The notes beneath the pieces are model-generated. The model did not search any database. It saw only the letters and a program-made list of their open reading frames with translations, and was not told the DNA's origin. The translations under genes and the position numbers were made by a program. This document shows, piece by piece, positions 1 to 64,000 of a stretch of 64,000 bases of DNA; the stretch's first letter is position 1, and the number at the start of each line of letters is the position of its first letter. Origin of the DNA: Saururus chinensis (lineage: Eukaryota; Streptophyta; Magnoliopsida; Piperales; Saururaceae); assembly GCA_035235625.1 (NCBI GenBank), contig CP141141.1:20643968-20707967 (forward strand), in the 5' to 3' direction.

Positions 1-1150
1 CGAGGCAATCATAACAATCACAACAAAACATATCCGCTTCCAATTGATAATCATTCAACTAATTGAATATACATAATAGAATTATAAACATACGGTCTAT
101 AATTCATATCATATCTCAACGATTAATCATTCGACAAATTGAATATGCGGAGATCATAAATCATAACTTGAAAGTAACTCTAATACATAACATAAAAGCG
201 TTATATAAATATGAAGTTAAAAAGAGAACCAAAGTCCATAATCGTACCTTAAGAAAGGAACCTCTACCTCGCTCTCTGTAGGAGTTTGAAGATGATGCGC
301 CAAACTCCACACACTTGGACATCTACTTTCAGGGCTTTTGAGGTCTCCAACAGTAAAAATAGCCCTACCATGATGTCTGGCATGCTCGATTTAGGTATGA
401 ATACCTCTTGAATGACACAAATCAAATTTAAAAAGGAGAGAAATGAAGTTTGAGGAGCATAAAAGAGAAAAGTAGAAAAACTGAAACCCCTCACGCCTAT
501 TTATAGGCAATGTGAGGTGGTTTGGAAATGTCATGTGTCACACTCATGATGCATGATGCAGGGCTGTGTGGCACTATGCGATGCGTGGACTGGGACCCTG
601 TGCACCGTGGGATGCCTGTATGGTGCGCTCCACTCGGGGCCATCCGACATGCATGATGCGCGTCCTACATGTCACGACGCACTGAAGAGCAACTCGGGCC
701 CACTCACAATGCACGTGGTTCTACCATAGGTTGTGGCTGGCATCAGTGTGGCTGACATCAACCTGACACAATAAATCTTATTTATTTATTTTAAAAAAAT
801 TTAAAAACTTTAAACATGTGTAACTTTCTCTCCTGGACTCCAATTCACGCATTCTTGGTATCATTGGGCTCATAGCGACACGTGCTATAAAACTAGAAAC
901 TACATGGGTAGGTTATCCCACACTTTTTAAGTGGGTCCCGTCCATGTAGTATGCTTCCCGAAGCCATAACTTTTGACCCCAATGTCCAATTTGTGCGGTT
1001 CAAGGCTTGTTACACCCATTTCTCTTAGCTCTAAGACACCCATACAAAATCCTACCAAATATCTGCCTCTAAATAATTTAAATTATTAATACCTTATAAA
1101 ATAGCTTTATTAGAGGTATATAATCATACCGACAATTCACAGTCGTTAAT
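1..1150 (-). mobile_element. Truncated large LTR, Tekay/Del-like Ty3/gypsy (cut by window start)
   Basis: No gene is seen. On the minus strand a TATA box (TATAAATA, complement of 498-505) is followed by a leader running towards position 1. The U3-like part at 830-1020 shares short phrases with the LTRs at 4300-4560 and, inverted, 15060-15290: 'ttggtatcattgggctc', a 'cccgaagccataac' block and the Tekay-style phrase near 'cacgcattcttgg'. GC-rich, palindrome-prone sequence lies at 540-760 just upstream of the TATA box. The canonical TGTAAC start is missing at the right edge: sequence similarity to a copia LTR begins at 1151, so this is a deletion junction. The Tekay/Del assignment is inferred from the family look, because no internal domains are present. 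Confidence 0.55.
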
Positions 1151-1587
1151 GTGCTCTTGGTCGTGGCTGCCCTTGAGAGGGTTTGAGCAACCGGCCCTTC
1201 TCTATTTTTGGAGCATGTTGGATAGTGTGCAAGGGATCATTGGTCTTTCCATGCAACAAGGCTAGTAGTGAACTTATTCATACTTCCATCAAAGAGGGAA
1301 CTTTGATCCCCTTTCTTGTATATTGATTGATTTGAGATAAAAGCAATGGGACAAGATTTACTTGTGGGTGTTTGGCCACGTCTTAAGGGCTCAGCTCCTA
1401 AAGGTCAATTAATCTTAACCTTGCTATGATTAGTGTTAATCTTGATTTTTTTAAATTGAGTTATTGCTTTTATGCTTGATATTGTTTGATTGCATACGAT
1501 TTGCTTGTATGAAACATGAAAAAGTAATTTTTGCACTTCCAGACACTCTAGACTCACCAAGAGGCTTTTGTTGCTGCCACATTACAA
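1151..1587 (+). repeat. 5' LTR remnant of the copia element
   Basis: This matches the end of the 3' LTR (about 8249-8691). Shared blocks include the 'gtgctcttgg' start, 'cttattcatacttccat', 'aactttgatcccctttg/c' and 'tcac(c/t)aagaggctt'. The 3' copy holds an extra roughly 90 bp around 8300-8400 that is shortened here. About 600 bp of U3, including the TATA region seen at 7800-7860, is missing, so the promoter of the 5' LTR is gone. The exact LTR end is uncertain because the last bases differ between the two copies. Confidence 0.75.
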
Positions 1588-1599
1588 TGGTATCAGAGC
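1588..1599 (+). other. Primer-binding site (initiator tRNA-Met)
   Basis: TGGTATCAGAGC is complementary to the 3' end of plant initiator tRNA-Met, the usual minus-strand primer of copia elements. It follows the LTR end by a few bases and confirms the plus-strand orientation. Confidence 0.9.
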
Positions 1600-2858
1600 C
1601 CTGGTTGGTGGAGAGAGTGCTGAAAATTATGATTTTGCCCCTTGCTACACCTAGGTAGGCTGCAAGTAGGGCTAACCTTTCTCCCTCCACACGATTGTAA
1701 TTGAAATTATTTTTGAATAGGATTTTTATTTACTGTCTTTAGTAGGCCTCAGCCAAATTTGGGTAAGATCTGATCTAGGGAAGCATGCCAAATGTTGTCC
1801 CCAAAATCAAGGGTATTTTGGTCAATTTGGACCAAATTTGCCCAAGTCCAAATTGATTTTTTTACAGTATTTTTATTGGTTTCATTAGGATCTTAATTGG
1901 ATGGAATTAAATTTCATTATGTGATTTGAGATTGTAGAATTATTCTATAATTATATTTTGCCCAAAAAGGGACGTGTTTTGTAAAAATTAGACTTGAGGG
2001 GCATTGTGGTAAGTTAACCCTTATGGATTCAATTTTGAGGCTTACTTGTTTGTTTTTGAAAAGTGTTTGCATGCCTACTCTTATAATTGTGATGTGATTG
2101 ATGCATGTTTGAAATTGCACAATTGTTGTATGTGAATTTTATGCTTAACTAACCCATCGACAGTTTAGTAAATTTACACACTTCATGATTTTGATTTATG
2201 GAGTATATATTGTTATAATTTGTAAAGTTCACTTTTTTATATTGCTTGTTTGACTTAGTAAGTATTGATATATTACTTACTTGATTGTTTGAGTGAGAAT
2301 AAAAGCTATATAACTGTGCACAAGGGCAAAATAGTAAATTCACCTTGTTGGCACCCACACACACACCGTGATTTCTATTGAGAGTGAACTTGCTTGATGT
2401 TGTGATTGTATTTAGAGTCCTACTCCTTGAATATTGTTCTAATTAGTGTGCAATATATTTTTTATTTGCCTACTTATTGCCTTATTTAAAATATGTAATT
2501 GTAGATATACCTTCTCATTGTGTCATGGCATCCCGTATGGTTGCAATTTTGTTGAGTAAGAGGAAGAAACTCAACTCCACCTACTACCTCACTTAGAAGA
2601 GGAGAATGAGGCACATTCTCTTCCTAGATAACCTGGCCCATGTCTTGACCCAGGGGGTGGACTTGCCTACTGACTCCTCCATGCTAAGAAAAGGGCTTAT
2701 GAAAAGTTCAAGGAGGAAGATGCCAAGTGGAGGACCACCATCCTCACCTTCATGGAGCCCAACATCAAAATACTTTTCAGAAAGTAAAAGACTGCCAAGG
2801 AAATGATGGAGGTAGTGAAGCGCCTGAACTTTTTAAATCATTTTAAAGGTCAAAGTGC

Positions 2859-4662
2859 TGACAATTCGTAATTATAAGCGAGCCAAGATAAACCGTGCAT
2901 AGAAGAGTAACTTTTCATTAATTTACATAATTACCAAAAACTTTACAAAAGAAGGCCTATTGTGCCTTAACAAAATCAAAGTCGCGCACATCCAAAATTA
3001 ATACATAACAAAATAACGTGATAAAGTAAATAAAAAACGTAGATCTTTCGAAGTCTACGTGCAATCTTCAATAATATCATCTTCTTCGGTCAGACCTACA
3101 ACGTCTAGGGGTGTTTGAGTATAATTATACTTAGTAGATAGAGTTAAATTCTATTACCATGCTAAAACATAAAGCATAAATAAATATCTCATACTAACTT
3201 ACATTCAAAAGTCGACTTAAAATAATATTATTGACTAACCGAATCCAACACACTTCTTATATGAAAAGTTAGACAAAATAGTTCTCTGCATAATCCGGTA
3301 AACTCGGATAATTCGTTCGTAGCCAGAATCTGATAAATAATTTAAAATCGGATAAAACATCATTCACAGAATGTTGTCGATACCGGAGTGACATACACCC
3401 ATGCTCGTCGGGCAACGGGATTAGAATGAAGAAGATCTTCCCACAATATCCAACTTCATGGGCGTCGTATGCCATAATAGGCGGTACTTAGGAGTCATAA
3501 CTCCAATAACTTTTGGGCTTTATACCAAATAGCTACCTTTCAAATCCGGTCAAATCATTCGTAAATGTAATTCAAGTATTAATAATATTTTAAGGTATTA
3601 CGATAAAATTCATATTAGAGGTGTACGATATGCTATTATCTTAGCGTTCACTCGACCCATAATAAACATCATCCTTTTTCAAAATAATATTTTATTTAAG
3701 AGATGAATAAATTACTAAATAGAACGTCTAGTTGTAGCACGAAATTAGAGCTTAAAACCACTTGCACTTGTGAAGCCTTCACTCGTAGTCGGCTTAAATG
3801 CGATGAGCGGCACCTCTCCTTGCACTGAGAGAATCTCCTTGTTGGGCCCGAGTCAGGTGGGCAGAACCTCCCCTAGCACTGGGATAGTTTCCTCATCCGG
3901 CCCGAGAGTGGCAGACAGGGCCTCCTCTTACCTTGGGTCGTTCCCACCTTTTAGAGAGGCTAACTCAAAAAATGGTCCCTCTCACAACATTGGGCACCCT
4001 CAAATTAGGTAGGATAGGTTTTTAAACGGGCAAAAATAAGAGAGAAATAGTGAATAAATGCGTGTTTTAGCCTTACAAACGCACGTTACACAAAAGGAAG
4101 GATATGATAAAGGGGTGGGACAAGTTGGACCTCCCCATTCCTCTCCCTTTTATAGGCGAAAAAGGCCTCTGGATGCGCAACACGTGTCGCGCATCCAGAG
4201 GCCAAAAATCAATGCCGCATTGCGGCAGTTGAATTGCCGCAATGCGGCACATTACCCTGCCGCAATGCGGTAAGGTGTTTTTTAATATAAAATAAAATTC
4301 AAAACTTAAAATGGGCGTATCTCCTTACGAACTCAGAATCATGTGTTCTTAGTACCGTTGGACTCGTATCAATGAGCCCTTCAAAACAAGACCACACATG
4401 GGTATGTTTACTCACTAAAAGAAAGTAGGCTCCATCTATGACATGTTTCCCGAGGCCATAGCCTACTATTTTGTTGTCCGTTTGACACATTCTTGGGCTC
4501 GATACATTTGTCTCTTCGAGCCCTATCAAATATCTTAAGGCTCCTCCAAATGAATCAAGCTCAAAATAATCTAATTTTAAGAAAAACTATTACTGGGCCT
4601 TAGAACTCGCTAATGGGCCCAAACGTTTAAATTTTAAAATGTTGAAATTTTGTGGCATTACA
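2859..4662 (-). mobile_element. Solo LTR-like insert in copia gag (Tekay/Del-like)
   Basis: A block of 1,804 bp interrupts gag. Read on the minus strand it starts TGTAATGCC (complement of 4654-4662) and ends TCA at 2859, so it has TG...CA ends. A minus-strand TATA box (TATAAAAG, complement of 4147-4154) sits about 510 bp in. The U3 resembles the LTRs at 830-1020 and 15060-15290 ('cttagtaccgttggactcgt', 'tcccgaggccata'). Three related roughly 55-bp repeats with 'cctcc..cactg' lie at 3800-3940. No target duplication is evident (agtgc on the left, ggtag on the right), so one end may be trimmed. Identification as a solo LTR is an inference. Confidence 0.6.
4164..4272. repeat. Cluster of four GC-rich palindromes beside an LTR TATA box
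   Basis: A perfect 15-bp inverted repeat (4164-4178 and 4189-4203) encloses a 10-nt loop that itself contains CACGTG. It is followed by three 15-mer near-palindromes of the type TGCCGCAATGCGGCA at 4213-4227, 4235-4249 and 4258-4272. On the transcribed (minus) strand they lie immediately upstream of the TATA box, where promoter elements are expected. Confidence 0.85.
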
Positions 4663-5301
4663 GGTAGTGGTCAGGCAGTATAGTGAGCACAGAGAGGCAC
4701 ACATCGGGATGTTGCAGACAACCTATCAGAACATGCGCATGAGGTAAGGGGATAAAGTGCTTAAGCACATTAACTCCATGCCCATCATTGCCATTGACCT
4801 GGAGAATCATGAGAACCTCATTGATGAGGGTATCCAAGTGTCTACTCTTCTGAATAGCCTCCCTAAGTCTTGGGAGAGTGTGGTTGTTATATTAAATATA
4901 TCTAATAAAAAACTCACATGGGATGACCGCACTGCCAAGCTTGGCTTGGAGCAAGAGAGGAGGAACTGTGTGAGTGCCTAGAATGCATCTTACAACCTTG
5001 CCTATCATGGTAGATCTAAGAGAGGTGGAGGAGGTGATAGTCATGGACCAAGAGGGACTTTAAGAAAAGGGGCAAGAAATCCCAAAGTGGTGGAAAAGGT
5101 AACAATGACAACAAACCCAAGGGAACTTGTTTTAAATGTACCTAGATGGGTCACTATAAGAACAACTGCCCTAATGGGGATCAAGGAGCAAGTAGCAAGG
5201 TAAATCATAAAAGAAGGGATATATTCTACATAACTTAAGATGCTTTAATTGTTGATTTCAATGGGAAGAGCTAGTGGCTGAACTTTGCAGCCATTAAGCA
5301 T

Positions 5302-5764
5302 ATGGCCATGATTAGGGGTGACAAGATGACTGATGAGACAGGGCAATACAAGATCTATATGAGGAATAACACTTTATGTGATGTGACTATCACATGCACC
5401 TATAAGATCCTTCTTCCTCAGGGGATGAACTTGATGCTCACAAATGTCCTCCCCCTACCATCAGGAAGAACCTTATCTCAATTCACCTCTTCACAAAGCA
5501 ATTTTAGACTAGGTTCAAGAGATTGAAGACAACTATTGGCAAGGATAATAAGATTTTGTTTAGTATTTCCTTCTATGATGGGTTATTTAAGTTGTATGTA
5601 GCTTATGATTCTTCTTTTAATAATGCAATAACTAAGTTTGATTATTTGGTTTATTTATTTGATTATGATTCATTGATGTGGCACTTAGGGCTTTGTCATG
5701 TGCATGTTAACAAATTACACATAATGTCCAACATCGAACTCCTCCCTAGGTTATCTAGGGATGT

Positions 5765-5841
<77 letters not shown>

Positions 5842-7600
5842 GATTGCTTGTCATGCAAGATAAGTAAGCAGCCCTTCCCAAAGGGTAAGCATGCCACATA
5901 CCTTATAGAGGTTGTTCACTCAGACATAGGTGGGCCTATGAATGTACAAACTCATAAAAGGATGGTGTACATTAGTACCTTCATAGATAATTACTCTAAG
6001 TTTAGTCATATGTACCTCCTAAAGCGGAAGTCTAAAGCCTTTGAGAAATTCAAAGAATTCATGGCTAAAGTAGAAACTCAATTAGGTCGGTTGATTAAAG
6101 TACTAAGAACAGACAGAGGTGGGTAATACACCTCTGATGAGTTTAAGCACTATTTCACTAACCTAGGAATAATACACCAATACACCTTGCCCTATACTCC
6201 TTAGAAAAATAGAGTTGGTGAAGGGAGAAACATAATACTTCTAGACAAGGTCAAATCCATATTAAACAACTTAGAACTAGGAACAAACTTTTTGGGTGAG
6301 GCAATAGACACCAATGTGCATGCACTTAATTGTGTACCCACTAAGGTTGTCACCAGGATACCCTATGAATTATGGATAGGCAGATATCTCAACTTAGGTG
6401 ATCTTAGAGTGTAGGAGTCCAAGGCACATGTAAAAGTGTTTGTCCAACAGAGAAATAAATTGGGCCCTAAGACAATAAAGTGTAACTTTATAAAGTACAA
6501 TGAACGCTCTAAGGGGTACAAGTTTATAATACACCATTCTAATGGGATAGTGGGATTCATTGAATCTAGGGATGCTAATTTTCTAGAAGAAGACCTAGAC
6601 CCAAAAATTCATAGTAAGAGAGTTAGATTATTTGAAGTAGAGAAAGAGCAAGACTCTACTACTTCTACTAAGGTGGTTATAGGATCTAAACCTAGGTGAG
6701 AGATAGAAGACTCTCAACCTTGTTGTAGGACTTCTATTCCATGTTAGGAGAGGATGAAGTAACCATAGATGAACCCTTGTCTTATGATCCTTTGACCTAT
6801 GAGCAGACAATGGATACTCCATATTCCAAGGAATGACCTACAATTATTTGAGAGAAAATAGATTCCATTATGAAGAACTATGTCTTGGAAGCTGTTGACT
6901 TACCCAGTGAAAGAAGGCCTATTGGCTGTAAGTGGATCTTTAAGAAGGCCTATTTAGCTTCATGTATGCTATGACCTATACTTGACCTAATCTTAGCTTC
7001 GTTGTATACTTGTTGAGTAGATACTAAGCTGATCCAGGTATACAACACTGGCAAGCTGTTAAGCGGGTGTTCGGGTACCTATTGGGCACTAAGAGTATGA
7101 ATCTCACCTATCAGGCCGAGGGTCTGTCATTTGTTGGGTATAATGATTCTAACTATCCTGGAGACCCAAATGATAGGAAATCCACTACTTGTTATGTCTT
7201 CATGTTTGGAAGTGGAACCATAGTATAGGCCAGTAAGAAGCAAAAGAGTGTTGCTAAGTCCACTATGGAAGCTGAGTTTTATGCATGCACTTTAAGTCTC
7301 AGAAGTAGTGAAGATTAAAGAATTTCTAACTAGGCTAGAGGTAGAAGATTGATCTGATTCTCCCGCCCAAATGTATTGCGATGATCTAGCCACTATATCG
7401 ACAATGAGGAATTGGAGATCAATACCAAGGGTAAGAACATTGAGGTGAATTACAACTTTATCTTTGACATGCTACAAAAAGGAAAGTTGACAGTTAGTCA
7501 TCTTCCTGCATCTGAGATGTTGGCGGATCTGTTAACTAAGACCTTACCTACAAATCTGTTTGTACAACATGCTCATAATCCATGGTTGCTACATGACTAG
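5302..7600 (+). pseudogene. Copia pol remnant: integrase, trace of RT, RNase H
   Basis: In order: a gag-pre-integrase zinc region ('WHLGL', then after the TG run 'CLSCKISKQPF'); an integrase core with the first Asp in 'VHSDIGGP', the second in 'RTDRGG' (then a stop) and a Glu in 'NRVGEG'; and the C-terminal 'SKAHVKVF' region (6420-6450). Only the edge of reverse transcriptase survives ('GCKWIFKK', about 6910-6950); the catalytic YVDD block is missing. RNase H resumes at about 7030 ('HWQAVKRVFGYLLGT', 'MEAEFYA') and ends 'SEMLADLLTK'. Many stops and shifts are present. Confidence 0.85.
5768..5839. repeat. (TG)36 microsatellite inside copia integrase
   Basis: Thirty-six uninterrupted TG units lie between the His and Cys parts of the integrase zinc finger. 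The unit keeps an open frame as Cys-Val repeats on one strand and Thr-His on the other, which explains two low-complexity open frames here. Confidence 0.98.
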
Positions 7601-7650
7601 ACGTCAGTTTCTATTGAACCGATATGAGCACTTCATACACAAGTGGGAGA

Positions 7651-8691
7651 TGTTGGACACGGTTAAGGGCTTAGCCCATATTGGTCAAGTGACCGGCTAG
7701 GGTGAACCGGTCAGGTTCTAGGGTTCTAGGTATATGGGGTTGGACCCACGACCTTGTACATGTGTCACCATGGTTTGGTGGGCCCGAGTCACACATAGAC
7801 AAATCACTATATATATATACATATATATATAAATACATACATACATACATACATACATATTAGTTGTATATTAGGGGTGCACGTATTGATAGATCATGTG
7901 GGCCTCAAATGAGTGTGTGACCCGCTTAAACATTTTAGGGGTTGACCTTCCCTGAGCATGGTCATGAGGGATGTGCATGGCCTCCATGGGTTCATGGACT
8001 CATGCCACTCATTAATATGACATCACAAGGAAAGCCCGCCCGGAAGAGTTATGTTGGGCCTTAAGCCTGAGCCCAACTTAAGAGAGGACGCCCTAATGTA
8101 AAAGGGGGGCTTCTAGCCCCCTCTCCCCACTCTCTCATGTCCTCCATTTCTCTCACAGCTGCCCGGTCTCCCTTGTGACGTGAAGGAGAGAAAGGCTCTC
8201 CTCTCTCTCTCTCTCTCTCTGTCTTGGTGATCCTCTCTAGCCCTCTTGTGCTCTTGGCGGGGGCTCCCCTTGAGAGAGTTTGAGCCACTGGCCTTGCCTC
8301 CTCTTCCACTCTCACGTGGTGACCTTGAGAGGCCATCTTTCTCTTCTTGGAGTGTGTTGGACAGCATGCAAGTAGATCATTGGTCATGTGGAGAGAAAAT
8401 CTAAGGGTGTTCTCTTTCTTTCCATGCAGCAAGGTTAGTGGTGATCTTATTCATACTTCCATGGAAGAGGTAACTTTGATCCCCTTTGTATATTGACTGA
8501 TTTGAGATAAAGCAAAGGGACGTGATTTGCTTGTAGGTGTTTGGTCACATCTAAATCTTAACCTTGTTGTGATTAGAGATCTAATGCTTATATGCTTGTT
8601 ATTGTTTCATTGCATGTGATTTTATTGTGAGAGACATAAAAAAGTGACTTTTTGCACCTCCACATGCTAGTCTCACTAAGAGGCTTCCGCA
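7651..8691 (+). repeat. 3' LTR of the copia element
   Basis: It begins TGTTGG directly after the polypurine tract and ends near CGCA at 8691. An AT-rich TATA-like and CATA microsatellite stretch lies at 7805-7860, and a CT run at 8193-8220 in the probable leader. Its last roughly 440 bp match the 5' remnant. The AG/CT-rich minus-strand open frames here are low-complexity shadows. Confidence 0.8.
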
Positions 8692-9618
8692 GTTTGATGA
8701 TATGTATTATGGAAAATGACATAACCTAAAATTTTCTCTTACAAATACTTTAAAAAAGGTATGTACACACTATAACTCCAATGTTTGAAAAATAATATTT
8801 TAAAATCTTAGGTTATGACACCCTAACTAGTAAGTACATGATAAAAAACTCTGTAATCATAACATAAGCGAATAACTAATGAAGTAGGTGGAGCCGATAG
8901 GTGGGGACGCAAACCTTAATTCAAGAAAAAACATTTTCTCATTGGTATATCTAATATACTTTAATATTTAAAAAAAGTCAGCCATGACAGCTCTATAGCT
9001 CTGGCCGTCTGATCATAGCTAGAGTTGGAGAGCTCTGACATTCGCATAATATTTTCTCTCACTTTGTTTCTTTGAACTTTTTTTTGTTCACCTAAAAAAC
9101 ACAAAAAAATCATCTTTTTCATTGTATCAATCTATGTTATTAGAATATGTTAGTATGTGCCTCAGCTAACATGGGTTATTTAGTGTAGGCGGAGGCACCA
9201 TGAGGGAACGGTTTTTATGCTCTTCTCTTATAGTGAGTCTTAAGAACCATTGATATTTCATATTGATGGTGTCTACACTTACACATATTAGTGTAAGTAA
9301 TACTGATGCTAATATGTACTATCGTGTATGCTATTGATCTTGTGGATAAACCACTCTTATGCATAATTTACAGTTGGCTCATTGTTTGTGAAGAACATGG
9401 AAAACTATTCCTACCAACTAGCCATCAATTTTCAATTTAGAAGTATATGTTGATAGGGATAAGTAGGTTTGAATCACTCAACCTTCCCCAATATTAATAT
9501 TGGGTTGTCGGATCTCGATGAAAGCTAGGGCATATTATCCTTTTCTATATTATTATAAATACTGTGTTTATTTAAGCGGACCTGATTCGTTTGATAAACA
9601 CGCATGACTTTTTATTTT
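8692..9618. other. Unassigned flank between the copia element and the MULE
   Basis: AT-rich sequence with no recognisable domain, repeat boundary or RNA gene. The 9 bp at its right edge (TTTTATTTT, 9610-9618) are the left copy of the MULE target duplication. Confidence 0.6.
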
Positions 9619-10135
9619 GAGGAATTGACCAAAGTAGACTCCTACTTTGGTCAATTAAGCAAAATGTGAGCAAGTTTCTACTTTTTACCAAAGTAGACTT
9701 GCTCACGTGAGAACTTGTACACGTGGGAGCATTTTTGACTGAAATACCCTCCCCAAAGTATACTTCCCGCTTCTTGGTGTCTACTCCCGCTCGGTCGTGT
9801 CTCCTTGCCGTCGGTTGCAACTGTTCATCTCTGTCACCAGCATCACCTCTCGGAGAGCATCATATTTGCCATTTCCGACTTCATCTTTTCGTTCGTTTCT
9901 CCCTCGACGAAGAGTTTTTAGTCGTCTTGGCCGCATTCCCCTCCGGAGCCGTCATTCGCCCTCGCCTTCACTAACCTTACTGCCCTAATCTCGCCATCGG
10001 CCATCTTGCCGTCGCCCTCACCGCTCTCACTACCCTCATCTTGGACTCCGCCATCTTCCCCTCACCCTTACTGCCCTCGTTTCAGCGTCGCCCACGCTTG
10101 CAGTGCGATATCTCGGCCTCGCCCTCATCTGAAGG
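9619..10135 (+). repeat. Left MULE terminal inverted repeat with 5'-UTR exon
   Basis: The outermost roughly 165 bp are near-identical to the inverted right end. Weaker inverted similarity (clusters of 'gccctcacc/gcctcgccctc') continues to a shared exon edge CATCTGAAG|GTATG at 10135, which mirrors the right end at 22390. The tip holds a perfect 15-bp hairpin (9623-9637 and 9642-9656, 4-nt spacer). The region should contain the promoter and untranslated first exon of the left gene. Confidence 0.8.
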
Positions 10136-11263
10136 TATGATTTTTCTTATAAATTTGCTATTTTTTCTAATTTTAGTCATTGGATTTTGCTTGCATTTCC
10201 CATACGTAAGTGGTTAACAAATTTCCTCGAACAAAACTAGTTACAAATTGCTTGTTGTGATTAGTTCGTAATGATTAAATTTTATTTTTTTGTTAGTAAG
10301 CATCAATTAGTCTCAAATTGACCACTCTGAAGAAATTCTGTTACATGTTACTATGAAACTGCGAACTGAATAACTACAAAACTGGACAAATGTAAATTTA
10401 CTATAAATATACATGGTTAAATAAAATTAAATAGAACTGAAATTTAAATAAAATGAAATTAAATTTCATGGTTATTTGACATAAATATGTGTATAAGTGG
10501 AAAAGCATGAAACACAATAATTGGAAAACTATAAATCTGGAAAACTATACAACTGGATCATTGAATAATAAATAAAAAACATTGTCGTTATTTTATTTGA
10601 ACATTGTCTTTATTATTAAAATTTTGATTATACAATATTTTTATATTCCATTTTCATCTAACATATTTGTATAGGAAATATGTCTAAGTCTGCCGAAAAC
10701 TATAAAACTGGAAAACTATAATATCAGAAAACTATAACACTGGAAAAGTATAAAACTGGAAAACTATAAAACTGGATCATTAGATAATAAATAAAAAACA
10801 TTCTCTTTATTTTATTTGAACAGTCTTGATTTACAATATTTTTATATTTCCTTTTCATCTAAGTATAGGAAGTATGTCTAAGTCTGCTGAAAACTATAAA
10901 ATTGGAAAACGGGAAAACTAGAAAACTATAAAACTGGAACATTGGATAATAAATAAAAAACTGTCTCTTTATTTTATTTGAACATTCTTGATTATACAAT
11001 ATTTTTATATTTCCTTTTCATCTAACAAATATAGGAAGTATGTCTAAGTCTACTGAAAACTATAAAACTGGAAAACTGAAAAACTGGAAAACTGGAAAAA
11101 TGGAAAACTGGAAAATAGGAAAACTGGAAAACGAGAAAACTAGAAAACTATAAAACTGGATCATTTATCATAAATAAAAAACATTCTCTTTATTAATATC
11201 TTGATTATACAATATTTTTATATTCCCTTTTTCATTGATTTTTAATCTAACATATTTGTATAG
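10136..11263 (+). repeat. Putative 5'-UTR intron with tandem acceptor/ATG units and AAACTGG minisatellite
   Basis: This runs from the donor GTATG at 10136 to the acceptor TATAG at 11263. It contains three extra copies of a unit 'ATAGGAARTATGTCTAAGTC' at about 10660-10700, 10860-10885 and 11028-11052, each a splice acceptor plus ATG like the real one at 11258-11275. Each extra ATG opens a 14-codon frame (MSKSAENYKTGKL then stop, or close to it). Between them are many copies of a 7-13 bp motif around 'aaaactataaaactgg'. The same motif, inverted, occupies 21780-22130 near the right end. Confidence 0.7.
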
Positions 11264-11268
11264 GAAAT

Positions 11269-11970
11269 ATGTCTAACTTTGCAGGAAAAACAATGAAAAA
11301 GGAGAATCTACCGAATAAGCTTTATGAAGGGGACCCCCAATGCAAGTCAAGTTATTATTATATTGGTAAATTAAAAGACCACTTTGACAGGCACAAAGTG
11401 CAGAAGAAGTTGTTTGATAGGACATGTTTTGGTAAGTTTATGGAATGTGAGGTTACGCAAAACATGTCCCCTGCCCAAGCCTTCCACCATCTCCTTAAGA
11501 GGCATAAGGGGGATAACCTATTTCAAGTGAATGAGAGGACGAGCATAAAGCTTTCCCCAAAGGAATTTTGTCTGGTTAGTGGCCTGAAATTTGCTGACTC
11601 TACCCCTCCTCTCCCATCAGTGCCGAAATTCTTGAAGAAAGGCAACCTCTTACTGCGAATATTTGGGAGGTTGAAGTTATTAAGAAGGAAGGAGGAGTTG
11701 TTCCAAAATATTATAGTATGTGAAAATGACAAGGATGCCGTAAAGTTGGCGGTAGTTCTTGTATTAGAAAGTTTATTGGTGGGTAGAGGGTGGAACAATA
11801 AGGTGGATAGGAGATACTTGCAACTTGTAGATGACCTGGATGGTTTTGATGAGTATCCTTGGGGAAACCTTTGCTACTAGGACACATTGCGGGGTTTAGA
11901 GCAAGCTGCGAGGTCTATGGGCAATGTAAATTACAATGTCTATGGTTTTGTGCATGTTATAACGATAAGT
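11269..11970 (+). CDS. DUF1985 exon of the Ulp1-type gene
   Basis: 203 codons run from ATG 11269 to TAG 11878-11880. Conserved frame continues past the stop ('DTLRGLEQAARSMG', then 'YNVYGFVHVI') to about 11970, so the stop is a nonsense change inside one exon. Chosen start: the ATG lies 6 bp after the acceptor at 11263 and matches the ATG context at the right terminal repeat. Members of this family pair DUF1985 with a C-terminal Ulp1 domain in plant transposon proteins. Its biochemical function is not known to me. Confidence 0.72.
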
Positions 11971-12481
11971 TTTACTTATTTAATTAATTTTTTAAAACAT
12001 TTTAGTAATTAACTGATGGAGAGTTATGTTTTAGGTGTGGGCAATGGAGAGGATTCCGTTGTTGGGGGATTGTTGTGCAAGCAAAATGAGGAGTATTTTT
12101 CCTCTTATATGTAGTTGGGCATCTTACAAGAAGCCCAAATTCGATTATCTTGAGGAGGTGGTTTTTACTCGGAAGGTATATACTAACTTTTCATTCGTTC
12201 GTTTAGAATGACTTATGCTATACACATACATGGTACATTTACCTTGCCATATGTATTGATATGTAGGTAAAGTTTTTAAAGGCTATAACTGTACATGCGG
12301 AGGACAAAGAGTCAAAGGCACTTATTCATGAAGCTGCAAGTTTGAAGTCCTTCTTGACAAATGAGAGAGTAGCATTTACATCATTTGTCAGTCTTCAAAG
12401 AGCTTCTGATGGTGAGGATGTTGATATCAAGTCTACCTCTGATGATGACTCTACGCGGGAACGGAAATCCCAAGAGGTGGC

Positions 12482-13916
12482 TGATAAGTATGAAATATAT
12501 ATCTATTTTATATGCCTTTTTACCTTATTTGCTAGTATAAATTAGGTTAATTTAAAGTTAGTTATGGTTTATTTAGATTAAGATAGATATTAGTATTTTA
12601 GTTTAGTTATTAATAATTTTGTAGTTATTAGTAGTTTAGATATGTATTTGAATCAAGTTGGAATTTTAGTAATATTCTACATGTCTAAAATGAGATATTT
12701 TATGCTTTGTAGGTAATATGCGCTTATCGAACTCTTGGACAATACTCGGAATAAATGAAAATAGTCTTGACATATTTTAAAGTGATTTGGACAACTTTTC
12801 GGAATTATAAACAAGTTGGAAATTAATATGGACATGAAAGAAAGGGCTTAATGAACAGAAAATGGACTGTCCAGAAAAACTGTCCAAATTGCAGAAACAG
12901 TGTAGACGTTCGAACGGCCCTGCAGGGAGTTAGAACGGGATAACGTGATTTTGATGCAAAATGCAGTTCAAGCGTTCGAACGGGCATGCAGGGCGATCGA
13001 TCGGCATAACGCGCAGATTCCTTATTTCACCCAATTTTGAGTCCTTTTCATATACAACTCTTTTCTTACGGATCTAATGCCTATATAAAGACTTATTTGA
13101 CACGAAATTAAGAGAGAACAAGTAGATTTTCTGAAGAAAAGAAGGAAGAAGAAGATGGAGAAGAAGCCAAAGCTTTCAATGGAGATTCAATTACTTTCTT
13201 CTACCATGGAAGGCTAAACTATTATTTTACTTAGGAGTTGATGAACCTATAGATAAGTTTCAATTTCTTTTCTTTTTAATTTAGATCTCAGTTGTGAATT
13301 ATGACAATTGTATGATAAGGATTTCCTTTTTAATGGAAGAGCTTTTTAATATTTATTCAAATCTATGTTGATTTATTGTCTTGTAGATGATAGATTGATG
13401 TGGTTTTGATATTTCCATCAATTCTAATTTCTGTGATTTAGATGAGATGGTCATACAATAGTTTTAATGTTCAGATAATTAAGGACTTGGATTAGTTATA
13501 CTAAGATTAGATGGGTCATGCCTATAGTTATTTAGTATAGATGATTCGTGCTATTGTCGAAGATAGTTCATGCCATGGAAATTAATTAATGATTTTTTCT
13601 AAAGTAATTCTAGCTTGTAGCTGAGAATACTTGTTCATATTCACACTAGATTTAGATTAAAAGTTAAGGAATTGTTATGGTTCTATAGTGGATTCGATTT
13701 CCTAAGTAAAATCTATCATATTAATCTCTTGTTTTTAAACTAGTTATTTTCTTTTCCTTTACTTAATTTAAGTTTAAGTTGTTTTAGTTTTCAATCAGCA
13801 AATTCTTCTTTATATTTAGTAATTATTCATCCGTCCCTGAGGTTCGACAACCCTTAAATACTCATCCTAGTACAATTACCTTGTACACTTGCAAAGGGTT
13901 TAATTATAAACGATCA
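12482..13916 (+). mobile_element. Solo LTR, TGATAAG family, copy A
   Basis: 1,435 bp with TGATAAGTATG at the start and AACGATCA at the end, flanked by perfect 5-bp repeats GTGGC (12477-12481 and 13917-13921). No primer-binding site or coding region is present, so it looks like a solo LTR left by LTR-LTR recombination. It interrupts an exon of the Ulp1-type gene: the reading frame resumes cleanly at 13922 once the insert and one duplication are set aside. Close relatives sit at 32840-34274, 58105-59536 and, inverted and interrupted, 41562-55579. A purine-rich 'gaaggaagaagaag' block lies about 660 bp in. Confidence 0.9.
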
Positions 13917-14363
13917 GTGGCTCAATCTTTAGATGAAGATGTAGATGCGAATTTTATATTGAAATGCAGAGTGGCTGGGGAGACTTCTAATTGGAATGAG
14001 GTTAGAAAGGAGAAACATAGGGTGGGGGATGAGGGTTTGCATGCCACATTATAAGATATATTGTCTTCCTTAAGAAGGATTGAAAATAAAGTAGATAAAT
14101 TGGAGTCAGAGGTTATGACCAAGGCATCTAAGGAAAAGGTAAAAAGACTATGAGGTTTATGTTTTCATTACAAATTTGTCAATTTTAATATTTGAATTAA
14201 AATGAGCTGGAATGATGTATTTGTAGGTTCCTGTTGTTGAAGAAAAAGTTTCTAGTCAAATAGATTGCGATTTGCCGCATGTTGATGAAGTAAGTACAGT
14301 GTAAAACTGTAATACTGTAAAATTGTAAAATAGTTCTAATTTTTCTTTGCTATTTTTATGTAG

Positions 14364-14927
14364 AATGTGGTTAAAAAGATAGATGGAGAGGCGGAAAAGG
14401 TGGTGGATGTGGAGGATGAGGCAGAGGCTGAGGAGGAGGGGGAGGATGATGAAGAAGAGGCGGAGGCAGAGGAGGAGGATGAAGAGGAGGATGAGGATGA
14501 GAAGGATGAGGAGGATGAGGATGAGGAGGAGGCTGATGATAAAGAGGAGGATAAGGAGGAGGATGAAGATAAGGAGGAAGAGAAGGAGGAGGAAGCCAAA
14601 CATGAGGGTATGGAGGTGGATAAGGAGGAAGAAGATCAGGAGGATAAGGAGGAGATGGAGGAGAAGGGCCAGGATACAAAGGAGGAGGAGAAGGGTAAGG
14701 ATGCAAAGGAGGATGAGGAGGAGGAGAAGGGGGAGGAGGCAAATGAGGATGAGGAGGAGGGTGAGAAGGAGAAGGGGGAGGAGGCAAAGGAGGTTGGGAA
14801 GGAGGAGAATAGGGAGGATGTAAAGGAGGGTGAGGAAGAGCCTGTTAAGGAAAATGAGAAGGGGAAGGGAGAGGATGTAAAGGAGGAGGAGGAGGAGGGT
14901 GTCGTGGGGACTATTGTTGCCATTGAG
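14364..14927 (+). CDS. Acidic low-complexity exon (Glu/Asp/Lys-rich)
   Basis: About 188 codons are almost entirely GAG/GAT/AAG. They lie between the acceptor TAG at 14361-14363 and the donor GAG|GTA at 14927, and stay open throughout. Purine strand bias (GGA/GAG repeats) makes all frames of both strands look open, producing Leu-, Ser-, Pro- and Arg-rich shadow frames. It links the DUF1985 and Ulp1 halves and would be a disordered, highly acidic spacer. Expansion by replication slippage is likely. Confidence 0.7.
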
Positions 14928-14972
14928 GTACAGATAATTATTGTTAATTGAAGGTAGTTGCATATAACAAGA

Positions 14973-16838
14973 TGTAACGACCCATTTTTCGATTACGCTT
15001 AACCCAGGAGGGTTAAGGGTAATTTGGTAATTTAAGATTAATGTTAAGGGGTTTCATTAGATGAAATACCCGTAGCTAGGTAGAGCTTGGCATAATGAGC
15101 ATAACGATTCAAAGAATGTACGAAACGGAGGTCGGGACCGGAAGTGACGACCTCGGGAAACGTAGACATTAGGCGGGACCCACATAGAAATAGTGTGATT
15201 TTATTACTTAAGTGTGTTTTTATCGAAGGGCTCGTCGATACGAGTCCAACGGTACCTAGAACGCGCGAATCCGAATTCGGGGTATGAAGATACGCGCGTT
15301 TGAAGGCTTAAGAATAAAATAAATAAAAAGAAATGGGTGAGCCGGCGCGGCGCGACCCGCGGTCGCCGCGGTTTCACGCGGTCGCGACCCGCGTAATGTA
15401 CGGGCGCAAGCCACGCGCGTTTCGGCGGGCGCCGCCGCCCGAAACCAGCGGCGCAACCGCGGTTTCGGCGCGGCTCGGGGGTTATAAATACCCCCATTTC
15501 TCCTCTTTTCGAACCAGTTCTTCTCCTCCCTTGTTTCTGATCGTTCTGAAGCCGATTAAGGCCGTTCAAGACCCATTTCCTACTAAATCGAGCGTGTTCT
15601 ATGCGATAGAGTGGTCATTTCTTCGATTCGGAGACTGTATAAGGACGAAATGCCTCAAGACAAGGAGAGGTTCTGCCCGAGCACCGACAAACTTCTTTCT
15701 CCCCGTTCTTAAGCATCCTAACTCCGATTTAGTCCATCCAAGATGCGTTCTTGACTAAATCGAGTATGTTCTACACGATGGAGAGGTCCGTTCTTTAATT
15801 CGGCAACCGTATAAGGAGGAAACATCCCAAGACAAGGAGAGGCTCCGCCCGTTATCCTCGAGCACCGAACAAGAAATATGGGCCCGGAGCAAGACGGGGT
15901 TCTGTCCAAAGTGGTCAGGTTACATCAAGAGAAGTAATCCAGAGTATGGGAGGTTCTGTCCGCTGCTCACGGCATAGAAAACGAGAAGAGTCTTCGGCAA
16001 GGAAAACGTTATACATAGTCTTTCGACGCAAGACGAAGAACGTATGGAGGCTAGAGGAAGCTCTGTCTATATCTTCGGATCTGAAGGGGAGGATGCTCAT
16101 ACGAGCAACTCCGAATACCGCTACCTTACGAGTCATGAGGGCAGTAAGCTTTTCTGACCTCCCGTTTTAATTATGCCATGATGTGTGCTATGCCATGATG
16201 TGAGCTTGTATGCTATGATGTACGCTTATATGTTATGAAGTGTGATGTCTTGCTCTAGGGTAGAGCAAGACGTGTGATGTGTGTGTCCGGTCTCGACTCA
16301 GTGATAGAGCGAGTCGGTTGTTGTGCTCAGTCTCAATTCAGTAATGGAGCGAGATATGCGTATGTGATTTTGATCCCGCTCTGTGGTAGAGCGAGGTGTA
16401 CGATTTCGTTAACTTCCGCTTGACTCCGATATATGACGAGTTTTTGTATACTTCCGATTAAATATTCGGAGATACGTATGTATATGATTTTGTGATGCTT
16501 GTTGTGTGTAGTAGCCATTAGGCAGAACTACGTTCGGATCCGATCGTATTGGAATAATATCCGATACGTACGTAGGCAACCAACGGCAATGCAACGTTGG
16601 CCCGATCCAAATCATTATAAATAATATGTTTTATTCTGTTTTACACGCGACGAACTATGAAGCTTCGTTGTGTGTAAATGGTCGTTACAACCTAAGTCTA
16701 CGTACGAGGAAGCCTTAAGCTCCGTAGTGCGTAGGCGAACGTTGTACCTCTCGCATTCAGACGATGATTCCTGGCTTAAGGAAAATTTCAAATTCCTATC
16801 AGTGATTTTGTGGGCCCGGCTCGGGTCGGGTCGTTACA
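14973..16838 (+). mobile_element. Solo LTR, Tekay/Del-like, 1.87 kb
   Basis: It starts TGTAACGACCC and ends GGGTCGTTACA, with perfect 5-bp target repeats CAAGA on both sides (14968-14972 and 16839-16843). A TATA box (TATAAATA) is at 15483-15490, preceded by an extremely GC-rich, CpG-rich stretch (15335-15475). A roughly 171-bp direct duplication runs 15552-15722 and 15723-15890. The element lies within the intron between exons ending 14927 and starting 16874. The Tekay/Del assignment rests on LTR end sequence and layout only. Confidence 0.88.
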
Positions 16839-17720
16839 CAAGAAGTAATATGTTTTCTTATCTTCTTATGTAGGACGAAGAAGATGACAATAAGCCTTTG
16901 AGTCAGCATAAATTGGAAATGGCACCAGCGGTAAGGGTGAGGGCTAAGAGTAAATATCGAAAACCCCCCTACATAGACCCACAAAAAAAGGGCAAAAAAA
17001 GAAAGGTCACTGAGAAGGATTTGGATATGTGGCCTGAACCCCTAAAGGTTGATACCTCTACCATGAAGAAGGTGAAGAGCAATAAATTGCTAATGCTAAG
17101 CGAGGCTGCCCGATTGGATTTTACTAACCCAGTTTCATTTGGGGCAACAGAGGAGGACAAGTTAAATAAGTTTTTAGAGAAGGGTGCTAAGAAGTGAGTT
17201 CATTTGTTATTATTCCAAACGGAAATATTTTATTTTTAATACTATTTACTTAGCATTGTATTTGATTTGAGTGTTGGTATTTGTAATAATCAGATATGCA
17301 GAAATTGGGGGCATTCTTATAACCCCAGCATTATTGAAGGGTTTTACAAACCCTCGGAGATGGCTAGGAGATGAAGTATGTGTATTGATTTATGTTGTTT
17401 TAATAAACGTTTGTAAAGGCTAAGGAATGAATATGTATTAATCTATTGTGTTCTTGTTTCTATATAGCACATTGATGCTTATGTGACACTCATGCGCAAC
17501 AATGGGCCTCGATGGGTGAGGGACCAAGCATTCCACTCAGTTCATTTCTTGGTAAGCCATCATATTTTTTAATTCACTGAACTCTGAACTGTGAAATGTA
17601 TAACTATCAATAGGATATTGGATAACTGTCAATAGGATAGTGGATAACTGCCAATCGGATAGTGGATAGTGGATAACTGCTAATGGGTGAGGATGAAAGT
17701 TAATTTACTATGTGTTTGCA

Positions 17721-18272
17721 GAGATTGCTTGTGCGTGACTGCAAGGATGCACTAGATAAGTGGATGGTATTCAAAGATGCACATGGCACGCTGCCAGAGT
17801 TAGAGGAATGGGCCAACATGTGGACATCAGTCCCAGACTCTTTGAAGAGCTTGTTGTGTGTGAAAGGAAAACTATTTTCTAAATTTGCACATCATTACTT
17901 CCCACTCAATGTCAACAACAATCATTGGATTTTGGTGGTGCTTCGTATATGGCAAGGTGATATTCAGATTTTTGACCCTCTTTACTCAGGACAAGATTTG
18001 GAAAAGTATGACACGGAGGTGGGCAAGCTAAAGGTCCTTATACCTCTAATCCTCTATAAGTTTGGATGGTTAGAGTGCGCCAAATGGTGGACAATGGATA
18101 TTGTGGAGGTAGTAGGTCACCCCAAACAGGTTAACTGTGATGACTGTGGGGTTCTTGTATGTTTATACATGCGGTATTTGTCACACTGATATGCTTTTGA
18201 CTTCATTGGTGAGGATGTGCCCCGGCTAAGGAAGTTACTTGCGTACCAGTTATGGACAAAAAAAGGGTTACG
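17721..18272 (+). CDS. Ulp1 (C48) cysteine protease domain exon
   Basis: The open frame covers 17710-18189, with exon start after the GCAG acceptor at 17720. Catalytic features in order are the His in 'NNNHWILVVL', the Asp in 'IFDPL', and the oxyanion Gln plus nucleophile Cys in 'QVNCDDCGVLVCLYM'. These fit the His-Asp-Cys triad of SUMO/NEDD8-type proteases. A TGA at about 18187 cuts the frame, but 'YAFDFIGEDVPRLRKLL' follows in frame, so the ancestral protein was longer. The triad itself is intact. A tandem 'ggatagtggataactgc' repeat sits in the preceding intron (17600-17690). Confidence 0.82.
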
Positions 18273-18420
18273 GTATGAACTTAGTGTGGCATGAATTATT
18301 TTCATCTCTTAACATTTAATTGAGGGCTTTACTAATGCAGCTGATGAACCCTTTTTCAGAGTATGACAATGGCCTTCCGGAGACATACAAGCAAGAATAG
18401 CCTCTACCAAATGTTGAAGC

Positions 18421-19587
18421 ACAAACCCTGCTAAGATATTGTTCTTTTATGGTGTATTTAAATTATTTGCTACACATTCAGTTATTGTTCTTTGATGGTG
18501 TATTTAAATTATTTGCTACACATTCAGTTATTATTCTTTGATGGTGTATTCAAAATAGATATTGTTGTCACCATATGGTTAGTTTATGGTGTATTATAAA
18601 TACGAACAACACAACACATTCAGTTATTATGACAACATGGTGTGTTCGGGTGGATATTGTCTTAAACATACGAACATTTGGCATTAAGTTCAACTGGATT
18701 AGCGATTCGAACTGGAATGCTTTTCACTGTCAACTGTGAACTGGAAAACGCGCATCTGTGAACTGGAATACTGTCCGCTGTGAACGGGAACACTATCCAC
18801 TGTGAACTGGAAAACTGACATCTTCGAATTGTAATACTTTCAGCTGTGAACTGGAAAACTTTCAAGTACACAGTACACATGGAACACCTGGAAAGCCAAT
18901 TTGGGCTTTGTACACCTTTATTCGAACATAATGTAGACGTAATATAACCCGCTGTAGTTTTTTCACTTATACATGTCATATGATGAAGAAGAGGGTAAGT
19001 GCTGTCAAAAATACCATATATATATTTGCGAGTTCCCATATGAGCGTCTCCATCATATGACAGCCCGATAGGAAAACACAACATCGTTTGCTTAGTCCAG
19101 GAAAATGACTACATCCTCAGGTGGTTTTATCACCAGAAAGGCTTCCTACATGGGTTGGTTGATCTTTCGACTTACTTTTGTTTGGGCATTTGTTTCCTTC
19201 TTCACGACTTTTCTTTGGCACATCTGAACGGATAGCTCCGTATAGTCATTCCGTGCAGAAGAATCATTCATGTGATTTGGGATAATGAGAACTGTGTTAC
19301 TAGATGAAAAATGGTATTTTGGTTTGGTTATATATATGGGTCATTACGTATTTTATGATAAAAAGATTTCTGGCCATCTGGAAAACTGACAACGGGAAAC
19401 TGAAAAGTTGGAAGACTGGATAACTACGATACTGGAAAAGTAGACAACTGGATTGCTGATATGATACGAGAAGAGCATGGAAAGGGATACACAAAGTTTG
19501 TTGTGTGTTTAGGATGTACATTGGGATGCAAGTTGTAGGAAATATAATTGCGACAATGCAGAATCAAAACTAATTGAAGTCCCATGC
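18421..19587. other. Intergenic region of the MULE with 46-bp and GAACTGG repeats
   Basis: No coding domain is seen. A 46-bp unit is repeated about 2.5 times at 18441-18560 ('ttgatggtgtatttaaatt'). A looser array of 'ctgtgaactggaaaac' units occupies 18680-18870, and similar ones occur at 19380-19460. The last part probably contains the transposase upstream region. Confidence 0.6.
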
Positions 19588-21204
19588 ATGGTGACTTATG
19601 TTGCTCTCTTGGATATGTTGTACGAAGTGTGTCAATGGTCAAAGAAAGATTACTTATTAAAGTTAAGTTTCATATATCCTATTGCAGTGCCTATTGACCT
19701 TCCACCTTCTCAAATAAATGACAATGGAACTCTATATTGCTTCCTTCGAGAGAATAAACTGAGGTCGAATGGAATACCATTGATGATAACTAAAGTCCGC
19801 AAAGAGAATATTACTGAAGGGAATATTAGTGTCAAAGTGCCGAAATTGCACGAGGAGATGATAAGCAAAAGTGCAAAGTGGGAGGTGAATATAGGAAGAA
19901 GTGGAGCCATGTGGGAGGAGAAGGGCACATTTTTTAGTGTACCATACAACACAACTGTCAATCTCAATTATGATGAAGATAAACTTCAAGTTGATGAGCT
20001 ATTTCATTTGGAGGAGGAGAGTAGGATGAAGAAAACTCAAACATCCCGAATTGATATCGATTCAAGCATTAATGAATATGTCCCAAACACGAATATAGAT
20101 GACTTTCAATTTGGGCAGGATCCTTATTATGTTTCACCATCAGCATATGAAGATGATCCTATAGGCAAGAAGAATAATGGTGCAGAAGACCATGATATGA
20201 GTGCTCTAACACCCGAAGATCAGCCTTGTAATGATCAAAGGTACAGTCAATATTGTGAATTGAGATTTGTAAGTTTGTATTAAGTATGTATATGTATGAG
20301 ACTATTAATACAAAATATATTGTGTAGATCAAATGGAAGCAACTGTAGTCAGCAACCGCCTGTTGACGAAGATGTGGAAAACATAGACAGTCCAAAAATA
20401 TCAGTTCCAGTTCCAGTTGAAAGAAGGTAAGTTTGTTTTTTATTTTGGAAGTTTATAAGTTTCGTAGTTTTACAGTGTGGCAGGTTTTCAGCTTGGCAAT
20501 TTTTTAGTTTGGAAGTTTTTCTTTTGGCAGTGTTTCAATGTGTGGCGGTTATTCTTTTTGGCATGGTTTACTTTTGGTAGTTTCTAGTTGAATAATTTAC
20601 ATTTTTAATTTTCAGGAAGAATAAGAGATTGATACTTGTTGAAGAACCCCCAAGTTTGGTGTACAAAATGGACATTAGTGGGGAGGATCCCTATGTAAAT
20701 AATGACTTTGGTGATCAATTAGGGAAGGCCTTCTATGATCGCGAATCGATAGAAATTGGTCAACAATTCAAGGACAAAGCCATGCTTCAACTTCACCTTC
20801 ACAACATGGCCATGTACACCAAGTTTCAGTTTAAGGTTATATATTCAAATAAATCAAGGTAAAGAATCAGATGTGTAGTTGAGAACTGCCCATGAAGACT
20901 ACATGCCTCAAGAATTAGTGGATGTTTCATGTTCAAAGTGAAGGAAATGAATTTAGTACATACATGTTCGAAGGCATTACTTGGTGAAGATCATTGTCAA
21001 GCAAAAAGTGGGATTATCGCTGATGCTATATACAGTCGTATGGAGGGACGTGGGTCTTACACACCAGACGATATAAAAAAAGATATTAATGTCAAGTATG
21101 GAGTTTCCATAAGTTATCGTAAGGCTTGGAAGGCTAAAGAGGTGGCTGTGGAGAAGTTGAGGGGAACTTTTGAGGAGTCTTATGCGCACCTTCCAGCTAT
21201 ATGA
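19588..21204 (+). pseudogene. MuDR-type transposase (MURA), N-terminal part only
   Basis: The first exon starts MVTYVALLDMLYEV and reads as the N-terminal PB1-like domain common in plant MULE transposases ('YPIAVPIDLPP'). Spacer exons lie near 20330-20427 and 20615-20862. The MuDR DNA-binding domain follows: 'FKDKAMLQLHLHNMAMYT...KFQFKV', then Cys..Cys and 'LVHTCS'. Two nonsense codons (TAA at about 20862, TGA at about 20895) fall in this domain while conserved sequence continues to 'FEESYAHLPA' at about 21195. The catalytic DDE/MULE domain and C-terminal zinc knuckle that should follow are absent; an inverted repeat begins exactly there. Confidence 0.85.
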
Positions 21205-21604
21205 AGAGGATGACGACGCCCTTCCGGAGATAGAGATGCAGTCTAACTTTGGAGCTCCAAGAAGCCTAGACATGAGCTGAGCTCAGCTATCATGCGATCA
21301 ACTGGGGGATCACAATAGGCGGGCCACGTCTCAACTGTGGATCTTCCTCACGGACGACAGCGAGAATGGCCTATGCCAATTCCTGTCAGTGCAGCATAAT
21401 TTTATGCTGCACTGAGAGAAATTGTCATAGACCAATCGGCTGTCGTCCGTGAGGAAGATCCTCAGTTGAGACGTGCCCCACCTATTGTGATGCCCCCGTA
21501 GATCGCATGATAGCATAGCTCAGCTCATGTCTCTGCTTCCTGGAGCTCCAAAGTTAGACTGCATCTCTATCTTCAGAAGGGCATCGTCATCCTCTTCATA
21601 TAGC
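21195..21604. repeat. Near-perfect hairpin (two roughly 205-bp arms, 2-nt loop)
   Basis: Arms 21195-21399 and 21402-21604 are inverted copies at roughly 90% identity; the centre reads gcagcataa-tt-ttatgctgc. The left arm starts at the last codons of the transposase fragment, in place of the catalytic domain. The right arm joins, on the minus strand, an ATG exon belonging to the right terminal repeat. RNA across it from either side would fold into a long duplex. Confidence 0.92.
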
Positions 21605-22390
21605 TTCTTCAGCTGTTTCCCCTTTTCGATTGATTTTCTTTTCTGCAGCCTTTGACATTTCCTATACAAACATGTTAAATTAAAAATCAATCAGAAGGGA
21701 ATATACATATATTGTATAATCATATGATAAATATAATGCCTAAAAAATTCAATTATTGCTCACTAATGAAGCTCTTTCTTATCTAGTTTTCTAGTTTTAT
21801 GATTTTCCAGTGCTATCGTTTTCTAGGTTTATAGTTTTCCAGTTTTATATGTTTCCAGTTATTCAGTTTCATACTTTTCCACCTATTTTACGGCAAATGA
21901 CCAGTAAAATTCCTGTCAATTTCCAATTTTTCGGTTTATAGTTTTCCAGTTTTGTAGTTATTCAGTTCACAGTTTCATATTAATATTTATCATACGTACT
22001 AATCACAACAAGCAATTTATAAAAATGCTTTATTTGCAACAAAATCTACCTTTTCAGTTATCCAGTTTTATGATTTTCCAGTGTTATAGATGTCCAGGTT
22101 TTATAGTGTTCCAGTTTGGTAGTTATTCAGTTCACAGTTGCATATTAATATTTATCATACATACTACTCACAAAAAACAATTTGTAAAATGCTTTATTCT
22201 CAACAAAAGACTACATTTTTGTTATTATGTGACAGTCACAATAATATGAGAACTACAGGCACAAACCAAATAGAAGAAAACATGAAAATTGTTCAATAGT
22301 CATTTCAATAATCATGTATGGGACATGGAGGCAACATCCAATGACTCTCAACAGAAAATATATCAATTTTGTTTACATTAAAAACATACC
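21605..22390 (-). other. Start of a second, minus-strand gene driven from the right terminal repeat
   Basis: On the minus strand a 5'-UTR exon ends CTGAAG|GTATG at 22390. An intron runs to the acceptor TATAG (22389-21662), and ATG follows at 21658, opening 'MSKAAEKKINRKG'. The layout and first residues parallel the left side (MSK...). Soon after, a frame shift or stop occurs as it enters the hairpin arm; another frame continues 'KKLYEEDDDALLKIEM'. The intron is filled with 'ccagttttatagttttcc' repeats, inverted relative to the left intron. It is a truncated gene start; the product is unknown. Confidence 0.55.
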
Positions 22391-22784
22391 TTCAGATGAT
22401 GGCAAGATAAGGGCATTCAGGGCGAGGGCGAGCTGAGGCAGTGCAGGCGAGAGCGAGGCCAAGGTGAGGGCAGTGAGGGGGAGAAATGAGACCGGAAATG
22501 ACAAATCCGGCGTGAGACAACCAGCTGCTCTTCGGGAACTGACTCTTCGGGAACTGGATGTGGAGAGGGAGACGAACAGCCGCTCTCTGGGAAGCAGCGG
22601 TGGAGAGGGAGATGAAGAGACACCATTCACCGAGGAGAAGTATACTTTGGGGAGGGTATTTCAGTCAAAAATGCTCTGACGTGTACAAGTTCTCACGTGA
22701 GTAAGTCTACTTTGGTAAAAAGTAGAAACTTGCTCATATTTCGGTTAATTGACTAAAGTAGGAGTTTACTTTGGTCAATTCCTC
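22388..22784 (-). repeat. Right MULE terminal inverted repeat
   Basis: Inverted partner of 9619-10135: the outer roughly 165 bp are about 90% alike, and the GC-rich inner part holds the same 'gagggcgag' style repeats and the shared exon edge. It is shorter than the left arm by about 120 bp. Confidence 0.82.
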
Positions 22785-24567
22785 TTTTATATTTTAACCA
22801 TTGGCTTCACCAACCACTGCTTACTTCCTAAGCCATAAGAAAAGTCAAGGGAGGTCCCTCTCCCACCTAGCTGCCGGAGTGTACGGAAAAAGTTCTTAGC
22901 TGAGGATAAGATAAAGTGGGCAACAACAAGATTCCATGCTTTTTGCAGGCTGCTAATGGCTTCTCTTGTTTTTCTTCAGGCCATTAGACAAAGCCACAAA
23001 GTGAAGCATTCTAACGACTTCTTGTTCACTTGATCAGCAAAGCAAAGACCAGTATCAGACTTCGTAATTGATGATGCTATTACAAACAAATGTGAGAACT
23101 AGATATAATTTTCAACATATGAAGTTTAAGCAATAAATTAAAAAAATAATATATAATGTAAATTTATATGTCATAAATCACAGTATAAATTCATAAACTT
23201 CTCTCTTGCTTGGTGAACTAGTCCCTCTATCCCATATTAATAGTTAGATTTCAAAAAATAATAATTTTTATTAAATAGTAAAACTAACATCTAAGAGTAG
23301 ATAAAATAAGCTTATGACACTCATTTTAAGTACCCAATCACATTGAACAAAATAAAGCTATTAATATAGAACAATTTTTTTTGTCAAATAAAGCTATTAA
23401 TTTAAGACATACATTTCTCTAGTTAGGAGGTATGACCTGAACTTAGAAAATAAGATATTCTTTTGTAGCATATCAAATGCCTCTTTATCACATGAAGCTT
23501 TTATCATATAAATAAGGAGTCTCTCACCCCCTATTTTGGCTAGCCTACCCCACATATACACAACATGTAAATGTTTACCAACTATATTAATGGAGTTGGA
23601 TAGCTAAAAGAGGGGGTGGAAGACTTCTCATCCTTATCGGATAAGGGCACAACGAGCAAACAAACAGACTTACTCTAGAGTTCAACGTGATGGAAATTTT
23701 CATTAATGGAGTAACTCATCAGTCTCAAATATGTTAGTCTCACACTTGGATAGAAGTGTATACAATGAGCAATCACTTGCAACATAATAGTATCATGATC
23801 ATCTCTTGAAACTTTCCTGCTTACTTACCGTAGCCACTTTCATCATGTCTACAGCTTTAGTCTATGCTCTCTTGAAACCTTTTTGGATATGTAATCTCTG
23901 TAGAATATTTTAAAATAAAGTCTGATTTAGATTAAGCTCTTGGCTTTTGCCTGAATTCTAAATGCAAGCAACTTGCAATTGGGCATCTAACAGCTGGAGA
24001 CCACCCCATATTCTACGAAGTCAGCTTACCACTAATAGTTTCCCTCAACCCAAGCTAAAATGGAAAGTCGAGCCATGAATCAAGTGGGAAAAAAGGAATA
24101 CTTGTACCTATGATGGTTTTCACTACAATGAAATTCACATTTGCTTCATCTTACATGAATGCAATAAAGACCTTTTCATGAGATGATGAATGCCAATTTT
24201 TAACCTGTGCGTGATCTTCAGATTAATTCATACATGATTAATTTTTCATTGAGAAAAAAGCTTCTTAATACAATTTTTCACATAAAAGGAAGAACATTTA
24301 TGCACACTGCTCGAATATAAGGGGACTCAATGGCAAATATCATCTGAAACCAAACATCATACTGCTTCCAGTCGCATTCCCATTTTACGAGACATACCTT
24401 CTATGTACAATGTATCTTACAATCCCATAAAAAACTTTCACAAATTAATATTGTACGATACCATTCTACATGTAAGTTTGCAGTACCCTATACATAATTT
24501 AACAGAAGCTGGCAGCTTGCCTCTTTACACCATAACTTCAGTCACAGTCCTGTTAGCTTTACCAGCT
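22785..24567. other. Unassigned spacer with a possible degenerate MITE
   Basis: No gene is recognised. At about 23218-23435 the phrases 'tccctctatcccatattaat' and, later, 'agctattaatttaagaca' with 'aggaggta' recall Stowaway-like miniature elements, but the ends do not pair well. The rest is AT-rich with no repeat I can define. Confidence 0.4.
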
Positions 24568-27500
24568 TCACCATGCTCGCCTTTGCTGCATCTTGCTCTG
24601 TTTGATTGATATCAGTTTTTCACAAACAACCCAGGCAAAACTAAGGAAATGAGGGCAGTTTAGTCCTTCATTATACTCCCCCCAGTAGACTGGATGATAG
24701 GTAACATGATACCATGCTGATGCCTTAGCATAGGAATCACCAACTGCATGTTCGTGAGATTCAGTTCCATTCTTATCAAACCAAGGCCTGGCTTCCTTAA
24801 AGACCTTACCGCAAGTGCAATGTCCTGTGTTCTTTTTCATTCCAGAAATATTTGTCAAGAAGTATGATAACATGATACTTCCACTTATTATCTCTGCCTC
24901 ATGTTTTACTCCATAATGATTCATCAAGTTTCCCAGTTTGAAATCATACTTCCCCTTGTAGTAACAAGCATCCATAGCATAATCCTCAAAACCGTCCACT
25001 TCCATATCACGATCATAAGATTTTTTAGCCATCTCAAATGTGAAAGGCTTCACGTAGCCTGAATCAGAGATTACTTGTTTCACTGCTATGTAGAGTTTCC
25101 CAATCACTCGCGTGGACTCGTAGGTAGGCCTGTCAAGCTTCTCCCTGAAATCTGGATATTCCTTGACCTGCAGACGTGAGGGTATTTCAGCAGGGATTCC
25201 TGTTTTGGGGAAGTCTACGGCCACTGAGAAAAGATTTGATAGTTCAAGGTAGGTTGTACTCTCGGCCTTTAGTGCTTCCCTGTCTGCAAAAACTACATGA
25301 GCATTTGCAATGACTCCTAAGCTGTCATTGACCTTGTAGTTAAAGTACTCCTCAATTTCCTGCATCATATAAGCACAAGAAAGTAAATAAGATATTTCAT
25401 TTTTCTCATCAACTATAAAATCTTGTTTTCAGATAATAAGCTACTGGCAGTTACATCAGCAGATAAGATACAAAAAGAAAAGACAATTGCAAGCCAGAAT
25501 TCAAGAACATACCTCGATAGTAACATCTCATGATCAACCGTTTTATGTAGTGATGTATCATATTCCATTGGAGGGACTTGACGAGGTGGAATAAGTTCAG
25601 GATCCCAACAAACAAAATACATATCTCCATCCAAATCACTACCTGAGCATTCATTTGGGTGCGGCCTAAACAGCAAAGTTAAAGTAACATAACAGTCAGT
25701 TACATGAGAAAACTAACAAAGAATGAATTTTCAATAAGAATAAGCAATAGCCGCCGAATAGTGTGTAAATCAAATAAACCAAGCATTTTGTTTTTGTTCT
25801 TGTTTGGTCTAATATGACTATGTTAAGCTACTGGTCTTTGTCAATCTAGGGTAAGGCCCAACATGCATATGTTTGATTCTCAAATTAGGATGTAGTGAAG
25901 AAAAAGTACGAAAGAAACTTAAAATATACCTCTTCCCCTTCTGTGGGAAAACAACGCAATCAACCATATGGTGTAATGCTGAGACATCCACAGCATTCAA
26001 GATCCGGATATCTCCAGGGTGTAGACATGGGTTTTTAGCCACAATCACTCTTCCCTCAACCACAAAGAGCCCTGACCTGAGCTAGTTCCACTTAAACCGG
26101 AGACAACACTACTACCATAAAATTGCTTCTGATTAACATAAGAAGACTTCACAAAGACTTGCCCATAGTCCAAGGTTCTGGTCTCATCTAAGCAGCCCAC
26201 CATACATCTTCCATGTGGAACAAATATTTGAGACTTCATCGTCAGTTCGGACAGCTTCGATTCTTGAAATGCTTGCAGCATCATGGACAAGAATGGCTTG
26301 GTACAGGGCTTGTATCCACACATAAGCATATCCTTTAGAACTCTAGTTCTCTCCTGGACACATGAACTCTTGTGACTCCTGTGCATTGATAGGGTCAATT
26401 AAAACAGTGTCCAACTGTTCCACAACTGTCTCTTCTCAAATGTATAATCTGGAACCCCAAGAGTTGACAAAAGAGTAATCAAATGGCGGTTGAGGAAATA
26501 AGGTTGGTACTTGCCCCGAGCCAAAACATCCAACTTTGTGTTATTTGATTTGTACTTATACATGCTTTTTCTTAATGACATATTACATGTCTATTGTGGA
26601 TCGATTGCCATGACTCCTTCGTATCCAGTATACCTGATTTGGAGGGCAGAGGGTCCTGTCCTTAACTCATGCTTTCTAGCCACTTTCCATGCAAACTCAG
26701 AAGATATTTTCCCGATTCCATGAGAGAAAGTATAATTTGTTTTCCAGACACACCTCCACATCAGGAATGTGATCAACTTCAGTAATAGTAATTCTCAAAG
26801 TTTCTTTTGATGAACTAACTGATTGACCAAGTCTTGCTGCATACTTGGCTACGTTTCTGATATCACTAAAGTTGCCCATCCACCTAATATCAGCAGCTGA
26901 AAGTCCATTCCTTGAGGCAAACATATGAAGAGAGTTTTCTCGAAGCTGACTTGAAGAGAAAGACAGAAATTCAAACCTCTTTTCACAGATAACTATTCCA
27001 TTCTTCAAAGTAGAAAGACTCCTCTTGTAAACATCAGTTTGTCTGTCATCATCGCCCGGATCATTTTCTGAGTACTAAATCAGTGGATCAGATCTTTTGA
27101 GAGTCCTCGTCAACAAAAGAAACTTGAAGAAAATTGTTGATATCTTCAGAGTAATTCCGCAAAACTCTGTTGGAAACAATAACTTCAGGCCTGTAGAAGT
27201 AGACCTTAGAAGGAGTAACTTGGATCCTACGTATACTAACCAAGCCATGTTCCATGAGAAAGACATCATAATTGGATGAAGAACGCTTTGAGGTTTGGCA
27301 TCATTTATATGTCTCCTGCAGAAACTTAACAGGCAGAAAGCAAGATTTTTTTTAACCGAGCAAGACTTTCCAATCCATGTTCAATTTCTGAAATTGGCAC
27401 TGTGAGGATCAACCAAGTTATAGAATTCAAAATCAAGTGTGGGTCCAATAAGAATTCCTTCCTGAACAAGTGAGTTTACTTTGTATATTATATAGCAACT

Positions 27501-28555
27501 GCACAGAGATAGGTTCAACTATGGGAACTAGATTCAAACTGCGAGAGTAAGAATACCCAACTTTGAGTCGAAATTCCCCGCTTTTCTCTTTTAAAAAGTA
27601 AAAGTTTTCACCTATATCTGGGAGCCGGCAGTTTTCTGGAATTTCCAAACACAAAACAGATGATTGCCCAATACATGCAGATGGAGTAAAATCTGTTGTT
27701 CTAACCCACTGGTCATCAGAATTGTCCTTAAAATAGTTTAAGATAGGATCATCATATATATTTTTTGATCTTCGTGAAATTTTCTTATAGATCAGAGAAG
27801 CAGCTTGCACCTAGGAGTTAGAAAATTAAGTCATACATTCATCATAACATTTTATATCATACAAACTCCATATTGCAACTAACATAAAATTATGGACATA
27901 TCTGTATGATACATTATTATTGTCTTTTAACCAGATAAATAGTTTAATCAATTTCTGATAATGTGAATAAGAAACAAAATAGCTAATATTGAAAGAAACT
28001 CTTGTGGAACAAGTTTGAAATCGGAAACCTGAATTAGCAGGAACATTGTGTCTTGACCATGTTGGCGATGCAGCTCAATCTGCCAAATGATAAGAGTAAT
28101 AGAGCTCTAGCTTATATTCAACACCGCTGTAGGTGAGAAAGAAATCCATTTTTCGAAGATTAAACCCAAAATTTACAATGACCCCCCCCCCCACTTCCCA
28201 TATAGCAAAGAATTCTTTCTGGTAATCTGGCATCCCAAATGCAGAGTTAGCTTTCCAATATGAACATTAAAAGCTTTGGCTTTCGAACTATAACCCTTTC
28301 CAGCTCCCGAGCAAATAGATGAAACAAGTCAAACTTTAGGCGTTTCCCGTCAGCCTCTGAGGTTGTGGTCAGCAGATCTTTTGCTTGTGAATTGGACAGT
28401 TGCATAAAGCTTTGATTTGGACGTCATTGTCTTGGGTTCTCGAATCTTAAGGGCATAAATAGTTCCTTCACCAATATGAGCTTCCAAGAATTCTTTCACT
28501 GTTTCTGCCGTGGAACCCAAAGGGAAACCACTTACTGGAATATTCCTTTTTCCAT
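24568..28555 (-). pseudogene. RDR1: RDR1-type RNA-dependent RNA polymerase pseudogene
   Basis: RDR1 makes double-stranded RNA for antiviral and endogenous silencing in plants. Recognisable parts, 5' to 3': an RRM-like N-terminus (28555 to about 28030, 'IPVSGFPLGSTAETVKEFLE'); 'DDQWVRTTDFTPSACIGQSS' (27810-27433); 'NYSEDINNFLQVSFVDEDS' (about 27200-27090); 'MFASRNGLSAADIR' (27008-26697); 'GIGKISSEFAWKVA'; 'CLDETRTLDYGQVFV' (26398-26045); 'HHMVDCVVFPQKGKR' (ends 25930); the catalytic DLDGD in exon 25665-25513; then 25359-24568 ('NDSLGVIANAHVVFADRE'), ending in a TGA. Introns 25929-25666 and 25512-25360 have GT/AG ends. The frame is broken at the start codon, near 28370, 27450, 27090, 26740, 26590 (TAG), 26430, 26370 and 26060. 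The last three exons are open. Residual function is unlikely, though a short C-terminal product cannot be excluded. Confidence 0.88.
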
Positions 28556-28894
28556 TCTCTTCTTATCTTTTTACCTCTTTGACAGTGAACAGCCTGCGCC
28601 TACATAAAACAAGCCAAAGTTACTTGTTAACTTGGCTTTGATCAATTTAAACAGGTACAAAGCTGCAGATCATAACCTGAAGATACCTATTTTGAAGAAA
28701 AAAATGAAGAAAGAAAAATTCTTACACCACAAAGAGATTTTTGTATTTGACGGGAAGTAACAAACTTCAAACACTAACTTTACAAATCTTCCATACTTGT
28801 CAAAACAGACTGGGTTGATCGCATGACTCTACACTGGAAGCTGATGAGTCCAAAAATTGAAAATCTAGTAAGACCAATCAAGAGATCTTCAAAT
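28556..28894. other. Upstream region of the RDR1 pseudogene
   Basis: AT-rich, with no open frame of note. It would contain the 5' UTR and perhaps the promoter (minus strand). No clear TATA box can be singled out. Confidence 0.4.
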
Positions 28895-29395
28895 GAGACT
28901 GTGTGACACCCAGTGAAGCAAATGAATAAGAAATTACAGAATTTGCTAAAAAAAAGTCATTTTCAAAATGATCGCACGTTCCTTTTCCTCATACCTCAGT
29001 GATTTAGAGACCAAACAACAAAGTAGCAGCAGAAACACAGAAAGATAGTACAGCATCATCTTGAAATGGATCATCAAAACAAGCAAAATAGAAAGTCTGT
29101 GTTGTTCACCTTCAGACTCTGATCTTCCAGTCTCTACACTCCGTGCTTGCTCCTTGGTGGTCACTATAATGGAGACATAGTGGGAAAGAGGGTGGAAGGA
29201 GCTTCAGCTTTCTTGCTCTGGTCTTCCCTCGGAAAAACTTTGTTGTTTGGGCTCTAAATCACTGAGGTACGATCTAAATCACTGAGGTACGAGGAAAAGG
29301 AATGTGCGATCATTTTGAAAATGACTTTTTTTTAAGTAAATTCTGTAATTTCTTATTCATTTGCTTCACTGGGTGTCAGTGTGTCACGCAGTCTC
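28895..29395. repeat. Foldback element (roughly 130/158-bp arms) upstream of the RDR1 pseudogene
   Basis: Left arm 28895-29023 and right arm 29238-29395 are inverted copies differing by few bases; both end in 'gagactg(t/c)gtgacac' outside and 'ccaaacaacaaag' inside. The right arm has an extra 20-bp tandem copy around 'taaatcactgaggtacgatc' and a 6-bp insertion near its tip. The 214-bp centre is not repeated. No target duplication is clear. It could be a MITE or a local inverted duplication. Confidence 0.85.
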
Positions 29396-30040
29396 AGTTT
29401 TTTCTACGGATAAAGTTTTATAAAGCTTTTTATTTTCGGTGGTGTTAAGTAGGGCTCTTAGTAAGAATCTCTAGATTAAATAATTTAATATATAATAATA
29501 ATTTAAAAATTTATATATGTTATATTCTTTATTTATAATATTATTATTAGATAAATTAATTTATTTTAAAAAGTTAAATATAATTATTAATATAAAATAA
29601 AAAAAATATTTAATAATTAGTTTTAAATAAGATTTTAAATATAATATTAATATAATTGTATTTAAATTATTAAATAATTAAATATAAGAAAATAATATTT
29701 AAAAATAATTAAAAGAAAAATAAAAATTATCTTTACATATTATATTTAAAGGTTAACCGGACATCGAACAAATAGTTAGACGAAGCCTTTATTCATAGCC
29801 ATATTTAAAAATTGGTGAATAAAAACATTCGACACGGCCACAGACACCTCGAATACAGCTAATACATCAAACAATATATGCCCATTTCCATATCAGATTT
29901 TGAAGTGAGGACCCATGATGCTTGGGTGCATTACACGTGAAGTTTTGATTTATAAATTTAAATTTTTATATTTCTTTCGTTCAATATTAATAATTTAAAA
30001 AAAATATATTATTTTATATTAATTACTTTATTTTGCTCAG
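29396..30040. other. AT-rich tract without genes
   Basis: 29470-29750 is more than 85% A+T with irregular 'aataatttaaa' runs. 29760-30040 has low-complexity A+T with nothing recognisable. Confidence 0.6.
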
Positions 30041-31150
30041 ATAGGTCTCAGCCACTTCGGCACGGCACCTCTCGTGGCTGCCAAACCGAACCACTCACGC
30101 CCTATTCCATTCAAAAAAATAAAAATGAAAAACAAAACAATTAAAGTCAGGAAAAACGCTACCCACTCCACGCCCTAGCTCCTCTGCCATCGCCATTATT
30201 CCGGCGAACCTGCGCCCCTGCGCCATCGCCAACACTTCGGCGAACCTGCGCCATTGTCATCTTCCCCAAGTTATTAGTGGATCAACTCCCAATTCCAGTC
30301 TCCGGTTTCCTGATCGACAATCGTCTGCTCCGCCATCTGAAATGCGCAGTTTTTACTGCATTTACCGCAAGCCCGTTGTTACACCAGCAGGGTAGCTTTA
30401 GCAGGAGAATGGTATCGTACATTTGTGTTGAATTCATTGTCATATAGTAAAAAAGAAGAAATAAAAATTCTCATAGTTTGAGCGCACTGATGTTTGCCGA
30501 TATCCTGATGTGTGTAGTTTGGAAGCTGTGACTCATTGTTCCGGAAAGTTGGTTTTTTGGCCATGGTGATGTGCTGATGCGCTGAAGGGTTGGGAAGCAG
30601 CCAATTGTAGGGTTCCTGGCGTTGGGAAGGAGGGCTTCTAAGGATGTCGCCGCAAGCTGCTTCAGTCGCGCATTCACACAAGTCCAAAACGCTAGACAAC
30701 AAATATGTAAGATTTTTGGCTTTCTGATGAATTATCTATTGTCTCTGTTCTCGTTTTCAGAACTGGACAGTGGCGTTTGAATCTTATGCTGTTGCTACAC
30801 AAAGAGAGGGAGAGGGACATATGGGCAAGTGTACAAAGGCTCGGACTTGGAGAATGGAGGCTGTGGTAATCAAGCAGGTGTCTTTGGAGAATATCTCGTA
30901 GGAGGATTTTAATCATCATGGCCGAGGACGAGATTTCGCAGTTGGACGAAGAGGATGGGGAACTTGGGTTCTCGCCGACGAAGAGGATGAGGAGATTTCG
31001 CAGTTGGGCGAAGAAGGTGGTCTTCCCTAATGGGTATGCGATAATGGTTCTCATGTTTCGAGCTATGAGAAGTTTTATTGTGTTATTACTTACATGGGGT
31101 CGATTATTTAAAAGAAAAAATAAAAAAATAAAATTGTTAATATAAGATGA
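30041..31150 (+). other. Unrecognised GC-richer segment, possible gene fragment
   Basis: 30160-30260 holds a roughly 36-bp near-tandem repeat ('cggcgaacctgcgcc' twice) of leader-like composition. Downstream, frames such as 'MSPQAASVAHSHKSK' (from about 30645) and 'MAEDEISQLDEEDGELGF' (30918-31145) are open, with a possible short intron about 30706-30762 (AAATATG|GTAAGA-like donor, TTTTCAG acceptor). I recognise no domain. It could be a captured gene piece or the 5' end of a dead gene. Confidence 0.3.
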
Positions 31151-32839
31151 AGGGACTATTATTTATTAGAAAAAATTGACGACTGATCTTGAGAGTAAAC
31201 TTTTTCTAACACTAAGAATGATAATTTTTTAAATTATCTGTCAAATCTAAATTATTAATTTTTTGGACAAATTTATCTTTTTATTTTTTCCTTGTCTTTT
31301 CTCATCTTTCCTAAATTTTTTCTTTGCTGTAGATCTCGATCTTTTCAGAACTTTTTATTCCCCTATATCTCCTGAACTCTTTCTTTCATTTCATTTTTTT
31401 CTTCCTTCATTCAGATCTAGAATCTAGATCTAGATTATGCTTCTACTGGTCTTCAGATTGTGCTTCCACCAGTCTTATGTTGAGCGCTCTTCTATCATCT
31501 CCGTCACCGTTCTCACCTCCGCATCTTTCTCCTTCGTCTCTTTTTCTTCCATCTTGTTCTCCATCCATAGCAGTTTTAGTGCCTCCTCCACCGCGCCCTC
31601 CTCCCTCTACCACAAGTCACTCACTTCTACCTTTTAGCAAGTACCTTTTCCCCGACAATGACCTACTGTCACCATCACTACTTAGGACTTCGTTGACAAC
31701 GACCTTGCTATCCCTGCCATAGCCAGCTTCTAGCCCTTCCCCGTCAGCCCCAACTTCAACAAGATTTGGAGCTTTGTTGTCATTGAGATCATCATTCATA
31801 ACTCGTTATCCCTCCTAATAACAATAGTAAATATTTGCTCTATTTGTTATATATAAAAAAAGTAATTTACTTTTTTTGTATATAACAAAGTGAGTAAATA
31901 TTTACAGTTTCTACTTATGAAAATCTGCAAGGACTTACAGATAAAATAGATATTAGGAGTTTTTTGGTGTGCAGAAGGGAGGATCAAATTTAAGGATTTT
32001 CAATTTTTGAATCAAATAAATCCCTGTGATTTCAGAGTAGAAAATGACACTTCTCCCAATATAAGGGGGTCTGATTGAGGTAGCTAATTATGAAGAGGAA
32101 GAGGAGGATAGTGAACATAGACATCAAGAGATAGGTTTTGGATCCGAAGAGAATTCCTACCAGAACTCGTCGGAGGCGAGTTTGGCATCTGGGGACCCTC
32201 GGAGGAGAAGAAGGGGACTGGGTCAAAGTGCAAATGTCAAAACGTGTGGAGAAGAGCTTCGATGCTTGAATAAGTTGGAAGATTGATGAACTCTGTGAAA
32301 GTGGCAAAATGAAAGTGAACAGGAGCAGAAAAGTGATAAAAGCATAGGAGGAAGAGGGAGGAGCAGAGCGGGTGAGTCATAAGGGGGCATTTTTGTCTAA
32401 ATATCAAATTTAGAGTTAATAAAAAATTAGTAATTTTTTTTTGTAGTTAATGCCTAAAACCCCTATTTATTAAATATGTATACATATTATGAGTTATTTC
32501 AATGTAGTGGTTTCTACTAATACAAGGTCCATAGGGGTTTAAATTGCCTACTTTTTATTATGACTCACTATCTAATCTTGGCCAGAACACTCACAATGAA
32601 CCATCATATTCATGAATCAATATTTTCACTTATTTGGTTATGAATTATATATAGTCTATTATGTTCATGAAGCAATATTTTTACTTCTTAGTATTTTTAC
32701 TTCTCGTGACATGATAGAAGTAGAATCCCTAAGGGAGAATGATCGAATCCATCTAGCCTGACCAGCTTATGGTGCCAATTAATAGGATGTTGCCACATCA
32801 TATTTTTGGAAACCGGGTATCCTAATACAACCGGGTGAG
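31151..32839. other. Unassigned spacer with a short AT hairpin
   Basis: No domain is found; Ser-rich open frames at 31437-31720 are pyrimidine-bias artefacts. A roughly 40-bp imperfect inverted repeat spans 31826-31906, around 'aaaaaaagtaatttactttt'. GAG/GAA-rich sequence occurs at 32090-32220. Confidence 0.45.
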
Positions 32840-34274
32840 AGATAAGCACGAAATATATATCTATTTTATATGTCTTTTTACCTTATTTGCTAGTATAAAT
32901 TAGATTAATTTAGAGTTAGTTATAGTTTATATAGATTAAGATAGATATTAGTATTTTAGTTTAATTATTAATAATTTTGTAGTTATTAGTAGTTTAGATA
33001 TATATTTGAATCAAGTTGGGATCTTAATTATATTCTACATGTCTAAAATGTGATGTTTTAATGCTTTGTAGGTAAAATGCACTTATGAAGTACTTGGACA
33101 ATGTTTGGAATAATTCAAAATAGTCTTGACATGCATTAAAGTGATTTAGACAACTTTTCAGAGTTATAAACATGTTGAAAATTAATATGGACATGAAAGA
33201 AAAAGCTTAATGAATAGGAATATGGACTGTCCAGAAAAATTGTCCAGATTGTAGAAATAGTGTAGTCGTTCGAACGGGGCATTTTTAAGGATTAAACGGG
33301 ATAACGTGATTTTAATGACAAATGCAGTATATGCATTCGAACGGGAATGCAGGGCGTTCGATTTGGATAACGTGCAATTTTCTTGTTTAAGCCAATTTTG
33401 AGTTCTTTTCATATACAACTTCTTCCTATGGTTCTTATGCATATATAAAGACATATTTGACTCGAAATTGAAGGTTAACAAGTAGATTTTCTGAAGAGAA
33501 GAAGGAAGAAGAAGATGGAGAAGAACTCAAAGCTTTCAATGGAGATTCAAGTGCTTTCTTCTACCATGGAAGGCTAGACTATTCTTTTACTTAGGAGTTG
33601 ATGAGGCTATAGATAAGTTTCAGTTTCTTTTCTTTTTAATTTAGATCTCAGTTGTGAATTATGACAATTGTATGATAAGGATTTCCTTTTTAATGGAAGA
33701 GCTTTTAATGTTTATTCAAATCTATGTTGATTTATTGTCTTGTAGATGATAGATTGATGTGGTTTTGATATTTGCATCAATTCTAATTTCTGTGATTTAG
33801 ATGAGATGGTCATACAGTAGTTTTAATGTTCAGATAATTAAAGACTTGGATGAGTTATACTAAGATTAGACGGGTCATGCCTATAGTTATTTAATGTAGA
33901 TGATTCGTGCTATTGTCGAAGATAGTTCATGCCATGGAAATTAATTAATGATTTTTTCTGAAGTAATTCTAGCTTGTAGCTGAGAATATTTGTTCATATT
34001 CACACTAGATTTAGATTAAAAGTTAAGGAATTGTTATGATTATATAGTTGATTCGATTTTCTAAGTAAATTCCATCATATTAATCTTTTGCTTTTAAACT
34101 AGTTGATTCATTTTTTTTGCTTAATTAAAGTTTAAGTCATTTTAGTTTTCAATTAGCAAATTCTTCTTTAGATTTAGTAATAATTCATCTGTCCATGAGG
34201 TTCGACAACCTTTAAATACTCATCCTAATACAATTACCTTGTACACTTGTAAAGGGTTTAATTATAAACGATCA
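32840..34274 (+). mobile_element. Solo LTR, TGATAAG family, copy B
   Basis: 1,435 bp, the same length as copy A and nearly identical along its length. Flanking 5-bp repeats are GTGAG (32835-32839 and 34275-34279). The first base is changed (AGATAAG instead of TGATAAG). No internal domains. Confidence 0.9.
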
Positions 34275-34279
34275 GTGAG

Positions 34280-35218
34280 GTTTCTGTATTCTTTTTGCCG
34301 ATTGTGAGTTTTTACCCTTCCTGAAACTACGCTAACTAGAGGTGATAAAAGGACGTATTTTCTCTATTTCTATAAAAAAATCCACTTTACATAACAAATG
34401 GTAAGTAAAATCTTTGATATTTCATTCTCTATTTGGATTCTTTGCCCACATTTTTTCTCTTTATGAAGAAATAAAAAATTATGGGGTAAGCTTCCTTGCC
34501 TACCTCTTTTTCCTGTATTAACAAAGAAAAAAAAAGTGCAAGTTGAAGATTAGTTTGGGCATGAGCTTTGATAGCTGGTATAATGCAGGACATATGTTCG
34601 TTCATTTTTGCCTTATTAATTACAATGTTAGATTGGCCTAGGTGGTGTTGAACTTGGATCGTGTCATGGATTATCACAATCCCTATATACTACATTGTGT
34701 TTGTTTATATTATTACCAATTCTTATATAGTAATTAAGTTTTTAAAATGCATACTATTCTTTAATATAACTTATTTTTTGTGGGTAAAAGGGTATTGGCC
34801 TAACTTATTGTCTTGTCTCATCATCTTTTTAGCTTGGATTAGCTCGTGCTAAACTAATATCTTATTATTTTACGAAAGTAGTACGTATGTAGTATGCTAT
34901 GTCTATGTATATAATTCCAAATCCTTATATATTATGTTTAGTTTTAAGATTTTTAATTGTTTTGTAATATACTCCAATCATTCTTATCAAAATTAACTAA
35001 AATTCACTCATTTTGAAAAAAACAAGTTCATTTGAATAACCAAATAGGATGCTTATTTTGCAAATAGGATACTTATTTTAAGATGGAGGGAGTACATAAT
35101 AGTTTTAGGTAAAAAGGGTGGTAAATTCAATTTTGCCATGTTATGTCGAATGTTTTGGCAATGTACTATATAACATGTTGAGTTTTAAAATTGTAGCATT
35201 TATTTGCTTTATGTTAAC

Positions 35219-35254
<36 letters not shown>

Positions 35255-36699
35255 GAGAATTGGAAAGTGTTTATAATGGTGAAGAAGAGAGCAAAGATGC
35301 AAGCACTGATCCGAAATCTCCTGATGGAATGGTGATCTTGAGGTTGTAATGGCATTAAATATGATAAAGTAACTAGTGTCTTATTATATTATCTCTGAAA
35401 TCTCCTGATGCAATGCTTTTACTAGGTCTAATACTAAGTGTTCTCTATATACTAATTTAACACAAAATAATGTCTATGTACTATCCTAAATCTCTATGTA
35501 TTGTATTATCTCCATATGTACTATGTTGATTGCAAAAGTGAACATAGATGTTTAGTGTCATTAGAATATACTGAACTTCTTTCATATGCAAAAGTGACTA
35601 ATTTTCATTGATTATCTCTTATTATGAGACCTTTCATGAAATCACAATCACACTATCCCCCATTTATTATTGTACAAAAATTATATGTTTGCCTAGTCCT
35701 CCCCTAACCTAAGGCATTGTCCAAAATGAGCCAATTTATCAAATTTATATGGTCAAAATCCATCTTCATTTTCACTCCATTTAACAATTTTTTAATAGAA
35801 ACAACCAAGTGTTTAGCTCAAGCCAGTCCTTGTAAAATGACTACAAATTCTGTAATGAATGATTAGAACACCAACCCCCATAAAGTCTTGGTAGTACTTG
35901 GCTCCTTAATGTATCCATTACATCTTATTTAGTTAACAACAACGTATCAACACTTGAAATCATCAACAAAAAATATAAAGGTACAAATATATAGTTAATT
36001 ACTACTTCCAACCTATTTGTTGGAGGACACACTAATACCTCTGGACAAGCTATCCACGTAACTTAATATAACATTATCCACGTAACTTAATACAACAGTC
36101 AACTCTGCCCAAAAAACATAAATTATAAACTTCTTATGTTTTACCATATAAGATAAATGATAAATTTATATCAAACTCATGCACTATGTTGCATTGGAAA
36201 ATTTGTTTTTGTTTTGAAACTTCCATTTTTTACAATTATCTCAAGTTTTTCCTTCATGTATTTCTTAAACCGTGTAGTCTACATATCCCAACTTTTTTTT
36301 CCAATGCATGCAAGCATCAAAGGTAATGAATACATATAGAAATCAATAGACTAATAGTGCCTCAATGGTTAAGAATGCACTTACTACTTCTTTAACAAAT
36401 TGAAGAAAAGTTATAGTGGATAACGAGTTCTAATCTTTTTGTAGATTCTTAATGTACTATATATATGTTCTTTTTAATTGTTAAACATCGCTTGATTTAA
36501 AACAATAAATAGGTATATAATGTTCTAAAAATGTTACATAGATTCTGAATATGTTATATGGCTAATTCATAAAACTATAAACATCAACTTCTTTTTTCAC
36601 CTCAACTATATATATATATATGTATATATATATTGGGTTCTAACATGCTACATAGATAGTTATTTAACTTTGAAAACATCAATCTACATTTTAGTTCTC
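34280..36699. other. Unassigned AT-rich spacer with a small MITE-like element and microsatellites
   Basis: 34971-35096 begins TACTCCaatcattcttat and ends 'aagatggagggagta', the terminal signature of Stowaway-like MITEs, with degenerate inverted ends; TA sits at both edges. A (TA)n(TG)n run lies at 35218-35254 and a TA run at 36607-36632. A 22-bp tandem repeat ('tatccacgtaacttaat') lies at 36051-36098. No genes are seen. Confidence 0.45.
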
Positions 36700-39600
36700 A
36701 ACTCCAGAATCTTCATAGTGTAAGATTCTGGACTATATCTAATATACAAGTCCAAACGCACATAAACAACTATCATCTTACCTAATACATCAGGTCATGG
36801 CGAGTAAAACACTCACAGTGAGTCAAATACATAAATGGAACTCATTGAAGCAATCTCACTAAGGAATGCTAGCATCCAGTCCAAGGAGCTCTTGATCAAA
36901 GACTAGAAAACCTTCCGAATATACGTGGCTAAAAAGAGGGAAAATAAGTATTTTCATACTCAGTAGGGAAGTTCTAATAATGAACTATGTAAGTCCATAC
37001 ATAGATGAGCTCATGCAATTTTTACAAGAAATAGGCATAACAAAACATAATCGAAATCTCATCAGATAATATATCAAATCCCTAAAACATACTAGCTTAC
37101 CATATATACTTACACTTACCCTTACTTGTACCATCGTACTCAATCCTTACACTTACAGTCTTTCTTTGACGTCTTACTCAAAATCTCACACATACAGTCT
37201 TACTCAAAAGTTTACACTTACAATCGAGCACAAAAACTTATACTTACAAACTTACTCAGAATCTTACACTTACTATTGATAACTAGAGCTCATTATCATT
37301 TAATTAGCTCTAACATCGAAGGGAAGGAATGCCACTGGGGCATCACCTTAACCTCCGGGGAGCACTAGATGTCATAGACTTTTCTAAAGGCAAGGCACAT
37401 CTTGCTTGTGGAGCACAAGATCAAACAGGTCAGAGTAGATCCATAATGCTACTTACCTAAGCGCAAAACCATACATTGTCAACTAAGGGTCATACAATAC
37501 CAACTAAGGGTCATACAGTGCTACTCTTGTGCATAATCTTACAACGCTTTCAATAGAGTATCAAACATCCTAACTTAAATAAAACATGAAGACAAGACTG
37601 ACAGAACATACAATGTTCTAAATAGAGCATCTGACATCTGGTCTTAAATACAGTACCAATTCAATGTCTCGCAAGATAACATGATGGCTAGACATGGAAA
37701 ATGCACAATCGACTAGTCAGTAGCTAGCACAAACACAGAACTGAATTTGTCGAGACCCTAAGATTTCAAACTCACAATATTATCATATTATATTTACTTA
37801 CAATTCAAGTTTGAATTAAGTAAGTTATGTAGGTACAATTATGCTAAGGAATCCTTTAGTCTTACAATCTTTCTCTAACCAAACTGAAGTTGGGTTCGTT
37901 TTGATATTCTAGTCCATCAAGGCAGCATACTTAGCTTAACCCATCCATCTTACATCCATAATTCACCACATAACATATCCTTACGTATTCATATAATCCA
38001 CTCCATCCACCTTATGGTCAAATCCACTTACTCAAAAATCAATCAAACTAAGCCCCCTTGATCCAACCTCATACATCAATTTTGACTAGAACCTTCTTGT
38101 TCTTACGTTCAAATTCATATTATGTACATTATGCATTTATAATTATGTTGTGAAAACTTACTATCTAGCACTCCCCCATACTTGCTCCAAACCTTATATT
38201 CGCTTATTCCTTGAACCTCCAAGCCTTCTAATCCCAATCCAATCCGATCCACACTAGTCCAATTCAAACCATGTTTATATAGATCCAGATTGAAAACCAT
38301 GTCAAACCCTCTAACACCACTTACCACCCATCGTACATACATACCCATATCCTTCACCCATGCATATATCCAACATACATCTGTATGTCCATCACACATA
38401 CGTATCCAATACACATGCTTAATCATACTTGTGCATCATACACCCGTAATGCAACATGTAGCTTACCAACATACTTGCTAGCCATCACTGGCACACACAT
38501 ATTCCACATACATAGCATGTACTCAGGGCTTACATGCACATCAAATGTACAATTAAACAAACTATATTTCATTATATTTCCCTCTTACAATATCCAATTG
38601 AATCATCATCGAACATCCAAAACATTGAATCATATAGTCCTAGCATGTTACTAAAAATGTAAAGCATGCTATCATGAAATTACGAGTTCAAAGTCTTCTA
38701 CCTCGTAATCCATGTGGGTTTGATGGAGAAAACACGATGGTGGCTGATTTGGTGACAGAGTTTGTGGCCAAAGGCATTAACTAGTTGAGAGAGCTATTGT
38801 TCAAAGGATTTAAGACACACCGGAAGTATTCACAACAAGACAGGAGGCTACATAAAACAATGTTGTAAAATCCGTCATCCATGGTGGACCACTAGGGGCG
38901 ATCAGAACGAGGGTCATGCTAAAAGAAGTGGCAAGTGTGACAATACTTTAGGGGTGGACAATTGTAGGTCGGCTACTGGCTAAGAAGTACTAGGATAGCT
39001 GCAGGACGTTGAAAATGGCCATGGCCAACATCCAACTACAACAATTTCATGTTGTCAATGGCCCATAAGAGAGGAGGAAAAGGGAATGTGATCAAGGATA
39101 GAGAAGAGGTGGAGGGATCAAACTGTCAAATTTGACTATTGGCAGTGCCGTTCAATCATCACATGGTATAAAGGCGATGCCTTAACCCTAAGCTATACAT
39201 GTGGCCAAAAGCACATGTGGGCAAAGGGGTAATGAGAGAGCGGAGACAACTGTCGGTGGTTCCAGAGATTGCTCAAGCCGGTAGTAGCAGGATCCGGTCA
39301 CTAATGGGTGGGATCGGCTAGAGGGGGGTCGGGAACAAAAGCCTCCCACCAATGGTAGGGCAAGGCAGAGCCCACGATAGTCCCATACCATCACCAATCA
39401 ACAACAGAGAAAATGAAGACAAACTGGATACTGATCGACTATTAGCGGCAAAAAAAAAGAGCAAAACAGCGTAAATGGGGCTATTTGGCTGGGTAGTGCA
39501 GAAATAAGGTGGAGGGGGTCAAAAGCAGTAGCCTCCTATGGTTGTCGGGCCAAGGCGAGCTATCCATGGGTGGCCGACCGAAGCCTTCACAGAAGCCAAA

Positions 39601-40168
39601 ACAAGGGTTGGGGGACAGAGGCAGCAGTTCAATGTGGTCTAGCAGAGAGGTGAAGGTGAAAATGGGCCAAGCGTTAGCGAATCGGTATTGGGATGGTGGC
39701 CCAGCCATTGCCAAGTCAAGACCGATCAGAGGCAAGTGACCATCTACACCTCCAGCAGACCCAATCACAAGAAAAATTAAAGGGGTGTTCACCTTGTACC
39801 GGCTGAGGAAAGGTTGTCCCCTACCATCACTGGACCAAGGCAAACCAATGGAGGCAGCCTGGAGGAGCGCCAACTGGCGGTGACATCAGGGAGGAGATGC
39901 AAGGGGGGGTACCCAATCCATTGTTTATAACTTTACTTTCCTTTGCTCTTTTTCTTAGGTTTTTCTTTTTCTTTTTCATGTCAGAAACCTCTGTGGCATG
40001 TAAAGGACCATGACTTGCGACTATGTCTCACACTCGACTCTATAGGTATGAATATTAAGAAAAAATGAAAGATAATTATGTTGAAGCATCAAATTTCCCA
40101 GTCAAAATATAATAAAAAAAACTAGCTAAAAAGTTGCATAAAATTATAGAAAAATCAGAGATGTTACC
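36700..40168 (-). mobile_element. Large LTR-like block, minus strand
   Basis: Read on the minus strand it starts near 40168 with (G)GTAACATCTCTGATTTTTC, close to the TGTAACATCTGGGATTTTTC start of the LTR ending at 61271. A TATA box (TATAAAC, complement of 39923-39929) lies about 240 bp in, followed by a GC-richer leader (38700-39900). From about 38725 down to 37000 it matches 62430-64000 in inverted orientation. A degenerate roughly 33-bp 'cttacacttacagtcttact' repeat lies at 37070-37290. The far end is not defined; about 36700 is an estimate from 'caggtcatggcgag' at 36793. Confidence 0.6.
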
Positions 40169-41561
40169 CGCTAATACATGTGCCACATCAAGGGGTGGTG
40201 GTCAAGATATCATTGTGTGCCACAATGCAACCGTGGTCAAGGGCAGTGACCAATTTTTTTAACAAAACCCATAAGAAACCTAAAATTGAAGGGTGAACCA
40301 TAGGAGTATTTTTTTTATTTGTAAAACTTGATGTCATTTTTTTAGTTAGTGGTATTTTTTAAAAACAAGAAAAACCTTCGTAGGGTGTTTCAATAAAGCT
40401 AGAAGGTTTCACCAAAGTTCAAGTCATTGTGTTAAGGATTCTAAAATTTTAGTTTTTCTCTCAATAATTCCCATTACTCAGCTTTGCATCTTTTTACACT
40501 CACTTTCATGTCACCCTCCATCTCATCTCTTACCTTCATGAATTCTTTTGCACAACTCCCAAGTAACACCTCTTTGTCATCATCTCTCACCTTCACTACC
40601 AAAAACATGATCTCTACCTCGATGGGCGACCTAAGTAGGTAGCCCTTCCTCATCATCTTTATGAGGATAATTTTTTTATAAATAAAAGAAGTAAGCATGT
40701 ACAAACATTATGACTTTTTACAAGGAATTTGTTGTCATTGAATCCTAGATAGAAGTCTAGCTTAAGTTCATCTAATTTTGATTACTAAGATTCCACCAGA
40801 ATCTAAACTCTTACATCAACATAAGTTTAAGAATTCTCTTTCGATTTCTGCTTATGAAATTGACTCAAGTTCAACATGATGTGTGCAAGTTTTGAAAAAT
40901 AAAGAATTGAAACATCAAGAAAAAGAAAATCGAATTGATTTTCACTCTCTTTGGTACATTCTTCTCTTAGTTAAAACATGCTAACCACACGTCATGGACA
41001 TTTTTGTTTAAGAGATAATTCATGTAATTTAATTCAAGAGCTGGACATTTTCCAAAATAACAAAGAACCAAGCAATAAAATAGAATCAACACCTTTTTTT
41101 GTGTGTTTTAAAAATTTTCAATTTTTTTTTTGAGTAAAAACCTATGAAGAAAAACATCATGAAAAGAAGCAAAATGAAATAAAATTATAAACATAAGCGA
41201 GTCCAAAAGGTAGGAAGTATTAACTCATGGAGAAAGAAAAACAATCTCTAAGTAGGGATTTTTGACTCCTTAGTCTTGAATAGTCATCCTACCCTAAGGC
41301 AATCAAAAGTTTACTTGTTTATCCCTATAACTTAGGATTTAGGGTTCTTTAGGACAACCTTTCTAATTCAAATTTATAAAGTTTTCTTTCTATTGTCATG
41401 AGTTACCTTCTTTAATGTAAAATTTGGCGTGTGCTTTATCATCTACGTGGGTTTGCGGTTTCCTATATTGTGAATTGACTTATTTCCTCTTCGTTGACAA
41501 ATTATTCAAGTATGAACTACCATAAGATTCATTAGTTTTAGATTTTCTCTTGACACATTGA
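40169..41561. other. Unassigned spacer; right part probably gag remnant
   Basis: 40169-41400 shows no domain. 41400-41561, read on the minus strand, may continue the Copia-type gag seen at 55585-55836 once the nested elements are ignored, but this is weak. Confidence 0.3.
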
Positions 41562-41632
41562 TGATTGTTTATAATTAAACCCTTTGCAAGTATACATTGT
41601 AATTATACTAAGATATGTATTTAAGGGTTGTT

Positions 41633-42578
41633 GTTACACCTAAACTATTAATTTATTAAATTGAACAAAAGCTTAAGGTTATATTACTTGCAAGTACACA
41701 AGTGGATGTAGTCTTGTAAGGTCAAATCCATAAGGATTGTCTTTGTATGACTATCACAATGATTACAAAATAATATGAGTTAAGAAAAATTAAGAGAGAA
41801 AAAGTAGAAGAGTATTGAGGCAATAAAGAGTTAAGTAATAAAAAAGATAAAATACTAAGGCATTAGAGATCATTGTAACATCTAGTAATGTTCTTCATGT
41901 GTCATATTATCTAAATTAGAATCAAATGAAGATTCTATCTTACCGGAAAATATGAATATTAAAAGCAAAAATAAAGATAGAAAATACTTTGGATAGATGA
42001 AGGATAAAAATAATTGTATCTTTTAAGAGTTTTATGTATCAAAACTACAAAAGATCAAGAAGGAAAGCCTTTAAGCATCTTATGTATTAGGATTACAAAG
42101 AAACAACAAAAAAAATAATATTAATAAATATCACTTTAAATAACTAATACTTACTTGAAACCATTGATGAAATATTAATAGAACTCCATTTGATTGTTAC
42201 AAATCACCTCTAACATTAGCTAGAGTGCTTAGAAAGCTATTAAAATGAAACTAAAAACCAAAACTACAAAAGAAGATAAAAATCAACAATGATTAGATTT
42301 TAAATTAATAAAATAAATTAATAATTTATTTAGCAAATAAGTATCGTGTAATCTTCCTTTAGTTATCTAATTAGCCTAATTATCTTTTCTTATGTTCATC
42401 ACTCACAACCAGTGAAAAGATCATCTATGTGTTGAGGCCCGTTGGACACGTAAACACAACAGATGCCCAACTCAACTATTCAAGATATAAATAGCTAAAA
42501 TAAATAACAAATTAACATAAAATAGGGTTACAATTTAAGATTTAAAAATATTTAATTAAACACTATTTCAGTGCATCA
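41633..42578 (-). repeat. 3' LTR of the Athila-type element (two internal deletions)
   Basis: 946 bp against 1,425 bp in the 5' LTR. Two segments are missing relative to the partner: roughly 150 bp at about 42290 (including the TATA region) and roughly 330 bp at about 42436 (after 'ctatgt'). The remainder aligns closely. Confidence 0.88.
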
Positions 42579-43199
42579 AATACCCCTCAACCTGCATATT
42601 GCTAGTCTCTAGCAATTTATGTGTTTGAAAAGAAAACATGTCACTTTCTTAGGCCATCTAAATTTAGCACATGTAGAAGATTGTTAAACCCCTAAATTGC
42701 ACTAGTAGATCAGTTGTGTCCCGTGAGGGTTTGTAGTAAAACTTTATTTTTTTCCATATGAAGTCCATTGCCTTTTTTTAATTCCTTTCTTTTTTGTTTA
42801 CTTGGCAGCCTTTTTCGAAGTACTCGGCCTAATCCATTGGTTGATTTCCATAATGATAATACTCCACTAATTATTTTCCTCTCCCGGACAACCAAGTGAA
42901 CAAGGAGGTCAAAGTTCATTGGATTTGGTCTCTCTTTATATTCTAGGTGAGTATTAGAGCAACAACTACATAATTCAATTTCAACTTTAAAAATTAGTCA
43001 AGTGTGAGTGAAACTTGAAAACCAACATTAGTTTCTATGATTCTCTTCATAAAAGTTAATTGTAAAAGCTTGTCACAAAAAGAAAGTTTTCTTAAAAATA
43101 TCTAACTACGATCATTATTTAGAGATCAAAGTAAAGTGGAAGAATACCAAGAAATGATGAAGGTTATCACAGTCAATAATATTAATAAAAATTATCAAA

Positions 43200-44456
43200 A
43201 TTCACCCCCAACCCAAATAAAACATTATCCTCAATGTTTGAAAAAAAATTGGCTTTTTTATTTTTTTTTGGGTAAAAATTATGAAAAGAAAATCAATGCT
43301 CGTAATTAGGATTTTTGAGAGATGTAGACTCAACTTTAGGGACAAAATGGTCTAAGAATAGTTTAAACATTGTCCATTAACATTAAAAATATTACCATTA
43401 TTTGGGTTTTCAATTTCAATAGTTCTGTAAGGATAAACAGTTTTTACAATGTAAGGACCTATCCAACGAGATCTTAATTTTCCAGGAAAAAGATGAAGCC
43501 TATAATTATATAAAATAACTTTTTAAGATGATTTAAAAGCCTTACGAAGTATGTTCCTATCATTAAATTCCTTCATTATTTCCTTGTACATTCTAGCACT
43601 CTCATAAGTGTCATGTCGGATCTCAACTAATTCATTTAGCTGTAATTTTTTATGCAACTCAGCCTTGTCGAGATTGAAGTTGACAACCGTGATTGCCTAA
43701 TAAACCCTATTTTCTAACTCCACGGGCAAGTGACAAGTCTTTTCAAAAATTAATCGATAAGGAGACATTCCAAACGGGCTTTTGAAAGAGTACAATAAAC
43801 ATAAAGAGTATTGTTTAGTCTTAATAACCAATCCTTACCATTTGCATTCACTATTTCTTTCAAAATATTTTAAATTTTTTGATTTAAAATTTCTACTTGT
43901 CCACTTGTTTGTACGTGATAAGGTGTAACAACTTTATGTGTGATTTCATATTTTTTTATTAAGGCCTCAAAATACTTATTGTAGAAGTGTGTACCCTGAT
44001 CACTTGCAATGACTAGAGGTGTTCCAAATCATGACAAAATATTTTCTTTTAAAAATTTCACATCTTTGTGATCATTTGTTTTGCATGGAATATCCTCAAT
44101 CCATTTAGATACAAAATAAACATCTACTAAAATATAATGATAGCCAAAAGAGGGAGGAAAATGTCCCATAAAATCAATGCCCCAATAATAAAAAATTTCA
44201 ACAACCAAAATTTGGTTAAGAGGCATCATGTTCCTAAAGGATATGGTTCCTAAATTTTGAAAATGATCATATGCTTTGCAAAATTCATCAGTATCTTTGA
44301 AGAGAGTTGGCCAATAAAAACCATGTTGTAAAATCTTGGTAGTAGTTTTTTTAGAAGAAAATTGACCACCACATGCTTGAGAATGACAAAAGGAGATAGT
44401 ATTAATATGCTCATAATCATGGACACATATCCTAATTATTTGGTCCGGACAATGTT
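43200..44456 (-). pseudogene. Gypsy integrase remnant
   Basis: Minus strand from 44456: HHCC zinc finger region ('ILQHGFYWPTLFKDT'), first Asp in 'YYWGIDFMGHFPPS', second in 'SDQGTHFYNKYFEAL', Glu in 'TSGQVEILN'. Several stops follow. It is the continuation of the pol at 48239-50734 across the nested solo LTR. Confidence 0.85.
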
Positions 44457-47400
44457 TGTCACGACCCGGATTTTTAAAAGGCTCTTTAATTAGGATGAAC
44501 GGTAAATCACGAGATTTTTTTTCTTCTTAAATACAAAACAAACCATTCGATTAAATATCCAGGTCATGATAACTGGGGTTCACAAATATGAATATCAAAT
44601 CATATAATATTATTACAAGTCTCAAAATTTAATAAGAATAGCTCATTCATCTAAGTACAAGTCCGTCATCCATCTGAAAATAAATAACTAAGTTGACTCT
44701 CATGCTAAAGATACACTTACATATAGGAGTTGCAAAAACGAAGAACTTCATCTTCTGCTCGACAATCTTAGTCTCACTTGTCATCTCCCGAAGAACCTAC
44801 AACAAACCAAACCAAACAACAAAACCAACAACGGAACCTCTCCGCCCTCAGGAGAAGAGCTTCCAAAAGACAAAATAGTTTATTAATGTTTTTCGGATCG
44901 GGTGAACATCACCCGATGATAGTTGCCTACGTACTCATCAGAGAACATCTCTAATATTTCTAACAAGATCAGATTCAGACATAGTTCTACCTAAAACTAC
45001 ACTATCCTAAGAAGCATAGCATCACACATGCAATGCTTAAGTATTTTCTATCAACCTCCATTTTATGCAAGTCCTTTAATTGTTCCACTTGTCTAATTAG
45101 TTGTCCATTTTAATGCCCTTCATCTTTTAAACACAACTCTAGTTTTAATATAATATATATTCACTCGGAGATAACTCGACTCTCGAGGAAATCCCCAAAC
45201 ATAGGACTCCAACATTAGAGTAGACTGCTAACATCAGCTTGACCCAAATCCCTAGGGCTCTCAATAGCTTGCCATGAATCTGGAGACGAGGGTCCCAACT
45301 GCACCCATGAACACAGATTGGCAAGACGTACAAGCCTTCCATGATACTCATACAACTCTGCTTTTCCTACACACTATATGGTCTTGGGAAGACCTACGGG
45401 AAACCCGTGGAAGAGACCTCTCTGGCCAATACCCAAACCGTCATGGCAGTGAAGAAAGTGTATCACAATCTCCACCATCCCAACTCAGGGAGAAAATGTC
45501 TTCTAAGACATTACTAATGTATCCATAGAAGCCTCAGGTCTTTATGACCATTGACTCGCCCCAAACATTCAAGACTTAAACTAGATTAATATCATCCAAT
45601 CAAGTATTTGCCCAATCATTTGGGTCCTCTTCACATTGTGAATCAGACCAATAAATAGCTCATCTGCTAAGCTATGGCACAGAGAACATCCCCAAACCCT
45701 AATAGTCTCTACGAGACTAGGGTAAACTCCCATAACTACCTGCGATTCATTAACCAAGTTAGAATTCTAGGCCAGGGCCCCATTCACTCAATGAACCGGT
45801 CCAAACCCTATTAAGGGTATTTTAGTCTTTATCTTGATTAGATGTTCTCCCCGCAATCCAATGACAACCAGTATCTCTTCATTAGTCTTCATTAACCTTA
45901 AGTTACCACTATAACTTAACGTATCAATAATAAAAGCATGCATCAGAATAATTAACATAAATAACATGCAGTTACCTAAGTGCATAAATAAATAATAAAT
46001 AGAGGCCCATTAGCAGGGCTAGGGCTCAGTAAATTCAAACCTAAGAGTGTAAATAACTCTTAACACATTGCACATGTTATGTATATAATACCCTAGTGGA
46101 TTTCTACGCTGTGTTGCTGACACATGTAATACATTGCCCTAAACCCTGAAAATTAGGGTTATTCCCCTTATTTCCCGTGACACTGTGACCTATTAAGGTC
46201 ATTGTGTCACTTGCAAGTTACACTCATTCCTTTTGAAGTCATTTAATGTAATTCTAGGGTACCCTAATGCTTGGTTATTTAGGTTATATGTTTCGGAAAA
46301 AATGGAATATATTACCCCTAAGGGCATTAGGGTAATTTTATCACCTGAGGTATGGTACCCTCCCCTGGGCTATTCTGGTTATCTCACTTCCCATTTATTG
46401 ATTTTAAGTCATTAACATCTCATAAGGCTCCACTCTCAAATCGACTCGCGCTTCCATTCACACGAATGTGGGCGGTCCACTCATGTGGGTGTTTCTGTCA
46501 ATTTATTTAAAGCCCTCCTGATGTTTAATGAGTCCAAAAATTGGCCTCAAGGGAATTGGCTTCATGGACTCGGTGTAATTTTCCTGGCGTGTAATGGGGT
46601 CGTGAACCCCTTGAACTGATTTAGTTGGCTTAACGGTTTATGATTAACCCTAAGGGAAAAACTATCAATTACCCATTCACTTGGATTTTTCCTCACTAAG
46701 TGGTTTGACCTATATTTAGGTTACCCATTAAACTTACACTGAGAATTTCCCCAATTTTTACGTTCGCTCATAGGCCCCTGAACCGGAGCCCCTAAATTAG
46801 GCAAGTGAACTTCGACTTATATATAAGGTTAAAATTATCATTTTATAGCGCATAAGATTTTTCCCCAGCTTGAAACTTAGTAAGGTCACTCAAACCCCCC
46901 TTAAAGTCTACTAGTTATTTTTCTAAAATTTTAGGACACTTTTACCCCCCTGAACCGGACCTGGTTCGATACCCTTTGTTTTTCTTTTTCTTTTTTAAAT
47001 CGGACCGGGAATTAAATTCTCAGTACAACAGTCGTCTTCCTCACGGAGACGACTATGGTATGTGTTCGGTTTGGTTGGCAGAGCGGCGGTACTTGGCCTT
47101 TGACAGAGCTCCCCCTTGGCCTCTCCGAGCCAAGATCTCACTACCGCTCCACCAGCCAAACCCCTTTCAGAGAGCTCCGCCTTGGCCTCTCCTAGCCAAG
47201 ATCTCATCCTCGTCGGCCGATCAACCTCCGGTAGTGATGGGGTGGTGGCGGCAAGGTCCGCCGCACTACTGCCCCACATCTTTCTCCGTCTCTCACTCAG
47301 TCCGTTCCTCTTGACAAAACCCAGCTCTACTCGATTTGGTTCAAAGGTCACTGGAGGAGGCTCTTTAAGGTGCCAAAAAGCGTAACTGGACTCGCAACAG

Positions 47401-48238
47401 TCATCTCCCTCACAGAGATGCCCAAAAGATAAGTCTTCCATAGCTGCTCGAGTGCACCTAATTGCTCTTGGTCCTATCTTCTGCTAGACATTCGGATTTC
47501 AGCAACTGTTTCAGGGCTGTCAGCCCCTTCTTGGATCTGCCGAACCGCCCTTAACACTCATAACCGTGGCACTAGCAGGGACACCAGAGAAGGCAGCCTC
47601 TGCTATGGCCATGGCCGTGGTAGTGCCAACATGCTCGGATTTGCTTGCTCCGAGATTGTGCAACCCTCAAACTTGCTGCTACCCCATCCATTAAAATCCC
47701 ATCTACTACTTCGTCCACCTGCTGCCCTCTGGTCTTCATTCTCATTCCCGTCTGACCCCCGTCTCTTGCCCCGAAAACTCCATGGCGGCTTATTTTCTAT
47801 TTTCCCTTCTCATGGCCAAAAAGCTTCACCCATTTTAAGCCCTAAGTAGCCATTTTATAGGCACGGGGATTGGAGTTCCTAATCCCCTTAGAATTTGGAT
47901 CAAACCCCCCCACTTAGGCCATCTAATTGGGCCCCTAAAAATTAATTTTTGTATTAATCGGGCCTAAATAGTTAAATCGATAATTTGCGCGTCCAATTCG
48001 GGTAAACAGACCCTGCGCATTATAATCAACTTTGAACGGTTGTATCTTCCTCATCCAAACTCCGATTAGCGCGTTCTTGGTGGTGTTTCAAAGCCCTTTC
48101 TGTCTATTTTCCATCCATATAGTTCAGCCACCAATTTCAATCGGAAGACATGTTATTTCCATGAGAAAAAGAATGTGTCCAACACCCTAATTTCCACGTG
48201 GTCAACTTCAAAAATTTAGAAAATTTCTGGACGTTACA
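44457..48238 (-). mobile_element. Giant solo LTR (3.78 kb), Tekay/Del-like, copy 1
   Basis: Plus-strand ends are TGTCACGACCC and GGACGTTACA; flanking 5-mers are ATGTT (44452-44456) and ATATT (48239-48243), 4 of 5 identical. A minus-strand TATA box (TATAAAA, complement of 47853-47859) sits about 380 bp from its start. Shared sequence with 55837-61271 runs from the first 'tttaaatatccaggtcat' block through 'ggagaagagcttcca' and 'ttgcctacgtactcatcag'. No coding domains. It splits the Athila-type pol gene. Confidence 0.85.
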
Positions 48239-50193
48239 ATATTTAAACAAATAAGAATCATCTTAGAAGAAGTGTTTTACCTCCGTGAAGAATTTGTTTC
48301 TATCCTGTTGAGTCCAATGAGTAGGAGTTTTACTTATTACCAGATAGTTTGCAATGTCTGCATAACAAGGAATATGAGAGGTGCTGAACAATTGTTCATT
48401 AAGAAATGAATCCTTGATTGGCAATGGTTCCAAGGAATCAGAAAACTCTAATCTTGACAAGTGATTGGAAACCACATTCTCTACTCGTTTCTTGTCTTTG
48501 ATGTTGAGATCAAATTCTTAGAGTAGGAGGATCCACTTGAGCAATCTTGGCTTTGCATCCTTCTTACTTAGAAGATAATTTGAGAGCTGCATGGTCTATA
48601 AAAATAATAATTTAGGAACCAATAAAATATGATCTAAATTTATCAGGTGCAAATACTGTAATAAGAAGTTTCTTTTCAGTAGTTGAGTAGTTCATTTGAG
48701 AGCTATTTAAAGTCTCACTTGCATAATAAAAGACACAAGGCTTTTTATCTTTTCTTTGCCCAAGAACAGCCCGAACAACATAGTCACGAGCATCACACAT
48801 GATTTCAAAAAGCAAACTCCAATCGGGTGGTTGCATAGTAGGAGCAAAAATGAACACATTCTTTAGTTTTGTGAAGGGTTGCTTACATGCTTCACTCCAT
48901 TCAAAGGAGTTGTCCTTTGATAAAAGGTTGCACAATAGCCTAGATATAACACTAAAATCTTTAAGAAACCTTCTATAAAATCCTACATGCCCCGAAAAAC
49001 ATCTAACATCTTTAATTGTTTTTGGGCTAGGAAAATTAGCAAACAATTCAATTTTGGCTTTATCCACTTGAATTCCTTACATATAAACAATATGACCAAG
49101 TACAATTCCCTTAATAACCATAAAATGACATTTTTCCCAATTTAAAATAAGGTTTTTCTCCTCACATCTAACCAAAACTTTTTCCAAATTATTAAGACAA
49201 TCATTAAAAAAATCTCCAAAGAAAAAAAATTTCCATAAAAACTTCAAGAAAACGCTCACCATATCACTAAATATACTCATCATGCATCTTTAAAATGTGG
49301 TAGAAAACTTACACAATCCAAATGGCAATCTTTAATAAGAAAAGGTACCAAATGGACATATAAAAGTTGTCTTTTCTTGATCCTCAAGTGCAATATCAAT
49401 TTGGTTATACTCAGAATATCCATCAAGGAAATAATAAAAATGATGATCAGCCACCCTTTTTAAGATTTGGTCCATGAATGGTAAAGGGAAAATGAACTTT
49501 CCTAGTGATAGTTGAGTTTCTAATAGTCAATACACATGCACCAACCGGTGGTGACCCTAATTAGGATCAACTCATTTTTTACTATAGTCACACTGAATTT
49601 CTTGGGAACTACTTGGGTAGGACTTACCCACTGACTATCAGAAGTAAGGTATATGATCCCTACATATAACAATTGCAGGACTTCTACTCTTACAACCTCT
49701 TTAATGTTAGGGTTCAACCTATGTTGCATTTCTCTAGAGGGTTTAATATTATCTTCCAAAAAGATCCTCTAAGTGCAAATTAAGGGACTAATTCTCTTAA
49801 TATCAGCTATGGTCTAACCAATTGTAGTTTTATGCTCTCTGAGGACATGGAGCAACTTTTGCTTATGTGTGGTCCAATTGTGAGGAAACAACTGCATGGT
49901 ATGTCTCTCCTTCACCAAAAAAATGCATATTTCAGCTCATTAGGAAGGGATTTTAACTCAAGTTTGGGTATTTGGACAGTTGAAGGGAGGAGAGCACTAT
50001 TGGAATGAGGTAATTCCTCAAAGTGTGCTTTCCACTTTTTAGTATCTAACATAGGGGTTGACTCTAATAAAGAATTTACATCATTAATCTCATATTCATC
50101 ATCAAAATTAAAATGAGCAAGACAAGCCTCTAGAAGGTCAGAAAATGTAGAGATAAGATATTTGTCATGCACAAGACTTTCAATTATGTTCAC
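48239..50193 (-). pseudogene. Reverse transcriptase-RNase H remnant
   Basis: The RT entry region reads 'SREMQHRLNPNIKEVVRVEV' (49759-49520). Around 49230 the conserved F/YMDD is replaced by FMEI in the frame that reads 'RFLEVFM', so the two catalytic Asp are lost. 'CLNNLEKVLVRCEEKN' and 'EKCHFMV' follow. The connection and RNase H (49067-48612) read 'RCFSGHVGFYRRFLKDFS', 'YYASETLNSSQMNY' and 'TEKKLL'. The 48475-48263 frame 'MVSNHLSRLE' is the tail of RNase H. It is interrupted at 48238 by a solo LTR. Confidence 0.85.
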
Positions 50194-50473
50194 TTAATGA
50201 ACATCAACATCTCCTATTTACTTGCAAATATTTAAAATGTTCAGTTCTAAAGTAATATTTTCAAAAGAAAGATTCATAACACTATTTCTACAATTGATAA
50301 GAACATTAGAAGTAGCAGGAAATTGGCAGCCTAATATGACAGAAATTTGAGTACAAGCATTCAAAACTGGTTGTGTCCAAAACAATAAAATAAATAGGAA
50401 AGTAAAAAAATTCTAATTGTACTAGCACGCCCTCAACAATTCCTCTTGATGTTTTAACTGAGTAATCTGTCAG

Positions 50474-50734
50474 TTAAAGTGTAATGCTTGTTGGCTTTAA
50501 TTTACCAAGCCCTAATTGTTCATAAACAAAATAAGGTAAGTGATTAACACTTACCCCAAGATCAAGCAAAGCTTTTTCAATTTTATAACTTCCAATTATA
50601 TAAAATATAATTGGGCAACTAGGATCTTCATATTTGGGTGGGGTGTTTTGTTGCAAAATTGCACTTACTTGTTCTATCAAAAATGTCTTCTTTTGTACAT
50701 TTAGTTTACGCTTGATTGTACAATGGTTTATCAA
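50474..50734 (-). pseudogene. Retropepsin-like protease remnant
   Basis: An 86-codon open stretch contains 'LLDLGVSVNHLPYFVYEQLG', the position of the catalytic D-[TS/L]-G motif; Athila-type proteases commonly have DLG here. It would process the gag-pol polyprotein. Confidence 0.8.
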
Positions 50735-50879
50735 AAAATTTGAATAAGATGGAATTCGTTTAATGGAATCTAAGAGAGGAATGTTAATCTTACCTTGTTT
50801 AAATTTTTTAAGAATGCCACCATTTTACACCAATTTAGAAGAAGATTGCAATCTTTGAGGAAAAGGGGGAGGAATAGGA

Positions 50880-52400
50880 GAAACACAATTAGAGTTGTCA
50901 AGTTTATCAGTTATCACCATGTTTTGAATTCAAAGACGCCTTAGGTTGAACAACTTTCTTTGGAATGTCTTTGTTAATACCTTTTCTACTTCTCAAAATG
51001 GTGATGGACTTAGCATTATCTTCTTGTGAACTTTAAGAATTCAAATTTTCAATTACAAATTGACTTCTAAGATTTGGTTGAGGTCGAAAAGGAAACTTTC
51101 CTTCTTTTTGAGTGCTCAAGGATGTGGATAACTGAGTGATAAAAGTCTTCAAGTCATTAATGACTTGCATTATTTGGTTGTTAATTTTTGCATGACTCTG
51201 CATGAATGTTTACAATGTGTCTTCAAAAGTTTTCTTATGTGGTAGAACATAAATTAAAGAAGAAGGAGGTACCTCACATTAGACTGATTTCTCAAACTAA
51301 AGTTAGAATAATTTCTTAAATTAAGAGTATAAGTTTTAGAATAAGGAGAAGAGAAATGTCTTTTGTAAGTATGCATAACATTTACTTGAGTATGTAACAC
51401 CTCATAAAAAAAGGGATTGTTGGACAATCTTGTGTTTGGTGTCCATCACTCTCACTTATGCTACAAATATCTTGTGCCTTTTGAAAAGCTTTAGACATAT
51501 TTTCCTTATAAATTTCCATAGCCTCAAATTTTTTAGTTAAACTTACAATTTTTGCTTTCGCGACATCCTTTTCTTTAAGAAGGTACATAACCCCCTTAGT
51601 TGTCACATTAGATTTTTTCTTATTAATACTTTCAAATTTATTAGAATCTTTCAATGATTGAGCATTTTCAATCAACATATCAAAATAATCTCATGCTTCC
51701 TTAGGTTCTTTACTAAAAAATTCTCCATTACACATTACTTGAACAAATAACCTTATTTGAGAAGCTAAGCTATTATTAAAGAAACTAATTGTACACCATA
51801 TTTCATATCCATGATGTAGGTACAACAATAAAAGTTCTTTAAATATTTCTCAACATTTAAAGAAAGTCTCATTTTCTTTTTGTAAAACGTTTATGATATT
51901 CTTTCTAAGTGTATTAGTTCTACGGGTGGGGAAAAACTTTTTCAAAAATTCTCTTTACATTTATTGTCATGTTTCAATGGATCTTGGCTTTAAAGAATTC
52001 AACAAATTTTTTACTTTTTAAAAAAAAATAGAAAGAGTTTTAATATTCTAATAACATCATTAGAAACATTTTGGTTTGGCAAAGTCGCATAAACCTCTTA
52101 AAATTCTTTTAAATTTAAATATAGACTTTTCGAATCTAAGCTATGAAATTTGGGTAGTAATTGAATTACTTTTGGCTTAATATGAAAACCACCCACAGTA
52201 GTTGGAAAAATTATGTAAGAAGGAGAACTTAATCTAGTTGGTTGCAAATAATCACAAAAGATTTTAACTTGTTAATTATTTTGCACTTCACTAAAACTAT
52301 TATTACTTGTACCATCATCCATAGTGTTCAAAGAATGAAAAAATTTAGACATATTAAGAGCAATATCAACACTCTTTAAGCAACCACTTTGGTTACACTA
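50880..52400 (-). pseudogene. Athila-type gag remnant
   Basis: In shifting frames the minus strand gives 'SLYLNLKEFKRFMRLC', then the retrotransposon-gag core, then 'FSKEPKEA' and 'YFDMLIENAQSLKDSNKFES' (51678 downwards). A weak zinc-knuckle trace 'GHQTQDCPTIPFF' lies at about 51420. There are many single-base shifts in A/T runs. Confidence 0.75.
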
Positions 52401-52779
52401 CCATGAGCGGATAAAAAAAATAAGAAACTTTTTTTAGAAAGAACTAAAAAAAAGAATCAATAAAGTAAAACTAAAATAAAGAAGATCTATAAATTAACGA
52501 AAGCAAAACATGAAATTCAAACTTGAAATCTAAAAAAAATAATTCTAAAAAAAAATCTAAGAACTAAAAGAAATGAAGTGAAATAAAAATACCCAGAATG
52601 CTTCAAGTGGTATTCTCTAATTCATTGAACAATGATAAGTCCAAGAGATCTTTCCGGACAAGCTTCATCATTGATTCTTCTTCCCACTACACTCATTTTC
52701 AACAAAAGAAAAAAAAAGAAAGAAAAAAAAAAGAATAAATAGGGAGAATCTTTTGTAACTAGTGTTATTGTCACACGTT

Positions 52780-52802
52780 GCAATCCTTGGCAACATTGCA
52801 AA
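52780..52802 (-). other. Degraded primer-binding site
   Basis: On the minus strand, a few bases after the 5' LTR, the phrase TTGCAATGTTGCCAAGGATTG resembles the TGGCGCCGTTGCCGGGGAT site (tRNA-Asp type) used by Athila elements. Nearly all differences are C-to-T or G-to-A, as expected from decay of methylated cytosines. Confidence 0.6.
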
Positions 52803-52807
52803 AAACT

Positions 52808-54232
52808 TGTTACATCTAAACTATTGTTTCATTTAAATTAGTCAAAGCTTAGGGTTATATTACTTGCAAGTGTACAAGTGGATGTACTCTTACAAGGTTG
52901 AATTCACAAGGATTACCTTTGTGTGACTATCACAATTATTACAGAATAATAGGAGTAAAGAAGAATTAAGAGAGAAATAGTAGCAGAGTATTGAAGCAAT
53001 AAAGAGTTAAGTAAGAAATAAGATAAAGTGCTAAGGCATTAAGGGTCATTGTGACATTTAGTGATATTCTTCATGTGTCATGTTATCTCATTTAAAATAG
53101 AATGAATATTCTATCTAATCGGAAGATATGAACATTAAAAGCAAAAATAAAGATAGGAAATACTTTAGATAGATGAAGGATAAAAAAAAAATTTCTTCAA
53201 GAGTTTTATGTATCAAAACCACAAAAGATAAAAAAGGAGAGTCTTCAAACATCTTATGTATTAAGATCACAAAGAAATAAGAAAAATAATAATATTAAAT
53301 AAATATCACTTTAAATAACTAATGCTTACTTAAAACCATTGATGAAACATGAATAGAACTACATTAGATTTTTATAAATCACCTCTAGTCTTATCTAGAA
53401 TGCTTAGAAAGCCATTATGATGGAACTAAAAACTAAAAATACAAAAGAAGAGAAAAATAAGATAAGAGAGTTCCAAAGATAAGGATATGATGCCTCTCCC
53501 ATGTCCACTCCTCTATTTATAGGAGTCGAAAGGGTTGTTTTAAAGGGGAATGTCTAATTATACCCCTTGATTGCTTGATTAGTTGCTTCTTTGGCAATTA
53601 CTAGATTTTAAATTAGTTAAATAAATTAATAATTTATTTAGCAAATAAGTATTATTTAGTCTTCCTTTAGTTATCCAATCAGCCTAATTATCTTTCCTTA
53701 TATGTATAAATCACAACCAGTAAAAAGATCCTCTATGTCAATTGACTAGTTATCCCTTTGTATGTCCGATTTGACTCATATAACTTCAAAATTATAAATT
53801 TATTTTTAAATGATTATAGCCACGAAAATCTTCTTTCTAATGCCACCAGAATTGTATCAATCCAAATTTCACATACAAAGATATATTTTGAATATTAAGG
53901 TTGTGTCAATCTGTCCAAATCAGCATCTTCTCGAATTTGGTTCTCTTAATGGAAATCTAAAATCCAATGGGTCCACAAGACTGTGTTCAACCATTCCATG
54001 AATGTTTAGACAATTAGGAGCCCATTTTTTACTCTTAAATAGTTTTAGGTAGTTGGGCTTCACTTCCTCTTCCACTCAGATCCTATTGAGGCCCGTTGGA
54101 CATATAAACACAATGGAAGACCAACTCACTTATTGAAGATTTAAATAACCTAAATAAGCAATGAATTAACACAAAAGAGGATTGTAATTCAAGATTTGAA
54201 AACATTTAATTGAACAGTATTTCAGTGAATCA
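52808..54232 (-). repeat. 5' LTR of the Athila-type element
   Basis: 1,425 bp. A minus-strand TATA box (TATAAATAG, complement of 53513-53521) supports promoter function in this orientation. It ends TCA at 54232 on the plus strand, next to the GTTGT duplication. Confidence 0.88.
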
Positions 54233-55584
54233 GTTGTCGAACCCTCGCTACGAATGAATTAATTACTAAATCTAAGGAGGGAGTTTATCGGTCGAAACTT
54301 AAATGAACATAAACTTAAATTAAACAAAAGAAGTAATCAATTATACTAAAAGAAAGAGAGCAATATGATGGCACTTATGTTGGAAATCAAATTCACCATA
54401 AAATCATAACATTTACTTAATCTTTAATCTTAATCTAGTGTGAAATTGAACGTATTCTCAGCTACAAGCTAGAACTACTTTAGAAAGAATCATTAATTAA
54501 ATCCAACGCATGAACTATCTTCAACAAAAGCACAAATCATCTATACTAAACTAAAATATAGACATGAATCATATAATTTTAGTATAACTCATCCAATTTA
54601 TTAATCATATGAACATTAAAACTATTGCAGGGCCTTCTCATCCAAATCATAGAAATTAGAATCGATGTAAATCTCGAAATTGTATAAATCTATCCTTTAC
54701 AAAACAATAAATCAACATAGAAATGAATACACATGAAAAACTCGTCTATTAAAAAAGAAAATCCTTGTCTTGCAATTGTCATCATTCACAATTGAGATCT
54801 AACTGAAAAAGAAAAAGAAAATGGAACTTATCCATAGTTTCATCAACTCCTAAGTTAAAGAAAAATCTAGCTTGCATGGTAGAATGCTATTGAATCTCTA
54901 TTGAAAGCTTTCATTGCTCCTCCATCTTCTCCTCCCTTTTTCACTTCAAAAAATCTACTGAAATTTATCAATTTTGTGCCCCATATAACTTTATGTAGGT
55001 ATAAGAGTCACATGAAGCCATCTAATTGAAAAGGACTAAAAACTAACTTTAAATAAGAAATGACACATTAAGCCGTTTGATCGCCCTGGCTACCCGGTCG
55101 ATCACCTACACTATTTTTGCAATTAGAAAGTTTTGTTCAAATTCATCCAGTTTATGTTTCGGTAGCTTAATCTATCCACTAGATAGTCCATATTTTTAGT
55201 CTAGTTTTCTCTTTTGTTCATTAAACACTTTCATTCATCTCCATATTAATTTCCAACGTATTTGTGAATATGAAAAGTCATCCAAATTACTCATAAATAT
55301 GTCAAGAGTGTTTGGAATTATTCTTCACATTGTCCAAGGTACTCAATAAGTGTGTCTTACCTTCAAAACATAAAAAAAATACACTTTCAACGTGTATTAC
55401 ATAAATAAAATCCCGATTTGATTTAAATACATGTCAAATCTACTAATAGCACCCGAATTAATTAATAATTAAACTAAATATTAATATCTATCTTAACATA
55501 AATAAACCCTAATTAACCTAATACTATACTAGCAAATACATTAAAAAGGCTTTAAAATAGATATATTTCATGCTAATCAATTGA

Positions 55585-55836
55585 CTAAGGTCATTTATGT
55601 TGTGCATCATGGCTTGAATTTGTCTAATTAAGTAGAACTTATAATTTTCACTCTTCTAATATCCCTTCCTATGCTTAGACTTATGACTTTGATTTCTGGG
55701 AGGATTATTAAGTTTTGATACATTGTCAGTGTATGGAACAACCTTTATGGTATGCATGGATACTTTCATTTTAAGAAACATAGAGACACCCTTGAAACTA
55801 GAAGAATTTGACTCTTTAAACCCTAGTCCTTACTTA
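55585..55836 (-). pseudogene. Copia-type gag fragment, distal part
   Basis: The minus strand from 55836 reads 'GLGFKESNSSSFKGVSMFLK' and later 'NQSHKSKHRKGY', resembling the basic region before a gag zinc knuckle. It lies between two nested LTR insertions and is probably the continuation of the fragment at 61272-61750. Weak evidence. Confidence 0.4.
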
Positions 55837-56743
55837 TGTCACGACCTAGATTTTTAAAACCCTTTTTAAAAATAGCATGAACGGTAGTCACGAGAAAATT
55901 TTCTTTTCTTTCCTAAATACAAAACAAACTATTCAATTAAATATCCAGGTCATTGTAACTGGGGTTCACAAATACGAATATCAAATACATTGATATTACT
56001 ACACGTCTAAAAATTCACAAAGAACAACTCATCCATCTAAGTACAAGTTCGTCATCGGTCTGAAAATAAATTACAAGTTGACTCTCACGCCAAAGAAACA
56101 CTTACGTACCGGAGTTGCAGAAATGCAGAAACTTCTTCTTGTGTTTACCTGCCTTGGTCTCACTTGTCGTTGCCTCGTGAATATGCAACTAACAAAACCA
56201 AACAACCACAACAACAACAATGCAATCTCTCCGCCTTCAAGAGAAGAGCTTCCACAAGGACAAAATATTTTATTAATGTTTTTCGGATCTGGCCAACATC
56301 ACCAGATGTTAGTTGCCTACGTACTCATCAGACAACATATCCAATGTTTCCAATAAGATCCGATCAAGACATAGTTCTGCCTAAAACTACATTATACTAA
56401 AAAGCATAACATCACATATGCAATGCTTAAGTATTTTAAAGCTACCTACAATTTATGCAAGTCCTTTAATCCTTGCACTTGTCTAATTAACAAGCAATAT
56501 CAAATAATGTTATTAATTATCACACAACCCTTGTTCAATAATTAATGCTAACATCTTGCAAATAGTACCACATAAGGATAATATACAGAGCACTAAATAT
56601 AACATAGCTCAGAAACATGGCTAATCTTTAACCAATGAAGACTATCACAATGTACAAAACAATGGACACCATTCAGGAAACAATGCACTAATTGTTACTT
56701 GAAAATACCGACTCCCGCTCAAAGGAGTAATTGTATGCTAACA

Positions 56744-57153
56744 GAAATCCTATCATCTCTAGAGATCCACTTGGATCAGCCATTGGCCTAGAGATGTAGG
56801 TATCAGCTCTGCTCATGGATACACTGGTCGGAGGTAGATGAGCCTTCCATGATGCTCAAAAACCTGGTTTGCGCATTTGGAGGGATCCATCGTCCCAAAC
56901 GAGCGGAGACCACAAGGGTCTGAAAGATTACCGCCATGGCTATTATCAGAAATCCTAGCATCTCTAGAGATCCACTTGTATCAGCCATGGGCCTAAAGAT
57001 GCAGGTACCAGCTTTGCTCATGGACACACTGGCCGGAGGTAGATGAGCCTTCTATGATGCTCAAAAACCTGGTTTGCGCTTTTGCATGGATCCATCATCC
57101 CAAAGGAGCGGAAACCACAAGAATCTGAAAGATTACAGCCATGGCTATTGCTG
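56744..57153. repeat. 205-bp tandem duplication in giant LTR copy 2
   Basis: Two adjacent units with 205-bp offset, both containing 'gaaatcctaNcatctctag', 'tcatggaNacactgg' and 'aaaacctggtttgcgc'. They differ by about 10% from each other and are absent from copy 1. Confidence 0.9.
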
Positions 57154-57639
57154 TGAACTAACACAATGCTGAATGGACATATGACTTAATGCATCCAAAG
57201 ATTTAACACTAATCACACCCTATCATGTATGCAATCGACTCTCATGATTTGCAAGATAATAGGCAGACTTAGGGCTTAAGCATGTGCACTAATCAACATG
57301 ACAAGAACTCGGACTCATGCTGAGATGAACTGACCAATTCAACATTATAATGAAAAGGATTTGGGGCTGAGATGAACATCTCAAGTCAGCCACCTAACAT
57401 GACAAGTTCAGGTTGAAACAAACATCAATAATCAACCTAAGGTATATCGCAATTAAGGCTTAAATTCAAGGACAACATAGGCTAAAAATCAGAGGCTTTT
57501 TAGGCCGAACTTCAGAGACTTAATAAGCATGAAAACATCATGAACTAAGGCTCTACTATTAAGGATTCATTCAGCAAGATTATAATCTAAAACAAAGCTG
57601 AGAATCAAGTATTAGATATGCAACAATACAACCTAAACT

Positions 57640-60190
57640 AAGGCTGAGATTTAGGTATTCTCTTAGCATGGTTATAACATAAATCAATGCTGAGAATTTG
57701 GTATTAATTTGGCCAAAGTAGAGCCTAAAACACGGCTTCAAATTAGGGATTTAAATAAGCAAAAGTATAACCTTAATCTACGCTGCAAATCAGGGATCTA
57801 GATAAACAAAAGTTGAGCCTAAACACAAGCTTCAAATTAGGGATTTACTTGACCAAAGTGGAGCCTAAACCAAGGCTTCAAACCAGGGATTTACTTTACC
57901 AAAGTGGAGCCTAATACAAGGCTTCAAATCAAGGATTTACTTTACCAAAGTGGAGCCTAAACCAAGGCTTCAAATCAGGGATTTACTTTACCAAAATGGA
58001 GCCTAAACCAAGGCTCCAAATTAGGGATTTACTTTACCAAAGTATGGCCTAAAGTAAGGCCACAAATCAGGGATTAAATTAGCCAAAGGATGGCCTAAAG
58101 TAAGTGATAAGTATGAAATATATATCTATTTTATATGCTTTTTTACCTTATTTGCTAGTATAGAATAGGTTAATTTAGAGTTAGTTATAGTTTATTTAGA
58201 TTAAGATAGATATTAATATTTTAGTTTAATTATTAATAATTTTTTAGTTATTAGTAGTTTAGATATGTATTTGAATCAAGTTGGAATTTTAATTATATTC
58301 TACATGTCTAAAATGTGATGTTTTAATGTTTTGTAGGTAAAGCACTTATCGAAGTACTTGGATGATGTTTGGAATAATTGAAAATAATCTTGACATGCTT
58401 TAAAGTGATTTGGACAACTTTTCGGAGTTACAAACATGTTGAAAATTAATATGGACATGAAAAAAAGGGCTTAATGAACAAAAAATGGACTGTCCAGATT
58501 GCAGAAACAGTGTATCCGTTTGAACGGGCATGCAGGGCGTTCGATCGGGATAACGTGATTTTGAAGAAAATACAGTTCATATATACAGTTCAAGCGTTCG
58601 AATGGGCATGCAGGGCGTTCGAACGGCATAACGCGCAGTTTCCTTATTTCACCCAATTTTGAGTCCTTTTCATATACAACTCTTTCTTACGGATCTTAGA
58701 TCTATATAAAGATATATTTGGCTCGAAATTGAAGGTTAGCAAGTAGATTTTCTGAAGAGAAGAAGGAAGAAGAAGATGGAGAAGAACTCAAAGCTTTCAA
58801 TGGAGATTCAAGTGCTTTCTTCTACCATGGAAGGCTACACTTTTCTTTTACTTAGGAGTTGATAAAACTATAGATAAGTTTCAGTTTCTTTTCTTTTTAA
58901 TTTAGATCTTAGTTGTGAATTATGAGAATTGTATGATAAGGATTTCCTTTTTAATGGAAGAGTTTTTCATGTTTATTCAATTCTATGTTGATTTATTATC
59001 TTGTAGATGATAGATTGATGTAGTTTTGATATTTGCATCAATTCTAATTTCTGTGATTTAGATGAGATGGTTATACAATAGTTTTAATGTTCAGATAATT
59101 AATGACTTAGATGAGTTATACTAAGATTAGACGGGTCGTGCCTATAGCTATTTAGTGTAGATGATTCGTGCTATTGTCGAAGATAGTTCATGTCATGGAA
59201 GTTAATTAATGATTCTTGCTGAAGTAATTCTAGCTTGTAGCTGAGAATACTTGTTCATATTCACATTAGATTTAGATTAAAAGTTAAGGAATTGTTATGG
59301 TTCTATAGTGGATTCGATTTCATAAGTAAATTCCATTATATTAATCTCTACCTTTTAAACTAGTTGATTCTTTTCTTTTGCTTAAGTTAAGTTTAAGTTG
59401 TTTTTAGTTTTCAATTAGCAAATTTCACTTTAGATTTAGTAATAATTTATCCGTCCCTGAGGTTCGACAACCCTTAAATACTCATCCTAGTACAATTACC
59501 TTGTACACTTGCAAATGATTTAATTATAAACGATTAGTAAGGCCACGAATCAGGGATTAAATTGACCAAAGTATAGCCTAAAGTAAGGCCACGAATCAGG
59601 GATTAAATTGACCAAAGTATGGCCTAAAGTAAGGCCACAAACAAGAGAATAAATTGGCAAAAGTATAGCCTAAAGTAAGGCCACAAACCAGGGAATAAAT
59701 TGGCAAAAATATGGCCTAAAGTAAGGCCACAAGCCAGAGAATAAATTGGTCAAAGTTTGGCCTAAAGTAAAGCCACAAACTAAGGAATAAATTGGCCAAG
59801 GTTTGGCCTAAAGTAAGGCCACGAATCAGGGATTAAGTTGGCCAAAGTATGGCCTAAATTAAGGCCAAAAACCAAGGAATAAATTTGCCAAGGTTTGGCC
59901 TAAAGTAACGCAATAAACTAGAGAATAACTTGGCAAAAGTATGGCCTAAAGTAAGGCCACAAATCAGGGATTAAGTTCGCCAAAGTTTGACCTAAAGTAA
60001 AGCCACAAACCAGGGAATAAATTAGCCAAAGTATGGCCTAAAGTAAGGCCACAAACCAGGGAATAAATTAGCCAAAGTATGGCTTAAAGTAAGGTTTAAA
60101 CAAAGGAGAGAAACCAGGGATAAAATAAACAAAAGCAATGCCTAAACTAAGGCCATGAACCAGGGATAAAATTTAGCAGAGTTTATGCCC
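57640..60190. repeat. 46-bp minisatellite array (roughly 23 units), interrupted by copy C
   Basis: The unit is about 46 bp with core 'gcctaaagtaaggccacaaa' and 'cagggaataaattggcaaa'. Units at the left end are older variants ('gcctaaaccaaggcttcaaa'), grading into more uniform ones on the right. Split at 58104/59537 by a solo LTR. No spacers of the CRISPR type. Confidence 0.92.
58105..59536 (+). mobile_element. Solo LTR, TGATAAG family, copy C
   Basis: 1,432 bp with perfect flanking repeats GTAAG (58100-58104 and 59537-59541). It starts TGATAAGTATG and ends CGATTA (CA changed to TA). It inserted into the minisatellite core 'aaagtaaggcc', which resumes exactly after the duplication. Near-identical to copies A and B. 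Confidence 0.92.
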
Positions 60191-61271
60191 AAATTATGGA
60201 TGATAAACATGACTAGAATTAGAATCATTCATGCCTTACATAGTGCTAAAGTATATGACAAAAATCAGCAACATGTTTACATGAATTAAGGTTAATCTAC
60301 TTGACAAAAATCAGGATTATGCATGTACAATTCAGCCATGTACATAAGTGATAAAATCACAATCATTCAAAACATGTAAAAGATTATTCATGACATCAAA
60401 AACCCCCTTAGAACTAGGCTGAACTATGGCTGAATTATATCTATCAAAACCTCATGCTTAAGGGTGTGAAAAGAAGCACCTACTTGTACCAACATGTCCC
60501 CAAAGGTCATAGCTCTTGCTCCTATGCTTCTAGGCCTTGATTTCAAGCCAAAGGTGGCTGATTTGTGCTTTCAAAATTGCTGGTTATGGAGGTCCTTACT
60601 GAGAGAAGGAAGAGGAGGGAAGAGATGGAGAAGGAGGAGGGTAAAAAAACTAATAGGGGCTACCTCTCTTAAAGCTCTTGAGTGCCCTCCCCCTCTAGGA
60701 CTCTCCCATCCTTAGTTACAATCCCGGAATCACTATCCCTGCCTCATTACCAATAGGACCAACCTTTTTTCACCACTCCTCGGACTCCTACTTCGGCTAG
60801 AAGTCCTCTGCTTCCATGTTATCTCATCTCAACAAAGTTCTGGCTGCATCATCTTCTTCCTTGGAGTCCTTATCTCGCTAGGACTCTCTCTCCCTCTTTC
60901 AATTCTTAGTTCTTTTAGGACTTCTAACTTCTAGTTCATTTAGGACTTCCAATTCTTAGTTCATTTAGGACTCCCAACTTCTAGTTCATTTGAGACTCCC
61001 AACTCATAGGACATTTAGGACATCCAATTCGGGTAAACGGGCCCTGAGCAATTTGCTCAACTTCTACCTGTCGTATCTCCCTCATCCGAACTCCGATTCG
61101 CACGTTCTTAGTGGCGTTTCGAAGCTCTTTCTTTCTACTTTCTAACTACATAGGTTTCAATCACTAATACAAACTAATGGTAAAGTTATTCTTAAGAGAA
61201 GTTCAAGGGGTCTAATACCCAAGTTTTCATGCGGTCGACTTTGGGAATTTAGAAAAATCCCAGATGTTACA

Positions 61272-61750
61272 GTTTATTACTATTATATTATCATATGTAT
61301 AAAATTTTCTAATTTCTCTTGCCCTAAAAGTGAAAGTTTTAAATTTTTCTTGAAAATCATTCAATTCACTCCTTATATACTTCAAATTAGCCCTATTTTT
61401 CTCTAATTACTCATGAACCTCATTCTCTAAAAATCTCATCTTATTTAACAAAATTTATCTTTTCATATTAAGTTTATTAATTTCTTCATTAAACATATGT
61501 TTATCTTCTAAAGATCTAGATTTCTATCTTTCTTTATCAAGTTCACACTTCAAATTATGAACCTCTTTTTTTAATGATTCCATATCTTTAGCCAATTGGA
61601 ATTTTTAAATAGAAATTAATTCAATTGTCTCCCCATTAACTTTGACAATTTTTCTAATTTCTTATTCATTTTACCAGATTTAATGACATTTCTAAAAAGT
61701 GTTTTAACATCTAAATCCCCATCATCACTAGAATAAGAACTAAACATGAT
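61272..61750 (-). pseudogene. Coiled-coil gag remnant, SIRE/Maximus-like Copia
   Basis: From ATG at about 61750 the minus strand reads 'MFSSYSSDDGDLDVKTLF', then in a shifted frame a long heptad-rich stretch ('AKDMESLKKEVHNLKCELDK', 'LEDKHMFNEEINKLNMK', 'RFLENEVHE'). Gag proteins of large plant Copia elements have such an acidic start followed by a coiled coil. Stops and one frame change are present. It is cut at 61271 by a giant solo LTR. Confidence 0.5.
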
Positions 61751-62039
61751 GAATCAAACAAGTACAAGCAAACAAGTTCTAGCAAATATAAAAAATCACC
61801 AAATACAAACATTTTGGAAGAATTAAGCAAGCTACCCTTTATCTTAGCAAGTATAGCACAAAGCAGGTGATTCAAGCTTGCAAAATAGGATAGATTTCTC
61901 ATAATTCACAAGAATAAGATCTATAATCCATAGTTACCATTTGAGAGTTTAGTATCTATAAAAAATCTAACATATCACCTTATTACTCCTAAAACTAGTA
62001 CTTTAAATAAAGTAAGATCAACAATTATGTCCTCTATAT
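61751..62039. other. Unassigned short spacer
   Basis: AT-rich, no feature recognised. It separates the coiled-coil gag remnant (start at about 61750) from the LTR-like block on the right, and could be the leader of that old Copia element. Confidence 0.4.
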
Positions 62040-64000
62040 GTTCCAACCCCTCTCTCCCTCACGTTACCAGTGTGTCCTAGGGTACCTACACAACGTTTTC
62101 ACCACCTGACAGTCAGCTAACACTGGCTCCAATTAGAATTGACCACTAACACACTCCATGTCGCCCCTATCCTTTAGCAGATACCCACATCCTTTGCCTC
62201 TATTGTAGGAGATCATTAATACAAAATCATTGTCGTTCGGTGCTGCTCACTGACTATTTCGGCATCTTACTGCTAGTCGAGTAGTTCTTAGCCACTGCCC
62301 AACCATTAGTCAACTAACCCCATTTTTGGTCAAACGATCACTCTTTTTGGCACGACCTTGGTCCGGTCACCCTTGTGCGTTGTCATGGATTGCAGATTTG
62401 CCGCAAAGACTTCTATCACCCCATCTTGCCGTAATTACTTTCGGCGCTTCCTAAACCTTGAGACAATAGCTCTCTAACTAGGCGATGTCTATGGCTGCTA
62501 ACTTCACCGCTGACACCTCCACCATCATGTGTTCACCATCAAACTCTATGGATTACGAGGTAGTGGACTTTGAGCTCATAATTTCATGGTAGCATGCTTT
62601 AAATGTTTAACAACATGCTATGAATGTATGATTTAGTACTTTTGACAATAAAGAATGATCCAATTGCATGTTGTAAGAGGGAAATATAATGAATTATGCT
62701 ATGTTTAATCCCACATATGATGTGCTTGCAAGCATGTGCATGTGTTATGTATGTGGGATATGTGTGTGCCAGTGATGGCTATAGGGTATGTTAGTATGCT
62801 ATGGGTTGAATTACAAATATGTGATGCACAAGTATGATGAAGATAGATCCGTGATGGACTTACGGATGTATGGTGTGTATGTGCATGTGTGAAGGATAGC
62901 AGGATATGTGTGGTTTATGGGTATGGTAGTTTGGTGCAAAAGGGGTGCGAGGGTAAGCTTTATGATTAAGTATGGGTACATGATGCGTCTGAATGATTGA
63001 TAAGGGTATGTGCATTGGACTATAAGATGTGACAAAAGGGTTTTTACATGAAGTTTATATGGATCTGGAACTATATGTTAGGAGGCAGGGGATGTAAGTT
63101 TAGCGGGAGTGGATTGGACTAGATTGGATTTGAGTGCATGTTGGTGGTTCAGTAAGCAGACTTCGGGTTGGAGCATTTTGGGGGACTGTAAGATAGTAAG
63201 ATTTGACAGCATAATTGTACAAGCATATCATACATATTATGAAGTGAAACGTAAAAATAATAAGTAAGGTATTACTAAGAGGTTGATAACTGGAGTGAGA
63301 TCAGAGGGCTTAGTTTGAAGATTTATAAGTATGATGATTTGGTCATAAGGTGGACAATGGAGATTAAATGGATTTGTCATATGGTGCGTGTGGTTATGAG
63401 ATAGATGGATTAAGCAAAGAATGCTACCCTGACAGAAAAGAGTTTCAAAATGGATTCAACTTCGATTTGGTTGCAGAAGATTGTAAGACTCAAGGATTCC
63501 TTGGCATAATTGTACCTGCTTAATTTACTAAATTCAAACTTGAATTGTAAGTAAATCTAATATGATAATTTTGTGAGTTTGAGACTTGAGGGTTTCGACG
63601 AATTAAGTTTCATTTTTGTGCCGACTTGTAATTAGTCAGCTATTTGTTTTTCATCTCTTGCCATGGTGTTATCCTGAAAGATGTTGTCTTCGTGCTATAT
63701 TTAAGCCCAAACATCTAATGCTCTATTGATCTCATTGTATGCTTTGTCAGTCATGTCTTGATGTTGTGTTTAAGACCAAATGTTTGATGCTCTATTGAAA
63801 GTGTTGTATGTTTCAAGCCTCAGTCAACACTATATGATTTTCTGCCTATTGATGGGACTGTTGATTCCGCCTATATATGGCACTGTAAGTTTCTGCCCAA
63901 AAGAGGCACAATATGATTTACGCCCTAAGTTGGCACTGTATGGCCCATACAATGTGTGAGTTTGTGCAATCAGGTAAGTAGTATCATCAATATACTTGTA
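62040..64000 (+). mobile_element. 5'-truncated large LTR, plus strand (runs off the window)
   Basis: From 62430 onwards it is the inverted counterpart of 38725 to about 37000: shared phrases include 'ggattacgagg', 'caattgtaagtaaat' with 'aaattcaaacttgaattg', 'ttccttggcataattgtacc' and 'agagggaaatataatg'. U3 and TATA box expected to the left are missing. 62040-62430 is GC-richer leader-like sequence. Open frames here are spurious. Confidence 0.6.

Follow-up and report, generated by a model that had tools for sequence, protein, structure and literature searches.

A palindrome, probably inherited and lengthened by repair, in an internally deleted DUF1985/Ulp1-carrying MULE of Saururus chinensis

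The host element and its palindrome

The window, as we call the whole 64,000-nt stretch of Saururus chinensis DNA analysed here (C2:20643968-20707967 of the searched genome of 516 Mb in 11 contigs), holds a MULE at 9619-22784 on the plus strand, whose limits are given by a TIR pair and by colinear relatives. The left TIR (9619-9766, plus strand) and the right TIR with which it pairs (22637-22784, minus strand) are each 148 bp long and identical at 140 of 148 positions. They are flanked by the target-site duplication, TTTTATTTT on the left (9610-9618) and TTTTATATT on the right (22785-22793), the two copies of which match at 8 of 9 positions; the target-site duplication of TIR-MULEs is 9 bp long. 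Among the flanking 9-mers of nine elements, six pairs agree at 9/9, two at 8/9 (the window copy and C8c) and one, C8b, at 4/9. The window copy measures 13,166 bp, and eight other copies that were measured are 10.9-11.8 kb long. Compared with other copies it has two insertions, at about 12483-13911 and about 14977-16830, which resemble solo LTRs, with TG...CA ends and, by eye, 5-bp duplications (GTGGC and CAAGA).

The left gene of the element combines a DUF1985 part (11251-11880, plus strand; PF09331, E = 1.8e-12) with a Ulp1-type Peptidase_C48 part (17704-18189, plus strand; PF02902, E = 7.4e-11). To its right lies a mudrA-like transposase gene. The N-terminal part of the transposase (20596-20862, plus strand) gives a weak match, below the cut-off, to the MuDR DNA-binding family (PF03108, E = 0.01) and is colinear with relatives, and the last sense stretch before a deletion junction (20896-21194, plus strand) has no Pfam match itself. 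The 148-bp TIRs, the near-complete 9-bp duplication and the mudrA-like gene bear out the first-pass annotation in its assignment of the locus to the MULEs. Together with the DDE domain of a relative, the long TIRs and the duplication place the element among the TIR-MULEs, and the C48/Ulp1 gene inside it places it among the Ulp1-carrying MULEs. We regard it with high confidence as a non-autonomous member, with an internal deletion, of a TIR-MULE family that carries DUF1985/Ulp1.

According to the available text of PMC13317346, a mudrA-like transposase and a Ulp1 (C48) gene occur in one MULE in Arabidopsis (KIU/Kaonashi), melon, rice and grapevine, and the window family shares this combination. 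The Arabidopsis Ulp1-MULE group is described in that text as non-TIR, whereas the window family has 148-bp TIRs. The window family also adds, near its right end, a palindrome with arms of about 180 bp, and no such palindrome was found described in the same text. Short CTGGAAAA words are a further feature of the element, with 18 inside the window MULE versus 2 in the 50.8 kb outside it. Fourteen are on the plus strand, all left of the hairpin, and four on the minus strand, all right of it; arrays of them occupy non-coding parts at 10537-11124, 18741-19432 and 21803-22074. Non-coding parts rich in short motifs, in a MULE with an extra gene, recall VANDAL/VANC as described in the available part of PMC10398659, and by this analogy the motif enrichment may offer a lead towards an anti-silencing link.

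The palindrome begins at the point where the sense transposase breaks off. More specifically, an inverted-repeat search and folding place its left arm at 21195-21399 (plus strand) and its right arm at 21402-21605 (minus strand). The outer arms (21195-21361 and 21439-21605) are 92% complementary, and the inner arms (21364-21399 and 21402-21437), with 2 nt between them, are 86% complementary. When the minus strand of 21150-21650 was folded as RNA, its energy was -375.3 kcal/mol, whereas shuffled sequences averaged -154.1 (z = -37), and none of 100 shuffles equalled the native value. No Rfam family matched window positions 18000-24000 at the gathering threshold. The complementarity and the fold confirm that the two arms of about 205 bp with a 2-nt loop, as first annotated, are real and correctly placed. 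The annotation was also right that the left arm is joined to sense transposase, which reaches about 21194, and that the DDE domain is absent exactly at the arm, since the window holds none of the residues of our DDE-region query.

The palindrome across the family

Relatives were sought with window positions 20900-21700, which gave 488 first-look candidates, of which 40 places were scored, the window itself included. All 40 match the hairpin and its right flank, and 20 of the other 39 were fetched with wide flanks. The palindrome is present in 20/20 of these, as expected from a query that contains the hairpin, so that this set is a biased sample for hairpin presence and no test of it. Self-complementarity is 83-91% over about 340-360 bp in 19 of the 20, and the palindrome of L023 extends over at least 636 bp at 92%.

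The fetched relatives are informative about the missing catalytic part. All 174 residues of the DDE-region query are kept in 19 of the 20 and none in L010 or the window, so that two of 21 copies have lost the DDE region, one of them being the window. Sequence that is contiguous at the window's junction is split by 1.65-2.2 kb in 19 of the 20 relatives, while L010 gives no alignment in this part. The segment lost in the window, about 2 kb, comprised the DDE and SWIM parts, the 3' part of the transposase and a spacer. In C2a (C2:1450850) the DDE piece matches PF10551 (E = 7.6e-18), and in the near-complete element C8a the C-terminal piece matches SWIM (E = 8.6e-10), with the left arm beginning about 0.7 kb past the end of the last transposase reading frame. 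Intact relatives with a DDE domain between both flanks, for which the first-pass annotation had proposed a search, therefore exist (19 of the 20 fetched). Its view that the hairpin replaces the catalytic domain has to be given up, because the hairpin is family-wide and the catalytic part was deleted beside it.

The abundance of the palindrome was estimated from short arm words. Genome-wide, an outer-arm 21-mer with up to 3 mismatches gave 108 forward and 114 reverse matches, while its reversed control gave 0 and 1. For a 21-mer from the inner left arm there were 122 matches versus 4 in the control. From these counts we estimate roughly 110 hairpins in the genome. Positions were listed for 100 of the 222 outer-arm and 100 of the 122 inner-arm matches.

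A less biased test started from the DDE domain, with the best 150 of 2978 candidates scored. Of these, 107 had at least 67% identity, and the other 43 about 50-54%. An arm lies within 12 kb downstream, either strand counted, at no fewer than 77 of the 107 places; 30 of the 107 have no arm among the matches listed, whether through the length of the listing, truncation of the copy or true absence. Among close DDE places (identity of 84% or more) at least 51 of 56 have an arm downstream, and at 67-84% identity at least 26 of 51 do. One sister-family place, L039, whose DDE is 54% identical, was read over 3.8 kb and shows no such hairpin. A Ulp1-type C48 gene (PF02902, E = 1.2e-19) lies on the opposite strand downstream of its transposase, at L039 2515-3075 (minus strand).

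These counts suggest that the hairpin is the family's resident palindrome, which follows the transposase gene and precedes the right end, and we hold this reading with high confidence. As judged from the sequences compared, the hairpin is ancestral to the MULE family. Two other origins were weighed against it. An unrelated fold-back element or MITE could have inserted into the family ancestor, which would fit the fact that the arms match nothing else in C8a and that their outer ends are common to the aligned relatives. However, no target duplication was seen by eye at the outer ends where the window was aligned with 19 relatives. Among the matches listed, 22 arms have no listed DDE within 6 kb (this comparison used a downstream limit of 5 kb, as opposed to 12 kb for the count of 77 in 107), and six of these arms belong to family copies, two each in the window, L010 and L037; the other 16 could include free-standing copies. 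We consider such an insertion unlikely. A false inverted join during assembly is extremely improbable: palindromes are hard to assemble, but the hairpin sits at the same place in many copies, and the two arms of the window differ from each other by about 10%.

The resident palindrome also bears on the comparison with the Mu killer locus of maize, on which the first-pass annotation had modelled a self-silencing role. The available part of PMC3440606 describes Mu killer as a single locus at which TIRA and about 1.3 kb of mudrA are duplicated in inverted form. The same text questions the hairpin model, in that silencing was effective where short antisense transcripts arose from a promoter within the locus. 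The window copy shares with Mu killer, as described there, an internally deleted MULE, inverted sequence and a possible hairpin transcript. Unlike Mu killer, its arms hold no transposase sequence and its hairpin is common in the family. An inverted duplication of transposase or TIR sequence was not found (no arm 21-mer matches elsewhere in C8a or the window at 18/21 or better), and the arm downstream of at least 51 of 56 close DDE places speaks against a unique rearranged locus, so that the supposed locus-specific duplication is not supported. Hairpins in MULEs are unsurprising as such, because 62.8% of maize Mutator elements hold predicted ones, mostly toward the terminal repeats, according to the available part of PMC10760457. 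In the partial texts covered by our literature search, we found no MULE family described as having a hairpin of its own inside the element.

Deletion and arm extension in the window copy

What sets the window copy apart is the outer end of its left arm. The hairpin alignment comprised the window and 19 of the 20 relatives, with L028 left out. The first 39 nt of the left arm (21195-21233, plus strand) are an inverted copy of the outer end of the window's right arm (21567-21605). Within the alignment, the window and L023 are the only rows with this 39-nt piece on the left; in the remaining aligned relatives it forms the outer end of the right arm only. The two copies in the window differ at 3 of 39 positions (C/T, C/T and G/A), which argues against an identical-copy read artefact and, again, against a false join.

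The deletion junction, compared with L009, reads CTTCCAGC followed directly by TATATGAAG. The left parent reads CTTCCAGC and the right-arm strand AAGCTATATG, so that AGC, at 21195-21197, is a microhomology common to both junction partners. A second difference concerns the 12-bp AACTAAGCATAG. All 19 relatives carry it in the left arm, and 18 of them carry it in the right arm too, in some copies with substitutions; it is missing from both arms of the window. L009, the nearest fetched relative by hairpin score, has instead lost 14 bp of its right arm at the AACTAAGCATAG site. The 12-bp loss was compared across paralogues because this nearest relative carries a different deletion.

These features can be accommodated in one repair event. 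The loss of about 2 kb may have arisen in interrupted gap repair or in other break repair. A strand end inside the palindrome would have snapped back on the complementary arm, been copied 39 nt further outward and then released. The released strand would then have been ligated, through AGC, to the broken exon of the transposase, leaving the transposase gene dead and the hairpin longer. We infer that the 2-kb loss, the 39-nt inverted extension and the AGC join reflect repair with template switching; judged by sequence, the product would look the same after gap repair as after simple end joining with filler. Hsia and Schnable (1996) reportedly described interrupted gap repair in MuDR and the resulting internal deletion derivatives. 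Filler DNA at plant break repair has already been published (PMC2686159, in its available part). The window copy resembles such MuDR derivatives and plant filler DNA, as far as the accounts available to us go, in its internal deletion, short junction homology and templated extra bases. It differs from them in the source of the templated bases, a resident palindrome that is itself made longer by them.

Our preferred reading, to which we assign a probability of about 0.87, is that the window copy is a deletion derivative of a hairpin-bearing family, in which the hairpin was inherited and then lengthened by repair. A hairpin beside a cut-off transposase tempts one to read the place as a silencing locus; the relatives reveal an inherited palindrome and a deletion. 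The window copy is at the same time a clear case of a palindrome inside a DNA transposon that was lengthened by copying its own arm. Well-paired arms therefore need not mean selection for hairpin RNA.

Other copies show related rearrangements. In L023 the left arm is lengthened by a copy of the right end (around 4290-4750 and outward). L037 (1-2001, C9:7551700-7553700) carries an extra inverted right arm and right end 1.1 kb from its normal hairpin, with 95.8% identity over 429 bp. The left arms of L023, L025 and L026 have the usual right-arm letters at alignment columns 105, 108, 126 and 144, and at column 121 both arms of these three depart from the remaining copies. The majority letter of the left arms is not that of the right arms in 16 columns, 11 of which fall within the innermost 50 of 207; such clustering would be the expected product of outward re-copying.

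The right end and possible roles of a hairpin RNA

Right of the palindrome, the element repeats the beginning of its left gene in inverted and degenerate form, with the TIR, first exon, donor, repeat-rich intron, acceptor and first codons. This inverted copy stops about where the hairpin begins. On the minus strand, the predicted first exon spans 22390-22636 (its 5' limit is inferred), the predicted intron with TTTTCCAGT-type repeats spans 21662-22389, and the predicted start of the second exon, a degenerate copy of that of the left gene, spans 21606-21661. The intron is drawn from splice-site-like words common to the left end and 21 copies, which put the predicted acceptor at about 21661/21662 and the predicted donor at about 22389/22390. 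Donor-like and acceptor-like words occur in 21/21 copies; the donor GT is kept, and adjoining bases are changed in several. The first-pass annotation had joined the right arm to a minus-strand start exon. A minus-strand homologue of the left gene start does adjoin the arm, but the adjoining piece resembles the beginning of a second exon, with an intron ahead of it, rather than a first exon. A coding role for a short right-end ORF (KCQRLQ...) was discarded, as it matches no Pfam family and is interrupted by stops in C8a.

With its TIR, first-exon-like stretch and retained splice-like words, the right end does resemble a transcription start aimed into the hairpin, as had been proposed, and throughout the family transcription from the right end into the hairpin is plausible. 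One reading of such a transcript is self-silencing after the manner of Mu killer, in which transcription from the right end would give a hairpin RNA and then siRNAs that silence the family. The arrangement of the right end in all 21 copies, pointing into a hairpin of -375 kcal/mol, speaks for it. In addition, the available part of PMC10760457 reports that in maize Mutator elements small RNAs match miRNA-like regions in larger numbers, an effect that is stronger in autonomous elements. Several results speak against it. Right-arm 21-mers, with up to 3 mismatches (18/21 or better), have no match elsewhere in C8a or in the window, so siRNAs from the hairpin would not directly match, and hence not directly target, the transposase coding sequence. 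Furthermore, a hairpin common in the family leaves the window locus as no special killer.

Methylation-type mutation was considered next to these results. C-to-T changes at CHH sites amount to 32/1826 (1.8%) in the arms versus 210/7661 (2.7%) in coding sequence, 85/2397 (3.5%) in the right exon-2/intron part and 17/866 (2.0%) in the right first exon. At CG (9.9%) and CHG (8.2%) sites, the arm values are within or below the range of other element parts. There is no CHH C-to-T excess in the arms among the copies that survived a colinearity filter, which removed the hairpin rows of some copies from all of these counts.

Sequence divergence gives a similar picture. On average, left arms diverge by 7.55% between pairs of copies, compared with 6.7-7.8% for the right-end exons and intron, 5.8% for DDE/SWIM coding sequence and 5.4% for the right TIR. 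These values come from 120 copy pairs, with the hairpin of some copies removed by the same filter; with all 21 copies (210 pairs) the left-arm value is the same 7.55%. The spacer after the transposase, for which only 15 pairs were available, diverges by 9.9%, above the 7.6% of the arms. By these figures the arms are not more conserved than the adjoining right-end DNA, though they lie below the spacer.

Upkeep of pairing within copies was assessed on 162 pairs from the L012 structure. Over 20 rows, own-arm pairing was 0.944 and swapped-arm pairing 0.943. The L012 row, as the source of the structure, pairs at 1.0 by construction, and the count was repeated without it. In the remaining 19 rows, own-arm pairing was 0.9414 versus 0.9401 for swapped arms, and 213 of 2000 random re-pairings did equally well or better, so that there is no clear signal of copy-wise upkeep in this comparison. 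The arms of one copy diverge by 13.0% and those of different copies by 13.8%, and are thus slightly more alike within a copy.

With no target 21-mer, no CHH excess, arms that diverge as fast as right-end DNA and own-arm pairing close to swapped-arm pairing, the sequence data leave silencing by the window hairpin unsupported, and we judge the self-silencing reading very unlikely. Like the hairpin of any other member of the family, that of the window could be a dicing substrate if it is transcribed.

The palindrome could also be a functional part of the family, giving a non-coding hairpin RNA from a duplicated Ulp1-gene promoter, for dosage control or as a silencing decoy. The inverted copy of the left gene start, stopping about at the hairpin, would suit such a role, as would the presence of the hairpin in close and more diverged copies and the likeness of the outer arms between the two sides. 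The joint change at column 121 in L023, L025 and L026 fits selection for pairing as well as re-copying, and the lower divergence of the arms than of the spacer, from its 15 pairs, points the same way. On the other side, own-arm and swapped-arm pairing are nearly equal, the arms diverge as much as the right-end exons and intron, DNA re-copying can explain the likeness of the outer arms, and the one sister-family stretch has no such hairpin. We find a functional role unlikely. Taken as one joint proposition, it is unlikely that a second Ulp1 promoter, leader exon and intron drive a spliced non-coding transcript into the palindrome, that the palindrome arms are renewed repeatedly by fold-back copying, that each copy makes dsRNA which limits itself or diverts silencing from coding regions, and that deletion derivatives like the window copy make dsRNA most efficiently. 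For the window hairpin locus the most likely role is none, as a relic of repair. Should small RNAs be found, a family of about 110 hairpins would be a natural test of element-encoded dsRNA. Units on opposite strands are known in MULEs, since the available part of PMC9168764 describes a reverse ORF in the barley Abermu MULE.

Several other features lie in the window outside the element. A broken RNA-dependent RNA polymerase (RDR) gene, with PF05183 pieces in several frames, some with stops, occupies 25081-27219 (minus strand), less than 3 kb from the right end of the MULE. Five RDR sites, this one included, lie between 19.44 and 20.94 Mb of C2, and there are more on C10. A MITE-like 62-bp inverted repeat (97%, with 264 nt between its arms) lies at 28947-29334, and a 166-bp inverted repeat (75%, 2.7 kb apart) at 55352-58345. 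Retroelement remnants on the minus strand at 44032-44526 and 48615-49076 carry integrase H2C2 (below the cut-off) and RT_RNaseH_2 matches.
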